From Psychrobacter sp. 28M-43 (GTDB lineage: Bacteria; Pseudomonadota; Gammaproteobacteria; Pseudomonadales; Moraxellaceae): 64,000 nucleotides of DNA. This document shows, piece after piece, positions 1-64,000 of this stretch (position 1 is its first letter; every line of letters begins with the position of its first letter). The DNA lies in assembly GCF_014770435.1 (NCBI RefSeq), contig NZ_CP061739.1, forward strand, positions 1,302,001 through 1,366,000. The letters run 5' to 3'. The notes below the pieces were generated by a model. That model ran no database searches. It was not told where the DNA came from and saw nothing but the letters and a program-made list of their open reading frames with translations. A program made the translations under genes and the position numbers.

Positions 1-1217
<1,217 letters not shown>

Positions 1218-1420
1218 TCAGTAGTTATGAAATAAAAAACTGCAAGAGTCTAGATAAAAAATTACCATATAATAAACGACGTCGAAATCGTTGCGCGTAA
1301 TATAGCAGAAATATGATATTAAAAAAGCGGTCTATGCAAATAAAGCGATGTTGACCCTCGTTAAAATTATGTTATTCACTGCATCAACATCTGTGCTTTA
1401 AGTTGGGTCTTAAGAAGTAA

Positions 1421-2647
1421 TTAAAATCCGCAAGGTGCATCGATAGATTCAATCACGCCGCCGCCCAGACATACTTCATCGATATAAAATACTGCTGACT
1501 GACCAGGGGTGACGGCGCGCTGTGGCTCATCAAATATGACACGCACTTCGCTGCCATCAGCATTGGTCGCAAATACGCGACACGCTTGATCTGGCTGACG
1601 ATAGCGAGACTTTTCCATACAGGCTAGACCTTCGGCGCTAAACACATCCGCAGGTGGTAAACCATCAATCCAATCGAGCTTATAGGCTTTTAGCTCGTTA
1701 CTCATTAGCATCGGGTGTTCATGCCCTTGACCGACGATTAAACGATTTTTCTCTAAATCTTTTGCCAATACAAACCACGGTTCTTCAGGACGGTCTTTAA
1801 CCCCGCCAATGCCGATGCCGCCACGTTGACCCAGTGTGTAATACATGAGGCCATCATGAGTACCGATGACTTTATTATCATCAGTAAGTATCTCGCCTTT
1901 TTGGGCAGGTAAGTACTGTTGTAAGAAGTCTTTAAAGCGGCGCTCACCAATAAAGCAAATACCTGTAGAGTCTTTCTTTTTAGCCGTCGCTAAGTCATGC
2001 TCTTCAGCGATCTGACGTACCACTGGCTTTTCAAGCTCACCAACTGGGAATAGCGTTTTGGCGACTTTGTCACCGCCAACCGCATGCAAGAAATAGCTTT
2101 GATCTTTATTATTATCAAGACCGCGCAATAACTGTGCAACCTCGTCACCTTCGGCATTGGTATAATTCACACTGCGGCGCGTATAGTGACCTGTCGCGAT
2201 ATAATCTGCACCAAGCGTCAACGCATAGTCCAAAAACGCCTTAAACTTAATTTCTTTATTGCACAAGATATCAGGGTTTGGGGTGCGTCCTGCTTTATAT
2301 TCTGCCAAAAAGTGCTCGAATACGCGATCCCAATATTCCATAGCAAAGTTGGCCGTGTGCAGCTTCATACCGATTTTGTCGCACACGGCTTGCGCGTCTG
2401 CTAGATCATCCATTGCCGTACAGTATTCGGTGCCGTCATCTTCTTCCCAGTTCTTCATAAACAAGCCTTCGACCTTGAAGCCTGCCTGTTGAAGTAATAC
2501 GGCTGATACAGAAGAATCGACCCCACCTGACATACCGACAATCACATGCTTGGTGCTAGGATTTTCGACATCAGCAAGTGTTAAAGGGCGATGAGCATTA
2601 AAAGACTCAGAAACGGTTGTGCTTGAGGTATTTTGTATGGCTGACAT
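1421..2647 (-). CDS. mnmA: tRNA-specific 2-thiouridylase MnmA
   Basis: MnmA adenylates and thiolates U34 of Lys, Glu and Gln tRNAs, taking sulfur relayed by the Tus proteins, which are encoded at 34.3-35.9 kb here. The PP-loop ATP site SGGVDSS follows VIVGM near the N-terminus. The two catalytic cysteines are visible in [12 protein letters not shown] and [13 protein letters not shown] chose the ATG at 2647 (MSAIQNTSS); a TTG four codons upstream at 2659 keeps the frame open, and neither has a strong ribosome site. The protein is 408 aa, with an N-terminal extension of about 35 residues ahead of the PP-loop, longer than in E. coli. purB follows on the same strand. Confidence 0.96.
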
Positions 2648-2907
2648 AAAACGGCTCAACTATTTATACGTTATCCAAAGTACATGCCGACGCCAAGTGT
2701 TATGCAATCACTACAATACGTAGTCTCAGCACAACAACGTCAGCTTGTCTTTTGGATCTGGTATTATGATAAAATAAACGTCATATTATACCAGTTAATT
2801 GAAACTGGTGGCGACCGATGGTGTCTGGCTACTAGTAAAACCACTTTGAAAATTCAGATAGTGGTTTTGAATTATTTTAATCACCTTTAACTCATCTTGG
2901 AATAATA

Positions 2908-3411
2908 ATGATAAAAATTGGTCAAGGTATCGACGTTCATGCTTTTCATAATAATGGTCAGCAGCCACAATATGTCATTCTAGCGGGCGTGCCTATTGAG
3001 CATACTCACAGTTTGCTCGCACACTCTGATGGGGATGTGGTCTTGCACGCACTTGCTGATGCGCTTCTTGGTGCTTTAGCACTTGGCGATATCGGGCAGC
3101 ATTTTCCCGATACCGATGCGGCACATGCTGGATTGGATTCACGAGTATTGCTGCGTTATGTTTATAGTAAAGTGCAAGAGGCTGGTTATAGCCTAGGCAA
3201 CGCTGATATTACGGTGATGTGTGAGCGTCCAAAGTTAGCGCCGCATAATCTAGCCATGCGCGCTAATATCGCTAGTGACCTGCAAACGAATATTAGCAAT
3301 ATCAGTGTAAAAGCCACCACGACTGAAAAATTGGGATTTACGGGTCGTCAAGAGGGCATCATGGCCAATGCCGTGGTATTATTAGTCCCTAATGCTATCG
3401 AACCTATATAG
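2908..3411 (+). CDS. ispF: 2-C-methyl-D-erythritol 2,4-cyclodiphosphate synthase
   Basis: IspF closes CDP-ME-2-phosphate to MEcPP in the non-mevalonate isoprenoid pathway; it is a cytosolic trimer needing divalent metal. At 167 aa it is slightly longer than the usual 156-160. The metal-binding start GQGIDVHAF (Asp9, His11), the [19 protein letters not shown] segment and the C-terminal signature [12 protein letters not shown] are all present. GGAATA stands shortly before the ATG. It is divergent from mnmA, with about 250 bp of intergenic DNA between them. ispD, often adjacent in other bacteria, is not here. Confidence 0.97.
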
Positions 3412-3527
3412 ATAGAAATTCGTGCTTGTAATACAGCGGCAGTCGCCCCATGTATCAGCCACGTCTTTATACATTTATTTTATATAAATAATCATTTTAA
3501 TGAACCGCTTTATCAATAGGAGCTTTT

Positions 3528-3878
3528 ATGAGTGAGCAAACCCCAAACACTGCTGCAAACGACGTTGAACAATTGATCCGTGATCAAATCCGTGACAATA
3601 AAGTTATTATCTACATGAAAGGCACACCACAATTTCCACAGTGTGGCTTTTCAGCGCGCTCTATCGAAGTGTTGACTCAGATCGGTCGTCCATTTGCTTT
3701 TGTAAACATTTTAGAAAATCCAGAAATTCGTGCAACGTTGCCAAAAATCGCGAATTGGCCAACGTTCCCGCAATTATGGATTGATGGTGAGTTGATGGGT
3801 GGATCAGACATCATCTTACAAATGTATCAATCAGGCGAGCTAAAGCCATTGGTTGAAGCAAACAGCCCTGCTGCTTAA
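3528..3878 (+). CDS. grxD: Monothiol glutaredoxin Grx4 family
   Basis: A monothiol CGFS glutaredoxin that binds and transfers [2Fe-2S] clusters as a glutathione-ligated dimer; it is cytosolic. The protein is 116 aa, the normal size. The motif PQCGFS puts the single active-site Cys at residue 39, preceded by the glutathione-contact MKGTP; the WPTFPQLWIDGELMGGSD segment, with its cis-Pro and GSH-binding GGSD, is typical of Grx4. AGGAG lies just before the ATG. A strong hairpin terminator follows about 65 bp downstream, so it appears to be transcribed alone. Confidence 0.97.
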   Translation: MSEQTPNTAANDVEQLIRDQIRDNKVIIYMKGTPQFPQCGFSARSIEVLTQIGRPFAFVNILENPEIRATLPKIANWPTFPQLWIDGELMGGSDIILQMYQSGELKPLVEANSPAA

Positions 3879-3942
3879 TACTTAAAAGTGTTAATTGGAT
3901 GTCTTTAATGTCCAATTAGCCTTTGTAAGATACGAGCACAGC

Positions 3943-3983
3943 AAACCCAGATAGTCATGTGATGGCTATTTGGGTTTTTTTTA
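3943..3983 (+). terminator. Rho-independent terminator after grxD
   Basis: An AACCCAGATAGTCAT arm pairs with ATGGCTATTTGGGTT (one mismatch) and is followed by a run of eight T. It ends the grxD transcript. Confidence 0.88.
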
Positions 3984-4146
3984 TTGTCGCTATTAATGTC
4001 GTTAGTAGCGTATCTATTCTTGTCCCCATTAGTATTTTCACGCGCCTATGTCATTAGGCTTCGTTGTTTTTATAGGATTTACCCCCATATAGTGTCCAAG
4101 ATACCAGCGATATAAATAATAATTATCAGATGAGTAAGAGAGCTTT

Positions 4147-4695
4147 ATGAATAACCAAACCAGCGAACAGTTAAACGAGCAAAGAGAAGCGGCTGAGCAG
4201 GCGGCTATTGAAAAGCGCCGTGAACGTTTGAAAAATGAATCGACACGCATTATTGAGATTGCTAATAATGAGTCATACTCAGCACTCAAGTGTATTCATC
4301 AGCTTAGTGTGGCAGGCGGTGCAACTGAAGCGACATATGTCGCTATCGAGCAGCGCATCGTTGTAGACCAAGATCCTGCAGGTGCTTATCATTTGGCGCT
4401 GTTGGCACAGAACACACCAGATTTGCCAATTGATGCTCGTCAGCTTATCGAGTTGGTAGTAAACAAAGGTGATAACCATCAGCGTTTAGCATTGCTCAAA
4501 AACTTACCATTACCGCCAGTTGAGCTTATCAAAGAGCAGATCTTGGCCAGTGATGATGGTGAGGCGATTGGTCAAATGAACGCTTATCTACAGATCAATC
4601 CAGAGGGGTATGGTAGCCATCATATGCTGTCTAGTGGGCAGTCAGATCAGATCGTACCGCTTAGCCCTGGCAATAATAACCAAAATGATGATTAA
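4147..4695 (+). CDS. Hypothetical protein, helical and charged
   Basis: An unrecognised 182-aa protein. The first 35 residues are rich in Glu, Gln, Arg and Lys and look coiled-coil forming. The middle (about residues 40-130) is a series of amphipathic helices, and the tail is polar and Asn-rich (GNNNQNDD). No signal peptide, membrane segment or catalytic motif is visible. AAGAGAG precedes the ATG at a suitable distance, and codon use looks like the flanking genes. A MITE-like element begins 11 bp after the stop codon, so its native downstream DNA may have been displaced. Function is unknown; an adaptor or structural role is only a guess. Confidence 0.75.
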   Translation: MNNQTSEQLNEQREAAEQAAIEKRRERLKNESTRIIEIANNESYSALKCIHQLSVAGGATEATYVAIEQRIVVDQDPAGAYHLALLAQNTPDLPIDARQLIELVVNKGDNHQRLALLKNLPLPPVELIKEQILASDDGEAIGQMNAYLQINPEGYGSHHMLSSGQSDQIVPLSPGNNNQNDD

Positions 4696-4705
4696 AACAG
4701 TAACT

Positions 4706-4877
4706 AGGGCGTGTCTTCAATTCACCCGATAGTCATCTAAATGGGCTAAAAATGGCTAAATCTTGCCAAACATCGTCAAATAGCTGCTTAATATCCCGAT
4801 ATTATCTGCGCTATTTTTCTTGTTTGACGGCAATTTATCTCATTTTTACCACCATTTTTGAAATGAAAACACGCCCT
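4706..4877. mobile_element. MITE-like inverted-repeat element, copy 1
   Basis: A non-coding 172-bp element bounded by inverted AGGGCGTGT and ACACGCCCT. The perfect inverted repeat extends to 12 bp (ACTAGGGCGTGT at 4703-4714 against ACACGCCCTAGT at 4869-4880), so the outermost bases may be target sequence. The interior is AT-rich and contains no convincing gene. Copy 2 lies 117 bp further on in the same orientation, about 80% identical by eye. The size, terminal repeats and two copies suggest a non-autonomous transposable element; no transposase is in the window and I do not assign an IS family. Confidence 0.75.
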
Positions 4878-4994
4878 AGTAAGGCAATAACTAGCAAAAC
4901 AGTAACCAGAGTAGAGAACTTTTTGCTTAATTTTAATAGTTTTTGTTCTAACGTTTTTTAAGTATCAAAAAATTGTTATAATTATGGGTTATTC

Positions 4995-5165
4995 AGGGCG
5001 TGTCCTTAATCTGAACAAAAGCATCTGAATGGGCTAAAAATGGTTAAATATTGCCAAACTATGTCAAATAGCTGGTTAATATCCTGATATTATCTGCGCT
5101 ACTTTCCTTGTTTGACTGCAATTTACCTCATTTTTATCACCATTTTCAAAATAAGAACACGCCCT
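4995..5165. mobile_element. MITE-like inverted-repeat element, copy 2
   Basis: The second copy is 171 bp, with the same AGGGCGTGT ... ACACGCCCT ends and long shared internal stretches, for example GGGCTAAAAATGG, CAAATAGCTG and GATATTATCTGCGCTA. It is in direct orientation to copy 1 and ends 130 bp before the mnmG start, so it may supply or separate promoter sequence for mnmG. Flanking bases (CA on the left, TAA on the right) do not form an obvious target duplication. Confidence 0.75.
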
Positions 5166-5295
5166 AACCAATTATGAACGACTTATCTGAGTCGTTATCT
5201 TCTTATAAATTCGACTGACGTTTATTTGCTGACTGTTTTCTTATTTGAACATAAGATATGGTAATCAGTAGCGTTATGAGTCAAGTGAGGCACAC

Positions 5296-7191
5296 ATGCA
5301 ATACCCAAAACATTACGACGTGATAGTGATCGGCGGTGGTCATGCTGGTACAGAAGCTGCTCTGGCGGCTGCACGTATGGGCGCACAGACCTTATTGTTG
5401 ACGCATAATATTGAGACGCTCGGGCAGATGAGCTGTAACCCTGCGATTGGCGGTATCGGTAAATCGCATCTGGTGCGTGAGATTGATGCGTTGGGCGGTG
5501 CAATGGCATTGGCCACGGACAAGGCTGGTATCCAGTTTCGTGTACTAAACAGCCGCAAAGGAGCTGCCGTTCGTGCCACGCGCGCGCAAGCAGATCGTAT
5601 CTTATATAAAGCAGCTATCCGTCATACGCTAGAGAATCAGCCAAACCTAGATATATTCCAGCAAGCTGCTGATGATATCTTGGTTGAAAACGGTCGTGCG
5701 ACGGCAGTCGTTACTTCTACAGGTATTGTCTTTAAGACCGAAACAGTGGTATTGACTTCAGGAACTTTCTTGGGCGGCGTTATCCATATTGGTTTAGAGA
5801 ACTCAAAGGGTGGCCGCGCAGGGGATCAGCCTTCTATCAAATTGGCAGATCGTTTACGTGAGCTTAAGCTGCCAGTTGGTCGTCTAAAGACAGGTACGCC
5901 AGCTCGTATCGATGCGCGTAGTGTTGATTTCAGTGTAATGACGGTACAGCCGGGTGATACGCCATTGCCAGTGATGAGCTATATGGGTGATGTCTCTATG
6001 CACCCTGAGCAAGTTAACTGCTATATCACGCATACCAATGCGCGTACTCATGACATTATTCGTGAAAACCTTGACCGTTCACCAATGTTCTCTGGCAAAA
6101 TCGAAGGCGTGGGCCCACGTTATTGCCCATCGATTGAAGACAAAATCCATCGTTTTGCGGATAAAGACAGCCATCAGATTTTCATCGAGCCAGAAGGTCT
6201 GACCACGCATGAGCTATATCCAAATGGTATCTCGACCAGTTTGCCATTCGATGTGCAGTTAGACTTCATTCATAGTATGAAAGGCTTAGAAAATGCCCAT
6301 ATTACTCGTCCAGGTTATGCGATTGAGTATGATTACTTTGATCCACAAAACCTCAAGCCAACGCTAGAGACCAAGTCTATCGATCGTCTGTACTTTGCTG
6401 GTCAAATTAATGGTACGACGGGCTATGAAGAAGCAGGCGTACAAGGTTTGCTTGCCGGTACCAATGCGGCATTGGTCACTACTAATAATAGCGAGTTTGA
6501 CACATGGACACCGCGCCGCGATGAAGCGTATCTCGGTGTGCTTGTCGATGACTTGATTACCCACGGTACTACCGAGCCGTATCGTATGTTTACAAGCCGT
6601 GCAGAATATCGTTTATTGCTACGTGAAGACAATGCCGATCAGCGTTTGACTGAGACTGGTCGTAAGCTAGGTCTGGTAGACGATGTACGCTGGCAAGCCT
6701 ATCAAGAGAAAATGGAAGCCATTGCGACAGAAACTTCACGCCTAAAAGATATGTGGGCCACGCCTGCTAATGCATTAGGTAAGCAAGTGACTGAGCAAAC
6801 AGGTGAAGTGCTGTCTAAAGAGTCGACTGCCTTCGATTTGCTAAAGCGTCCGCAAATACATTTTGCTGATATTGCGGCTATCACTGACTCAACTGTCGAT
6901 GCACAAGTGGGTGAGCAGATAGAGATTTCTGTCAAATATGCCGGCTATATCGATCGTCAACAAGAAGATATCGATCAAATGAAGCGACTAGAAAATACGG
7001 CGCTACCGTTAGACTTTGATTATAGTATCGTGTCAGGTCTATCAAATGAGATAGTACAAAAACTTACGCAAGTTCGTCCTGCGACGCTAGCCCAAGCGGG
7101 ACGCGTAAGCGGTGTAACCCCTGCTGCCATTCAGTTGTTGGCAATGACGGTTAAAAAGCATAAAAAAGCAAAAGCGGCATTGGATTCATAA
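5296..7191 (+). CDS. mnmG: tRNA U34 carboxymethylaminomethyl synthase subunit MnmG
   Basis: MnmG (GidA) works with the GTPase MnmE to put an aminomethyl or carboxymethylaminomethyl group on C5 of wobble U34, using FAD and methylene-THF. The protein is 631 aa, the family norm. The FAD Rossmann motif [17 protein letters not shown] lies at residues 12-28; the GidA signatures [23 protein letters not shown] and GTFLGG follow, and the C-terminal helical MnmE-binding domain is complete. The start ATG sits after TCAAGTGAGGCACAC, which holds a GAGG ribosome site. It is transcribed alone and ends at a strong terminator. The upstream region carries the two MITE-like copies. Confidence 0.98.
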
Positions 7192-7235
7192 TAGCTATGC
7201 AATAAAGCCTTTTATAATAAAGCACTTATAGTATA

Positions 7236-7270
7236 AAAAGCCCGTAACGACATTTCGTTACGGGCTTTTG
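7236..7270 (+). terminator. Rho-independent terminator after mnmG
   Basis: A perfect stem AAAAGCCCGTAACGA / TCGTTACGGGCTTTT with a CATT loop. The arm itself ends in T residues, so it could work in both directions. Confidence 0.9.
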
Positions 7271-7430
7271 TTTATCAAAAAAACTGTCAGTTTTAAAAGA
7301 AAGTCACATGTAACCTTGTCCTACTTACTACTTTGTCTCTATACTAGGTCAGTAAATTTTCTTAATACTTGTTAATTTGTCTCGCTGATGTCCATATATT
7401 CATGGGCTTGTCACCGAACTGAGTCTACTT

Positions 7431-8390
7431 ATGATTGATGCTATTGTTTTTGCTATTACTATTGTCTTACCCAACCTTGCCTTAATGTGGTTGGGTTTTT
7501 TTATGCAACGACGTGGTGAAGCAAGCCAAACTTTTATCGATCAGGCATCAAGTTTTGTCTTTAATTATTGCTTGCCGTGCTTATTGTTTTTTAGCGTGGT
7601 TGATAGCGACGTCGATTATGGTAAGCAAATTACGCTTATCCTTGTTGGTATCTTGGTGACGTTTATATTATTTATTGGCGCAGAGTTTTACGCCAAACGC
7701 TTCGTCAAGCGTCCTGAAGACCAAGGCGTGTTTGTACAAGGCGTATTCCGTAGCAACATGGCCATCATTGGCCTTGCAACCGTGGCCAACGCTTACGGCG
7801 CACAAGGATTAAGTATCGGTGCTGTCTATATGGGCGTGGTGACGATACTGTTTAATATTTTGGCGGTCATTACCTTGAGCCGCGTATCCAAAAGCGTGGA
7901 TGACACATGGATTAGTCGCGGTACAATGATTGTGAAAAAGTTACTGACCAATCCTCTAATTTTGGCATTGGTTGGCGCATTCGTCTACAAAGCACTACCA
8001 TTACCACCGCTTACTGGGGTGATTCATACCACTGGCGACTTATTAGCAGCGGTGGCTCTGCCGCTAGCACTAATCTGTGCAGGTGCTAGTATTAACCTAA
8101 AGTCTATGTTGCATCCTTCTGGCTTATCCATGCAAGCAAGCATTGGGCGAATTGTCATTGCACCATTGATTGCTATCGCTGTTGGGCTCGGGTTCGGGTT
8201 GTCAGGGGTGCATATGGGGGTGTTGTTTTTGATGGTGGCATCACCAACAGCTGCAGCCAGCTATGTCATGGCAAAAGCAATGGGTGGCAATGATGTATTG
8301 GCGGCTAATATTTTGGCATTTACCACTGTTGTCGGCATGTTCGGTATGGCGATTGGGGCAGCGACGTTACGTGCGCTTGGATTGATGTAA
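7431..8390 (+). CDS. AEC-family permease (auxin efflux carrier-like)
   Basis: An inner-membrane transporter of 319 aa in the auxin-efflux-carrier / malonate transporter (MdcF-like) family. About ten hydrophobic segments are arranged as two five-helix halves. The first half contains the family-type region FVQGVFRSNMAIIGLATVANAYG, with its conserved Arg-Ser-Asn before a helix break; the second holds SPTAAASYVMAKAMGGN near residues 280-296, typical of AEC proteins. Substrates of bacterial members are mostly small organic anions; the sequence does not identify one here. It is monocistronic and bounded by terminators on both sides. Confidence 0.87.
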   Translation: MIDAIVFAITIVLPNLALMWLGFFMQRRGEASQTFIDQASSFVFNYCLPCLLFFSVVDSDVDYGKQITLILVGILVTFILFIGAEFYAKRFVKRPEDQGVFVQGVFRSNMAIIGLATVANAYGAQGLSIGAVYMGVVTILFNILAVITLSRVSKSVDDTWISRGTMIVKKLLTNPLILALVGAFVYKALPLPPLTGVIHTTGDLLAAVALPLALICAGASINLKSMLHPSGLSMQASIGRIVIAPLIAIAVGLGFGLSGVHMGVLFLMVASPTAAASYVMAKAMGGNDVLAANILAFTTVVGMFGMAIGAATLRALGLM

Positions 8391-8454
8391 TGCAGATTTT
8401 GTACTATTTTTTAAATAAGTAAGTACTTTCGCTTTATCTAACTTTGATAGCCTT

Positions 8455-8494
8455 AAAAAAGCCCTCTTTTCAAATAAGAAAAGAGGGCTTTTTG
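8455..8494. terminator. Bidirectional terminator between convergent genes
   Basis: AAAAAAGCCCTCTTTTC pairs with GAAAAGAGGGCTTTTT around an AAATAA loop. A-run and T-run on the two sides let it serve both the permease gene and the small convergent gene. Confidence 0.92.
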
Positions 8495-8501
8495 TATTAA
8501 T

Positions 8502-8690
8502 CTAGCGTTCACTATTACGCTTGTCTTCACGGCGCTGCTTGCGCTTTGGGCTAGTACGGTAGGTCAAATAACCACCGATAGCCATAACTGCAAGAAAGGC
8601 AATGATATACATAAATATTGATGAGCCAATCATGAGCGATGCACCGATAATGGGAGTTGCTTCCATGTCAAAAATCCAGTTAAGGTTCAT
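8502..8690 (-). CDS. Small single-pass membrane protein, unknown
   Basis: A 62-aa candidate protein. One hydrophobic segment of about 20-25 residues (around GASLMIGSSIFMYIIAFLAVMAIGGYLTY) is followed by a strongly basic tail (KRKQRREDKRNSER), giving a predicted N-out/C-in topology. I chose the ATG at 8690; a TTG one codon earlier also fits. It sits immediately beside a bidirectional terminator and 24 bp downstream of the monooxygenase gene on the same strand, so it could be its cotranscribed follower. The membrane-plus-basic-tail pattern and placement favour a real gene, but no family is recognised. Confidence 0.55.
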   Translation of the reverse strand: MNLNWIFDMEATPIIGASLMIGSSIFMYIIAFLAVMAIGGYLTYRTSPKRKQRREDKRNSER

Positions 8691-8714
8691 CAATAATTAT
8701 GCAAGTGTCTCATT

Positions 8715-9716
8715 TCATTGTAAAGTAAATAAGTTTAGCTCCGGTGTAAGTTCAAGTGAACGGATACGGGCAGCTTGGTCATATATATTGGCCGTCACAA
8801 TCAGCTCATCTGGCTGATAGGTTGCCAAAAACGCAGCGAGTCTTGGTTTGACCGTGTCAACAGAGCCAATGAATGATACTGACAATGCGTTATCTACCAT
8901 CATTTTCTCTGCTTGACTCCAGATACTGTCCATGTCGTGAGTAGGCTTAGGCATTTGACCTGTTTCGCCACGACGCAGACGTACAAAGCTCTGCTGTGCT
9001 GAGGTAAAGTGATATTGAGCGGTCGCATCATCATCAGCCAATAACAAGTTTGCAGCCAACATGACATAAGGCTTATCTAGATAGACAGACGGTTTGAACT
9101 GTTCACGGTAAGCCTCAATTGCTTGCCCAAGCATTTGTGGGGCAAAGTGAGAAGCAAACACATAAGGCAGTCCTAAATGTGCAGCCAAAGTCGCACCAAA
9201 TAGAGAAGAGCCTAATATCCAAATCGGTATGCCTGATTTTGCACCAGGGAATGCCTGTACAGGACTGCCATCTGTATCATTACCTAGGAAATACATCAGC
9301 TCTTGCACATCTTGTGGAAAGCGTTCTGCATCTTTCATTTGTCGACGAAGTGCCTGAAACGTCGCACCATCAGTACCAGGTGCACGGCCTAGACCTAAGT
9401 CTACACGGTCACCATATAATGCCTGCAAAGTACCAAACTGCTCAGCAATCACGAGAGGGGCATGGTTCGGCAGCATAACGCCGCCAGCACCAATACGGAT
9501 ACGGTCGGTTTGACTACCAATATGCGATAGTAGTACTGAAGTAGCTGCACTGGCAATACCGGGCATATTGTGATGCTCTGCCATCCAGTAGCGGTTTAAG
9601 CCTGATTTTTCTGCTTGCTGCGCGGTTTCGACCGTTTGGGCGATGCCTTCAGCGATGGTTTTGCCTTGAGGTACAGGCGCAAGATCTAAAAAAGATAAAG
9701 GGATTTTGTTACTCAT
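8715..9716 (-). CDS. LLM-class flavin-dependent oxidoreductase (YhbW-like)
   Basis: A luciferase-like monooxygenase of 333 aa with a TIM-barrel fold, using FMNH2 and O2 on an unknown substrate. The diagnostic start PLSFLDLAPVPQG and the run YWMAEHHNMPGIASAAT / IRIGAGGVMLPNHAPLVIAEQFGTL / LGLGRAPGTD match the single-component YhbW/MsnO8-type subgroup. I chose the ATG at 9716 because GGAAC stands just upstream (CTGGAACATTT) and the conserved core begins at once; an open frame continues 21 codons upstream without conserved character. No dedicated flavin reductase gene is adjacent. Confidence 0.92.
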   Translation of the reverse strand: MSNKIPLSFLDLAPVPQGKTIAEGIAQTVETAQQAEKSGLNRYWMAEHHNMPGIASAATSVLLSHIGSQTDRIRIGAGGVMLPNHAPLVIAEQFGTLQALYGDRVDLGLGRAPGTDGATFQALRRQMKDAERFPQDVQELMYFLGNDTDGSPVQAFPGAKSGIPIWILGSSLFGATLAAHLGLPYVFASHFAPQMLGQAIEAYREQFKPSVYLDKPYVMLAANLLLADDDATAQYHFTSAQQSFVRLRRGETGQMPKPTHDMDSIWSQAEKMMVDNALSVSFIGSVDTVKPRLAAFLATYQPDELIVTANIYDQAARIRSLELTPELNLFTLQ

Positions 9717-10063
9717 AAATGTTCCAGTAGTGTGTAAATTATTTTCTACTGATATGCTTATAGGTAGTGGTAGTTTCAAGTGCCGCTAATCACTGTTAAT
9801 GAATCATAACAAAGTCAGCTAACTCTGTTTTTAAACTCGCTTAACAATTACTAAGGTGTATTTATAAAGGTTGTCGTTGGTCAAAATAAGCGATAAATAA
9901 ACCGTAAGTAAGGTCATAAAAGGATTTAGCAGCATTACACTATGGCATTAAAAAAAGATGGCATCAAAAAAAGCAGGCAACCTAAGTTACCTGCTTCTCT
10001 AATTAGTCGATTATAAGATAATGATAAACTAAATAATCACTATCTTAAGAACCAAATGCAACA
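9717..10063. other. Intergenic region, monooxygenase to gcd
   Basis: 347 bp of AT-rich DNA between the monooxygenase start and the gcd stop. It contains the gcd terminator (9966-9997) and must hold the monooxygenase promoter; nothing else was recognised. Confidence 0.6.
9966..9997 (-). terminator. Rho-independent terminator after gcd
   Basis: On the minus strand, AAGCAGGTAAC pairs with GTTGCCTGCTT (one mismatch) and is followed by seven T, about 70 bases past the gcd stop. Confidence 0.85.
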
Positions 10064-12538
10064 TTATTTATCTTGGTCACTAAGCTTATAAGCTAAGACA
10101 TAATCACCAATGGTTGTGCCAACTGAACCATGACCACCTGCGACCAATACGACCATTTGCTCACCTTTAGAGTTCAAGTAAGTCATTGGCGTGGCTTGAC
10201 CACCTGCTGGAATACGAACATTCCATAGTACGTCGCCATTTTTCAAGTCATAAGCTCGGAAGTTGTTTTCTGTCGCCGCTGACAAGAACGCGACGCCGCC
10301 TTTAGTGATGATAGGTCCACCGATACCAGGTACGCCCAGTTCCAGTTTGATAGGAATAGGAGACAAGTCTTGTACCGTACCATTTTTACGTTGATAAGCG
10401 ATATCACCTGTGGCTAAGTCAGCACCAGCGATCGTGCCCCATGGTGGCTGCTGACAAGGTACGCCTAATGGTGACAAGAAGGGGCCCAATTCTACTGCAT
10501 AATCTGCACCTTCATTGGCATTGACGCCTTGCTCGCCTTTATTGGTCTCTGCATCGCCCAACGTATCTCTAGGAATAAGTTTTGAGGTAAATGCCAAATA
10601 TGTTGGCATACCGAACATCACGCCATTCTCAGGATCGACTGCGATACCGCCCCAGTTAAAGGTACCGAAGTTACCAGGATAGACTAAGCTACCATTGGTT
10701 GATGGTGGGGTATAGCGACCATCATAGTTGAGCTGATTGAACTCAATACGGCACATCATTTGATCAACGAGACTGGCACCCCACATGTCTTTTTCAGTCA
10801 GTGGTTCAGGCTCAAAGCTCAAGCCAGAATAAGGCTGAGTTGGCGCTGCGTGCTCTCCCGCTATGAGATAGCCTTGCGGTGCAGGACGTTCTTTAATCGG
10901 TACAATAGGCTCACCCGTTGCGCGGTTCAAGACGTATACATCACCTTGTTTGGTTGGTACAACTAGCGCAGGCTGTACACCATCGGCCGTATCTAGATCA
11001 AGTAAGGTTGGCTGCGCAGGCGTGTCCATATCCCAAAGGTCATGATGGACAAACTGCTGAACCCAGCGTGCTTCACCAGTCTCGATATCTAATGCGACAA
11101 CAGACGTTGCATACTTTTCTTCAGCAGCATTTCGGTAGCTACCTAGCTGATCCGGTGTGCGGTTGCCCATAGGGAAGTACGCTAATCCAAGCTCTTCATC
11201 GGCAGTAGCGACTGACCATGAATTTGGTGAGCTGGTCTTGTAAGTTTGGGTTGGATCATTGACATCGAAAGGCGCTGTATTATCAGGATCGCCTGAGTCC
11301 CAGTTCCAAAGAAGCTCACCAGTATTGACATCATATGCACGGATCACACCAGAAGGCGAGTTGACGTCGTAATTGTCATTGACAGCACCAGCGACGATGA
11401 TGGTATCACCCGCGATGACTGGTGGTGACGTCGAGTAATAGTAACCTGCTTGATTGAACGGCATGTTGTGCATCAAGTCTAATGCACCATCATCCCCAAA
11501 GTCTTGGCAGCGTTGCCCAGTATTTGGATCAAGTGCATATAGTTTCGCATCAGAAGTTGGGATAAATATCTTGGCATCGCATTGCTTAGATGCGTTTTCA
11601 AAAGTATTGCCGGCAATTTTTTGTACTTGCACAGGACTGGTTGCTTGACCAGCATAATAAGACACACCGCGACAGGTTTGATGCTGGCGTTGTAAGTTTT
11701 CCTCTACTTGAGGATCAAACTTCCATAGTGTCTCACCAGAGTCGGCATCTAGCGCTAGTACCCAGTTATGAGGGGTACATAGGTATAAACCGTTGCCAAT
11801 CTTTAATGGTGTTGCTTGATAAGTGGTCTCACCGACATCGTTAGGCCCTTTGACATCACCTGTTTGGATTTGCCATGCTAGCTCTAGATCTTTGACGTTA
11901 TCAGTATTGATTTTATCGAGAGGCGAGTAGCGCTGACCATAATCAGTACGACCATACGCGCTCCATTCGCCATCTGGCGTTTGCTGACCGTTTGATAATG
12001 GGTCACCAAGGTTGGCTGACGTCTCATCTGAGCTGACGTTTTGCTCGTCATCATTTGCAGCAGTCAAGTCTAGCTCACCGAGTTTGTCAGTGGCATTGTT
12101 GGCTAGACTACCAAAAGAGAGCAGGGCACCTACGGCCACGCTTACGAGCAGACCCCAATAATATAGAGGGCTTTTCTTGGCAGTGTTTGTGGTTGGTGTG
12201 CTATTTGAAGCTACTTGAGTTTTAGGTCCACGCATTTTGTTGGATACCCATGGCAGTAGCATGAGTAAACCGAAGATGAGCGGGAAGCCAACTCGAGGTG
12301 CTAACGCCCACCAATAGAACCCAGATTCCCAAAGTGCCCAAGCCATGGTTGCTACGATAAATAGCGCATATAACCCGTAAGCACTCCAGTGTTTTTTGAA
12401 CAATAAAAAAGCTGTCGTTAGTATAATAACGCCAGCAATAAGGTAGTAAGAACTACCGCCTAAGGACAATAAATAAGCGCCGCCAATGAGTAGAGGGGCA
12501 GCAAAAATTGCCATAATGATCGCTACGAATTTTTCCAT
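10064..12538 (-). CDS. gcd: Membrane-bound PQQ-dependent glucose dehydrogenase
   Basis: A quinoprotein that oxidises glucose and other aldoses to lactones on the periplasmic side and passes electrons to ubiquinone. The protein is 824 aa (E. coli Gcd 796). Five hydrophobic helices fill roughly the first 150 residues, then a periplasmic eight-bladed propeller begins near GEWSAYGRTDYGQRYSPLDKINTDNV. Typical propeller repeats are visible, such as ALDADSGETLWKFD and YVLNRATGEPIVPI, and GMPTYLAF lies late in the protein. The ATG at 12538 follows AGGTG; an upstream in-frame start is not supported. PQQ biosynthesis genes are not in this window, so the cofactor must be made elsewhere or imported. A CysB-type regulator lies upstream on the same strand. 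Confidence 0.95.
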   Translation of the reverse strand: MEKFVAIIMAIFAAPLLIGGAYLLSLGGSSYYLIAGVIILTTAFLLFKKHWSAYGLYALFIVATMAWALWESGFYWWALAPRVGFPLIFGLLMLLPWVSNKMRGPKTQVASNSTPTTNTAKKSPLYYWGLLVSVAVGALLSFGSLANNATDKLGELDLTAANDDEQNVSSDETSANLGDPLSNGQQTPDGEWSAYGRTDYGQRYSPLDKINTDNVKDLELAWQIQTGDVKGPNDVGETTYQATPLKIGNGLYLCTPHNWVLALDADSGETLWKFDPQVEENLQRQHQTCRGVSYYAGQATSPVQVQKIAGNTFENASKQCDAKIFIPTSDAKLYALDPNTGQRCQDFGDDGALDLMHNMPFNQAGYYYSTSPPVIAGDTIIVAGAVNDNYDVNSPSGVIRAYDVNTGELLWNWDSGDPDNTAPFDVNDPTQTYKTSSPNSWSVATADEELGLAYFPMGNRTPDQLGSYRNAAEEKYATSVVALDIETGEARWVQQFVHHDLWDMDTPAQPTLLDLDTADGVQPALVVPTKQGDVYVLNRATGEPIVPIKERPAPQGYLIAGEHAAPTQPYSGLSFEPEPLTEKDMWGASLVDQMMCRIEFNQLNYDGRYTPPSTNGSLVYPGNFGTFNWGGIAVDPENGVMFGMPTYLAFTSKLIPRDTLGDAETNKGEQGVNANEGADYAVELGPFLSPLGVPCQQPPWGTIAGADLATGDIAYQRKNGTVQDLSPIPIKLELGVPGIGGPIITKGGVAFLSAATENNFRAYDLKNGDVLWNVRIPAGGQATPMTYLNSKGEQMVVLVAGGHGSVGTTIGDYVLAYKLSDQDK

Positions 12539-12742
12539 GAGCGGTATCACCTGTTTACAAAAGAGCAAGTTAATATGTATTGATATTTAGTCGTTAGTCA
12601 ATTTCATTCGACCAAATATCAATACAAGTGTGAATAATATATAAAAGAAACATTGAATAACGTTCTAGAATCTATTTTATCATCCACAGCTCAGTCTAGT
12701 AAGGGTGAGCAAGTCTGAGATACTTTATTTAACAAATGCTCA

Positions 12743-13672
12743 TTAATTTGCAAATTGCTTTTGGCATAGCTCCATGAACGCACGTCCATATTGACGGATT
12801 TCTGCATCATCACGTACCGCCATCCAGCTGGTAAAGCGGCCAAAATGATCGACGGGTATGGCAGTCAGGTTTTGATAATGGCTTGGCTCAAATGCCATTT
12901 CTGCGATGATACCAATACCTAGGCCCAGACCGACATAGGTGCTGATCACATCGGCATCAAGCGCCGCTAGTACGATATCTGGCTCCAGTCCTGCTTCATC
13001 AAACGTCTTGTCAATCGCGCCGCGTCCTGTAAAACCACCGTGATAGGTCACAATCGGATAGCTGGCAAGCGTGGGCAGATCAATAGACTCTTGGCTAGCC
13101 AGTTCGTGATCACTCGGTACAATAACGCGATGCGTCCAGTCATAGTAACGATAGCATCTAAGATAATTATTATGTAGCAGGGACTCAGTTGCGATACCGA
13201 TATCGGCTTGACCACGTATGACCATCTGAGCGATGGTCTCAGGATCTGCCTGTTGCAAAATCAAATTTACCTTAGGAAAACGATCTTTGAACTCTTTAAC
13301 CACTTGCGGCAGTACATAACGCGCTTGTGTGTGAGTGGTGGCAATCGTCAGCGTACCGATGTTAGGATTATTAAAATCTAAACTTAGGTTTTCAATGGTA
13401 CGAATTTCAGCAAAAATAGACTCGATATGCGGCATGAGCGCTGTGCCCATAGTGGTTAGTCCCGTCAGGCGTTTGCCTTGACGCACAAATACTTCCGTTT
13501 TTAATTGGTTTTCTAGCGCAGCAATATGCTTTGATAAGCTTGATTGACTGGTATGTAGCACGGTCGCCGCTTGGCTTAAGTTATAACCGTTAATCACCGT
13601 ATGCCATACTGTTTCTAGCTGTTTAAGCTGAATCTGCAAATGCCGTTGGTTGACCACTACGTCGATTGCCAT
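12743..13672 (-). CDS. LysR-type regulator of the CysB/Cbl group
   Basis: A transcription factor of 309 aa. The winged-helix DNA-binding domain is at about residues 15-75 (SQAATVLHTSQSSLSKHIAALENQL) and a periplasmic-binding-protein-like effector domain follows. The stretches IATTHTQARY, YPIVTYHGGFTGR and DADVISTYVGLGLGIGIIAEMA are CysB/Cbl hallmarks that contact N-acetylserine, sulfate or APS in known members. It could be the main cysteine regulator or a Cbl-like paralogue; context does not decide, since the neighbours are gcd and katG rather than sulfur genes. The extra 14 residues before the helix-turn-helix are unusual for LysR proteins. Confidence 0.9.
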   Translation of the reverse strand: MAIDVVVNQRHLQIQLKQLETVWHTVINGYNLSQAATVLHTSQSSLSKHIAALENQLKTEVFVRQGKRLTGLTTMGTALMPHIESIFAEIRTIENLSLDFNNPNIGTLTIATTHTQARYVLPQVVKEFKDRFPKVNLILQQADPETIAQMVIRGQADIGIATESLLHNNYLRCYRYYDWTHRVIVPSDHELASQESIDLPTLASYPIVTYHGGFTGRGAIDKTFDEAGLEPDIVLAALDADVISTYVGLGLGIGIIAEMAFEPSHYQNLTAIPVDHFGRFTSWMAVRDDAEIRQYGRAFMELCQKQFAN

Positions 13673-14052
13673 AACTTAATCCTATTGTATAAATATACAA
13701 ACCTCGTCTGTATATGAAAGTAAAAATGTCTGAACATACAGTAATAAAGTAGTGTAAAACAAAGCTATTATTCTTGTATATAATAAATAGCTATCAATTT
13801 ATGATAATTATGAATATAGAATTTGTATTTTGCAATGCTAAAAAATTATTTGTTCAGTAAATGCTGTGTAGCCAGTGAATGCTTTTTTATTCAGTGAGGT
13901 AACTTGACCTAATAATTCATAAAGAACGGTTATGATTGAGCATAAAAAATTAATCATAAAAAAACAGCTACCTTCTAAAAGATAGCTGTTCGTTAGTTAT
14001 AAAGTCATTTATTACTGTTAATTACTTGATACTTATCAACTTCAAACTTGGT
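13673..14052. other. Intergenic region, katG to cysB-like gene
   Basis: 380 bp, strongly AT-rich. It contains the katG terminator (13958-13992) and presumably the promoter of the CysB-like gene. I see no clear operator or open frame. Confidence 0.6.
13958..13992 (-). terminator. Rho-independent terminator after katG
   Basis: On the minus strand AACAGCTATCTTTTAGAAGGTAGCTGTT forms a hairpin and is followed by seven T. It separates katG from the downstream regulator. Confidence 0.88.
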
Positions 14053-17020
<2,968 letters not shown>

Positions 17021-18937
17021 ATGTCTGCTGTCAAATCTGTACCGCCCAATCAACCAATTGCCAAAAAGTCATGGGGCGAGGCTACAAAAGCTTATCTCGA
17101 TCCTCGTGTCATTATTATGCTGTTTTTGGGGTTCTCAGCGGGTATACCTATTCTGCTGATTTTCTCAAGTCTATCGCTATGGCTGAGAGAAGCAGGCATT
17201 GATCGTAGTGTTGTCACTATGTTCAGCTGGGCGGCATTGGGATATTCGTTCAAGTTTATTTGGGCGCCATTGATTGATGCGCTTCCTGTGCCGTTTTTGA
17301 CCAAGTGGCTAGGGCGGCGGCGTAGTTGGATGGTGGTATCACAGCTGCTTATCGTGCTGGCAATCTTGTTGATGGCAAGGGTAAATCCTGTTAGCGAAGA
17401 TGTCTTGGTTTATATGGCAGGCGCGGCCGTGTTGCTTGGGTTCTCTTCTGCGACGCAAGATATCGTAATTGATGCGTACCGTATTGAGCTTGCACCGCCG
17501 TCTATGCAGTCTATTCTGTCCTCTATCTATGTGTCAGGCTATCGTATCGGTATGATTGTCGCAGGGGCGGGCGCGTTATATTTGGCTGATTATTTCGGCT
17601 CAAATGAGACGTTTTATAGTTATGAGGCATGGCGTAATACTTACTACATCATGGCAGGGGTCATGACATTAGGGGTATTAACGACGTTTGCCAGTTACGA
17701 GCCAACCGCTGAAACTTTACAAAGTAAAAAGCAAAAGGGTAATTTAAAAATATTCCTTATTTATTCTGCTTTACTGCTCATACCAGGTCTTCTTTTTGGT
17801 GTTATCTACCTGATCAATGCTTTGATTAACACAGTATTTGATAGCACATTGGCCTTGATACCATTAATAGCGATGCCGGCTATTAAATTTTACTTTTTAG
17901 CATTGGTCGCGTGCGCACCGTTGTTACTGCTGTACTTCATTATCAATCAACCAAAAATTATTAACAAAGCCCCGTTGGTCGCTGAAACTCGCGAAGATTA
18001 TGTCAGACTGGTAGCATTGTTTGTGTTTTCAGTGATTGCCTTTATCGCAGCTTATATACTGATGGGACAGGTCCTGCCAGAATTTGAAGGCGCGTTTTCT
18101 AGCTTCTTTGTAGAAACCTTGCACTTGCTAGTGAGTTTAGGCGCAGCGATGGCAGCAGGTTATACCCTGGTACAAGTAGGACTGGTGAAAAAAGAAGTGG
18201 CCATGGCAACATGGATCGAGCCTGTCTTAGACTTTTTCCGACGTTATGGCAAAAAAGCCTTGCTACTATTAGCCTTGATTGGTCTATACCGTATCTCGGA
18301 TATCGTCGCAGGCGTGATATCAAACGTTTTTTATCAAGACATGGGCTTTAGCAAAACCGATATCGCCAATGCCGTAAAACTGGTCGGTGTGATTATGGCA
18401 ATTGCAGGCGGTTTCTTGGGCGGGATTTTGGCTCAGCGTTTCCGTATCATGCATGCCATGATGATTGGTGCGATTTTAGCGTGTGCGACTAACCTGTTGT
18501 TTGTAGTATTAACATACAACCCAGGTAGCCTGCCAATCATGTATATGGCAGTGATATTTGATAACTTGGCTGCGGGCCTTGCGAGCGCTGTATTTATTGC
18601 TTTCTTATCAGCACTGACCTCGATTCGCTTTACTGCTGTACAGTATGCGATTTTTTCCTCATTGATGACCCTGATACCAAAAGTGATGGGTGGTTATTCT
18701 GGTGCTATCGTCGATAATATGGGTTATCCGTTTTTCTTTATCTTTACCTTTGCTATTGGTATTCCAATTCTGGCACTGATTTACTTTGTCGATAGACATA
18801 TTGTCATTGGTGATAACGATGATATCTATGGCGATGACAATAATGATGGCAGCGGTGGCAATGGGGTAGGTGAAAAACTAAGCAAAACCAACCCTAACCT
18901 GACCGATACCAAAGAGCCACCACGCGCATCAGAGTAG
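17021..18937 (+). CDS. ampG: AmpG muropeptide permease (MFS)
   Basis: An inner-membrane importer of GlcNAc-anhydroMurNAc peptides for cell-wall recycling, which in many bacteria also feeds AmpC induction. The start YLDPRVIIMLFLGFSAGIPI, the RREAGID-like loop (LREAGIDRS) and FKFIWAPLIDALP identify AmpG. At 638 aa it is longer than E. coli AmpG (491), nearer the long Pseudomonas/Acinetobacter form with extra membrane segments in the middle (about residues 240-390). The C-terminal 45 residues are a polar Asp/Asn/Gly-rich tail (GDNDDIYGDDNNDGSGG). prmC starts 50 bp downstream, so the two are probably cotranscribed. Confidence 0.93.
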   Translation: MSAVKSVPPNQPIAKKSWGEATKAYLDPRVIIMLFLGFSAGIPILLIFSSLSLWLREAGIDRSVVTMFSWAALGYSFKFIWAPLIDALPVPFLTKWLGRRRSWMVVSQLLIVLAILLMARVNPVSEDVLVYMAGAAVLLGFSSATQDIVIDAYRIELAPPSMQSILSSIYVSGYRIGMIVAGAGALYLADYFGSNETFYSYEAWRNTYYIMAGVMTLGVLTTFASYEPTAETLQSKKQKGNLKIFLIYSALLLIPGLLFGVIYLINALINTVFDSTLALIPLIAMPAIKFYFLALVACAPLLLLYFIINQPKIINKAPLVAETREDYVRLVALFVFSVIAFIAAYILMGQVLPEFEGAFSSFFVETLHLLVSLGAAMAAGYTLVQVGLVKKEVAMATWIEPVLDFFRRYGKKALLLLALIGLYRISDIVAGVISNVFYQDMGFSKTDIANAVKLVGVIMAIAGGFLGGILAQRFRIMHAMMIGAILACATNLLFVVLTYNPGSLPIMYMAVIFDNLAAGLASAVFIAFLSALTSIRFTAVQYAIFSSLMTLIPKVMGGYSGAIVDNMGYPFFFIFTFAIGIPILALIYFVDRHIVIGDNDDIYGDDNNDGSGGNGVGEKLSKTNPNLTDTKEPPRASE

Positions 18938-18987
18938 GCTAAGGAGTATTTTACCTTTATACATTCACTGTTTTTTAAGAGCTATCT

Positions 18988-19860
18988 ATGACCATATCGA
19001 CCATTCGTCAAATCAAGCAGCAGATTCAACAACTAACGAATGGTGATACTGATAATCAGCTACCGTCGTTTTGGCTGACGGACTGGTTGTTGTATGTCAT
19101 TGATAAGCCTGCGATAACGTTGATGACTGACGAAGATTATCAGCTAACTGATAGTGAGATTGCACTTTTCAACGATGGTGTGAATAAGATGCAGCAAGGC
19201 ATACCGCTTGCGTACCTGACTGGACAGCAGGAGTTTTGGTCGCTTAAGTTTAGGGTGAACGAGCATACCTTGATTCCTAGGCCTGATACCGAGGTATTGG
19301 TCGAGCAGGTATTGAACTGGATAAACGCTCAGCCAGCGCAACTTAGTAATAAGCGATTGTTGGATTTGGGGACAGGGTCAGGTTGTATCGCTATTAGTCT
19401 TGCCCATGAATTAAAACACGCTAATTGGCAAGTCGTGGCGGTTGATTTATCGTCAGAGGCGCTTAAAGTTGCTCAGTACAATGCCATGAGCAATAATGTT
19501 GCCAATGTTGAGTTTGTTCAAAGCAGTTGGTATCAAGCGCTACCTACTAACGATGAGCATCAGTTTGATGTAATCGTCTCCAACCCTCCTTATATTGACG
19601 AGACAGACGAGCATTTGGCGGGTCTAATAGCTGAACCGATTAGTGCGCTCAGTGCACCCAATCAGGGTTTGGCTGATATCGAACATATCGCCCAGCAGGC
19701 AACGACATACCTATGCACAGGTGGGCTATTGGCAATCGAACATGGCTATGATCAAGGTGATGCTGTGCGCAAGTTATTTTTGGATAATGGTTTTGAGTTA
19801 GTGCATACCGTAAAAGATTACGGTGGTAATGATCGCGTCACGCTAGGGCAAGTCAAATAG
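18988..19860 (+). CDS. prmC: Release factor glutamine methyltransferase
   Basis: PrmC (HemK) methylates the Gln of the GGQ motif in release factors RF1 and RF2, using SAM. The protein is 290 aa. The N-terminal helical RF-recognition domain is followed by FRVNEHTLIPRPDTEVLVE, the SAM-binding LDLGTGSGCIAISLA and the catalytic NPPY (SNPPYIDETDEHL). In many bacteria prmC follows prfA, but here it lies between ampG and a MoeB-like gene, with 50-bp and 41-bp gaps suggesting a three-gene operon. Confidence 0.97.
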   Translation: MTISTIRQIKQQIQQLTNGDTDNQLPSFWLTDWLLYVIDKPAITLMTDEDYQLTDSEIALFNDGVNKMQQGIPLAYLTGQQEFWSLKFRVNEHTLIPRPDTEVLVEQVLNWINAQPAQLSNKRLLDLGTGSGCIAISLAHELKHANWQVVAVDLSSEALKVAQYNAMSNNVANVEFVQSSWYQALPTNDEHQFDVIVSNPPYIDETDEHLAGLIAEPISALSAPNQGLADIEHIAQQATTYLCTGGLLAIEHGYDQGDAVRKLFLDNGFELVHTVKDYGGNDRVTLGQVK

Positions 19861-19901
19861 ATGGTTTTTCGAGAGTAGATTTCTTTGATTATAGGTTGTA
19901 G

Positions 19902-20711
19902 ATGAATATGGTAGAAGAGATGGTACAGCTATCAGATGACGAGCTGCTCCGTTATGCTCGGCAAGTATTATTAGACGGTTGGGATATGGATGCTCAGCTG
20001 CGACTAAAGACAGCACGTGTGGTCGTAATAGGGGCAGGCGGCCTTGGCTGTCCTGCGTCTGAGACATTGGTACGTGCTGGAGTGGGTCATGTCCATCTGA
20101 TTGATGATGACGAGATTGAGGCGAGCAATCTACAACGGCAAACGCTGTTTTTGCCAGAAGATATTGGTCAGTCTAAAGCACTGACCGCAGTGCACATGTT
20201 AGAGCGCATCAATCCCTTGATAAAGGCTCGCGGCACAGTCGCACGATTAGATGAAGACAACGCTTATGAATTGCTCGATATGGCAGCAGGCAAGCCTGAC
20301 TTACTCTTAGACTGTACGGATAATTTTGCCACGCGCGACATCATCAATCGTATTAGTGTACGCTATCAGATTCCTCTATTGTCTGCGTCGGCAATTGCGA
20401 TGCAAGGGCAGTTAGCACTGTTCGAACCTCAGCTCGAAACTGGTTGTTATCACTGCGTGTTCGGCTCCGTGGTGCTCGACGCAGCCGCTGACGAACGTAC
20501 GTGTGCCAATTCAGGAGTGCTTGCCAGTACCACCGCCGTAATGGGTAACCTACAAGCCAATGCTGCGTTGCAGTATTTAGGATTAACCAAAAATCCACTG
20601 ACAAACAAGCTGCTCATATGGGATGGTAGTCAGATGCAGCAGCGGCTAATGGGCTATCGAAAAGACCCACAGTGTCCTGTCTGTAGCAGTCCTATAGTCA
20701 ATCCTCTATAA
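19902..20711 (+). CDS. MoeB/ThiF/HesA-family adenylyltransferase
   Basis: An E1-like enzyme that adenylates the C-terminus of a small sulfur-carrier protein (MoaD or ThiS type). The protein is 269 aa, with no C-terminal rhodanese domain. The nucleotide site VVVIGAGGLGCPASETLVRAGVG is at about residues 38-60, DDDEIEASNLQRQ follows, and the zinc-binding pairs CYHC and CPVC are intact. A conserved Cys lies in the crossover loop ERTCANSGVL. Sequence alone does not separate MoeB from ThiF, and no molybdopterin or thiamin genes are adjacent; the neighbours are prmC upstream and an ABC1 kinase downstream. Confidence 0.92.
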   Translation: MNMVEEMVQLSDDELLRYARQVLLDGWDMDAQLRLKTARVVVIGAGGLGCPASETLVRAGVGHVHLIDDDEIEASNLQRQTLFLPEDIGQSKALTAVHMLERINPLIKARGTVARLDEDNAYELLDMAAGKPDLLLDCTDNFATRDIINRISVRYQIPLLSASAIAMQGQLALFEPQLETGCYHCVFGSVVLDAAADERTCANSGVLASTTAVMGNLQANAALQYLGLTKNPLTNKLLIWDGSQMQQRLMGYRKDPQCPVCSSPIVNPL

Positions 20712-20881
20712 ATTGGATACGGTGTCAGGCTGGCTTAGTCTACGACTGGTAGTACTTTCACTCGCCTTTCTTGTATCCAAATTATATTGAACCGACTATA
20801 ACTGAGTAATCTGATTTTAACGTATTTTTATATTGTATTGCCTATCTTCAAACATCCTTCTTATTACCATAGTTGTTTTTT

Positions 20882-22225
20882 ATGAAAATTCATCGTCCGC
20901 ATTTATTAAAGCATACTTTTAATGTCGTTAATCGTGTTCGCCAAACAGCGAGTGTGGCAGGTCTGTCTGCGCTAAGAGTGGCAAAAGGTGAGAAACCTGA
21001 CGCGATGCTACTCAAAGAAACCTTTGAGCAGCTAGGCACGACTTATATCAAAATCGGTCAGTTCATCGCCAGTACGCCGTCATTGTTTCCACGTGATTAT
21101 GTTAAGGCTTTCCAGAGCTGCTTGGATCAAACCACGCCATTGTCTTATGCTTATATCGAGCAAGTGCTAAAAGAAGAGCTGGCGAATGATGGCATGACGC
21201 TTGATGATACGTTTGCGCATATTGACTCAGAGCCATTAGCCTCGGCTTCTATCGCTCAAGTGCATGCAGCTCGTCTGCACAATGGCGATGAAGTAGTGCT
21301 AAAGGTACAAAAGCCTGGCGTCGAGACCATCATGCAGACTGACTTGGGTGTATTACATGGCGTAACTAAGCTACTTGAAATACTAATGCCATCGATGAAG
21401 TTTGCGAGTATTGCACCAATTATCGATGAGATTCGCCTGCGTATGCTTGCCGAGACGGACTTTATCGCCGAAGCACAGAATATCCGCGATTTTCAACAGT
21501 TCTTGGCGGTATCAGGAAATACTCGTGTCGTTGCACCAACTGTCTATGAAGAGCTGACTACTAAGCGTGTACTAACGATGAGCCGTCTATATGGCGTCTC
21601 TATGGTCGATGAGTCGCTCATGCGCCAATACTGCGCTGATCCTGCTCAAGTCATGGCAGATACGTTAAACACATGGTTCGCTAGTCTCATGCTGTGCAAT
21701 AGTTTCCATGCTGATCTGCATGCGGGCAATTTGATGCTATTGACTGATGGCCGTATTGGCTTTTTGGATTTTGGTATCGTCGGCAAGCTAAAAGCTGAGA
21801 GCTGGCGTGCGTGCATGGGCATGATGCAAGCCATGCAAGACAGTGACTATCAAGCAATGGCACGTCATATGATTAATATGGAAATGACACATGGTGGCAA
21901 TAAAGTTGATGTGACTGCACTGGGGAATGACTTGCAGCGTATGATGACAACCATCATGGCAGAAGACAAAACCTTTACCAGTGGTGTACCGTTTAATAGT
22001 AAAGAGCAAGCCGATGAGCTTAATAAAATGATGCTTGAGATTGTTGAGGTTGGTAAACGTCATGGCATCCATTTCCCACGCGACTTTGCTCTATTGACCA
22101 AACAGATGTTGTATTTTGATCGGTTTATGCGTACGCTAGCTCCAGATATGGATATGTTTAGCGATCAGCGGGTACAAATGCTAGGGCAGGATACAGTAGA
22201 GACGCCAACGTTAGATGTATCATAG
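20882..22225 (+). CDS. ABC1/UbiB-family atypical kinase
   Basis: A 447-aa protein of the AarF/ABC1/UbiB family, whose members have a kinase-like fold and support ubiquinone or lipid metabolism. Family motifs in order: the KxGQ region TYIKIGQFIASTPSLFP, the Ala-rich SASIAQVHAA, VVLKVQKPG, ETDFIAEAQNI, and the catalytic HADLHAGNLML with the metal-binding LDFGIVG. It lacks the C-terminal membrane pair of true UbiB and is about 100 residues shorter, so it is probably a UbiB paralogue rather than the ubi-operon enzyme. I chose the ATG at 20882 over a TTG three codons upstream. Confidence 0.88.
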   Translation: MKIHRPHLLKHTFNVVNRVRQTASVAGLSALRVAKGEKPDAMLLKETFEQLGTTYIKIGQFIASTPSLFPRDYVKAFQSCLDQTTPLSYAYIEQVLKEELANDGMTLDDTFAHIDSEPLASASIAQVHAARLHNGDEVVLKVQKPGVETIMQTDLGVLHGVTKLLEILMPSMKFASIAPIIDEIRLRMLAETDFIAEAQNIRDFQQFLAVSGNTRVVAPTVYEELTTKRVLTMSRLYGVSMVDESLMRQYCADPAQVMADTLNTWFASLMLCNSFHADLHAGNLMLLTDGRIGFLDFGIVGKLKAESWRACMGMMQAMQDSDYQAMARHMINMEMTHGGNKVDVTALGNDLQRMMTTIMAEDKTFTSGVPFNSKEQADELNKMMLEIVEVGKRHGIHFPRDFALLTKQMLYFDRFMRTLAPDMDMFSDQRVQMLGQDTVETPTLDVS

Positions 22226-22353
22226 TTTTCGCTAATAACTTTATGCTGGCCTAATACATCTGATAACTTCTCTATTTCTGCGTTTATTTATTACTGCTTT
22301 TGACTGTCTAACACAAAGGATTGTGTGCTAATTGCCACAAAAATGGCGCTGTC

Positions 22354-23610
22354 ATGATGACTGCTTTTAAAAGCCGTATGATCCCGACGATTACCAACGA
22401 AGCTGCCATTGCCTGTATCGGTATGTACTGCATGGCAGTCGTTATGGGTTATGGCCGCTTTCTGTTTACCGCCACCTTACCGGATATTATGGTGCAATTG
22501 TCGCTATCAACGACGATTGCAGGCTGGTTGGCATCAATCAATTATATCGGTTACTTTATTGGCGCTCTTATCGCCATGTTTGTACCTCAGCGCTCGACAT
22601 GGCAGGCGCTGACACTTTGGGCGATTATAAGTGTTGTCACAACGATGTTACTCGTTATACCAAATATGTCGCTCACACTATGGTATATCATCCGATTAAT
22701 TGCAGGTATTGCAAGTGGCGTAGCGATGATTCTAAGCTCATCTTTTGTGATTCAAAACCTTAGCCCTGAGCGCCGTTCTGTATTGTCAGCAGTCCATTAT
22801 GCAGGTATTGGCGTTGGCATTAGCGCCTCTGCCATCGTGACATGGTGGCTATTAAAACTAGGCTATCACTTCGATGTAATTTGGCTAGTCGCAGGTGTCA
22901 CCAGTTTGCCGCTTGTATGGCTAATGTATGCGATAAAACCAAGACGTGTACGGGCTGTTGATTCACAGGAGATTGATGCCAAACAACACGTATCAATGCA
23001 TCAGGCCTATTTAAACTTTAAACGCTCCTTATACGAAGCAATTTCTGGACATCATAAAGCGCTTACTTTACTTTTTGTCAGCTACGTACTGGCAGGGTTT
23101 GGTTATATCAGTTCAGCGACTTTTTTGCCCGTCATGGCAGCACAGCGGCTAACGACACAGACGTATGCTGGATTGATGATTTGGTTGGTTGTTGGTATTT
23201 TTGCAATGTTGTCAAACCCTCTATGGGGCGCGCTTGCCAAACGTATCGGTGAGATAAAAACCTTAATGGGGCTGACGGTATTGCAAGCATTTGGGATGTG
23301 CTTGCCTATATGGTTTGATGGGGCGCTTGGATTGTATGGCAATGCTGCAATTTTAGGATTGACCTTTGTCGGTATGGTATCGATGACACTGACGCTGTTT
23401 AAAAATGTCAATCCTGCCTATTCTAATTTACTGATTGCCTTGGCAACGTTGGCCTATGCGTTAGGGCAGTTTTTAGGACCATTGGTGACAGTGGCACTGG
23501 CAGGGAAAGATGGTAATTTCAATGCAGGGTTGCTTGTCGCTGCTATCGGATTAATGATCGGATTTGTACTATTGGTATGGTTCCGTCGACAGTCACTAAC
23601 GACCGCTTAG
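22354..23610 (+). CDS. YbfB/YjiJ-family MFS transporter
   Basis: A predicted 12-helix inner-membrane permease of 418 aa. The start FLFTATLPDIMVQLSLSTTIAGWLASINYIGYFIGALIA is the pattern of the YbfB/YjiJ MFS group, and the loop after helix 4 carries LSPERRSVLSAVHYAGIGVGI. Substrate is unknown. I use the ATG at 22354; an open frame with a TTG extends 11 codons upstream but has Cys-containing, unconserved-looking sequence. It converges on the Lrp-type regulator gene with a 5-bp gap, a common transporter/regulator neighbour arrangement, although the regulator is on the other strand. Confidence 0.87.
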   Translation: MMTAFKSRMIPTITNEAAIACIGMYCMAVVMGYGRFLFTATLPDIMVQLSLSTTIAGWLASINYIGYFIGALIAMFVPQRSTWQALTLWAIISVVTTMLLVIPNMSLTLWYIIRLIAGIASGVAMILSSSFVIQNLSPERRSVLSAVHYAGIGVGISASAIVTWWLLKLGYHFDVIWLVAGVTSLPLVWLMYAIKPRRVRAVDSQEIDAKQHVSMHQAYLNFKRSLYEAISGHHKALTLLFVSYVLAGFGYISSATFLPVMAAQRLTTQTYAGLMIWLVVGIFAMLSNPLWGALAKRIGEIKTLMGLTVLQAFGMCLPIWFDGALGLYGNAAILGLTFVGMVSMTLTLFKNVNPAYSNLLIALATLAYALGQFLGPLVTVALAGKDGNFNAGLLVAAIGLMIGFVLLVWFRRQSLTTA

Positions 23611-23615
23611 ATCGT

Positions 23616-24104
23616 CTAAACCACGCTACGGCTAAATACTTCTCGTAGTTCAAAACTGGTATGAACTTGGGCCACGCCTTCGATACGATTGAGGCGATGT
23701 AATAAAAACTCTTCGTAATGTGTCATATCACGTACTCTGACCTTAATCAGATAGTCTTCGGTGCGACCTGTGACAATACTACAGCTAATGACTTCCTCAA
23801 AGCTCTGAACTTTGCGTTCAAATTGCTCAAAACGTTCTGCTGTATGACGATCCATGCTAATAGCGATAAACACGGCTAGCGGATAGCCAAGTTTTTGCGC
23901 ATCGGTTTTGGTATGGTAGCCAGTGATTATGTTCGCATCTTCTAAGCGCTTTATGCGACGTGCGCAAGGGGTGGCAGACAGGTTGACACGTTCAGCGAGT
24001 TCAGTAATGCTCATACGCGCCTGCGTTTGCAATAAGCGTAGCAACTGTCTATCTATCTCGTCTATATCTGCAGTCCCTGTACTATCAATATGATTGTCTG
24101 GCAT
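23616..24104 (-). CDS. Lrp/AsnC-family transcriptional regulator
   Basis: A 162-aa regulator. The helix-turn-helix at residues 15-60 (IDRQLLRLLQTQARMSITELAERVNLSATPCARRIKRLE) is followed by a RAM/AsnC ligand-binding domain with VTGRTEDYLIKVRVRD. It belongs to the local, amino-acid-responsive branch of the family. It is divergent from leuA across 221 bp, so regulation of leuA or of its own gene by an amino acid is plausible but not shown. No clear palindromic operator was found by eye. Confidence 0.93.
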   Translation of the reverse strand: MPDNHIDSTGTADIDEIDRQLLRLLQTQARMSITELAERVNLSATPCARRIKRLEDANIITGYHTKTDAQKLGYPLAVFIAISMDRHTAERFEQFERKVQSFEEVISCSIVTGRTEDYLIKVRVRDMTHYEEFLLHRLNRIEGVAQVHTSFELREVFSRSVV

Positions 24105-24325
24105 TTCTCAAGCCTTAATAGTGAATTTATTCGATTATAATGCCTAAATTGTGTTTTTCCACTAAAATAACAGAAAATAAAGTAAAAGAAAGCAGGTTTC
24201 TCTCTGTGAAACTTTGATATTATTATGGTATGAACACTAGTTATCTCGTATGATAAATACTGATCTAATCAACAGCTAATCGCCTAGCTAAATATATAAA
24301 TAACCATATCATCTAAGGATTGATT

Positions 24326-26110
24326 ATGTCTGACCAAGCCACGCACACTGCAGCCACAGGGACTGCAAAGATCACACCAAAAAGTGCCGCTTTTGACTTC
24401 CGTAAATACCGTCCATTTGCATTTGCGCCATCGCTGCCAGATCGTACTTGGCCAAGCAAGACGATTGAGAAGTCACCGATATGGGCAAGTGTGGATCTGC
24501 GTGATGGTAACCAAGCACTGATTGATCCGATGACCATTGAACAAAAAATGCGCTTCTTTAAGACTTTAGTAGATGTTGGTTTTAAAGAGATTGAGATTGG
24601 TTTTCCGTCAGCGGCGCAGGTAGAGTTTGACTTTGCGCGTAAGCTTATCGAAGAAAACCACGTACCTGAAGATGTAACGCTACAAGTATTGGTACAAGCG
24701 CGCGAGCATTTGATTGCCCGTACTTTTGAATCATTAAAAGGTGCTAAACGTGCGGTTGTCCATGTCTATAACTCAACCAGCCGTGTACAACGCGAAAAAG
24801 TCTATGGCAAAGATAAATCTGAAATCAAAGAGATTGCGATTACAGGCGCCAAGCTATTACAAGAATATGCAGCAAAGTATCCTGAGACAGATTGGGTATT
24901 TCAGTACTCGCCAGAGAGTTTTAGCCAGACAGAAACTGAATATGCCGTAGAGGTTTGCGATGCAGTGTGTGACGTTTGGCAGCCACAGCAGGGTCAGGAA
25001 GTTATTTTTAACTTGCCAGCGACGGTTGAGGCTTCTATGCCCAATGTCTTTGCTGATCAAGTAGAGTACTTCTGCCGCAATTTAGCGCAGCGTGAGCACG
25101 TGATTGTAAGCTTGCACACTCATAATGACCGTGGTTGTGCGGTAGCAGCAGCTGAGTTGGGTGTGCTTGCAGGCGCGGATCGTATCGAAGGCACATTGCT
25201 TGGTAACGGTGAGCGTACAGGGAATATGGATATCATGGTCATGGCAATGAACTTGTTTAGCCAAGGTATCGATCCTGAGCTTGATTTTAGCAATATGAGT
25301 GAAATCGTACAGGTTGTGAGCGAATGCAATAATTTACCATTGCACCCGCGTCATCCTTATGTGGGCGAGTTGGTCTTCACGGCATTTAGTGGCTCACATC
25401 AAGATGCTATCAAAAAATCTCTCGATTACAATGAAAGCAATCAGAGCGAAACAGACAACGTCTGGGACGTGGCTTATTTACCCATTGATCCTGCGCATAT
25501 TGGCCGTAGCTACCAAGATGTGGTACGTATCAATAGCCAGTCAGGCAAAGGCGGCGTCGCATATATCTTGCAACGTAACTATGGCTTTAACTTACCACGT
25601 TGGATGCAGATTGACTTTAGCCGTGTGGTACAAAAGCAAGCTGAAGCAGCAGCACGAGAATTGCAGAATGATGAAATCTTGCAGACCTTTGAAGATACTT
25701 ACTTGCAGCAAGGCAAGTTTGAGCTGCTAGACTATAGCGTCAACAATAAAGGCGGTGCGGTTTACTTTAGTGGTCAGGTGCAGATGAATAGCGACACCAT
25801 CGATATTGATGGTACTGGTAACGGCCCATTGTCATCGTTTATTGACGGACTTGCACAGCATACGGGCAAATCACTACATATTATTAACTATGCAGAGCAT
25901 GCGATTAACCCGCATCATAACAGTGGTAATGGTATCGATGATGATACCAATAGTGATAACAAAACCAATGCCAATGCTGCTGCTTATATACAGCTAAATG
26001 TCGACGGCGAAGTGTATTCAGGCATCGGTACTTGTAGCAGTACAGTATCAGCCATGCTAAAAGGGGCATTATCAGCCTTTGCTCAAGCACTAAATACAGA
26101 AGCTGCTTAG
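24326..26110 (+). CDS. leuA: 2-isopropylmalate synthase
   Basis: LeuA condenses acetyl-CoA with 2-ketoisovalerate, the first committed step of leucine synthesis. The protein is 594 aa and of the long LeuA2 type seen in actinobacteria and Acinetobacter/Pseudomonas: PDRTWPSKTIEKSPIWASVDLRDGNQAL opens the TIM barrel, HTHNDRGCAVAAAELG and GNGERTGN supply metal and active-site residues, and a C-terminal allosteric leucine-binding domain follows. AAGGA precedes the ATG at 24326. The C-terminal domain contains a polar insertion rich in Asn and Asp (about residues 530-555, GNGIDDDTNSDNKTNAN). It ends at a hairpin terminator and is monocistronic. Confidence 0.96.
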   Translation: MSDQATHTAATGTAKITPKSAAFDFRKYRPFAFAPSLPDRTWPSKTIEKSPIWASVDLRDGNQALIDPMTIEQKMRFFKTLVDVGFKEIEIGFPSAAQVEFDFARKLIEENHVPEDVTLQVLVQAREHLIARTFESLKGAKRAVVHVYNSTSRVQREKVYGKDKSEIKEIAITGAKLLQEYAAKYPETDWVFQYSPESFSQTETEYAVEVCDAVCDVWQPQQGQEVIFNLPATVEASMPNVFADQVEYFCRNLAQREHVIVSLHTHNDRGCAVAAAELGVLAGADRIEGTLLGNGERTGNMDIMVMAMNLFSQGIDPELDFSNMSEIVQVVSECNNLPLHPRHPYVGELVFTAFSGSHQDAIKKSLDYNESNQSETDNVWDVAYLPIDPAHIGRSYQDVVRINSQSGKGGVAYILQRNYGFNLPRWMQIDFSRVVQKQAEAAARELQNDEILQTFEDTYLQQGKFELLDYSVNNKGGAVYFSGQVQMNSDTIDIDGTGNGPLSSFIDGLAQHTGKSLHIINYAEHAINPHHNSGNGIDDDTNSDNKTNANAAAYIQLNVDGEVYSGIGTCSSTVSAMLKGALSAFAQALNTEAA

Positions 26111-26150
26111 TGTTAAGTAGTCATTGATATCACGCAAAATTCTGTATGCT

Positions 26151-26203
26151 AATAACGCCATCGCTCCTTGTCTCTAGCAAGTAAAGCAATGGCGTTATTT
26201 TTT
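26151..26203 (+). terminator. Rho-independent terminator after leuA
   Basis: AATAACGCCAT pairs with ATGGCGTTATT across a 20-base insert that is itself partly self-complementary (CTTG/CAAG), followed by a T-run. Confidence 0.85.
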
Positions 26204-26327
26204 GCTATAAATACCTGCGCCATTCCAACTACAGGTTTATGAGCAATAGCATAATGTTACTTGTGTTTTTGGTGTCTAAGACTTACGCTAATGTATATAT
26301 TAAAATATTATAATTAAAAGGTTAATT

Positions 26328-26960
26328 ATGGAACCTATCTCATTTGCTTCATTCACGCTGGCATCTATTTTGGCTTCGTTGCCTGCGAACGGTGAGGCTA
26401 TTACCAAGCCAACCATTACCACTCACATTAGTCCAGCCATTGCTGGACAGTGGGAAATAGACTTGGATAGTAGCGCTCATTCTACTCAGGCTATGATGAC
26501 CAAGGAAGCGGAAGCTAACCAGTCGGCAAATAGTGCGCAACAGCCTAGCAGTGTAGAGCCCAAGGTGATAACAGGCATGGACGGCGGCGTACTGACTCAA
26601 AGTGAAGAGCGGGTTCTAAACATTCAACTAGTTACTAGTAAAAATTTACTTGCGTCAGTTGGTCAGTCTAACCAGTGCCGCGAGCTATATAACTTTAGTG
26701 CGGATAATGAGATGTGGTCTGTTAGTGGCAAAGAGTGGACATACGGCCGCTATCTGGTCACTCACCGTGAAGAAGGGCTGCCAGTTATTGCGATCAAGAC
26801 CGTTTATGATAATAATGAAGTAGACTGCTCAGGCAATCAGATCGACCAGACTGATGAAGCGTTGATTGCATTTATCAATCATGATGGCAATCAGATGCAA
26901 TGGTGCGCTGACCCTGATGGTAACGAATGCTTTATGAACTTCAATAGAGTGTTGCCATAA
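26328..26960 (+). CDS. Hypothetical secreted protein
   Basis: An unrecognised 210-aa protein. The N-terminal stretch ISFASFTLASILASLPANGEA resembles a signal peptide with cleavage after an Ala around residue 24, though it lacks the usual Lys/Arg start. Residues 45-85 are Ser/Gln/Ala-rich linker. The C-terminal half, with four cysteines (QCREL, VDCSG, WCADPDGNECF), may form a small disulfide-bonded domain. Motifs such as NFSADNEMWSVSGKEWTYGRYLV suggest beta structure. It stands alone between leuA and a terminator. Periplasmic location is inferred; function is unknown. Confidence 0.7.
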   Translation: MEPISFASFTLASILASLPANGEAITKPTITTHISPAIAGQWEIDLDSSAHSTQAMMTKEAEANQSANSAQQPSSVEPKVITGMDGGVLTQSEERVLNIQLVTSKNLLASVGQSNQCRELYNFSADNEMWSVSGKEWTYGRYLVTHREEGLPVIAIKTVYDNNEVDCSGNQIDQTDEALIAFINHDGNQMQWCADPDGNECFMNFNRVLP

Positions 26961-27011
26961 TCAGAGATGCTCGTTGTACTTTACTTATGATTGACAGATT
27001 ATTAATGACAT

Positions 27012-27043
27012 AAAAAAACCGCTATATTAATAGCGGCTTTTTT
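27012..27043. terminator. Bidirectional terminator 26.3-kb gene / accC
   Basis: AAAACCGCTAT-ATTA-ATAGCGGCTTTTTT, with A residues before the stem and T residues after it. It lies between the convergent secreted-protein gene and accC. Confidence 0.87.
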
Positions 27044-27110
27044 ATATGTTTTTTTAAATGATAATTGCAGAGAGCTTATTAAGCTTAGTAGACTCTACAA
27101 GTATTTCAGC

Positions 27111-28472
27111 CTACGAGTCTTTTTTGGCTTTATTCGCAGTCAGCAGCTCTCTTTCAAGGTAATGAATGTTTTGCGCTTCACGAGTGAAGTTATCATCCGC
27201 CAAAATTACATCACGATGCAAAGGTATATTGGTTTTGATACCTTCGATAATCAGCTCATCAAGGGCATGTACTGTCTTAGCAATGGCTTGCTGACGAGTT
27301 TGACCATGACAGATAAGCTTACCAATCAATGAATCATAATAGGTCGGTATCTCATAGCCAGGGTATAGATGAGAGTCAAAGCGGATACCAGAACCACTTG
27401 GCGTGAACAATTGACTGATAGTGCCTGGGCAAGGTACGAAAGTCGCTGCATCTTCGGCATTGATACGACATTCGATCGCATGACCTTGGATCTCAATCTC
27501 ACTCTGACGATAAGACAGGCCGTAACCAGCTGCGATTTTGAGCTGCTCGACGACAACATCGATACCAGTAATCATCTCAGTCACTGGATGCTCAACCTGT
27601 ACACGAGTGTTCATTTCAATAAAGAAAAACTCGTTATTTTCAAACAAGAATTCAAAAGTACCAGCACCGCGATACTTAACAAGCTCGCAAGCTTTTACAC
27701 AGGCTTTTAAGATTGGCTCACGTACATCATCTGGAATGTCAGGCGCAGGTGCTTCTTCTAATACTTTTTGATGGCGACGCTGCAATGAGCAATCACGGTC
27801 GTATAGATGGATAGCATTACCATTACCGTCGCCTAGTACCTGTACTTCTACGTGGCGCGGGTTCTGTAGATAGCGCTCCATATAGACAGTGTCATCACCG
27901 AACCAAAGCTCAGCTTCTTGTTTGGCCGCTTGTACTTGACCAATCAATTCGTCAAAGCGTTCAACCACACGCATACCGCGTCCACCGCCGCCAGAGGCCG
28001 CTTTAATCAATAGTGGAAAACCGATATTGCGGGCTTGCTCTTCAGCATTATGCAGAGTCACAGCGCCAACTGAACCAGGTACGGTTGGTACGCCAGCTTT
28101 TTTCATAGCGTTGATGGCAGAAACTTTGTTGCCCATAAGGCGAATATGATCAGCATTAGGACCAACGAAGGTCAATCCTGCCTCTTCTACTTGTTCAGCA
28201 AATTCAGCATTCTCAGACAAAAAGCCATAACCGGGATGGATAGCATCTGCACCAGTGATTTCAGCAGCGGTCAAGATGGTATTAATATCAAGGTAGCTTT
28301 GGTTAGCATTAGGCTTGCCAATACAAATTGCCTCATCAACAAAGCGCAAGTGCATCAAGTTAGCATCCGCAGTAGAGTAGACACCTACCGTTTCGATACC
28401 TAGCGCTTTACAGGCGCGGACGATGCGCAGGGCAATTTCACCTCTGTTGGCAATGAGCAATTTTTTTATCAT
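27111..28472 (-). CDS. accC: Biotin carboxylase subunit of acetyl-CoA carboxylase
   Basis: AccC uses ATP and bicarbonate to carboxylate biotin on AccB, the first half-reaction of acetyl-CoA carboxylase in fatty acid synthesis. The protein is 453 aa, normal length. The order is complete: [15 protein letters not shown] at the start, the Gly-rich ATP loop [24 protein letters not shown], and the catalytic [21 protein letters not shown]. It follows accB on the same strand across a 125-bp gap, so the usual accB-accC operon is conserved. Confidence 0.98.
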
Positions 28473-28597
28473 GGGTTCATCCTTGTCGAAGCGTCAGTCA
28501 TTGACTGAGTTTCGATACATAGCATCATATTATTTAGCATTGACGCGGTACATATACCAAAAGTCAGCCATAATGAAATAAAGTATGGCAAATATCG

Positions 28598-29029
28598 TTA
28601 CGCTTTATAGCGTATGACAGGTTGACCGAACTGTACGACTTCAGAGTTATCTACCAAGATTTCGTCAACAATACCACTTTGAGTCGCTTCAAGCGGGTTC
28701 ATGATTTTCATGGCTTCGATAATACCTAAAGTATCACCTGCCTGAACCTTTTGACCGACTTTTACAAATGGTGGGTCATTAGGGCTTGGTGCTGAATAGA
28801 AAACACCAACCATTGGTGAAGACTCAACGCTACCCGCTTTTTCTGCAGGTTTGCCTTCGACAGCGGCAGCAGGAGCAGCGCTCGCAGCTGGGGCGGCCAT
28901 CATAGTTGGCGCAGGCGCGTCATAGTGACGAGTTAAGCTAATATGCTCGTCGTCAGAACTGATTTCTAAATTAACCAGTTCACTTTCTTCCATAAGGGCG
29001 ATGAGGGTGCGTATTTTTTCAATATCCAT
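28598..29029 (-). CDS. accB: Biotin carboxyl carrier protein of acetyl-CoA carboxylase
   Basis: AccB carries the biotin that shuttles CO2 between AccC and the AccAD transferase. The protein is 143 aa. An N-terminal helix-rich dimerisation region (MDIEKIRTLIALMEESELVNLEIS) is followed by an Ala/Pro-rich flexible linker at residues 38-62 and the biotinyl domain. The biotinylation site EAMKIMN places the modified Lys at residue 108. In E. coli AccB represses its own operon; the 240-bp upstream region here has no feature I can assign to that. Confidence 0.98.
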   Translation of the reverse strand: MDIEKIRTLIALMEESELVNLEISSDDEHISLTRHYDAPAPTMMAAPAASAAPAAAVEGKPAEKAGSVESSPMVGVFYSAPSPNDPPFVKVGQKVQAGDTLGIIEAMKIMNPLEATQSGIVDEILVDNSEVVQFGQPVIRYKA

Positions 29030-29269
29030 AGTTTTTATCTGACCTTGTACTAAATTCGAGAAATAGTGTAACTAAATATTGTCTAATTAATTGCTAATGA
29101 TACCTAGATTCAGGGCAATGAGCAATCAATGTACAGTTGTTAACTGAGAATTTTTACATATTTTGACGTAAGCCATCTTTTTAGCAAGAAAATATCTACG
29201 ATTTTTCATAGTCTGTATGATCAAATGACGCTAACAATGATTATAAAATGTAATCTATGAGCAATTGGC

Positions 29270-30637
29270 TCAACCCCATAGTACAGTTAAACGTTTTTGC
29301 TGATAGCGTAGACGCAAAGTAAGTAAAATAGATGATAAGAACAAACCTGTAATCAACGCCATCCAAAACCCTTGTGCACCAACGTCAGTGAAACGCACCA
29401 GATAGACGCCAAGTGGTAGGGCAACTAACCAGTAGCAGAAGAGTGTTACCCACATTGGTATGGTGGTATCTTGCATGCCGCGCAATATACCAGCGACGTT
29501 AACCTGCCAACCATCAAACAACTGATAGGCGAGTGCAAAGATAAGCAAATGCATAGACTGAGCTCTAACCTCTGGGTTATCAGTGAATGCTGCTGCCAGT
29601 TCTGGTCTGAATAGCCATATCCCAAGCATACAGGTCAAAGCGATTAATACGGTCCATACCAGTCCAGTAGCTTGCACTTGGCGCAGTGCCAATAGGTTTT
29701 TTTGACCAAATCGATTGGAGACCATGATAGTGAGCGCCATGGCGACAGATATCGGTATCATAAATAGCTGTGAGGTCACTGACAGTGCCACTTGATGCGA
29801 TGCTGTTGCTAGCTCACCCAATGGACTGATAACGAGTGCGCCTAAGCTAAATAAACTGGCTTCAAAGAAGATAGAGATGCCAATAGGGATACCAAGTTTT
29901 AACAGCTTTTTAATCTGTGTTCGATTAGGGCTAGAGAAGCCATAAAAAAATCGCGTGCTCACAAATTCGCGACGTTTCGTGAAGCTAGTATAGGCTGCAA
30001 GCAATAGGACATTTATCCATAAGACCAATGCTGTCGCCACCCCGCAGCCTGCACCGCCCATTTCTGGCATCCCAAATAACCCATGAATAAAAATATAGTT
30101 CAAGGGAATATCTGCGAGTAGGCCAATGATACTAATGACAGTCACGGGCTCAGGACGACCCAATGCCTCACAATAACTGCGCAGGACGGCATATACAGCG
30201 AGCGCTGGGAAACCAAATGAGACACCATGTAAATATTGCGTCGCTATCGGCTGAATGTTTTCTGGGACACCCATAATGCCAAGAACATTGGGAGCCAAAT
30301 TGACAATGATAAAACCGATAATGCCAATGACACCTGCGGTCCATAGAGACTGCTGCGTGATATGTGGTACTTGGTTGTGCTGGTCTTGACCAATCGCTTC
30401 ACCAATCAGAGGTGTGGTTGCGATAAGCACACCTGTGGCCAATAAAAACAATGGTAGCCAAATACCAGACCCAACGGCTACCGCAGCCAAATCAAGCGCC
30501 GATACTTGACCTGCCATGATGGCATCGACCACGCCAAGTGCGGCTTGGCAAAACTGAGTAATTAAGATAGGGAGGGCAAGTATGCCCAAACGTAAGCTGT
30601 AGCTTTTAAAATCTTTGAAAGACAATGGAAAAACCAT
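29270..30637 (-). CDS. MATE-family multidrug efflux transporter
   Basis: An inner-membrane cation/drug antiporter of 455 aa with 12 predicted helices in two similar halves. The N-terminal LGILALPILITQFCQAALGVVDAIMAGQVSALDLAAVAVGSGIWLP and the later GIPIGISIFFEASLFSLGALVISPLGELATASHQVALS are typical NorM-type MATE segments. The ATG at 30637 (MVFPLSFKDF) is used; a TTG three codons earlier is also open. Na+ or H+ coupling and substrates cannot be read from the sequence. Confidence 0.93.
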   Translation of the reverse strand: MVFPLSFKDFKSYSLRLGILALPILITQFCQAALGVVDAIMAGQVSALDLAAVAVGSGIWLPLFLLATGVLIATTPLIGEAIGQDQHNQVPHITQQSLWTAGVIGIIGFIIVNLAPNVLGIMGVPENIQPIATQYLHGVSFGFPALAVYAVLRSYCEALGRPEPVTVISIIGLLADIPLNYIFIHGLFGMPEMGGAGCGVATALVLWINVLLLAAYTSFTKRREFVSTRFFYGFSSPNRTQIKKLLKLGIPIGISIFFEASLFSLGALVISPLGELATASHQVALSVTSQLFMIPISVAMALTIMVSNRFGQKNLLALRQVQATGLVWTVLIALTCMLGIWLFRPELAAAFTDNPEVRAQSMHLLIFALAYQLFDGWQVNVAGILRGMQDTTIPMWVTLFCYWLVALPLGVYLVRFTDVGAQGFWMALITGLFLSSILLTLRLRYQQKRLTVLWG

Positions 30638-30707
30638 GGTAAGCAACTTTTTATTCTTTGCGGTAATTGTTATTAAGGTAGTTATTATTAATAAACAAAC
30701 ACTGCTA

Positions 30708-30908
30708 TCAATCGACTAAGATTGATGCAGCAAGGAGAGTAGTGCCGACGATAATACTCCGATAAATAATATGAGCAAGCTTATAATGTTGCATAAGTAG
30801 ATAGACAGAGTATGAAAATAAAAGTAAAGACACTAAAATAAAAATAACCCGTCGATCCAAGTAGTGGATTGACAGGTCATATACATAGCAAGATGGTAAA
30901 GAAGCCAC
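30708..30908 (-). CDS. Possible small membrane protein
   Basis: A 66-aa open frame starting with GTG. Two hydrophobic stretches (RRVIFILVSLLLFSYSVYLL and a C-terminal YRSIIVGTTLLAASILV) are joined by a short basic loop. It is on the same strand as the MATE gene and upstream of it. There is no recognised family and no clear ribosome site, and AT-rich DNA often yields hydrophobic frames, so it may not be a gene. Confidence 0.28.
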   Translation of the reverse strand: MASLPSCYVYDLSIHYLDRRVIFILVSLLLFSYSVYLLMQHYKLAHIIYRSIIVGTTLLAASILVD

Positions 30909-30974
30909 ACTATGATGTCAACGCTTTAGCGCCGCTATACAGGTATTAATTTTAGGTTTTTTGTACTCTGCTTC

Positions 30975-31009
30975 ATAGCCAATAGCCAATAGCCAATAGC
31001 CAATAGCCA
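30975..31009. repeat. Heptamer tandem repeat (ATAGCCA x5)
   Basis: Five exact copies of the 7-base unit ATAGCCA stand side by side, followed by a decayed ATTCAAT. The array starts 2 bases beyond the stop codon of the EVE-domain gene (minus strand), so it is in its 3' flank. Confidence 0.95.
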
Positions 31010-31011
31010 AT

Positions 31012-31500
31012 TCAATAAGTTTGCTCTGGTAACAACTCAAGTGTCTCCGCCATATCCATAATCGCTCGCCAATGTTTGGGCTCTAATGGAATCACTGTTA
31101 ATTGCTGACAGCCTTTCCTCAATAATAACGAGTCTTCCAAAGCTGGCAAAAACTTTAGCTCTGATAGTGGTAACACCTCTGTAAAAGCTTGCTCAAAAGT
31201 GAGATCGACCATATACCAACGAGGTTCCTCTTCAGTCGCAATAGGATCATAATGACGATGCTCAGGGTGAAACTGAGTAGGATCGGGATACCCTGCTGTA
31301 GTGACTGTCATGATACCAGCGACTCCAGACGGTTTGGCGCTAGAGTGATAAAAGAATACCTTGTCACCAACTTTCATATCATCACGCATAAAATTACGCG
31401 CACGGTAGTTGCGAACGCCGTCCCAACCGTCGGTGCCCAAGCGCTGCAAATCTTCAATACCAAAAAATTTGGGGTTGGATTTCATTAACCAATACGCCAT
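31012..31500 (-). CDS. EVE-domain protein
   Basis: A 162-aa single-domain protein of the EVE (PUA-like, thymocyte nuclear protein 1) family, whose members bind modified nucleobases in DNA or RNA. The whole length fits the domain: MAYWLMKSNPKFFGIEDLQ, then VRNYRARNFMRDDMKVGDKVFFYHS, then SGVAGIMTVTTAGYPDPTQF and RWYMVDLTFEQ. Free-standing EVE proteins are widespread in proteobacteria; a house-cleaning or RNA-modification-reader role is proposed for the family, not known for this one. The stop codon abuts a heptamer tandem repeat. Confidence 0.93.
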   Translation of the reverse strand: MAYWLMKSNPKFFGIEDLQRLGTDGWDGVRNYRARNFMRDDMKVGDKVFFYHSSAKPSGVAGIMTVTTAGYPDPTQFHPEHRHYDPIATEEEPRWYMVDLTFEQAFTEVLPLSELKFLPALEDSLLLRKGCQQLTVIPLEPKHWRAIMDMAETLELLPEQTY

Positions 31501-31804
31501 ATATTTGTCCTTCGATTTTTTATTTATTTTTCAATTTGTTCTTAAAATTATCAGAGTTAGTTTCTATTGACTCACTCTCAAACATGTTTTTGATAGTTTC
31601 TGTTTTTAGTAGAGGCTGTTTTTAACAGACCCTCTATATACTGCCCATAAGTTACCATGATGAATAGGGGGTTTGTACATGGCTTTATGCATAGCTTTGT
31701 TAATAGTTTTATGATAGATAGGCTTTTCTTTATCTCATCTAGTCGCTATCCTAGCCTTACTCTTGATATCGATCATTATTGCTCACTACAAAATAAGTTT
31801 ATTT
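31501..31804. other. Divergent intergenic region, EVE gene / hemW
   Basis: About 304 bp. It contains an imperfect inverted repeat at 31612-31637 (AGAGGCTGTT ... AACAGACCCTCT) and otherwise AT-rich DNA. A 68-codon frame starting at 31657 overlaps hemW and looks non-coding. Confidence 0.5.
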
Positions 31805-33139
31805 ATGCCCAAAGTGAATACAGCCAGCATGCCAAACGAACTAAATACGTTAAGTCTTACTGAGCCAACGACAGATACTATCGCGGTAGACGTGACCGAC
31901 ATTCCATTGTCCCTTTACATTCACATCCCGTGGTGTGTGAAGAAGTGTCCTTATTGCGATTTTAATTCGCATGAGCTGCCGATTGACAGTGAGCTATCCA
32001 TGTATGAGGAATACGTCGATGCATTACTGTTAGACGCCGCGATGCAGCAACCTTTAACTCAGGGCCGAGAGATTGGTTCGATATTTATCGGTGGTGGTAC
32101 GCCGTCTTTGCTACCCATTTCTCAGTATCAGCGATTGTTTACTGGTTTACGTACATGTTTTGAATTTGCAGAAGACATCGAAGTCACGATGGAGGCCAAT
32201 CCGGGCACGCTTGAGCATGCGCCATTTGCCCAGTATTTAGAGGTTGGTATTAATCGTCTGTCTATCGGCGTACAGAGCTTTGCCGCTGATAAGCTAAAGG
32301 TACTTGGACGTATCCATGATCCTGTGCAAGCATTATCAGCAATTCGAGCTGCCAAAGCGGCTGGATTTGCACGGCTCAACGTCGACCTGATGCACGGTCT
32401 ACCGCAGCAAACCATGAATGAAGCGCTAGAAGATATCCAAATGGCGCATGATGCTGGTGCAACGCATATCTCTTGGTATCAACTGACTATTGAGCCAAAT
32501 ACCGTGTTTTACCGTAGCCAGCCTATTTTACCCGATGAAGACAATTTGGCAGATATCGAACAAGCAGGGCAAGCGCTATTGCAGCAATTAGGTTATAGCA
32601 ATTATGAGGTGTCTGCGTGGGCAGGCGAGTCAGATAAACCATGTCGTCATAATATCAACTATTGGCAGTTTGGCGACTATTTAGCCATCGGCGCTGGAGC
32701 TCATGGTAAAGTGACGATTGGTCGTAACGATAGCAATGGTAGTAACTCGTCAGACGTAAAAGATAAAATGGAAGATGACTTGTTAATAGCGTCAGGTATC
32801 TATCGCTTTAGCAAATCGCGTTTGCCAAAAGATTATATAGTAATAAATCCAGATACCACGAAGATGTCTGATACACGCCAAATCACACCAAAAATGGTTG
32901 GCTGGCAAGCGATTGATCAAGAAGAGTTGGTGAGTGAATATATGCTAAACGCACTGCGCTTACATGGCGGTGTCGCTTGGACTATGTTCGAAAAGAGAAC
33001 TGGATTAACCCTTGATAGTATTGCTGAACAAGTAAACAATCTGGTCAAGCAAGGATTGTTGGTAGATAGTGATACGCAGTTGCAACCGACCGTATTAGGA
33101 CAGCGTTATCTCAATCAGATATTACGCGCGTTTTTATAA
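31805..33139 (+). CDS. hemW: Radical SAM haem chaperone HemW
   Basis: HemW is a radical-SAM-family protein related to HemN that binds haem and helps insert it into respiratory enzymes. The 4Fe-4S motif WCVKKCPYC (Cys44, 48, 51) follows SLYIHIP; the HemW pattern CxxxCxxC without a fourth upstream Cys separates it from HemN. IGGGTPSLL, EANPGTLE and the C-terminal HemN_C domain with EYMLNALRL are present. The length is 444 aa from the ATG at 31805; a later ATG at 31829 is possible. The insertion around GRNDSNGSNSSDVKDKMEDD is polar and not part of the family core. Confidence 0.94.
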   Translation: MPKVNTASMPNELNTLSLTEPTTDTIAVDVTDIPLSLYIHIPWCVKKCPYCDFNSHELPIDSELSMYEEYVDALLLDAAMQQPLTQGREIGSIFIGGGTPSLLPISQYQRLFTGLRTCFEFAEDIEVTMEANPGTLEHAPFAQYLEVGINRLSIGVQSFAADKLKVLGRIHDPVQALSAIRAAKAAGFARLNVDLMHGLPQQTMNEALEDIQMAHDAGATHISWYQLTIEPNTVFYRSQPILPDEDNLADIEQAGQALLQQLGYSNYEVSAWAGESDKPCRHNINYWQFGDYLAIGAGAHGKVTIGRNDSNGSNSSDVKDKMEDDLLIASGIYRFSKSRLPKDYIVINPDTTKMSDTRQITPKMVGWQAIDQEELVSEYMLNALRLHGGVAWTMFEKRTGLTLDSIAEQVNNLVKQGLLVDSDTQLQPTVLGQRYLNQILRAFL

Positions 33140-33183
33140 AATCGTGCTTGAGTGATTGTTTAATAACAGCGAAGTAAGAACAC

Positions 33184-33219
33184 AAAAAAGGCTTATCAAA
33201 TGAATGATAAGCCTTTTTG
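33184..33219. terminator. Bidirectional terminator hemW / entericidin-like gene
   Basis: AAAAAGGCTTATCA-AATGAA-TGATAAGCCTTTTT, a perfect stem with A-run and T-run, placed between two convergent genes. Confidence 0.92.
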
Positions 33220-33240
33220 AAAATCTAAAAAAAGCAGACC

Positions 33241-33381
33241 TTAGATTTTGTTTTGTACTTCTTGTGCGCCGCCAGTTACAGCATCACCAGCGCTTGATAC
33301 GTCTTGGCCAAAGCCTTTGAACGTGTTGCAACCAGTTAGAACGAACATAGCAGTTAAAGATGCGATGATTACTTTTTTCAT
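33241..33381 (-). CDS. Entericidin-like small lipoprotein
   Basis: A 46-residue lipoprotein precursor. MKK, a hydrophobic stretch and the lipobox LTGC give a signal-peptidase II site with the lipidated Cys at residue 18. The mature part CNTFKGFGQDVSSAGDAVTGGAQ matches the entericidin EcnA/EcnB pattern (CNTxxGxGxDxxxxGxAI). Entericidin B is a toxin-like outer-membrane lipoprotein in E. coli, and many homologues have no proven role. GAGG stands 8 bp before this ATG, which is why I reject a longer frame starting at 33480. Confidence 0.9.
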   Translation of the reverse strand: MKKVIIASLTAMFVLTGCNTFKGFGQDVSSAGDAVTGGAQEVQNKI

Positions 33382-33637
33382 AATAGTATCCTCAAAGATA
33401 AATGAATGGTTATAAATAACAACAGTGACGCTAAGCGTGTGCTTAAGCTTCACTGAAGGGGTATTGGATGAGACAGTCATACATAAATGCTATCGCGTTA
33501 TCCATTACAGACATCATAGTGAAAGTTAAAAACGCTGCACAGTATCAAAATGTAATTATTGGCAGTAAACTGTAACTTTCGATTACCTACCGCTCATAAA
33601 TTTAAATAATAGAGCGTTGAATATTTGTGGAGTAAGA

Positions 33638-34198
33638 ATGACCATCCATATCGTGTTAGTAGCACCAAAAATGCCGAGTAACACTGGCAATATTATTCGA
33701 CTGTGTGCCAATAGCGGGGCACAGCTGCATTTAGTCAGACCGTTAGGGTTTGAGCTTGATGACAAAAAGCTACGCCGTGCAGGTCTCGATTATCATGAAT
33801 ACGCGCATTTGCAAGTGCATGACAACTGGACGGCTGCAAGGCAAGCGCTAAAAGCCGCTGACTGCCATGTGGTTACGGCATTGACAACCAAGCTAAGCAA
33901 ACCGTTTTATGATTATGACTTTGGTAAAAACTCGGACTCTGAAGCATCTGATAAGGCTGCTATGCCCAATATCGCGTTAGTCTTTGGTTCTGAAACAGCA
34001 GGTCTGGCAGATGATATACGTGACGATATCGGTGCTGATAACTGGCTAAGACTGCCCATGCTAGCTGACTCGCGTAGTTTAAACTTATCAAATAGCGTAG
34101 CCATTTGTCTGTACGAGATATGGCGACAGCAAGGGTTTACGGGCGATGAAGGTCGTAGCGTTGGTTATGAGACATTGACAGTCTATGACCCAAAATAG
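33638..34198 (+). CDS. trmL: tRNA (cytidine/uridine-2'-O)-methyltransferase TrmL
   Basis: TrmL is a SPOUT-class methyltransferase that 2'-O-methylates wobble nucleotide 34 of the two tRNA-Leu isoacceptors. The protein is 186 aa. The start TIHIVLVAPKMPSNTGNIIRLCANSGAQLHLVRPLGF and the C-terminal knot LVFGSETAGLAD / LPMLADSRSLNLSNSVAICLYE are the family signatures. GGAG lies 6 bases before the ATG at 33638; an upstream TTG is less likely. A short polar insertion (GKNSDSEASDKAA) lies in the middle. Confidence 0.95.
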   Translation: MTIHIVLVAPKMPSNTGNIIRLCANSGAQLHLVRPLGFELDDKKLRRAGLDYHEYAHLQVHDNWTAARQALKAADCHVVTALTTKLSKPFYDYDFGKNSDSEASDKAAMPNIALVFGSETAGLADDIRDDIGADNWLRLPMLADSRSLNLSNSVAICLYEIWRQQGFTGDEGRSVGYETLTVYDPK

Positions 34199-34333
34199 CT
34201 ATTTGTTTAAACAATAGCTATAGACTTAAAAATATTTTCGTACTCAATGAGCAGTAAAATATTAGATACTGCTCATGTACATATGATGAGTTTCTAGTGC
34301 GCCATCGATTGTATCTTATCGTCTATAAAGTAC

Positions 34334-34690
34334 TTATAAACAGTTTGGTGGTTTGGGTAATCCTGCCAAGCGATTGACATGACGCGCAACCAAACCTGTA
34401 TTAAACAACTGCTGTAGCTTTTGATTGCTAATATCGAGTTCTGGCAAAGTCTTTTGTAGCCATTTGATTAGTGGACGGGTTGCTGGCGCGTGATTAAATT
34501 TGTCAAAAAACGCGCGCACTTGTTGCAAAACTTCTAAATGCTCGTCGCTCAGATTGACCTCTAATGTGTCTGCCAATTGCTGCGCGATAACAGGTGTCCA
34601 AATCGTATGGTCACATAGATGGCCGTCTTGATCCAATTCGATATCAGCCGCTGATAACGCAGCGTTGTGAGTAGTCATGTCATTACTCAT
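34334..34690 (-). CDS. tusE: Sulfur carrier TusE
   Basis: TusE takes persulfide sulfur from TusD in the TusBCD complex and hands it to MnmA for tRNA 2-thiolation. The protein is 118 aa and of the DsrC/TusE family. The C-terminal arm ends KPPNCL with the single essential Cys, and the second Cys of sulfite-reductase-linked DsrC, about ten residues earlier, is absent, which favours a TusE role. RPLIKWLQKTLPEL is characteristic. Its ATG overlaps the end of the tusB frame by four bases, so translational coupling is likely. It is last in tusD-tusC-tusB-tusE. Confidence 0.94.
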   Translation of the reverse strand: MSNDMTTHNAALSAADIELDQDGHLCDHTIWTPVIAQQLADTLEVNLSDEHLEVLQQVRAFFDKFNHAPATRPLIKWLQKTLPELDISNQKLQQLFNTGLVARHVNRLAGLPKPPNCL

Positions 34691-35016
34691 AAGGCAATCG
34701 TCACTACTTTATCAAACTGAATGCTCTGAGTCAGATTCACCCATTCTGCGTCGTTTAAAATAGCAGTCAACTTAGTCTCTAAATTAAGCTTGCCAGTTGT
34801 ATTTGCCGTGAGCTGTTCGATGTCATCTGCCAATGCGTAAATACCAGCAATACCATCTATATCGCTATCATTTAAATAAGCATTGAGCCAATCGATAAAA
34901 GCAGGAGTGCTGCCAAGCAGAATGATACTATCACCTGTGCGCCAAGTGCGAGACATCTCTTCGGTGCTGCGTCTAAGGGTAGCCATCGTGCTATGCAATT
35001 GATATAAAGTTGCCAT
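34687..35016 (-). CDS. tusB: Sulfur relay protein TusB (DsrH family)
   Basis: A 109-aa member of the DsrH/TusB family, the non-catalytic subunit of the TusBCD hexamer. The sequence MATLYQLHSTMATLR and the weakly conserved GDSIILLGSTPAF segment fit, and its position between tusC and tusE supports the call more than residue conservation does, since the family diverges quickly. It is slightly longer than E. coli TusB (95 aa). It overlaps tusE and follows tusC after 54 bp. Confidence 0.85.
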   Translation of the reverse strand: MATLYQLHSTMATLRRSTEEMSRTWRTGDSIILLGSTPAFIDWLNAYLNDSDIDGIAGIYALADDIEQLTANTTGKLNLETKLTAILNDAEWVNLTQSIQFDKVVTIAL

Positions 35017-35070
35017 AAAGGTGTCCGATTACGTGCTTTATTATTTTATAAATCTAAGTAATATAGTGAT

Positions 35071-35394
35071 TTAAAAGGTAAGTATCTGCTCAAAGTCTTG
35101 CGAGTTGATGATCTCAGGCACGAGTGTGAGCTGTGATGCAAGATCTGTCGGCAACATACCAGTGACCCAGCCACTAAAGACATCATCAGGTAGCCAAGCT
35201 GCAGGCATATCGTAAAGCTCAAGTGATTGAATCATGCCATGCAGCCGCGAGTCAGATTGCATCAATAAGCCGAAGACAGGCGCATCTAAGAACAATTGCA
35301 CCTCATGACCAAATGTCGCTAAAGTTAGCGCGAGCGCACAACCTTCGTAGCTTGCTGCTTCAGTGGGCGTGTGCAGCTGAATTAATAATCTCAT
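35071..35394 (-). CDS. tusC: Sulfur relay protein TusC (DsrF family)
   Basis: A 107-aa DsrE/F-like protein, the middle subunit of TusBCD. The Rossmann-like start MRLLIQLHTPTEAASYEGCALALTLATFGHEVQLFLDAPVFGLL is typical of the DsrE/DsrF/TusC fold. It lies 82 bp after tusD on the same strand; that gap holds a 15-base tandem repeat. Confidence 0.88.
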   Translation of the reverse strand: MRLLIQLHTPTEAASYEGCALALTLATFGHEVQLFLDAPVFGLLMQSDSRLHGMIQSLELYDMPAAWLPDDVFSGWVTGMLPTDLASQLTLVPEIINSQDFEQILTF

Positions 35395-35443
35395 TATGTA
35401 TTCCTAAAAATAGTTACCGCTACCAGTGATCTCAATAGACAGA

Positions 35444-35488
35444 CTATCAAACGACATGCTATCAAACGACACACTATCAAAATTGTAT
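35444..35488. repeat. 15-bp tandem repeat at the tusD 3' end
   Basis: CTATCAAACGACATG and CTATCAAACGACACA stand in tandem and are followed by a third, decayed unit starting CTATCAAAATTG. The third unit contains the stop codon of tusD (35477-35479). Confidence 0.85.
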
Positions 35489-35944
35489 CACACGACAGTT
35501 ATCCTGCATCATCATCGCAAGCTCACTGAGTCCCACTAAGGTAAACCCCGTCGCAAGATTGGTACCGTCAAGCTGATGACGTGAGCTGTTGTCTACATCA
35601 CTCACACCGCGGCTAAGTGCTGTACTGACACAGACAGGCAGGGGTAATTGATGCTGCTCAGCCAAAGACTGCCATTCTTTGGTCAAGTCTAATTGATCGG
35701 CTGACTGCCAACGCAAGCGATTGGCTATGTGAGCCGAGTCGCCATAAAAGAAGACATTGAGCAGGGATTGTTCAGAGGTAGCATTATCGCTGCTGCCTGT
35801 ACCTGTACTATTAGTGTCATTGTTATCAATATCATGACTATTCGCTGCGTTCTTCAGGTAGGCGCGTGCATAGCGTAACGCCAAGCGTGCCAATGGGTGA
35901 CTAGGGTCAGCAGTAATCAGTAGTAACGGGGGAGTGGTCGTCAT
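35477..35944 (-). CDS. tusD: Sulfurtransferase TusD with low-complexity insertion
   Basis: TusD is the catalytic subunit of the TusBCD relay, receiving sulfur from TusA. The DsrE-family start LLLITADPSHPLARLALRYARAYL and the active-site Cys in LPVCVSTALSRGV (Cys105) are present, and the C-terminal LVGLSELAMMMQDNCRVIQF is typical. At 155 aa it is longer than E. coli TusD (128) because residues 33-60 are an Asn/Asp/Ser/Thr-rich insertion. I use the ATG at 35944; a GTG five codons earlier is open. It is the first gene of tusDCBE and divergent from glnE. Confidence 0.92.
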   Translation of the reverse strand: MTTTPPLLLITADPSHPLARLALRYARAYLKNAANSHDIDNNDTNSTGTGSSDNATSEQSLLNVFFYGDSAHIANRLRWQSADQLDLTKEWQSLAEQHQLPLPVCVSTALSRGVSDVDNSSRHQLDGTNLATGFTLVGLSELAMMMQDNCRVIQF

Positions 35945-36352
35945 AGGGCGCGGTATCACATATTGTAAATAAGAGTTTAAAAATTATGGCCGAGTTGCTA
36001 TAAATGCTTTGTATAAAGTAATTTGGTCGTTATTATTATAGTGCTTGTGTGCAAATTTGCGTGACAGAAAACAGAATTTATACTGATAATGCGACGTACA
36101 GCGGATCATACTGTCACATCAAATATCGTTATGTCATAAAAGAGCGGTGCGTCGTCTCTATCAAAGATGTTTATGCTAACATAAAGCGCCGCAAACCAAA
36201 TAGAGTCACTGTTATTTAACGTGGTTTTATCTCAAGTGTAGGCACACTGAGTATTATTATTTGATGCTGTGACTGCCTCGTAAGAAAAAACAATAAACTT
36301 ATGAGCTAGGTTCACGTAGTCTTACCATTCTATGTAAGGAGTTTTTGTCACT
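35945..36352. other. Divergent intergenic region tusD / glnE
   Basis: About 408 bp without a gene. It includes the perfect palindrome GCAAATTTGC at 36051-36060 and must hold promoters for both directions. Nothing else was recognised. Confidence 0.55.
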
Positions 36353-39217
36353 ATGTTACCTGCTATGCCCTCACGTGTGAACAATGGTACAGATTATCAG
36401 CCTACCGTAGAACAACTGCAAGTCCTACAGACAGCGAGCGAGTTCGCTTATCAGATTTGGGAAAGTCGGACCGTTTCATGTCAGACGTTTTTGCGTAGCT
36501 ATCCATTGAATAGTACGCTGACCCGCCAGCAAATCGATGATCTGATACAAGATTATACGCTAGATGAGAACTATCAACTCGCTGATGAAATCAAGGTCAT
36601 GAGTGGTCTGCGTCACTTGCGCACGCTACTAATGATGCGCTGGATTTGGCAAGATGCCTTGCAGACGATCAGTCTGGAGCAGCTGACCGATGAGTTGTCT
36701 GAGTTTGCAGATGGCTGTATCTCTTTTGCTAAAGATTACACTTATCAGCACTTGGTTGCTAAGTATGGTGAGCCGACCTTTATCAATGAACAAGGCAATG
36801 TACAGATTGATGATATGGCGATTATGGCCATGGGTAAGCTTGGTGCGCAAGAGCTGAATTTATCAAGTGATATTGACCTAATCTTTGTACATCAAGCGCG
36901 CGGCGAGACCAATGGCAATAAGGCAAAAGGCACACGTAGCATAGACAACAAACGCTTTATGACTCGATTGGGTCAAGGCATTATTAAACTGCTTGATAAC
37001 AAGACCGCTGACGGTTTTGTCTTTCGAGTAGATATGCGCTTACGTCCATGGGGTGATGGAAGTGATTTGGCCATTCATCTGTCTGCATTACAAAAATACT
37101 TTACGATGCATGGGCGGGCGTGGGAGCGTTTTGCTTGGTTAAAAGCGCGCGTAGTCGGACAAATAGACCAGCCATTTTATGAAGAGATACAAGCGCTGAT
37201 TAAGCCATTTGTCTTTCGTTATTATGTGGACTACAGTGCGTTTTCAGCATTGAGAGAGATGAAGTCTCTTATCCAAAACCAAGTTGCCCAGCGTGAAGAC
37301 CTGGATAATATCAAGCTTGGCGCGGGCGGCATTAGAGATATCGAGTTTATCGTACAGGCCTTTCAGCTTATCTACGGCGGCCGGCATCCACAGCTGCAAA
37401 TAAAACCTTGCTTGCAGGCGATGCAAGTATTGTGTGAGCTTGGCTATCTGGAGCACTCAACTTACGAGCAGCTACAGGCCGCGTATCGGTTCTTACGCCG
37501 GCTGGAGCATGCTATTCAAGCGATTAATGATCAGCAGACCCAGCGCTTACCACACGATGAGCAATGGCAACATAATCTAGCAGTGACGCTGAATTTTGAA
37601 AACTGGTATGCCTTATTAGATCAGCTTAATCGTCATCGCGAGAGTGTCAATGTGCCGTTTGAGCGTATGGTCACTGAGCGCCAAGTACCTGATAACGAAG
37701 ATACCGACCTAGAGCCAGAGCACTTAGATGAGCAAATTGCCCGTTTAAAAGAAGTGCTGACAGAAGAAAATCGCGAGTTACTACAGAACTTTTGGCAATC
37801 AAAAATGGTGGCTAACTTAAGTGATGAGGCCAGAGAGCGTTTAGACGACGCATATCCTGTCATTGTCCATGCGTTGTTAGCGCATCAAGAACAGCAGCAA
37901 CTTGCCAATACTGCTTTACCAAGATTGATCTCACTGCTTGAAGCGATTTGCCGTCGTTCTATCTATTTGGTCATGATTGCTGAAAACCCCAATGCAACGA
38001 TTGAGCTGATTCCAATGCTATCTGCCAGCCCGTGGATCGCAAAAGAGTTGGCTCAGTATCCTGTATTATTAGACACATTTTTGCAGCAGCGTTATCGTCA
38101 TCTGCCAGATAAGCGTGAGCTGCGTGATATCTTGCGCCAACAGTTGCTACGCGTCGAGCCTAACGATGAAGAAGAGCTGTTAAGCGTCCTACGTCTGTTT
38201 AAAAAGAATCAAGTGTTGGCGGTCGCTGCTAGTGATGTATTGGCTGAGCGTCCGATTATGAAAGTGTCAGATTCATTGACTTACATCGCTGAGGTCGTAT
38301 TAGAAGCCGCATTGGAGCGCGCTTTTGCAGAGATTGTTAACCGTTATGGGTATCCTATTGGCCAAGATGGCGACCCAGTCACTGAAGCGGACTGCGGCTT
38401 TGCAATTATCGGTTATGGCAAGCTTGGTGGCTTAGAGCTATCGTATTCTTCAGATTTGGACTTGGTATTCTTACACAAGATAAAAGAGCAAGGCATGACC
38501 ACTGGTGAAAAATCAGTCAGTGGTATGAAGTTTGCCGCGCGTCTTGTACAAAAACTGATGAATTATCTCAATACTCAAACACGTGATGGCCGTGCCTATG
38601 AGATTGATATGCGTCTGCGACCCTCAGGAAATGCTGGCATGATGGTGGTATCTTGTCATGCGTTTGAAACCTATCAAATGGATAAAGCATGGTCGTGGGA
38701 GCATCAAGCGTTGGTACGTGCTCGTGCAATTTGCGGGGACAGACGAGTCACTGCACGCTTTTGTGATATTCGCCGCGACGTATTGTCGTTGCCACGGACA
38801 CTGGATCAAGTACGTAGTGAAGTCACTAGCATGCGTATCAAAATGCAAAAACATCTAGGCACGAGCCAATGGCAGCAGGAAGCGGGCAAGTTTCATCTTA
38901 AGCAAGATGCAGGCGGGATTGTAGATATTGAGTTCTTAGCACAGTTTGCCGTATTGGCTTACTCGCATGAATATCCGAGTTTGACCAAATGGAGCGATAA
39001 TGTGCGAATTTTTGCAGAAGTTGCTTTGCTTGGTATTTGGGATGACCAAGTCTGTCAGGATTTGACCGATGCCTATCTAAGGATTCGTGCTGCCACGCAT
39101 CAGTTAGCACTATCAGAGCAGTCTTTGCTCGTTGATGAGTCATTGTGGCAGGAGACGCGAGCATTAGTACAGTCACAATGGCGGCATCTCATGGGTGTGG
39201 AGACAGACGACGAGTAA
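36353..39217 (+). CDS. glnE: Glutamine synthetase adenylyltransferase/deadenylase
   Basis: GlnE adds AMP to glutamine synthetase or removes it, according to nitrogen status signalled by PII. The protein is 954 aa, close to E. coli GlnE (946). Two nucleotidyltransferase domains are complete: the N-terminal deadenylase with MGKLGAQELNLSSDIDLIFVH near residue 165 and the C-terminal adenylylase with GYGKLGGLELSYSSDLDLVFLH near 690; each has its GIRDIEFIVQ or GIVDIEFLAQ helical partner. TAAGGAG lies 11 bp before the chosen ATG; an internal ATG at codon 5 is an alternative. ilvE follows after 363 bp. Confidence 0.97.
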   Translation: MLPAMPSRVNNGTDYQPTVEQLQVLQTASEFAYQIWESRTVSCQTFLRSYPLNSTLTRQQIDDLIQDYTLDENYQLADEIKVMSGLRHLRTLLMMRWIWQDALQTISLEQLTDELSEFADGCISFAKDYTYQHLVAKYGEPTFINEQGNVQIDDMAIMAMGKLGAQELNLSSDIDLIFVHQARGETNGNKAKGTRSIDNKRFMTRLGQGIIKLLDNKTADGFVFRVDMRLRPWGDGSDLAIHLSALQKYFTMHGRAWERFAWLKARVVGQIDQPFYEEIQALIKPFVFRYYVDYSAFSALREMKSLIQNQVAQREDLDNIKLGAGGIRDIEFIVQAFQLIYGGRHPQLQIKPCLQAMQVLCELGYLEHSTYEQLQAAYRFLRRLEHAIQAINDQQTQRLPHDEQWQHNLAVTLNFENWYALLDQLNRHRESVNVPFERMVTERQVPDNEDTDLEPEHLDEQIARLKEVLTEENRELLQNFWQSKMVANLSDEARERLDDAYPVIVHALLAHQEQQQLANTALPRLISLLEAICRRSIYLVMIAENPNATIELIPMLSASPWIAKELAQYPVLLDTFLQQRYRHLPDKRELRDILRQQLLRVEPNDEEELLSVLRLFKKNQVLAVAASDVLAERPIMKVSDSLTYIAEVVLEAALERAFAEIVNRYGYPIGQDGDPVTEADCGFAIIGYGKLGGLELSYSSDLDLVFLHKIKEQGMTTGEKSVSGMKFAARLVQKLMNYLNTQTRDGRAYEIDMRLRPSGNAGMMVVSCHAFETYQMDKAWSWEHQALVRARAICGDRRVTARFCDIRRDVLSLPRTLDQVRSEVTSMRIKMQKHLGTSQWQQEAGKFHLKQDAGGIVDIEFLAQFAVLAYSHEYPSLTKWSDNVRIFAEVALLGIWDDQVCQDLTDAYLRIRAATHQLALSEQSLLVDESLWQETRALVQSQWRHLMGVETDDE

Positions 39218-39580
39218 TATCGAAACTTGTATGATTCAGGTCTTGCCGATAGTCCAAGAGACGCTTAAACTGTCATGCGTTACTATGAATAAAAGCTATC
39301 AATAAAAGCTATAAACGAAAACTATGGATAGAGTCGGTAGCTAGGAACGATATAATTAAAAACCATATAGTGCCAAACCAAAAGATTTCATTTGCCAAGA
39401 CGGCCAGTGATATAATCGGTCACACATCATCATAACACTGTCAATCGTTTGTCATAATGAAGCTGTTGTTTAGGCAATAAAAATTGACGCTGCGGTGTTA
39501 TCATACGATGTTGATCAATACTGTTAAATAAAACCTACCTAAAAAAAGTTAGACGTCAGTGCTAGCATAAGGACAATAAA
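39218..39580. other. Intergenic region glnE-ilvE
   Basis: 363 bp, AT-rich. A short direct repeat, AATAAAAGCTAT, occurs twice at about 39289-39312. The ilvE promoter should lie here; I see no gene. Confidence 0.5.
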
Positions 39581-40510
39581 ATGAATATGGCAACACAAGA
39601 TGGTAAGCTTTGGATGAATGGCACGATGATCGAACAGCCAGATGCTAAAGTTCATGTGCTTACACATAGCTTGCATTACGGTATGGCTGTGTTTGAAGGC
39701 GTGCGCGCTTACCAAACAGCGGATAATCGTACCGCTATTTTCCGCTTAAAAGAACATACCGAGCGTCTACTTGGCTCAGCCAAAATCTTCCAAATGGACG
39801 TACCTTTTGATGCTGCCACTTTAGAGCAAGCACATAAAGATGTGGTCAAGCAAAACAACTTGGCAGAAGCTTATATTCGTCCGCTCATCTGGGTAGGTGC
39901 AGAAAAACTTGGCTTGTCTTCACGTGACAACAGCATCAATGCTATGGTTGCTGCTTGGCATTGGGGTGCTTATCTTGGTGAAGAAGGCATTAAAAATGGT
40001 ATCCGTGTAAAAACGTCATCATATACGCATCACATGCCAAACGTGACTATGTGTAAGGCTAAAGCCTCTAGTAACTATCCTGTATCTATCATGGCCAACC
40101 AAGAAGTGACGCGTAATGGCTATGACGAAGCTATCTTAATGGATCCACAAGGGTTTGTATGTCAGGGCGCAGGCGAAAACTTATTCTTGGTAAAAAATGG
40201 TGAGCTACATACGCCAGACCTATCAGGTGGTGCATTAGACGGTATCACCCGCCGTACTATCTTACAGTTCGCGGCTGATCTAGGTATCAATGTCATCGAA
40301 CGCCGTATCACTCGTGATGAGTTTTACTTGGCTGACGAGATATTTATGACAGGTACCGCTGCTGAAGTCACGCCTATTCGTGAATATGACGATCGTATCA
40401 TCGGTAATGGTGGCCGCGGTGAGTTGACTGAAAAACTACAGACCTTATACTTTGATGTAGTCCATGGTCGTAATGAGAAATATATGGACTGGTTAAGCTT
40501 TATTGATTAA
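39581..40510 (+). CDS. ilvE: Branched-chain amino acid aminotransferase
   Basis: A PLP enzyme of fold type IV that makes Val, Leu and Ile from their keto acids with glutamate. The protein is 309 aa. LTHSLHYGMAVFEGVRAY near the start, the PLP-Lys region MCKAKASSNYPVS, the GAGENLFLVKNGEL segment and TGTAAEVTPI are the class signatures. AAGGACA lies upstream of the ATG. It ends at a strong terminator and marks the left border of the surface-glycan locus; aspS marks the right, as in the Acinetobacter outer-core locus. Confidence 0.97.
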   Translation: MNMATQDGKLWMNGTMIEQPDAKVHVLTHSLHYGMAVFEGVRAYQTADNRTAIFRLKEHTERLLGSAKIFQMDVPFDAATLEQAHKDVVKQNNLAEAYIRPLIWVGAEKLGLSSRDNSINAMVAAWHWGAYLGEEGIKNGIRVKTSSYTHHMPNVTMCKAKASSNYPVSIMANQEVTRNGYDEAILMDPQGFVCQGAGENLFLVKNGELHTPDLSGGALDGITRRTILQFAADLGINVIERRITRDEFYLADEIFMTGTAAEVTPIREYDDRIIGNGGRGELTEKLQTLYFDVVHGRNEKYMDWLSFID

Positions 40511-40532
40511 TAATGCCGTTACTTTAAAGACC

Positions 40533-40568
40533 AAAAAGGCTGAACATAATTGTTCAGTCTTTTTTTTA
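40533..40568 (+). terminator. Rho-independent terminator after ilvE
   Basis: AAAAAGGCTGAACA-TAAT-TGTTCAGTCTTTTTTTT (one mismatch). It separates ilvE from the glycosyltransferase genes. Confidence 0.9.
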
Positions 40569-40616
40569 TGCTAATATAGCCATTATATTTATTCATACGA
40601 TTAAAGTGAGCAGTCA

Positions 40617-41453
40617 ATGCCAATAGATTCTAGTACAGACGATAATAAAAATATCAAACAAATTATTTGTATTAAATGGGGTACAAAATACGGTGCTGAT
40701 TACGCCAATAAACTATATGGTATGGTATCTCGTAATATCACCCCGCCGTTTCGTTTTGTGTGTTTTACGGATGATACGACTGATGTACGTCCAGAAATAG
40801 AATGTCAAGAACTACCACCATTAGATGTTACTATGCCAACGAATACGTTAGGAAAGTGGCCTAAATCTCGTTTGTGGGGTGAAAAGCTCGGTGATTTAAC
40901 AGGGACAGTATTATTTGTAGATTTGGACGTGATTATCGTTGATAGTCTCGATCCTTTCTTTGAATATGGCGAGCCAGATGATGTTATCTTGTCTTATAAC
41001 CCAAGCAATCCATTAGAGCGCTTGGGGCAGACCTCTTGCTTTAGATTTCAGATAGGGTCACTTGTTTCACTCCAAGAGAAGTTCAAAGCTGATCCACAGG
41101 GTATTGCTGATGAATATCGTTTTGAGCAACGTTTTGTTACCCGCAATGCACCAGGCGGTGTAAAACTATTTCCAAAAGCTTGGGTGGCACACTTTAGACG
41201 TAAATGTCGCCAACCATTTCCGCTTAACTACATCAAAGAACCGAAGATTCCTAAAGGCGCTCGCATCGTTATCTTCCCAGGTGATTTGTATCCTACGCAT
41301 GCTATTGAAGGCAGATACAATAAAAACGCCGCCAATAATGCTAAAGACCATCTAAAAAGACTTACTGAGCCTAAAAACTTGAAACGCCCATTGCGCCATT
41401 TGCGTCATTTTATCTTGCCGGTAGGATGGGTTGAGAAATATTGGAGAGAATAA
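40617..41453 (+). CDS. Glycosyltransferase, outer-core type, paralogue A
   Basis: A 278-aa predicted cytoplasmic sugar transferase. The start IICIKWGTKYGADYANKLYGMVSRNI, followed by FVCFTDDTTD, resembles nucleotide-sugar GT-A enzymes, and LFVDLDVIIVDSLDPFF supplies a DxD metal site near residue 103. The later FRRKCRQPFPLNY and RIVIFPGD are shared with the gene at 52014-52814, its clear paralogue at the far end of the locus. Acceptor and sugar are unknown. It is the first gene after ilvE and may lead an operon with the GT4, murA and murB genes, each gap being about 65-100 bp or less. Confidence 0.85.
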   Translation: MPIDSSTDDNKNIKQIICIKWGTKYGADYANKLYGMVSRNITPPFRFVCFTDDTTDVRPEIECQELPPLDVTMPTNTLGKWPKSRLWGEKLGDLTGTVLFVDLDVIIVDSLDPFFEYGEPDDVILSYNPSNPLERLGQTSCFRFQIGSLVSLQEKFKADPQGIADEYRFEQRFVTRNAPGGVKLFPKAWVAHFRRKCRQPFPLNYIKEPKIPKGARIVIFPGDLYPTHAIEGRYNKNAANNAKDHLKRLTEPKNLKRPLRHLRHFILPVGWVEKYWRE

Positions 41454-41517
41454 GTTTCAAGCTCTGAACAATACTAATGTTTCAATGAAAATAATATTAA
41501 TAGGTAAACTATAGTTC

Positions 41518-42615
41518 ATGTCTCAGATTATCAAAAAAGTAGTATTAGTTATTAATTGCTTGCAAGGTGGGGGTGCAGAGCGCTCAGTACTTACCTTAGG
41601 GCAGGGTTTTTATGAATTGGGTTATGAAGTCCATATATTAAGATTCAAACCGCTTGTAGAGTATGATCTCAATCCCAACTTGAACTGTCATGTGATTAGA
41701 TTCAAGCCTTATAAGCTAATACCGAGTAGTCAACTTCGTTATCAGTTATTTGCCGCTAAGGTTGATAGATATATATTAAGTAAAATAGGAAAACCAAATA
41801 TTATCATATCCAATCTTTATCCATCAGATAGAATTATGGTTCATAGTAAATTACCTAATCTGATTTACGTTATTAGAAATACAATTTCCAACAAGTTTGG
41901 ACTGACAAATAGTAGTAATACTGATAAAAAAGTAGAGGAGCTTCGCCGAATTTATGAGAGTAGACCTTGTATTTGCGTGTCGAAAGGAGTGGAGGATGAT
42001 TTACAGGCAAGCTTAGGTTCTTGTATCACTAGCAATACAATTTATAATGCATTTGACAAAGAGCTCATTCAACAACTAGCCAATGAATCAACTAGCAGCC
42101 AATACGATAGAATTAAGCCAAAACAATATATTCTTCATGTAGGTAGTTTTAAGCCAGAAAAAGCGCATGATGTTTTGCTGAAGGCTTATGCGAAATCCTC
42201 TATGGCATACCCTTTAGTATTACTAGGTAAGGGGAAAATGCTTGAGCAAACCCAAAAGCTGGCTCAAGACTTAGGTATTTCGGAGAAAGTTCTATTTTTA
42301 GGTTTTAATAAAAACCCTTACCCCTATATGAAACATGCCAGAGGCTTTGTTTTATCTTCAAGATCTGAAGGTTTTGTGAGGGTTATACCCGAGGCATTAG
42401 CATTGAACGTACCCGTAGTCAGCACTAACTGTAAGTCAGGACCAAGTGAAATGTTGCCGGCTAACAGCCTTGTGCCTGTAGATGATATTGACGCTTTAGC
42501 GAGTAAAATTACCCTATTAATGGCAGAGCCGAAGAGTTTTTTATTTGATTTTGACGAACAGTTTTTACCGAAAAATATTGCTCAAAAATATATTGATTAT
42601 GTAGCTTCTTCGTGA
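41518..42615 (+). CDS. GT4-family glycosyltransferase, paralogue A
   Basis: A 365-aa GT-B fold retaining glycosyltransferase. The Gly-rich NCLQGGGAERSVLTLGQGFYELGYEVHIL opens the acceptor domain; the donor domain has LHVGSFKPEKAHDVLLKAY, LVLLGKGKMLEQTQKLAQDLGI, LFLGFNKNPYPYMKHA and the catalytic EGFVRVIPEALALNVPVVST with the conserved Glu pair. It is paralogous to the gene at 49833-50990: both share ILSKIGKPNIIISNLYP / VLSQIGKPNLILANIY. The DNA looks more AT-rich than the flanking ilvE. The sugar is unknown. Confidence 0.9.
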   Translation: MSQIIKKVVLVINCLQGGGAERSVLTLGQGFYELGYEVHILRFKPLVEYDLNPNLNCHVIRFKPYKLIPSSQLRYQLFAAKVDRYILSKIGKPNIIISNLYPSDRIMVHSKLPNLIYVIRNTISNKFGLTNSSNTDKKVEELRRIYESRPCICVSKGVEDDLQASLGSCITSNTIYNAFDKELIQQLANESTSSQYDRIKPKQYILHVGSFKPEKAHDVLLKAYAKSSMAYPLVLLGKGKMLEQTQKLAQDLGISEKVLFLGFNKNPYPYMKHARGFVLSSRSEGFVRVIPEALALNVPVVSTNCKSGPSEMLPANSLVPVDDIDALASKITLLMAEPKSFLFDFDEQFLPKNIAQKYIDYVASS

Positions 42616-42712
42616 GGTTCTTTTGTACCAATTATTGAAGTTTTTAACAAATATAGATGGAATTACTGTTAGGTAAAGAACAGTCAAATTTTGAAAAAAT
42701 ACGGATTTCTTA

Positions 42713-43975
42713 ATGATTAACAATGTTTTGACAGTTTCAAAAAGTAGATTAGAGGGTGAAGTTGCGCTAGCAGGTGCTAAAAACTCAGCATTACGCTTGC
42801 TGGCGGCCAGCATATTATCTGAAAATAGTATTATTTTAGAAAACTATCCTTCGCAACTGCTAGATGCACAAATACATGTAGATATGCTGCATGCTTTAGG
42901 CAAACAAACTGAGCTTGTAAATGATGATGTCATTATTATTAGAGAAAATACCAATATAAGAACAGACTTAATATGGGATGGCCGCTCTATTAGAAATACA
43001 TTGTTGATATTAGGAGCGTTAGTGTCTCGTTTTGGAGAAGCTAAAGTTCCATTGCCAGGTGGTTGTAAGCTGGGTGAACGTAAATATGATTTGCATGTTA
43101 TGTTGCTAGAGAAACTAGGAGCAACGGTTTGGGAGGAAGGCGACTATCTATGTGCAGAAGCGAGAAGTGGTTTAATAGGAAGTGATATACATTTACCACT
43201 TCGTTCAACAGGAGCTACTGAGAACGCTATCATAGCTGGATCGTTAGCTCGTGGTACTACGCGCATTTGGAATCCACATATACGTCCAGAAATAATTGAT
43301 TTAATAACAATGCTTAATGGTATGGGCGCTCGTATTAAAGTTTTTGGACAAGAACATATCGAAATATCTGGCGTTGAGCAGTTAAACGGTATTAGGCATA
43401 GAGTTATAGCTGATAATATGGAGGCCATTACATGGCTGGCAGCAGCAGTTATTACTAAAGGCGACATAGAAATCCATGACTTTCCTTACTTGGATTTAGA
43501 AGTTGTTCTTAGTCATCTGAAAGCCGGGGGAGCAAAGCTTTACCAAGGTGAAAACTCACTTATTGTACGCGGTGGTTGCTGCTACCCGCTTGAACTAAGT
43601 ACTGGACCACACCCAGGTATAAATTCAGACGTACAGCCCATTCTAGCGGCTTGGGCTGCACAAGCTCGAGGCGAGTCGCGTATAGTAGACCTGCGTTTTC
43701 CTGGTCGTTATGGATACGCAAAAGAAATGGCTCGTATGGGAGTTGATTATGAAATATCTGGTGACATGCTAAAAATCATAGGTAAGGGTGGTGGTTTGAT
43801 AGGGGCCGAAGTGAAAGCTTTAGATCTGCGCGCTGGTATTGCCTTGACGCTATGTGGTTTGGCTGCTGAAGGAGAGACCGTTATTACTGATGCGTGGCAA
43901 ATTGGACGTGGATATGTTGATCTTATACCTAAGTTAAAATCTCTTGGCGCAAACTGTGGTGGCAGTATCGGATAA
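42713..43975 (+). CDS. MurA-type UDP-GlcNAc enolpyruvyl transferase, accessory
   Basis: A 420-aa EPSP-synthase-fold enzyme of the MurA family, which adds the enolpyruvyl group of PEP to UDP-GlcNAc. Catalytic residues are kept: Lys23-Asn24 in GAKNSAL, Arg94 in IRNTLLILGALVSRFG, the fosfomycin-target Cys118 in PGGCKLGERKYDLH, the Asp of NSDVQPIL, Arg in RGYVDL, and DLRAGIALTLCG. It is therefore likely active. The GERKYDLH sequence differs from the usual GARPVDLH. Its place inside a glycosyltransferase locus and beside murB, 6 bp apart, argues for an accessory copy. The DNA is AT-rich. Role is inferred: UDP-MurNAc for a surface glycan, or a spare wall enzyme. Confidence 0.88.
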   Translation: MINNVLTVSKSRLEGEVALAGAKNSALRLLAASILSENSIILENYPSQLLDAQIHVDMLHALGKQTELVNDDVIIIRENTNIRTDLIWDGRSIRNTLLILGALVSRFGEAKVPLPGGCKLGERKYDLHVMLLEKLGATVWEEGDYLCAEARSGLIGSDIHLPLRSTGATENAIIAGSLARGTTRIWNPHIRPEIIDLITMLNGMGARIKVFGQEHIEISGVEQLNGIRHRVIADNMEAITWLAAAVITKGDIEIHDFPYLDLEVVLSHLKAGGAKLYQGENSLIVRGGCCYPLELSTGPHPGINSDVQPILAAWAAQARGESRIVDLRFPGRYGYAKEMARMGVDYEISGDMLKIIGKGGGLIGAEVKALDLRAGIALTLCGLAAEGETVITDAWQIGRGYVDLIPKLKSLGANCGGSIG

Positions 43976-43981
43976 GTACAA

Positions 43982-44926
43982 ATGAATAGTTTATACAAGA
44001 AGAAAATTAATGAGATCTTCCATGAAATTGTAGAGTTTGAAGTACCTTTGTCTAAACTTAGTCAATGGAAGGTAGGTGGAAGGGCAGACGTTATTATTCG
44101 GCCAAGAAATAAAAACGAATTAATCAAAGTTCGACAATGGTTGTACTTGAATGGTATAAACCCCCTCATAATAGGTAATACTACAAATTTACTATTCTCT
44201 GATGACGATATACACGTTGTTATTGTACAAATAGGAACTAGTTTTTCAAAAGTAGCAGTGAATGGCTTAGAGATCGTTGCTGAGCCTGGTATATGGGTAC
44301 CCAGTCTGGCTAGACTGGCTATGCAAACAAGCCTATCAGGAATTGAACATATTTGTGGTATACCTGGCACACTTGGCGGCCTTGTTGTCATGAATGGTGG
44401 TAGTCAAAGAAAAGGTATTGGTAGTGTAGTAGCCTATGTAGAAACTATTGATAACCAAGGTAATATAAAACGTTATACCAACCCACAATGCAAGTTTTCC
44501 TATCGCCAATCTATTTTTCAGAATGGAGATGAGATCGTCGTTGAAGTTGGATTGAAGCTTAGTAATAAGCGTGATAAAGGTGATATACGTCGAGAGATGC
44601 TAGAGATACTTCGTTCACGTCGAAACAAGTTTCCGAGAAAGCAGCCAAATTGTGGCTCAGTATTTGTTAGTAACCCTGATATGTATGAAGATTATGGACC
44701 ACCAGGTAAAATTATTGAAGCATTGGGATTCAAAGGCCTGAGCCAAGGTAACGCACAAATATCAGAACAGCATGCTAATTTCATTATAAATAAAGGTAGT
44801 GCGAAATCTAAAGATATTTTGTATCTCATCAATATTGTCAAAGAGACTGTATACAATAGAACAGGATATAATATGGTTGTCGAAGCAAAATTGGTCACTT
44901 CTAACGGAGAAATTATCAGTATTTAG
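43982..44926 (+). CDS. MurB-type UDP-GlcNAc-enolpyruvate reductase, accessory
   Basis: A 314-aa FAD-dependent reductase that turns the MurA product into UDP-MurNAc using NADPH. FAD-binding QWKVGGRADVIIRPRNKNEL and GNTTNLLF, GIPGTLGGLVVMNGGS, Arg175 in FSYRQSIF, the proton-donor Ser226 in NCGSVF and Glu301 in VVEAKLV are in place. The absence of the E. coli-type Tyr loop and the compact C-terminus mark it as the short (type II) MurB class, common in Gram-positive and other lineages rather than the long E. coli type. It follows murA after only 6 bp, and four sampled 60-base lines gave roughly 25-42% GC, lower than neighbours such as the acyl-CoA dehydrogenase. Confidence 0.88.
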   Translation: MNSLYKKKINEIFHEIVEFEVPLSKLSQWKVGGRADVIIRPRNKNELIKVRQWLYLNGINPLIIGNTTNLLFSDDDIHVVIVQIGTSFSKVAVNGLEIVAEPGIWVPSLARLAMQTSLSGIEHICGIPGTLGGLVVMNGGSQRKGIGSVVAYVETIDNQGNIKRYTNPQCKFSYRQSIFQNGDEIVVEVGLKLSNKRDKGDIRREMLEILRSRRNKFPRKQPNCGSVFVSNPDMYEDYGPPGKIIEALGFKGLSQGNAQISEQHANFIINKGSAKSKDILYLINIVKETVYNRTGYNMVVEAKLVTSNGEIISI

Positions 44927-45001
44927 TTCTACCAAAGCTAATCTAAATGATATTTAATGAACTTCATTAATAGTTTATATCCCTTGAGCCGACAGCAACT
45001 A

Positions 45002-46225
45002 TCAACCTACCACTGCCTTTAGCTTATGTCTAAAAGACTTTGATCGTTGCTTAAAATGTAGCTTCATATTATGAAGCAGTAACATAAGAAAGTTCCATCT
45101 CGAAATAGCTATTATGTTTGGACTATTATCATAGATTTCAAGTACTTTTCTAGCTCCTACCTCGACATTAAAATCTGAGTTGAAGGTCTCATATCCAAAG
45201 GCGTTTAGCTTATGTCTATAGGCACTGTCTGTTATTAAGCTCAAAATATTGCTTGGATCGCAGTATCCGCTTAATTGTTCGGGCAGTATGGTTCTTTCTG
45301 AGAAATTATCCTGCATGGCATAAGTAGCAGTTTTTTCATTGAACAAGCATGGATAATCGAAATTAGAAACGGGAAATAGTAGTATCTTGCCGGCGGATAA
45401 GGCTTCCATAGCGCCGCGACCAGTACCAACTGCCGCATCACAAGACCATAATAATTCAGATGCTTGTGATGTGTAGTCGCTATCAGAATAGATAGATAAT
45501 GATACATTTAGCTGTTCTGCATAAACTCTCAACTTTTCCGTAACTTCTCCTGACTCTTCATAACCAATAAAGCTCAGGCGTATAGGAAAATCTTTACTTT
45601 GAATGTGTGAGCAAAACTTAATGGTATCTGTCAATGTTTTGAAATAATAACTGCCAATTCTACCTATTTTTAGAACGTTAAAAGCGTGCTCATTGCGAAT
45701 TTTGTGGATTTGATATTGTCTATTTTCTTCATATAATGCAGGTTTTACTCTATTAGGAATAAGGTGGACATTTTGGTAGTTGTTTTTTTGTTTGGAAAAG
45801 TAGTCATAGTCTTTTTTATGAAAAACTATTAAAGAATTTACTTTAGGGTAAAACTTTTTTGGCACTCTTCCCCCACATTTTGTAAGTATGAATGAGGTAT
45901 TCGTCATTTTCGCAATATGTGCACCAATGTATGTAGACTTTGCATCATAAGCGTGAACAGCAGTGAGCTCAGATAAATATTTCAATTCTTTGAGCTTAAT
46001 AATAACGTTTTTTACGCCCTTTTGTTGTTTATGTAATTCGGTAGAAACAGAATGAACATTTTGCATGCCCAATAATGCCGCTGGTAATGAAGTACTATCG
46101 CCCATTACAACGGTTACGATTTTTCTATTTTGAGCTATAGTTTCAGCCATTTGTCTCAAGGAGTAATAGTGCCCGCCACGTCCAGTGTTGAAACCTGAAT
46201 AGTTTGAAATCAAAAATAAAATCAT
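45002..46225 (-). CDS. GT4-like glycosyltransferase
   Basis: A 407-aa predicted glycosyltransferase. The N-terminus MILFLISNYSGFNTGRGGHYYSLRQMAETIA fits the GT-B acceptor domain, and the donor half contains VLKIGRIGSYYFKTL, IRLSFIGYEESGE and AAVGTGRGAMEALSAGKILLFPVSNFD, a divergent form of the GT4 EAL/AxG region. GAGGAG precedes the ATG. It is the last gene of a minus-strand group ugd, epimerase, this gene, and it converges on murB with a 75-bp gap. Donor sugar is unknown; UDP-GlcA or UDP-GalA are candidates from the upstream genes, by inference. Confidence 0.8.
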   Translation of the reverse strand: MILFLISNYSGFNTGRGGHYYSLRQMAETIAQNRKIVTVVMGDSTSLPAALLGMQNVHSVSTELHKQQKGVKNVIIKLKELKYLSELTAVHAYDAKSTYIGAHIAKMTNTSFILTKCGGRVPKKFYPKVNSLIVFHKKDYDYFSKQKNNYQNVHLIPNRVKPALYEENRQYQIHKIRNEHAFNVLKIGRIGSYYFKTLTDTIKFCSHIQSKDFPIRLSFIGYEESGEVTEKLRVYAEQLNVSLSIYSDSDYTSQASELLWSCDAAVGTGRGAMEALSAGKILLFPVSNFDYPCLFNEKTATYAMQDNFSERTILPEQLSGYCDPSNILSLITDSAYRHKLNAFGYETFNSDFNVEVGARKVLEIYDNSPNIIAISRWNFLMLLLHNMKLHFKQRSKSFRHKLKAVVG

Positions 46226-46294
46226 ATACTACTCCTCAGTAGTGGACATTCAAAGTAACTGTGCAGTTTATCTAAAAAAATATACATATGAATA

Positions 46295-47305
46295 TTAGAT
46301 ATAATACTTTTTATACCAATCGACAAACTTTGTGATTCCATCTTCGATACTGGTATCAGGTTTGAAATCAATATCATCTACTAGCTCGTCTATATCTGCA
46401 TAAGTAATAGGCACATCACCTGCTTGCATCGGCAATAAATTCTCTTGCGCTTTTTTGCCACAAGCGCTTTCGATGGCAGTGATAAAACGGCGTAAAGTTA
46501 CTGGTTGATTATTGCCAATGTTATATATTTTATAAGGGGCGGTCGCTGTAGTGATAGTAGAGTATTGAGGAGAGGGGGCTTTATCCATTATCCGAATGAT
46601 ACCTTTTACAATATCATCAATGTAGGTAAAGTCACGCTGCATATCACCATTATTGAAGACATTGATTGGCTCACCAGCTAGAATTTTTTTGGTAAAAGAA
46701 AAATAGGCCATATCAGGTCGACCATAAGGACCGTAAACGGTAAAAAACCTTAATCCTGTCGTAGGGATATTATATAAATGGCTGTAGCTATGTGCCATGA
46801 GCTCGTTTGATTTTTTGGTAGCCGCATATAAGCTAATAGGAAAATCAACACAATCAGCAGTGGTAAATGGCTGTTTTATATTCATACCGTAGACCGAGCT
46901 AGAGCTGGCATAGATTAAATGCTTGATATCATGATGGCGGCAACCCTCAAGTATATTAACAAAGCCAACCACATTTGAATCAATATATGCATTCGGATTT
47001 TCGATAGAGTAGCGGACACCTGCTTGGGCACCTAAATTAATGACAATATCGAATTGATAGGTAGAAAAAAGATCAGACATAGCTTCGCGATCAGCAAGGT
47101 CTAGCTTAATGAACGTAAAGTATTCTGGTTCTGATATTTCGTTTAGTAGTGTTAAGCGATCTTCTTTTAAGCTCACGTCATAGTAGTCGTTGATGTTATC
47201 AATACCAACGATATAATTATTGCTATCAGGTAGCTCTATTTCTAATAGAGCTTTGATGAGATGAAAACCAATAAAACCTGCCGCACCAGTAATTAAAATA
47301 TTCAT
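46295..47305 (-). CDS. NAD-dependent epimerase, UDP-glucuronate 4-epimerase type
   Basis: A 336-aa extended SDR predicted to interconvert UDP-GlcA and UDP-GalA. The NAD motif GAAGFIGFHL lies at residues 7-16, with YASSSSVYG, the catalytic YAATK and the substrate-loop sequence RFFTVYGPYGRPDMAYFSFTKKILAGEPI, which is the usual form of the CapI/UDP-glucuronate epimerase branch; the IYNIGNNQPV region follows. The ugd stop and this ATG share bases (TAATG), so the two are translationally coupled, and UDP-Glc to UDP-GlcA to UDP-GalA is the natural pathway reading. Confidence 0.9.
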   Translation of the reverse strand: MNILITGAAGFIGFHLIKALLEIELPDSNNYIVGIDNINDYYDVSLKEDRLTLLNEISEPEYFTFIKLDLADREAMSDLFSTYQFDIVINLGAQAGVRYSIENPNAYIDSNVVGFVNILEGCRHHDIKHLIYASSSSVYGMNIKQPFTTADCVDFPISLYAATKKSNELMAHSYSHLYNIPTTGLRFFTVYGPYGRPDMAYFSFTKKILAGEPINVFNNGDMQRDFTYIDDIVKGIIRIMDKAPSPQYSTITTATAPYKIYNIGNNQPVTLRRFITAIESACGKKAQENLLPMQAGDVPITYADIDELVDDIDFKPDTSIEDGITKFVDWYKKYYI

Positions 47306-48471
47306 TAATCGCTCCCAAATAAATCACGCGTAAAGACCTTATGAGATACATCTTGTATCTCTGCAGACAATCGATTGGCAACGATGATGTCACTTATTGC
47401 CTTGAATTCTGCTAAGTCCTTGATTACTCGTGAATTAAAAAACTCTTCTTCTTCTAATACTGGTTCGTAAACAACGACTTCGATACCTTTAGCCTTAATA
47501 CGCTTCATGATGCCTTGTATGGCAGAAGCTCTAAAGTTGTCTGATCCGCTTTTCATAACCAATCGGTGTATACCTACAATTTTCGGTTTTCGTTCAATAA
47601 TTTTATCAGCGATAAAGTCTTTACGAGTTCTGTTGGAGTCGACAATGGCTTTTATCAAGTTACTTGGCACCTCATCATAATTTGCCAATAGCTGTTTGGT
47701 ATCTTTAGGCAAGCAGTAGCCACCATAGCCAAATGATGGGTTGTTATAATGATCACCAATGCGCGGGTCTAAACCAATACCTTCTATGATTTGTTTGGTT
47801 TCAAGTCCAAAGGTTTGAGCGTAAGTATCAAGCTCATTAAAATAGGCCACGCGCATTGCTAAATAAGTATTAGAAAACAGCTTGATTGCCTCAGCTTCAG
47901 TAGGCTTTACAAACAGTAGCGGCACGTCCTTTTTGATTGCGCCTTCAAGGAGTAAGTTAGCGAATAATTGAGCTCGTTCTGACTGTTCACCTACAATGAT
48001 TCGAGAAGGGTAAAGGTTGTCATGCAGCGCTTTACCTTCTCGCAAAAACTCGGGTGAAAAGATAATACGGTCAGTTGCATAACGCTCTCTAATACCCGCC
48101 GTATATCCCACTGGTACGGTGGACTTTATAATAATGGTTGCTTGTTGATTGACCAAAAGTACTTGCTCAATCACTGCTTCTACCGTTGATGTATTAAAAT
48201 AATTGGTCTTGGCGTCATAATCAGTTGGTGTCGCCACAATAATAAAATCAGAGCCTTCATAGGCTGCCGCTGCATCAAGTGTCGCAGAAAAGTTGAGATT
48301 TTTATTTGATAAAAAATCCTCAATATCTTCATCTTCAATAGGGGACTGCTGGGCATTCAATAAGTTGATTTTTTCAGGAACAATGTCAACAGCGACGACT
48401 TCGTTGTGCTGTGCTAATAGCATTGCATTTGATAAGCCTACGTAGCCTGTACCTACTACTGCTATTTTCAT
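47305..48471 (-). CDS. ugd: UDP-glucose 6-dehydrogenase
   Basis: Ugd oxidises UDP-glucose twice to UDP-glucuronate with NAD+. The protein is 388 aa, normal for the E. coli-type enzyme. [25 protein letters not shown] is the NAD site, [13 protein letters not shown] and [23 protein letters not shown] are substrate regions, and the catalytic Cys is in [16 protein letters not shown]. It lies in the middle of the glycan locus, overlapping the epimerase gene by one base, and follows the Stealth gene on the same strand after a gap of 100 bp. Confidence 0.96.
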
Positions 48472-48571
48472 AATATATCCAATTAATGTTTATGCTTTGA
48501 GGGTTCTAATCCAAAATTGGCTTGGGCTAAATATGATTCAAAATCACGATACTGTGTCAGATCACCTTAGC

Positions 48572-49573
48572 TCAGAGAGCTGGTGTTCCCGTCACAGAAG
48601 TGGGAAGATACGCTAAAAATTTATGCTTCATAGCTCGGCTGATTTTTTTGTGTAAATCTGGTTCAAGAAGATCTAGGCTTTGGATACAACCGTACTTGAT
48701 AGATTTACCTTCTAAAGCAGTAATAAAATCATCGACACTACTTTCATTTTTTAGATAGTTGACAGAGGTATCGGGTTTTAGATTTGCTTCATCTTTTTGA
48801 ATTTTAAGATGATTCATCAAAGTTATTGGATTTACCTGCGCCACATCTCTGAATTTATATCTAATCTGCTCTGTTAGTAGCTGAGGCTGGTTTAGCAAAT
48901 AATCTTTCAATATGTTCCTATCGACGATATGCGGATAGTGATGAATTTCAAAAAATTGATCCATACCAAGTATTTTGGCGCTTAGCATTTGGGCGATAGT
49001 ATGCCTTGGTTGAATCGGTGTTCCAAACAATTTAAAGCGAGATTTTCGGAAATTAAGCTTAGCATTTAATGCCCCACTTTTACGCCAGTGGCCGTGAATG
49101 TTCAGCTTCTCGCCATCCAAAAAGTCATCTATTTTTACTGGTTGGTTAAAAAAGAAATCATCATTCATATAGATGAAGTAATCAGATAGCCCCTCAATAT
49201 TCCATATCATCGACTCAATCGATCTGGTATTAAACGTAGGCAAAAATTGCTCATAACCTAAAAATATGTCTTTATGATCAACAATGCGTATTTTATCTTC
49301 TGAGCAAATACCTTGCTTAGCAAACTCATCGATGAACGCTGGCTTTTGTTGATCTGTGACAATATATATATGACGACAAAAAGGCACATATTTGATGATC
49401 GAAGCAATATTATAATATATCTCATCGTCGCTGGCGAAACGCGTGTCAGTTATTGCGTCAGATGCCACTTCTTTAGTTGGCTTATACTGTTCTCGCTTTT
49501 GTTTGAGTATAGGGTCTGCACCATCTACCCAAGCAATGACGATGTCTAATGTATTTTCATTAGGCTGCTTCAT
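48572..49573 (-). CDS. Stealth-family sugar-phosphate transferase
   Basis: A 333-aa member of the Stealth family, which transfers hexose-1-phosphate from UDP-sugars to make phosphodiester-linked glycans (capsule SacB of Neisseria, GlcNAc-1-phosphotransferase in animals). Region 1 is IVIAWVDGADP; region 2 is FASDDEIYYNIASIIKYVPFCRHIYIVTDQQKPAF; region 3 includes YFIYMNDDFFFNQPVKIDDF; region 4 is near the HHYPHIVDR stretch. All parts needed for activity appear present. There is no capsule polymerase or exporter nearby, so a single phosphodiester-linked decoration on LOS is likelier than a polymer. Confidence 0.9.
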   Translation of the reverse strand: MKQPNENTLDIVIAWVDGADPILKQKREQYKPTKEVASDAITDTRFASDDEIYYNIASIIKYVPFCRHIYIVTDQQKPAFIDEFAKQGICSEDKIRIVDHKDIFLGYEQFLPTFNTRSIESMIWNIEGLSDYFIYMNDDFFFNQPVKIDDFLDGEKLNIHGHWRKSGALNAKLNFRKSRFKLFGTPIQPRHTIAQMLSAKILGMDQFFEIHHYPHIVDRNILKDYLLNQPQLLTEQIRYKFRDVAQVNPITLMNHLKIQKDEANLKPDTSVNYLKNESSVDDFITALEGKSIKYGCIQSLDLLEPDLHKKISRAMKHKFLAYLPTSVTGTPAL

Positions 49574-49832
49574 AACTGATCCTGCTCTCTTCGGATATGC
49601 ATCTATGTTAGTAGCGATATTAGACCAGCTATGATATTTGCTGATGCGATTATTAACAAGGTTTAATCGATTTAGATAGTTAGACTAATTATAATTTTTA
49701 TAGAGATACCGTTAAATACTGCTCGTAATTTACTGAATAGATGCCGAGCACCAGCGGTAGGTGAGACTAGCATATAAAGTCAGAATGCTGCAATAATTAT
49801 GACCATAGTTGCATTCATTTGGCTAACCTATC

Positions 49833-50990
49833 ATGCCTATACCGTTAAAAAATCAAGCTGAGACACTAATGCCACCTATTATTCTATTTATTTTAAAAGC
49901 GCTTGAAGGTCGCGGTGCTGAGCGTATGGTTACGACGTTGGCAAGCACTTATGCAGATATGGGCTATCGTCCTCATATTCTATGTTTGGAAGCGACGCAA
50001 GATATGCTACTAGACGCTCGTGTGCAATATCACATCGTGCCATATGATGAGGTGTTTTCTGAGCAGAATCTCGACCCAAAATCTACGCAAGCACAAGCCT
50101 ACGAATCAGTTGCTAAGCGTATTGATACTTACGTGCTTAGCCAAATAGGGAAGCCAAATTTGATACTGGCCAATATCTATAAAATAAACTGGATTATGGC
50201 ATATAGCCAGTTGCCAAATATCGTAAATGTACTGCATACAGCGCTATCAAAGCAGTTCCAAAATAAATTATTAGAGTCGTCAGTACAGACTATAAATCAT
50301 TTGAAACTGGTCTATGGCGCTCATCCTTGTAGCTGTGTGAGTAAGGGTGCACACCAAGATTTGATTGATATTATAGGAAATATCACCAAAACCACAACAA
50401 TCTATAATCCTTGTGATGCTATTGCTATAAATACCAAAGCAGCAGCATCTAGCCATCTTGAACATTTCGGCTTAGTAGATAAAGAGTACATTACACATGT
50501 TGCCTCTTTTGATAGCATGAAAGGTCATCGAGACTTGCTACAGGCGTATGCCAAAACAGAACGAAAGCTACCATTAGTACTAGTAGGTAAAGGTAGGCTT
50601 GAAGCAGAGATTGAACAGTTGGCTGTCCAACTAAATATTAGCGATAGTATTAAGTTTTTAGGCTTCCAGACTAACCCTTATCCATTAATTGGATCAGCTG
50701 CACTGATGGTGCTCACCTCTAAGTTTGAAGGCTTTGGCTATGTCATCGTAGAGGCGCAAGCACTGAGCGTACCAGTAATTAGTACGGATTGTCCTTTTGG
50801 GCCGAGAGAGTTATTACCTGAGCAAAACTTAATAGCGGTAGGTGATATTGATGGCTTGGCCATGCTCATCGACCAAGCCATAGACAATCTTACAGATTAT
50901 ATCGTGCCGCTAAACCAGCAGTTACTACCTGAACATATTGCAAGACAGTACTTAGCGTTTGGTTCTGTTTTAGATTCAGATCAAAAATGA
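49833..50990 (+). CDS. GT4-family glycosyltransferase, paralogue B
   Basis: A 385-aa retaining GT-B glycosyltransferase. The start LKALEGRGAERMVTTLASTYADMGYRPHIL, then YITHVASFDSMKGHRDLLQAYAKTERKLPLVLVGKGRLEAEIEQLAVQLNI and SKFEGFGYVIVEAQALSVPVISTDCPFGPRELL, give complete donor and acceptor domains with the EAQAL Glu region. It matches the gene at 41518-42615 along its length, so the two are duplicates with diverged specificity. It is the only plus-strand gene in the right half of the locus, flanked by minus-strand genes on both sides. Confidence 0.9.
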   Translation: MPIPLKNQAETLMPPIILFILKALEGRGAERMVTTLASTYADMGYRPHILCLEATQDMLLDARVQYHIVPYDEVFSEQNLDPKSTQAQAYESVAKRIDTYVLSQIGKPNLILANIYKINWIMAYSQLPNIVNVLHTALSKQFQNKLLESSVQTINHLKLVYGAHPCSCVSKGAHQDLIDIIGNITKTTTIYNPCDAIAINTKAAASSHLEHFGLVDKEYITHVASFDSMKGHRDLLQAYAKTERKLPLVLVGKGRLEAEIEQLAVQLNISDSIKFLGFQTNPYPLIGSAALMVLTSKFEGFGYVIVEAQALSVPVISTDCPFGPRELLPEQNLIAVGDIDGLAMLIDQAIDNLTDYIVPLNQQLLPEHIARQYLAFGSVLDSDQK

Positions 50991-51059
50991 GGGTTTATAA
51001 CTTGTAGTGGTTCTTAATTAAACGCAATTAAGTCGAGGTTATTAATTGTGAGTCATTAA

Positions 51060-51917
51060 CTAGAAAGTGTCGAATAGCGATTTAGAGATAGGAGAGTGAT
51101 TGACGACAGGAACACCATGCGACTGATAGATTCTGCCGAGTAAGTTAAACGAGGGTACAATCCGCTCGTTCATGACTTTACTAAGCATACTTGGCGCACT
51201 ATTGTTTTTATTTTCATAAAACCGTGGTTGCTTACTGTTAAGCAGGTCAATACCGTACAGATGAATACTCGCTGCTTGACGCGAAAACGCTAACTGCGCC
51301 GCGACATAAGCAACGGTTCCTGCTTCCACAAATCCATGAGTAATGTTAAGAGAGACGCCGATGTCAGCCGCTTTATGATCGCTATCAATGATAAAGTTTG
51401 GATTATTGATAAAGTACGATAGCGGCATTTTTTTATTAAGTAATTTTTTCTTAAAGATAAGCTTATTAAAAGATAGCTTGTTTGACTTGACTCCCCATGG
51501 CCTATCTACTGGGTACAACACCCGCATGGCATGGTGGTACGTTTGCATAATATCAGGGTGCGTGGTGGCCATCGCTTCAAAGACAGCTAATGTTGCATAT
51601 AGAGGTTGACCCGTATAGTACTGCTGTAAAATCTTAGGTTGATGATTGATAAAGCGCGCATCACTGATGACGTAACCAGCAATATCGGTAAACTGATACT
51701 GCCCAATCAGGCTGATACTGCCATTGACAAAGATAGTAGGTGTATCTAGTAGCTCTGTTAACGGCAGCTGCTGTATAGATGGTCCTGAGGCGATAATATT
51801 GACGTCTTTTCCATGCAAGCTTTGTTCGGGTTCATTGGCATTAAACGCATTGATAATGATGAGCTCATTATCAATATTGAACCCAGCAGTAGCAGGTAAT
51901 CTTAAATATAGCGCCAT
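51060..51917 (-). CDS. DUF115/GT42-like protein, putative LOS transferase
   Basis: A 285-aa protein I place tentatively. The stretch VNIIASGPSIQQLPL near residues 38-53, followed by FVNGSISLIGQYQFTDIAGYVISDARFI, has the shape of the GPS-motif nucleotide-sugar site in sialyltransferase-type GT42 and DUF115 proteins. The C-terminal ASIHLYGIDLLNSKQPRFYENKNNSAPS also resembles such proteins, with its GxD near the end. Position in the locus supports a role in LOS synthesis. No CMP-sialic-acid genes are nearby, so sialic acid is not implied. It could instead be an uncharacterised core transferase. Confidence 0.6.
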   Translation of the reverse strand: MALYLRLPATAGFNIDNELIIINAFNANEPEQSLHGKDVNIIASGPSIQQLPLTELLDTPTIFVNGSISLIGQYQFTDIAGYVISDARFINHQPKILQQYYTGQPLYATLAVFEAMATTHPDIMQTYHHAMRVLYPVDRPWGVKSNKLSFNKLIFKKKLLNKKMPLSYFINNPNFIIDSDHKAADIGVSLNITHGFVEAGTVAYVAAQLAFSRQAASIHLYGIDLLNSKQPRFYENKNNSAPSMLSKVMNERIVPSFNLLGRIYQSHGVPVVNHSPISKSLFDTF

Positions 51918-52013
51918 ACTATTTTCCAGTCGTTTATTTCACCTATCTTATATCTTAATACACTGCCTTTACGCTAATTATAAATTGTCTACATATGGTT
52001 AATTGCTAAGCAT

Positions 52014-52814
52014 CTATTGCCAATGGTTTTTTAACCATGGGCTTGGCTTCACATGTCGATACCATTTACCGCCACTGCCAGCAATTGCATCTGGCGGGTT
52101 AATCTCACCGTGGAAAATAACGATTTTTGCATCATCCGGCAGAGTAGGTGTGCGTACAAAGTTAAAAGGAATCGGCGCAATACATTGGTACTTAAAGCTG
52201 ACACACCATGTCTTATCCCAATACTCTAGGTGATGATGCTCACGCAAATAGTTAGAAAGGTAGGCCTGCTCGTGACGTACTTGGGTGCGAATGGTTTCAA
52301 AGTTTCGCTCAAAATTGGACAGCAAATCAGGATAGGTATTCATACCAATATTAAAGCGGTAGACGGAGCTGTTGCCAATCATGCGCCAAGGTTTTTTCCA
52401 GTCGCGGATGATGACGACACTGTCCTCATGCTCAGCTTGGTAAGTAAAAAACGCATCGATATTATCGACAATGACGATATCAATGTCTAAAAATAGGGCC
52501 ACACCTTTTAAATCATACAGCTCAGGCTTAAAGGTAGTAAGTTTCTTCCAACCACGTTCAGGACCTGCTGGTAGATCCATGTCAGGTATCGGATAACACG
52601 CAATTGCAGGGTCAATACCTGTGCTGTCATCGGTCAAGCAAACCATTTGGAAATCTAAGGTTAGATGTCGACTAACCATGTTGTAGAGACGATTGACATA
52701 TTCAGGACCATATTTGTCGCCCCATTTCATACAGATGATATAATGCTGTTCAGCAGCATTTGTATTGGTCTGATTAGGGTCTATAGATGAGGTCTTAGTT
52801 ACGTCAGATGTCAT
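52014..52814 (-). CDS. Glycosyltransferase, outer-core type, paralogue B
   Basis: A 266-aa GT-A-like enzyme. YIICMKWGDKYGPEYVNRLYNMVSRHL, MVCLTDDSTG and the DxD-bearing LFLDIDIVIVDNIDAFF mirror the gene at 40617-41453 almost motif for motif, with the same C-terminal IVIFHGE / PSPWLKNHW pattern. The two stand at opposite ends of the locus and face inward. Sugar and acceptor are unknown. It sits downstream of the lipid A acyltransferase on the same strand and may belong to that transcript. Confidence 0.85.
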   Translation of the reverse strand: MTSDVTKTSSIDPNQTNTNAAEQHYIICMKWGDKYGPEYVNRLYNMVSRHLTLDFQMVCLTDDSTGIDPAIACYPIPDMDLPAGPERGWKKLTTFKPELYDLKGVALFLDIDIVIVDNIDAFFTYQAEHEDSVVIIRDWKKPWRMIGNSSVYRFNIGMNTYPDLLSNFERNFETIRTQVRHEQAYLSNYLREHHHLEYWDKTWCVSFKYQCIAPIPFNFVRTPTLPDDAKIVIFHGEINPPDAIAGSGGKWYRHVKPSPWLKNHWQ

Positions 52815-52946
52815 AATGCACTCGTATTGAGATAATAGTCAGATAAATGAAGGGTTAATAAAAGTAAAAGAATATAGAGTTCAGCCAATATTAGCATAGC
52901 TGTGACTGATGGTATGTCTAAATAGGCAACGCTAGGTTGGTGATGA

Positions 52947-53978
52947 CTAATGATTGTCGAGCTTAGCGTTATCATTTTTAACAGCACTATCGTTTTTAGC
53001 ATTGTCGATTTCAACGTTGTTATTTCGAACGCTATCGTTGATATCGCTAGCAGAAAGATTAGAAACGCTAGAATGGTGAGATTGGATAAAGGCTGCTAAA
53101 GTCTCTTTATCTTTGCGGTAAGGGTTGCCTAAGTTTGGTATACGCTTAAAACGTCGATAGCCCCACATATAATGACTGTAGTTGTCTGTAATCATACGCT
53201 CCATGGCCTGATTGAGAGCATGAGTCGCCACTTCAGCATTACGGTCATACAAGGCTGGATCATCGAGTTTGTAGCAGTAAATGTCAAAACCGCGTCCATC
53301 GGTACGGCGAATACAAGATAAGCCAACTAGCGCACATTTGGTTTTGCTCGCCAGTTTGGAGGCAAGTGTACTGGTCAATGTTTTGATACCAAAGAACGGA
53401 ACGACAACGCCGCCTGACGGCTCTGGAACGTGGTCGGGCAATACAATACTAAAACCACCTTGCTTGAGCGTTTTAAACACGGCTTTGACGCCGCTACCAT
53501 CAGTAGGTACCAAAGTGGCATTAAGTCGCGCACGTCCTTGAAGGATAAACTCGTTAGCGAATTTGCCGTCAACTGGCTTATACATAATGGTTGGCGCACC
53601 AAACTGGTTGAGCCAAGCATTCATCATCTCCCAAGTGCCGAGATGCGGTACGATAGCAAGCATGCCATTTGGATTGGCAAGACCCTCTAAAAAAATGTCT
53701 TTATTATGGACATCGCAAATCTGAGCGATACTCCACTCAGGTGGCATCGCCCAGCTTTTTATAGATTCAATACTGGTCAGACATTGATGGTAAATAATGT
53801 CTTTGGTCAATGCGCGCTTTTGCTGCTCAGATAATGTATGAGTAATCAGCGCCATATTGATCTGAATGGTACGCATGATACTTAGACTGGGTATCTTAAT
53901 GATAACCCAAGCGGCAAAACGTGCCAGCATCTGCAATACAGACAATGGCACGACTTTGAAAATATGATACGGATTCAT
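52947..53978 (-). CDS. LpxL/HtrB-family lipid A acyltransferase
   Basis: An inner-membrane acyl-ACP transferase of about 343 aa that adds a secondary acyl chain to lipid A. An N-terminal hydrophobic anchor (residues 8-30) is followed by the active-site pattern HLGTWE (HX4E, His112 and Glu117), then LPDHVPEPSGGVVVPFFG and the late MWGYRRFKRIP, all as in HtrB/LpxL. The core ends near residue 305; the remaining 35 residues are an Asn/Asp/Ser/Lys repeat-like tail. LpxL versus LpxM cannot be decided here. It lies 67 bp after aspS on the same strand. The ATG at 53978 is preferred to a GTG two codons earlier. Confidence 0.9.
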   Translation of the reverse strand: MNPYHIFKVVPLSVLQMLARFAAWVIIKIPSLSIMRTIQINMALITHTLSEQQKRALTKDIIYHQCLTSIESIKSWAMPPEWSIAQICDVHNKDIFLEGLANPNGMLAIVPHLGTWEMMNAWLNQFGAPTIMYKPVDGKFANEFILQGRARLNATLVPTDGSGVKAVFKTLKQGGFSIVLPDHVPEPSGGVVVPFFGIKTLTSTLASKLASKTKCALVGLSCIRRTDGRGFDIYCYKLDDPALYDRNAEVATHALNQAMERMITDNYSHYMWGYRRFKRIPNLGNPYRKDKETLAAFIQSHHSSVSNLSASDINDSVRNNNVEIDNAKNDSAVKNDNAKLDNH

Positions 53979-54045
53979 GACCACTCACATGGTAATGAAT
54001 CACGTAACAAGCACTGTAGACAGCAACCGCGCATCATCGAGCGAT

Positions 54046-55887
54046 TTATTCAGCAGGCTTGTTGGTATCAGCTTGTGCTTTTTCGCGCACACGGATACCA
54101 AGCTCACGTAGTTGTTTGCTATCAACGCCAGCAGGTGCTTGAGTCAATGGGCAATCAGCCGTTTTGGTTTTTGGGAAGGCGATAACGTCACGGATAGAGC
54201 TTGCGCCTACCATCAACATAATCAAACGATCCAAACCAAATGCTAGGCCGCCATGCGGTGGCGCACCGAATTTTAGAGCATCAAGTAAGAAACCAAACTT
54301 GTCTTCAGCTTCTTGCTCACCGATACCCAAGGCTTCAAGTACAGCTTGCTGCATATCATAAGTGTTGATACGTAAGCTACCACCACCAATCTCAGTACCG
54401 TTCAATACCATGTCATAAGCGATAGAAAGGGCAGACTCTGGGTTATTTTTCAACTCTTCAACTGAACCTTTAGGCTTAGTGAACGGATGATGCATCGACG
54501 TCCAACGACCATCGTCAGTCTCTTCAAACATCGGGAAGTCGGTCACCCAAAGAGGTGCCCATTCACAAGTCGTCATTTCAAGATCTAGACCGATTTTTTG
54601 ACGTAATGCACCAATCGCATCATTCACTACACTGGCTTTATCCGCACCAAAGAAAATAATATCGCCATCTTCTGCAGCAGTACGCTCGATCAAGCTCACA
54701 AGTACGTCATCAGTCATATTTTTGATGATTGGAGACTGTAGGCCAGACTCTTTGTCCACACCGTTGTTGATGCTGCTAGCGTCATTGACTTTGATATAAG
54801 CCAAACCGCGTGCGCCATAAATACCAACAAACTTGGTATAAGCATCGATTTGCTTACGGCTTAATGATGCGCCACCAGGGATGCGTAGAGCAGCCACACG
54901 ACCTTTAGGATCGTTAGCAGGGCCGGCAAATACCTTGAAGTCAACGTCTTTCATCAAATCTGCAACGTCAACCAACTTTAGAGGAATACGTAAGTCAGGC
55001 TTGTCTGATGCATAGTCACGCATTGCTTCAGCGTAAGTCATGCGTGGGAACTGCTCGAACTCAACATCCATCATGGTCTTGAACAAATGCTTGATAAGAC
55101 CTTCATTGATGTTCATGATTTCTTCTTCGTTCAAGAAAGACGTCTCAATATCCACCTGAGTAAATTCAGGCTGACGATCGGCACGTAAATCTTCATCACG
55201 GAAGCATTTAGCAATTTGATAATAACGGTCAAAACCTGACACCATCAATAATTGCTTAAATAGCTGTGGTGACTGCGGCAGGGCAAAGAAGTTACCTGGA
55301 CGGGTACGTGATGGTACAAGATAATCACGCGCACCTTCAGGCGTTGCACGAGTCAAGATAGGCGTTTCAACATCCAAGAAACCATGATCGTCTAAATAAC
55401 GACGAATCGCTGAAGTTGCCTTGGCACGGAACACCATACGCTCTTGCATTTGCGGACGACGCATATCAAGATAACGATACTTTAGACGCAAGTCTTCAGA
55501 TACAGTCGTTTTTTCGTCATTCAATGGGAATGGCGGCGTCTCAGATTTAGCCAATACTTCAATTTCTTTGCCCAATAGCTCAATCTGGCCACTGGTCATA
55601 TTATTATTTTCAGTACCTTCATAACGGCGACGTACACGGCCAGTTATCTTTAGCACGTATTCAGGACGTACAGCATCAGCTGCTGCGAAAGCTTCTGGGG
55701 TATCAGGGTCGACCACGACCTGTAAGATACCAGCGCGGTCACGCATGTCTAAGAAAATCACGCCACCGTGATCGCGACGACGATGTACCCAGCCTACGAT
55801 ACTAATGGTTTGCTCAAGCAAGCTCTCGGTTACGGCTCCGCAATACTCGTCTCGGTATTCGCTATGCGTCATAGTGCTTTGCGTCAT
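54046..55887 (-). CDS. aspS: Aspartyl-tRNA synthetase, probably non-discriminating
   Basis: A class IIb synthetase of 613 aa. The OB-fold anticodon domain opens the protein; motif 2 [23 protein letters not shown], the GAD insertion domain and motif 3 [15 protein letters not shown] are present. In the anticodon-binding loop it has [14 protein letters not shown], with His where discriminating E. coli AspRS has Leu (RRRDLGS). That His is one determinant of the relaxed Pseudomonas-type enzyme that also charges tRNA-Asn for GatCAB. The call of relaxed specificity is an inference. aspS is the right border of the glycan locus; a second ATG at 55872 is an alternative start. Confidence 0.97.
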
Positions 55888-56246
55888 AATATGGTTATCC
55901 AGTTATCAGCCCAATTCGAAGTACAATAATGCAGCCATTGTTGTGCGTTTCAAGCTATTTGCAAAAAAAACACACAAACAACGCGATTAAGACATATGGT
56001 CATCACGTTGGCTGCAGAAAATTTGATATAAATGCATATTATGCCTAATCTGCCTTTGTTATACAACCGGCTGAGTTCAATCAAAGCACGGGAGTCTGCA
56101 AGTATCTGACGTATTTATTCTGCGTTATTTATATTGGGTTAAATATTGTCATTATGCTTGAAAACGCCGCTTAGTGTGCACATATCAACCGCACCTGAAT
56201 AAAAACAGCCATATTGATATATCTACTGACTTGAGGATTCGTAACC
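55888..56246. other. Divergent intergenic region aspS / sohB
   Basis: 359 bp with no open frame or repeat that I recognise. It should hold the promoters of aspS and sohB. Confidence 0.5.
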
Positions 56247-57227
56247 ATGCTATTTCATCCACCAAAAAACCCTGTTGAGCTAAAAGTAAGACATTTAAAT
56301 GAAGCCCAAAAACAGCGCCGCGAAGACTTAATGGAAGCCACCCAAGGCAAAGCTGCCCTCAAACAGTTCAAAAAAGTCATGGCCAAAAAAGCCAAGCAAG
56401 CATTGAAAGCAAAAACCAAAAATAAGAAAAAACATTCTGATGATAAGGCACAAGTTTTTGTGCTCGATTTTGACGGTGATATCAAAGCAACTGCGGTCAA
56501 ACATTTGCGTGAAGAAATCAGTACTCTAATTAGTACCGCAAATAAAGGTGACGAAGTTATCGTCCGTCTCGAATCAGGCGGTGGTTTGGTACACGGCTAT
56601 GGTTTGGCCGCAGCGCAATTGGCTCGCCTAAAAGATGCGGGTCTGAAACTGACGGTTTGTGTTGATAAGGTGGCGGCAAGCGGCGGCTATATGATGGCCT
56701 GCGTTGCAGACAAGGTAATAGCAGCACCATTCGCTATCATTGGTTCAATCGGTGTGGTGTCACAATTGCCAAACTTCCATAAATGGCTAAAAAACCATGA
56801 CGTCGATTATGAGATGTTTACCGCTGGTGACTATAAGCGTACGGTGACTGTATTTGGTGAAAATGATGCCGAAGACCGTGCCAAATACCAAGAAGAGCTA
56901 GAGCAGACGCATGAGTTATTTAAGCATTTCGTTAATACCTATCGTCCAGAACTCGATGTTGCCAAAGTAGCTACGGGCGAGCATTGGTACGGCGAAGATG
57001 CGTTAAAGCTTAACTTAATTGATAGTCTACAGACTTCAGACAGCTATATTTTGGAACGTATGGAAGACAACGAAGTGTATGCACTATATTCACGTCAGAA
57101 GCCGACGTTAGCAGAAAAGTTAGGATTGGCTCAGGCAGCAGAAGCAACACTGAGTATGGCTGTAGATAAATTACCTGATGCACTTGCACGTTTTGATTTG
57201 AATAGTCGCTTGAATATTCTGAAATAA
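56247..57227 (+). CDS. sohB: SohB-like S49 peptidase without membrane anchor
   Basis: A 326-aa peptidase of family S49 (ClpP fold), related to signal peptide peptidase. The catalytic Ser is in the SohB hallmark KVAASGGYMMACVADKV (about residue 153), and the Lys partner is in GDYKRTVTVFGEN. Unlike E. coli SohB (349 aa), the protein begins with MLFHPPKNPVELKVRHLNEAQKQRRED, which matches the region just after the E. coli membrane helix, so the anchor is missing. A Lys-rich stretch (about residues 36-65) follows. GAGG lies 11 bp before the ATG and supports this start. It ends at a terminator. Confidence 0.92.
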   Translation: MLFHPPKNPVELKVRHLNEAQKQRREDLMEATQGKAALKQFKKVMAKKAKQALKAKTKNKKKHSDDKAQVFVLDFDGDIKATAVKHLREEISTLISTANKGDEVIVRLESGGGLVHGYGLAAAQLARLKDAGLKLTVCVDKVAASGGYMMACVADKVIAAPFAIIGSIGVVSQLPNFHKWLKNHDVDYEMFTAGDYKRTVTVFGENDAEDRAKYQEELEQTHELFKHFVNTYRPELDVAKVATGEHWYGEDALKLNLIDSLQTSDSYILERMEDNEVYALYSRQKPTLAEKLGLAQAAEATLSMAVDKLPDALARFDLNSRLNILK

Positions 57228-57301
57228 TGTTAGTTATCATTATGATAGTTAAATAATGGTATTTTAGTACTTAGAAGTTTTTAGATACATTGTTTATATT
57301 T

Positions 57302-57337
57302 TGTAAAAGGCGTGGCCTAGCTGGTCGCGCCTTTTTG
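57302..57337 (+). terminator. Rho-independent terminator after sohB
   Basis: AAAAGGCG ... CGCCTTTTT with an inner GGCC-TAGC-TGGTC extension. It isolates sohB from the acyl-CoA dehydrogenase gene. Confidence 0.85.
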
Positions 57338-57467
57338 CTGTTTATTGACAATTGCTGTGTTATAAATGTAGCACACGGAAGACAGTATACGTGCGTGCAC
57401 TAAAGCTATAGTAGAGCTTTTTATCAACATTTGATTTAGACAATCAATAAAGAAAAGGAAGTCATTT

Positions 57468-58736
57468 ATGTCTAACGACAATTTAATGTTTACCGCAACA
57501 GAACATGGTCAAGCCATGCATGCCAAAGTCAAAGCGTTCATCGAAACGAATATTGAGCCTATCGAAGCCCAATTCTGGGAAGATTGTCATAAGAAAAACC
57601 CTGATGGTAATTGGGAAAACTGGGAGTGGCCAGAAGCCTACGAAAACCTGCGCAAACAAGCACGTGAAGAAGGTTTATGGAATTTATTCCTGCCAGATGA
57701 CACACTAGGTGCAGGACTGTCAGTCACTGATTATGCGCCTATCGCAGAATTGACTGGTCGTAGTTTGCTAGCACCTCATGTGTTCAACTGTAATGCCCCT
57801 GATAGCGGTAACATGGAGCTGTTATGGCGCTACGGTACTCAAGAACAGCAAGACAAGTGGCTTACCCCAATCCTAGACGGTAAGACACGCTCTGTGTTTT
57901 GTATGACTGAGCCTGATGTGGCATCAAGTGATGCGACCAATATGCAAGCAACAGCGGTAGTAGATGGTGATGAGATTGTCATCAATGGTAGCAAGTGGTG
58001 GTCATCTGGTCTTGGCGATCCAGCGGTTGATGTCTTGATTGTGATGGCATATACCGCGGATGAAAGTGCAGACCGTCATCATCAGCATTCGATGGTGCTT
58101 GTACCAGTCAATACTCCGGGTGTGAACATTAAACGTATGCTTAAAGTGTTTGGTGACTATGATGCACCGCACGGCCATGGTGAGATTAGCTTCGAAAATG
58201 TGCGTGTGCCAGTCAGCCACTTCATTGGTGGACCTGGTAAAGGTTTTGAGATTGCACAGGGTCGTCTAGGGCCAGGCCGTATTCATCATTGCATGCGCTG
58301 TATCGGTGCTGCCGAAAAATCTCTTGAATTAGCGGTCAAGCGTGGTATGTCACGTACTGCCTTTGGTAAGCCATTACTACAATTGGGTGGTAACTTTGAG
58401 CGTATCAGCGAGGCCCGTATCAAAATCGACCAAGCACGCTTGCTAACATTGTACGCCGCCCAAAAAATGGATGCTCAGGGCACCAAAGCTGCATTGACTG
58501 AAATCTCTGCTATCAAGGTAGTGGCGCCAACTGTGCTACAAGAAGTGGTCGATATGGCGATTCAGATTCATGGTGGTATGGGCGTGTGTCAAGACACATT
58601 GCTACCAAACTTTTACGCGCAGGCACGTGTACTACGTTTAGCAGATGGTCCAGATGAAGTACATAAAACCATGATTGCTAAGCTAGAACTAAAACGTCAG
58701 GGCTTTAGTCGTTCTCCTAAGTCTGACAAAGCTTAA
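57468..58736 (+). CDS. Acyl-CoA dehydrogenase, ACAD10/11 type
   Basis: A 422-aa FAD enzyme of the acyl-CoA dehydrogenase family. FCMTEPDVASSDATNMQATAV and the N-terminal helical domain are followed by ISEARIKIDQARLLTLYAAQKMD and the C-terminal GGMGVCQDTLLPNFYAQARVLRLADGPDEVHKTMIAKLEL, whose DGPDEVH sequence is the one seen in ACAD10/ACAD11-like proteins. In that branch the enzyme acts on 4-phosphoacyl-CoA made by an APH-fold kinase, and the kinase gene is indeed next (58972). AAAGGAAG precedes the ATG. The functional link is inferred from family knowledge and neighbourhood. Confidence 0.93.
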   Translation: MSNDNLMFTATEHGQAMHAKVKAFIETNIEPIEAQFWEDCHKKNPDGNWENWEWPEAYENLRKQAREEGLWNLFLPDDTLGAGLSVTDYAPIAELTGRSLLAPHVFNCNAPDSGNMELLWRYGTQEQQDKWLTPILDGKTRSVFCMTEPDVASSDATNMQATAVVDGDEIVINGSKWWSSGLGDPAVDVLIVMAYTADESADRHHQHSMVLVPVNTPGVNIKRMLKVFGDYDAPHGHGEISFENVRVPVSHFIGGPGKGFEIAQGRLGPGRIHHCMRCIGAAEKSLELAVKRGMSRTAFGKPLLQLGGNFERISEARIKIDQARLLTLYAAQKMDAQGTKAALTEISAIKVVAPTVLQEVVDMAIQIHGGMGVCQDTLLPNFYAQARVLRLADGPDEVHKTMIAKLELKRQGFSRSPKSDKA

Positions 58737-58820
58737 GCTTAATCTTAACAAACGGTTGTGTGAGTTAGTGTTGATTTGCTCACGCAACTATCAAGAATAA
58801 GCCAATCAAAATGCTAATTG

Positions 58821-58855
58821 AAAATTCACTATTAACAACTTAGTAGTGAATTTTT
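58821..58855 (+). terminator. Hairpin between acyl-CoA dehydrogenase and APH kinase genes
   Basis: AAAATTCACTA pairs with TAGTGAATTTTT around a loop containing AACAACT. It may terminate or attenuate transcription between the two functionally linked genes. Confidence 0.75.
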
Positions 58856-58971
58856 CATCACTAGAGCGAGTCCTCATTTCAAAAATAGCGAGAAGAATGA
58901 GATAAATTGAATTGAGAACTAGCTCGCATATCTGTTATAAAAATAAATGACCACATGATAAGGAATGTCTC

Positions 58972-60216
58972 ATGGCAACTGATAATAAAGTACTAGACAA
59001 AGGCGGTGCCGTACGCGAGGGTGAAGAGCTTGATGCCAAAGCAGTCAGTGAATGGCTTCGCGGTCAAGGTGTCGATGTGGTAGGCGAGCCTACAGTCACT
59101 CAGTTCTCAGGCGGCGCATCAAACTGGACATATCGACTACAGTATGAGGGTGAAGATAAAAACCAAGACCTCATATTACGTCGTCCACCAAAAGGTACCA
59201 AGGCAAAATCTGCCCATGACATGGTGCGTGAGTACACCGTTCAAAAAGCGTTAAAAGATGCTTATCCTTATGTACCTGAGATGATTGCGCTATGTACGGA
59301 TGAAGCTGTTATCGGCGCTGATTTTTATGTGATGGAGCGTATGGAGGGTATTATCCCTCGTGCAGAATTGCCAGAAGGTATTGATCTAAATCCTGAGCAA
59401 ACGCGTCTGCTTTGCACCAATGTATTAGACGCTTTGGTAGAGTTACATCAGATAGACTATACTGAGCATCCTGATTTAGTCAATTTGGGCCGCGGCGAAG
59501 GTTACTGCGAACGCCAGATCAGTGGTTGGGATAAACGTTATGTCAAAGCAAAGACACCAAACGTACCGAGCTTTGCATTGGTGAGACAATGGCTTGCTAA
59601 GCACACGCCTGCTGATAGCAAAACTTGTATCATTCATAATGATTGGCGCTTTGACAATGTCATACTTGATGCAGATGAGCCGACCAAAGTGATTGGCGTG
59701 CTCGACTGGGAGATGGCAACCCTTGGCGATCCACTGATGGACTTGGGTAGTGCGTTGGCCTACTGGATTGAAGAAGATGACAATATTATCATGCAGCAGT
59801 TCCGTCGTCAGCCAACACATTTAGAAGGCATGATGACGCGTGATGAAGTGGTTGAATATTATCTAAAACAGTCGGGTTTAGAGATAGATAACTGGACCTT
59901 TTACGAAGTGTTCGGATTGTTCCGCCTTTCAGGCATTATTCAACAGATCTACTATCGTTATTATCATAAGCAAACCACTAATCCAGCGTTCAAAAACGCT
60001 TGGCTCGTTATACATGTCATGCATGCTAAATGTTTGAAACTGATTGCGCAATACGAAGGCGAAGCCTTATTCAATGCGCATGTGCAGCCGCATTTAGAAG
60101 ACATAGGCGTAGATGCTGCTGCTATTGAGCAGTTACCAAGCCCTGTTCAAAAAGTGGTCAAAAGTATTTTACCAAAAGGTTATTTTGCAAAAGCACCTGA
60201 CTCTCCTGAAGCGTAA
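58972..60216 (+). CDS. APH-fold phosphotransferase (ACAD10/11, LvaA-like)
   Basis: A 414-aa kinase of the aminoglycoside phosphotransferase fold. The N-lobe carries TQFSGGASNWTYRL, DLILRRPPKG and the helix-C VREYTVQKAL; the catalytic loop is IIHNDWRFDNVILD (HxDxxxxN) and the metal site is VLDWEMATLGDPLMDLGSALAYW. This is the sub-branch fused to acyl-CoA dehydrogenase in animal ACAD10/ACAD11 and found as LvaA in levulinate degradation, where it phosphorylates the 4-hydroxyl of a 4-hydroxyacyl-CoA. It is not an antibiotic-resistance enzyme. AAGGA lies before the ATG. The next gene starts 48 bp downstream. Confidence 0.92.
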   Translation: MATDNKVLDKGGAVREGEELDAKAVSEWLRGQGVDVVGEPTVTQFSGGASNWTYRLQYEGEDKNQDLILRRPPKGTKAKSAHDMVREYTVQKALKDAYPYVPEMIALCTDEAVIGADFYVMERMEGIIPRAELPEGIDLNPEQTRLLCTNVLDALVELHQIDYTEHPDLVNLGRGEGYCERQISGWDKRYVKAKTPNVPSFALVRQWLAKHTPADSKTCIIHNDWRFDNVILDADEPTKVIGVLDWEMATLGDPLMDLGSALAYWIEEDDNIIMQQFRRQPTHLEGMMTRDEVVEYYLKQSGLEIDNWTFYEVFGLFRLSGIIQQIYYRYYHKQTTNPAFKNAWLVIHVMHAKCLKLIAQYEGEALFNAHVQPHLEDIGVDAAAIEQLPSPVQKVVKSILPKGYFAKAPDSPEA

Positions 60217-60264
60217 GCATTCAGCAAACTGTACTTTAGCAAATATGATAAAAGGTAATAATTT

Positions 60265-61029
60265 ATGACAACCATACTTTTAGCACGTCATGGCCAAGCG
60301 TCTTTTGGACAAGAAAACTATGATCAACTCTCAGAACTAGGCACTGTTCAGGCACAAATGCTGGGTCAGCACTATGCAGCTACGCAGCGCCGTATTGATG
60401 CCATATTTACTGGTAGGTTGGTTCGGCAGCAAGACTCAGCACGTCATTTTTGGGAGCGTTATCAATCATCTGCACATGTTAATAATAGCGATGGCACTGC
60501 TGTTACGCCTGTAATCAACTTTGATCAGCCTGATAGTTATATTCTGCCGCAGTTTGATGAGTTTAATCATAAAGACGTGTTTGTTAAGTCAGCAGAGGCA
60601 TCTGGTAATCGATCTGACATCTCAGCTGAAATCGCTAAAGCAGAATCGCCAGCCACCCGACTGGCTGAGCTATTTGATCAAGCGATGCAACGTTGGCATG
60701 CTGGTGACAATGATCAAGATTATCTTGAAAGTTGGCCACAGTTTAATAATCGTGCACAGCAAGCCCTTGAACAAGTACGTACAAAAGTAGCAAGCATGAG
60801 CTTAGGTCAGGACAGTACCGTGCTCGTATTCACTTCAGGCGGTGTCATCGCTGCAATCACTGCACAGTTATTGCGACAAGGTAGTCAGACTGCTTATCAG
60901 CTGAATAAAAGCTTGGTTAATACGGGTGTGACCTCTATTACTTTAAAGAATCAAAGTTCTCGCTTGTTGTCTTTAAATGAATATAGTCATTTATTCTCTG
61001 ATGGCAAACCATTCGTGACATGGCGTTAA
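60265..61029 (+). CDS. Histidine phosphatase (phosphoglycerate-mutase-like)
   Basis: A 254-aa member of the histidine phosphatase superfamily. The N-terminal RHG motif is in ILLARHGQASFGQENYDQLSELGTVQAQMLG, where the His is phosphorylated in catalysis. The second conserved His (usually in GHG) is replaced by the VLVFTSGGVIAAIT segment, so the second catalytic residue is not clearly present; activity is therefore uncertain. A polar insertion with Asn, Asp and Ser lies at residues 70-135. It sits between the APH-fold kinase and an SDR, which suggests a role tied to phosphorylated acyl intermediates or to repair. Confidence 0.85.
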   Translation: MTTILLARHGQASFGQENYDQLSELGTVQAQMLGQHYAATQRRIDAIFTGRLVRQQDSARHFWERYQSSAHVNNSDGTAVTPVINFDQPDSYILPQFDEFNHKDVFVKSAEASGNRSDISAEIAKAESPATRLAELFDQAMQRWHAGDNDQDYLESWPQFNNRAQQALEQVRTKVASMSLGQDSTVLVFTSGGVIAAITAQLLRQGSQTAYQLNKSLVNTGVTSITLKNQSSRLLSLNEYSHLFSDGKPFVTWR

Positions 61030-61151
61030 ATTTGCGCATGATTATACAGGTAAGGTAGTGTCATATCTGCTTAAAACATAAAATTTATCGACGCTTATAC
61101 TAAGAAATACCGATTTGATTCTGTGCAATATCGATATACAAAGGACTGTAC

Positions 61152-62021
61152 ATGCAAAATAAATTAATAAAATTGGTTGCTAAAAGTGCGCGCCATAGCA
61201 AAAACCAGATAGTAGGCGCGGTTCGACCTGCAAGCTACCTAAAAGACTTGAGTCAGCAGCAAGTAGGCAACGGTAAAACGGTGCTTATCACAGGTGCCAG
61301 TTCAGGTCTGGGCGAGGGTATGGCCAGACTGTTTGCTAGCCTTGGCTACAACTTGGCCATATGTGCGCGTCGCACTGATCGTTTAGAGCATTTAAAGTCG
61401 GAGATAATAGACAAGTATCCTGATATTCGAGTCGAATACCAAGCACTAGATGTGAGTGATTATGATACGGTCTTTCAAGTATTTGATGCTTTTGCAGATG
61501 ATTTCGGTAGCATTGAGCGAGTAGTGGTCAATGCGGGTATTGGTGATAGCCGCCGCATTGGTAAAGGGCATTTTGAGACTAATCGTCGCACTGCTGATGT
61601 CAATTTTGTAGCAGCACTGGCACAGTGTGAAGCCGCCATGAATATCTTCCGTGCTCAAAACAGCGGGCATTTGGTCGTGATATCTAGCATGTCAGCCATG
61701 CGTGGATTGCCTAGGCATCTGACAACCTATGGTGCAAGTAAAGCTGGTTTGGCTCACTTAGCAGAAGGCATTCGTGCTGATATGCTTTTGACCAATTTAC
61801 CTATTAAAGTTTCTACAATTTACCCAGGTTATATTCGCACTGAAATCAATGAAGGTTCTAAGCCATTACCATTTGAAGTCGATACAGATACTGGTACTAA
61901 AGCTATTGTCGCAGCTATCGAAGCGGGTGTGGATGAAGCCTGTGTGCCGAGCCTACCTTGGTCCATGGTCAGTCATGCCATGAAGCACTTGCCATTACAG
62001 GTAATGAATAAACTAAGCTAA
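61152..62021 (+). CDS. Short-chain dehydrogenase/reductase
   Basis: A 289-aa classical SDR. The NAD(P) motif TGASSGLGEGMARLFASLGYNLAICARRTDRLEHL starts near residue 46, after a polar N-terminal leader; VNAGIG and the catalytic Ser (SSMSAMRG) and YGASKAG Tyr/Lys are present. CARR with Arg after the second strand suggests NADP preference. It is the last plus-strand gene of the group 57.4-62 kb and could oxidise a 3-hydroxyacyl-CoA, as LvaD is thought to do; other substrates are possible. AAGGA precedes the ATG. Confidence 0.9.
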   Translation: MQNKLIKLVAKSARHSKNQIVGAVRPASYLKDLSQQQVGNGKTVLITGASSGLGEGMARLFASLGYNLAICARRTDRLEHLKSEIIDKYPDIRVEYQALDVSDYDTVFQVFDAFADDFGSIERVVVNAGIGDSRRIGKGHFETNRRTADVNFVAALAQCEAAMNIFRAQNSGHLVVISSMSAMRGLPRHLTTYGASKAGLAHLAEGIRADMLLTNLPIKVSTIYPGYIRTEINEGSKPLPFEVDTDTGTKAIVAAIEAGVDEACVPSLPWSMVSHAMKHLPLQVMNKLS

Positions 62022-62045
62022 GCAAATTGGTTTTCTCAAGGTAGA

Positions 62046-62083
62046 AAAGAAGAAGCCCACTATTATTGTAGTGGGCTTCTTCT
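62046..62083. terminator. Bidirectional terminator SDR / acyl-CoA ligase
   Basis: GAAGAAGCCCACTA-TTAT-TGTAGTGGGCTTCTTC with flanking A- and T-rich runs, placed between convergent genes. Confidence 0.92.
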
Positions 62084-62112
62084 TTTATTTACTCTAAATA
62101 GCAGGACAAGTA

Positions 62113-63813
62113 TTACAACGTTTGAGGATTATTTGACACATGCTGTTCACGCAGTTTTTGACGTAGTACTTTACCAACGTTACTCTTTGGTAGTTCACTA
62201 ACAAACTCAATATGACGTGGACACTTATAACCAGTCAAATTGTCCAGCGCAAATTCTTTGATAACTTCTTTAGTGACGTTATTATCGGCGGGTACGATAT
62301 AAATTTTAACTGCTTCACCTTGGTGATCATCAGGAATACCAATTACTGCGCAGTCGACGATACCATCACAATCGAGCATAACGGATTCGATTTCATTAGG
62401 GAATACATTGAATCCTGAAACCAAGATCATGTCTTTCTTACGATCTAGTAGGGTGATATAGCCTTTTTCATCCATACTGATGATATCACCTGTACGGAAG
62501 TAGCCGTCGCTTGTGAAATCATTGGTATTGTCTTTATTAAAGTAACCAGACGTAATATTAGGGCCTTTAATACACATTTCGCCTGCTTGATTTAGGCCCA
62601 CACGTTTGCCACTGTCATCTACTACAATGATATCGACACTAGGAACAGGTATACCAATAGTACCGTTGAATTTACGATCAGTAATCACGTTAGCAGTACC
62701 TGCCGCAACACCTTCCGTCATACCCCAACCTTCAACCATAGGGCAGCCAGTTACTTCCAACCAACGTGCTGCGGTTTGCTCAGTTGCCGCCATACCACCA
62801 GCCTGAGTGATACGTAATGAACTAAAATCTAAGTTTTTAAAGTTTGGCTGGTCAAGTAACCCTTTAAATAGAGTGTTCACAGCAGGGAAGATATGGAATG
62901 GTTGTTTTGATAACGTTTTAATAAACCCTGGCATATCGCGCGGATTAGGTACTAGGATAAAGGTATAACCTGAACGCATACCGAGTAGACTTAGCATGAA
63001 GGCAAAAATATGATACAGCGGTAAGGCCATCACCATATTGATATATACCTCATTGATACCTGAGGTCACAGGACGATACCATGCCTCTGACTGCATAGCA
63101 GCAGCGACGACATTACGTTGTGTTAGGACAGCACCTTTAGATAGTCCAGTCGTACCACCTGTATACTGCAAAATCGCTTTTTGTTGTAGGGTAGTTTTTG
63201 GTGCTTGAATAGGTAGGTTTTTTCCCTTTTTTAATACTTCAGGGAACTTAGTAACGTCATACTTAGGATCGTTTAGGTTGTACTTTGGAACCAAGCGTTT
63301 GACCTGACGGATGACCGTATTGACCAAAATACCTTTTAGTCCCATCATATCGCCCATTTTTGACAGCACGATACGTTTGATATTGGTTTCTTCAATGACT
63401 TGTTCTAAAGCTTGAGCAAAGTTGTCAACAACAAAGATAACCTGAGCACCTGAGTCATTCAATTGGTGACGCAACTCGCGACCCGTATATAGTGGGTTTA
63501 CTGGAGTGCAAACATAACCTGCACGTAGAATACCAATCATAGTTGGTAGATATTGGGGAACGTTTGGCATCATAAGAGCCACTACGCTGCCTTTAGGTAA
63601 ACCTTGAGCCTGTAACCATGCTGCTACTGCCAGTGAAGCGTTATCAACATCACCATAAGTATGCGTCACACCCATACAGATAGTCATCGGATGCATACGA
63701 AAGCGGTTAAAACACTCTTCATATAACTCTATGAGGCTTTCATACTGATCCGGATTAATCGTCTTAGGTACGTTTTCCGGGTATTGAGAAAGCCAAGGTT
63801 TATCTACAGTCAT
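62113..63813 (-). CDS. fadD: Long-chain fatty-acyl-CoA ligase (FadD-like)
   Basis: A 566-aa ATP-dependent acyl-CoA synthetase of the adenylate-forming superfamily. The AMP-binding motif LQYTGGTTGLSKGAVLTQRN, VEGWGMTEGV, SDGYFRTGDI and the C-terminal DRKKDMILVSGFNVFPNEIE plus the catalytic Lys in PKSNVGKVLR are complete. Length and sequence fit E. coli FadD (561 aa). It converges on the SDR across a bidirectional terminator and could activate the substrate of the 57-62 kb genes, though a general fatty-acid role is equally likely. The 187 bp after its start, to the end of the window, should contain its promoter; I see no gene there. Confidence 0.94.
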   Translation of the reverse strand: MTVDKPWLSQYPENVPKTINPDQYESLIELYEECFNRFRMHPMTICMGVTHTYGDVDNASLAVAAWLQAQGLPKGSVVALMMPNVPQYLPTMIGILRAGYVCTPVNPLYTGRELRHQLNDSGAQVIFVVDNFAQALEQVIEETNIKRIVLSKMGDMMGLKGILVNTVIRQVKRLVPKYNLNDPKYDVTKFPEVLKKGKNLPIQAPKTTLQQKAILQYTGGTTGLSKGAVLTQRNVVAAAMQSEAWYRPVTSGINEVYINMVMALPLYHIFAFMLSLLGMRSGYTFILVPNPRDMPGFIKTLSKQPFHIFPAVNTLFKGLLDQPNFKNLDFSSLRITQAGGMAATEQTAARWLEVTGCPMVEGWGMTEGVAAGTANVITDRKFNGTIGIPVPSVDIIVVDDSGKRVGLNQAGEMCIKGPNITSGYFNKDNTNDFTSDGYFRTGDIISMDEKGYITLLDRKKDMILVSGFNVFPNEIESVMLDCDGIVDCAVIGIPDDHQGEAVKIYIVPADNNVTKEVIKEFALDNLTGYKCPRHIEFVSELPKSNVGKVLRQKLREQHVSNNPQTL

Positions 63814-64000
63814 GATTAGCGTCCTTAAATATTAAAATAAATTAAGGCTCTATAAAAAAGTAGTCACATCCATGTCAACAATTTATATTGCTGTTCCGTT
63901 AGCAAGAAATTGTCGAGTGTTATCCTATATATTCACATACTGCTAAAATACGAGGCCCTTATAAAGTTTGATTCAACCACAGAGCATAAATATCTCATCA

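What the first reader, a model, noticed from the sequence alone, without database searches (positions are those of the whole stretch)
42713..44926. Accessory murA-murB pair inside a surface-glycan locus
A MurA with all recognised catalytic residues and a compact type II MurB sit 6 bp apart among glycosyltransferases. Four sampled MurB lines gave 25-42% GC against about 47% for a sampled acyl-CoA dehydrogenase line. A second UDP-MurNAc source makes sense if muramic acid, or a lactyl-ether sugar, is built into LOS, with an adjacent GT as the transferase. Alternatives are a spare or fosfomycin-tolerant wall enzyme set, or a MurA homologue with a changed acceptor, as known for NikO-type enzymes. 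I know of no described outer-core locus with this pair.
Basis: partly seen in the sequence, partly recalled or inferred. Interest (0 to 1): 0.82.

Follow-up and report, generated by a model that had tools for sequence, protein, structure and literature searches.

The report
Glycan-dedicated MurA–MurB pair with transferase
A Psychrobacter bacterium carries, inside the gene cluster that builds the sugar coat of its outer membrane, a second, specialised copy of the two enzymes that normally make the cell-wall sugar muramic acid, next to a likely matching sugar-attaching enzyme; related gene sets occur in surface-sugar clusters of unrelated bacteria and look like an undescribed route for putting a muramic-acid-type sugar on the cell surface.

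Summary
In detail: an intact MurA (42713-43975 +) and a type II MurB (43982-44926 +) lie 6 bp apart, and the complete genome has a separate housekeeping murA and a type I murB. The locus lies between ilvE and aspS, the position of the Acinetobacter LOS outer-core locus. The pair sits in an exchangeable cassette: two other Psychrobacter genomes have other genes between the same flanks. This MurA belongs to a separate, uncharacterised subfamily found in several phyla. Its catalytic residues are conserved in 81 of 81, with 45 subfamily-specific positions. It sits near a co-evolving MurB in 67 of 81 loci, against 0 of 20 for housekeeping MurA. A divergent GT4-like transferase (45002-46225 -) occurs in exactly the same 3 of 105 Psychrobacter genomes. 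Most likely the three genes make and attach a MurNAc-type, 3-O-lactyl sugar on LOS. α-MurNAc is known in P. arcticus LOS, but the genome I take for P. arcticus lacks the trio, so the housekeeping pool can suffice and the trio's acceptor may differ. A spare wall set or fosfomycin tolerance is poorly supported. Product and transferase are untested.

The parts
42713..43975 (+). accessory MurA (glycan-locus subfamily), 420 aa
43982..44926 (+). accessory type II MurB, 314 aa, 6 bp after murA
   Evidence: PRK13905 and TIGR00179 over cut-off; 3tx1, 1hsk best solved relatives; MurA and MurB distances correlate, r 0.80 over 67 loci
45002..46225 (-). divergent GT-B / GT4-like glycosyltransferase, 407 aa, convergent with murB; proposed transferase of the lactyl sugar ('NamT', my label)
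41518..42615 (+). GT4 glycosyltransferase upstream of murA in the same direction; part of the exchanged cassette
   Evidence: PF00534 99 bits; best hits 53% and 51% in G002 and G042, whose slot differs
41454..46294 (.). exchangeable cassette (GT4, MurA, MurB, GT) inside the outer-core locus, GC 37.0%
   Evidence: flanks 98% and 97% (278-aa ORF) and 88% and 90% (epimerase) identical in G002 and G042, which hold here a 288-aa ORF, two GT4-like ORFs and a 255-aa ORF (those ORFs judged by reading, not scanned)
39581..40510 (+). ilvE, left boundary of the outer-core locus
   Evidence: ORF; 84-95% identical in 8 of the 10 fetched Psychrobacter regions, the other two not reaching it; boundary gene in Acinetobacter
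40617..41453 (+). 278-aa protein related to the 266-aa ORF at 52014; conserved cassette flank
   Evidence: 98% and 97% identical in G002 and G042; no Pfam hit
46295..47305 (-). NAD-dependent UDP-sugar epimerase-like SDR (perhaps UDP-GlcA 4-epimerase)
   Evidence: PF01370, PF16363; no equivalog cut-off reached; specific activity inferred
47305..48471 (-). nucleotide-sugar (UDP-glucose 6-) dehydrogenase
   Evidence: TIGR03026 340 bits over cut-off 189.8; PRK15057 663 below its cut-off 757
48572..49573 (-). Stealth-type protein (CR1, CR2)
   Evidence: PF11380, PF17101
49833..50990 (+). GT4 glycosyltransferase of the more constant part of the locus
   Evidence: PF00534; hit in 8 of 10 other Psychrobacter regions, 42-78%, none in G005 or G056 at E 1e-6
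51060..51917 (-). WaaZ-like (Kdo III transferase-like) protein
   Evidence: TIGR04437 71.6 bits, below cut-off 200
52014..52814 (-). 266-aa protein, conserved right part of the locus
   Evidence: 77-98% identical in 10 of 10 regions; no Pfam hit
52947..53984 (-). lipid A acyltransferase-like protein
   Evidence: ORF and its conserved place beside aspS in 9 of 10 regions; family name recalled, not scanned
54046..55887 (-). aspS, right boundary of the outer-core locus
   Evidence: 86-98% identical in 10 of 10 Psychrobacter genomes searched

Best explanation
The pair is a dedicated lactyl-sugar module of the LOS outer core. The accessory MurA adds enolpyruvate from PEP to the 3-OH of a UDP-HexNAc (most simply UDP-GlcNAc); the accessory MurB reduces it, giving UDP-MurNAc or a close 3-O-lactyl relative. 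The adjacent GT-B transferase (45002-46225), of retaining GT4-like fold, then puts this acidic sugar, probably alpha-linked, on the growing LOS core at the inner membrane. Shown: the genes, their separateness from the housekeeping set, the locus, the cassette exchange, the cross-phylum linkage and co-evolution, and the genus-wide co-occurrence. Inferred: the reactions, the donor used by the transferase, the linkage, and the place in LOS. A separate pair would free the coat sugar from peptidoglycan control or allow a different acceptor.
For: Separate housekeeping murA and murB. Locus bounded by ilvE and aspS with stop codons facing it, as in the A. baumannii OC locus. The slot in the genome taken as P. 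arcticus carries genes that read as rhamnose synthesis, matching the rhamnose in its published LOS. Cassette exchange at constant flanks. Subfamily on one branch, support 100, 81 rows. MurB nearby in 67 of 81 accessory loci against 0 of 20 housekeeping regions. MurA-MurB distance correlation 0.80, MurA-GT 0.54, both above all 2000 permutations. Pair and GT in the same 3 of 105 Psychrobacter genomes; in 299 Flavobacteriaceae genomes accessory MurA in 5, GT in the same 5 plus one weak case. Rubripirellula obstinata has the accessory MurA, MurB and a weak GT match but no other MurA, and no MraY or MurC over cut-off. alpha-D-MurNAc occurs in Psychrobacter LOS.
Against: The genome taken as P. arcticus 273-4 (identified only by recalled size) has MurNAc in its published LOS but no accessory MurA, MurB or GT, so the trio is not needed for LOS MurNAc. 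The GT is not seen at 100 bits in 46 of 81 accessory loci, some of them cut by contig ends; a GT2 family occurs in 22 loci. One of 299 Flavobacteriaceae genomes has a weak GT without the MurA. In the window the GT is convergent with murB, not in its operon. The 45 altered positions may mean another acceptor. No chemistry of this strain's LOS is known to me.
Confidence: 0.72

Rival explanations
1. The accessory MurA has changed its acceptor: the pair makes a lactyl ether of another nucleotide sugar (for example UDP-GalNAc, a 6-deoxy-HexNAc or a uronic-acid derivative), a sugar the housekeeping pathway cannot supply.
For: 45 positions fixed in the subfamily and rare in housekeeping MurA; some adjoin catalytic residues in sequence (N95 beside R94, N304-S305 beside D306, G331 and P330 beside R332), others (R164, T166, H189, R191, N235, W395) lie near the site by recall only. 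TIGR01072 equivalog cut-off missed. Cells with a housekeeping pathway already make UDP-MurNAc; the genome taken as P. arcticus needs no extra pair. Lactyl ethers on other sugars are known, e.g. on O-4 of glucose and of mannose (passages).
Confidence: 0.32
2. Same sugar, different control: the pair makes plain UDP-MurNAc but is insensitive to the feedback (UDP-MurNAc-bound dormant MurA) that limits the housekeeping enzyme, so LOS synthesis does not drain peptidoglycan precursors.
For: Housekeeping MurA is crystallised repeatedly with UDP-MurNAc plus a Cys-PEP adduct (entry titles), an inhibited form (interpretation recalled). Changes beside catalytic residues are subfamily-wide.
Against: No direct evidence; which residues cause the feedback was not tested here.
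Confidence: 0.3
3. A spare or fosfomycin-tolerant peptidoglycan enzyme set that happens to lie among glycosyltransferases.
For: Both enzymes look active.
Against: The fosfomycin-target Cys is kept in 81 of 81 accessory rows, while 12 of 33 aligned housekeeping rows have Asp there, so tolerance, where present, is on the housekeeping side. The recurrent neighbours across phyla are polysaccharide genes. Rubripirellula has the pair without MraY or MurC over cut-off.
Confidence: 0.06
4. The neighbouring GT is not the transferase of the lactyl sugar; the upstream GT4 (41518-42615) or another enzyme is, and the GT adds another sugar that usually accompanies it.
For: GT4a is in the murA-murB direction and in the same cassette. 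The GT is not seen in 46 of 81 accessory loci.
Against: Exact co-occurrence in 3 of 105 Psychrobacter genomes although locus type (LOS or capsule) and gene order differ; GT in 5 of 5 Flavobacteriaceae carriers (two were known carriers before, and one of these supplied a row of the GT profile).
Confidence: 0.25

Closest known systems
Housekeeping MurA/MurB of peptidoglycan synthesis
   Same: fold, catalytic residues, two-step chemistry expected
   Different: separate subfamily on its own branch, 45 subfamily-specific positions, own MurB next door, placed in surface-glycan loci
NikO (UMP enolpyruvyl transferase of nikkomycin synthesis)
   Same: MurA relative with a changed acceptor, working outside the wall (passage in PMC6801904)
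Psychrobacter arcticus 273-4 LOS with terminal alpha-D-MurNAc (Casillo 2015, PMC4515632; abstract, sections 2.4 and 4 and passages seen)
   Same: genus; MurNAc in LOS core; same ilvE-aspS slot, if G005 is this strain
   Different: G005 has no accessory murA, murB or GT of this kind
Acinetobacter baumannii OC locus (PMC3628348, PMC10936431; passages seen)
   Same: place between ilvE and aspS, stop codons facing, variable gene content
   Different: the passages I saw mention no murA or murB
MurNAc or isomuramic acid in O-antigens and capsules (Yersinia ruckeri, Proteus penneri, Vibrio vulnificus ATCC 27562; as cited in PMC4515632)
   Same: muramic-type sugar outside peptidoglycan
   Different: whether those strains have the gene set was not settled here
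GT4-type retaining glycosyltransferases MshA, BshA, WaaG
   Different: 9-16% identity in the 50 rows listed; no Pfam match

Membership tests
MurA (TIGR01072 equivalog) | curated score cut-off 392.7 bits | tested here: not met
   366.3 bits; in four of the 30 genomes the second, accessory-type match does pass
MurA subfamily in the wide sense | PRK09369 cut-off 297; catalytic Lys, Asn, Cys, Arg, Asp; MurA fold | tested here: met
MurA | transfers enolpyruvate to UDP-GlcNAc | not testable with these tools
   needs an enzyme assay
MurB type II | curated MurB cut-offs; alignment over nearly its whole length with a type II MurB of solved structure | tested here: met
   PRK13905 267.6 (cut-off 259), TIGR00179 197.3 (144.5); 1hsk aligned to residues 11-305 of 314; the type of 1hsk is recalled
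NikO-type enolpyruvyl transferase | closer to NikO than to MurA | tested here: not met
LOS outer-core (OC) locus | between ilvE and aspS with stop codons towards the locus, glycosyltransferase genes inside | tested here: met
LOS outer-core (OC) locus | product is part of the LOS core | not testable with these tools
   needs LOS analysis of the strain
Wzx/Wzy capsule locus | wza-wzb-wzc, Wzx, Wzy genes present | tested here: not met
   no such Pfam domain among 11 of the 12 proteins between ilvE and aspS (the acyltransferase-like ORF was not scanned); the P. piscatorii and P. sanguinis loci have them by reading, and their flippases by scan
GT4-like GT-B glycosyltransferase (45002-46225) | GT-B fold close to GT4 enzymes | tested here: met
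GT4-like GT-B glycosyltransferase (45002-46225) | Pfam GT domain over cut-off | tested here: not met
   no hit at 1e-3; its two Psychrobacter relatives reach Glyco_trans_4_2 just over its cut-off

The most novel reading that the evidence does not exclude
A widespread, undescribed nucleotide-sugar pathway: a MurA/MurB lineage that left peptidoglycan synthesis, makes a lactyl-ether sugar (UDP-MurNAc or a new 3-O-lactyl sugar with a changed acceptor) for capsules, exopolysaccharides and LOS, and travels between phyla with its MurB and, in part of its range, its own transferase family.
Probability: 0.65. Interest if true: 0.8.

Novelty: new variant of a known kind. Interest (0 to 1): 0.68.

Why it matters
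MurNAc is usually taken as a mark of peptidoglycan (general knowledge), although a few surface glycans contain it. A gene signature for muramic-type sugars in surface glycans would make their occurrence predictable from genomes, would explain second murA copies that records name as the cell-wall enzyme (names), and offers a natural comparison for acceptor choice and feedback in MurA, a drug target. Rubripirellula, with the pair but without MraY or MurC over cut-off, may be a clean natural case.

Tried and rejected
Rejected: these are the only copies. Rejected: NikO-like by kinship. Disfavoured: spare or fosfomycin-tolerant set. I looked for Vibrio vulnificus (MurNAc capsule in ATCC 27562): it is not named among the 120 proteins listed of 1085, and 2 of 296 unnamed Vibrionaceae genomes have the subfamily; this does not decide whether ATCC 27562 has it. 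Among plasmids 7 of 72,556 records have it, five of them Rhizobium. Literature: nine searches of a library of open-licence papers listed none that I recognised, from titles, abstract starts and the passages read, as describing a murA-murB pair in a surface-glycan locus; subscription papers were not searched. ATP-grasp genes like those near murA in the two capsule loci occur in 11 of 82 loci, not in the window, so they are not part of the core module.

Weak points: the 80 named loci are the best 80 of 133 relatives, found through two subfamily motifs, so subfamily features are biased towards them. L079 was dropped (no centre found), which leaves 81 with W and L048. Of the 14 loci without MurB, several are cut by contig ends. 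The tree was the 'quick' kind; one row (L160, Microbacterium housekeeping) has a very long branch, perhaps a wrongly read frame, and is the gap among the 34 rows; L161, labelled housekeeping, is the same gene as L110. The 20 control regions are 20 of 29 housekeeping MurA genes. The MurB and GT profiles were built from the window and its two Psychrobacter relatives. Distance correlations partly reflect shared descent. In a first gene call, 9 high-GC loci lost their MurA frame to longer overlapping frames; this was redone.
Full report
What is there. The window lies in a complete genome of one contig (3,115,700 bp). Two genomes of the same genus carry accessory MurA proteins identical to ones named Psychrobacter sanguinis (G047) and P. 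piscatorii (G042), so the genus is Psychrobacter. At 42713-43975 (+) there is a 420-aa MurA and, 6 bp on, at 43982-44926 (+), a 314-aa MurB. MurA passes PRK09369 (377.4 bits, cut-off 297) but misses the TIGR01072 equivalog cut-off (366.3 against 392.7); MurB passes two MurB models and aligns best with 3tx1, 1hsk and 4pyt over nearly its whole length.

Second copies. PF00275 finds three genes in the genome: an AroA-like one, the MurA of the window, and another MurA at C1:2775204-2776409 (-), which scores 571 bits with TIGR01072. MurB_C finds two genes; the other lies in a 385-aa frame of the longer, type I kind. The pair in the window is therefore accessory.

The locus. ilvE (39581-40510 +) and aspS (54046-55887 -) face the cluster with their stop codons. 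In Acinetobacter baumannii the outer-core locus lies between these two genes in this orientation (PMC3628348, passages), and the predicted core locus was confirmed in strain ATCC 17978 (PMC10936431, passages). Ten Psychrobacter genomes were searched for aspS and about 20 kb beyond it compared with the window. In G002 and G042 the 278-aa gene after ilvE is 98% and 97% identical and the epimerase 88% and 90%, but between them lie a 288-aa GT-like ORF, two GT4-like ORFs and a 255-aa ORF (judged by reading) in place of GT4, MurA, MurB and GT. The slot of the window is thus an exchangeable cassette (41454-46294, GC 37.0%). In G005 the slot holds genes that read as rhamnose synthesis. G005 is a single contig of 2,650,701 bases, which I recall as the size of P. 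arcticus 273-4. The published LOS of that strain contains rhamnose and a terminal alpha-D-MurNAc with (R)-lactyl, linked to O-3 of rhamnose (PMC4515632; abstract, sections 2.4 and 4 and passages seen). Its authors call it, to their knowledge, the first N-acetylmuramic acid in a core oligosaccharide.

Distribution in the genus. All 105 genomes have a MurA match, but only three (the window's, G042, G047) have one at 60% identity or more. A relative of the window's MurB appears in 10 of 105 at E 0.001; only the same three are strong (E 3e-38 or better), the other seven being weak matches in longer frames. In G042 and G047 the accessory murA and murB lie in capsule loci (wza-wzb-wzc by reading, flippases by scan), followed directly by a glycosyltransferase. 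That GT is 33% and 31% identical, over most of its length, to the GT beside murB in the window. A profile of the three finds this GT in the same 3 of 105 genomes and in no other at E 1e-8. The three loci differ in type, gene order and MurA lineage, which makes the GT a good candidate for the transferase.

Distribution beyond. The scan of named genomes found 133 relatives of the accessory MurA, of which 80 are held, in Pseudomonadota, Bacteroidota, Planctomycetota, Verrucomicrobiota, Actinomycetota and others. In a maximum-likelihood tree with 34 housekeeping rows plus the row L161, the 81 accessory rows fall on one side of a branch with SH-aLRT 100; L161 lies with them and is the same gene as L110. 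The window's MurA groups with Halovibrio and Thermomonas (99), the other two Psychrobacter with Aliidiomarina (99). TIGR01072 was run on 30 of the carrier genomes, the window's included: 29 have another MurA over the cut-off. The exception is Rubripirellula obstinata, whose best MraY and MurC scores are 58.9 (cut-off 192) and 31.7 (cut-off 335), while four other genomes run alongside all pass; there the accessory MurA, MurB and a weak GT match (103 bits) are neighbours. It is a draft genome and only these families were tested. The subfamily is patchy: 5 of 299 Flavobacteriaceae and 2 of 296 Vibrionaceae genomes sampled have it.

Neighbourhoods. MurB lies near the accessory MurA in 67 of 81 loci and the GT family (100 bits or more) in 35 of 81. 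In 20 regions (19 of 20 kb, one of 15 kb) around housekeeping MurA of carrier genomes neither occurs (0 of 20). MurA and MurB distances correlate (r 0.80, 67 loci), MurA and GT less so (r 0.54, 35 loci), each above all of 2000 permutations; shared descent contributes to this. Other recurrent neighbours, named from one representative each, are a hexapeptide acetyltransferase related to CysE/EpsC (35 loci), flippase-like proteins (31 and 24), a UDP-sugar epimerase-like SDR (29), a GT2 family (22) and UDP-sugar dehydrogenases (15 and 12): genes of polysaccharide loci. In 299 Flavobacteriaceae genomes the accessory MurA occurs in 5, the GT in those 5 and, at 177 bits, in one more without it; in the five the best GT lies within 3.4 kb of MurA. 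Two of the five (G132, G114) were known carriers and G132's GT is a row of the profile.

Reading. The pair is a dedicated source of a lactyl-ether nucleotide sugar for a surface glycan, here the LOS outer core, with the neighbouring GT as likely transferase. Why have it when UDP-MurNAc is already made? Two answers stay open: a changed acceptor, or freedom from the control of the peptidoglycan enzyme. The genome taken as P. arcticus, without the trio, suggests that the housekeeping pool can be used in principle, and so leans towards one of these answers.

Novelty. Nine searches of an open-licence library turned up no paper that I recognised as describing such a pair in a surface-glycan locus (listings, and passages of some papers). 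A 2019 review of pyruvate substitutions treats enolpyruvyl transfer for peptidoglycan and NikO in the passages I saw (PMC6801904). MurNAc in surface glycans is known chemically; the gene module is what appears new. I rate it a new variant of a known kind.

Noticed in passing
L110 (Rubripirellula obstinata, genome G126): The only MurA found in this planctomycete draft genome is the accessory one; MraY and MurC are not found over their cut-offs.
   Followed up: partly
L047:12710-13693 and L048:13637-14674: RimK-like ATP-grasp proteins near murA-murB-GT in two Psychrobacter capsule loci; relatives in 11 of 82 loci. They could attach an amino acid to the lactyl carboxyl.
   Followed up: partly
35 loci, e.g. 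L056:9433-9966: A CysE/EpsC-like hexapeptide acetyltransferase is the second most common neighbour family of the accessory MurA; possible O-acetylation of the lactyl sugar.
   Followed up: no
L187 (G005) 2325-12225: The outer-core slot of the genome taken as P. arcticus holds rhamnose-synthesis-like genes and several unassigned glycosyltransferase-like ORFs; one of them may be the MurNAc transferase of its LOS.
   Followed up: no
window 40617-41453 and 52014-52814: Two related proteins without Pfam match flank the variable part of the outer-core locus; the second is 77-98% identical in 10 of 10 genus regions compared.
   Followed up: partly
L188:11455-12222 and L196:7723-8490: A 255-aa protein, not scanned, sits in the alternative cassette of G002 and G042.
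   Followed up: no
housekeeping MurA rows: 12 of 33 aligned housekeeping MurA rows have Asp in place of the fosfomycin-target Cys, while accessory copies keep Cys in 81 of 81.
   Followed up: partly
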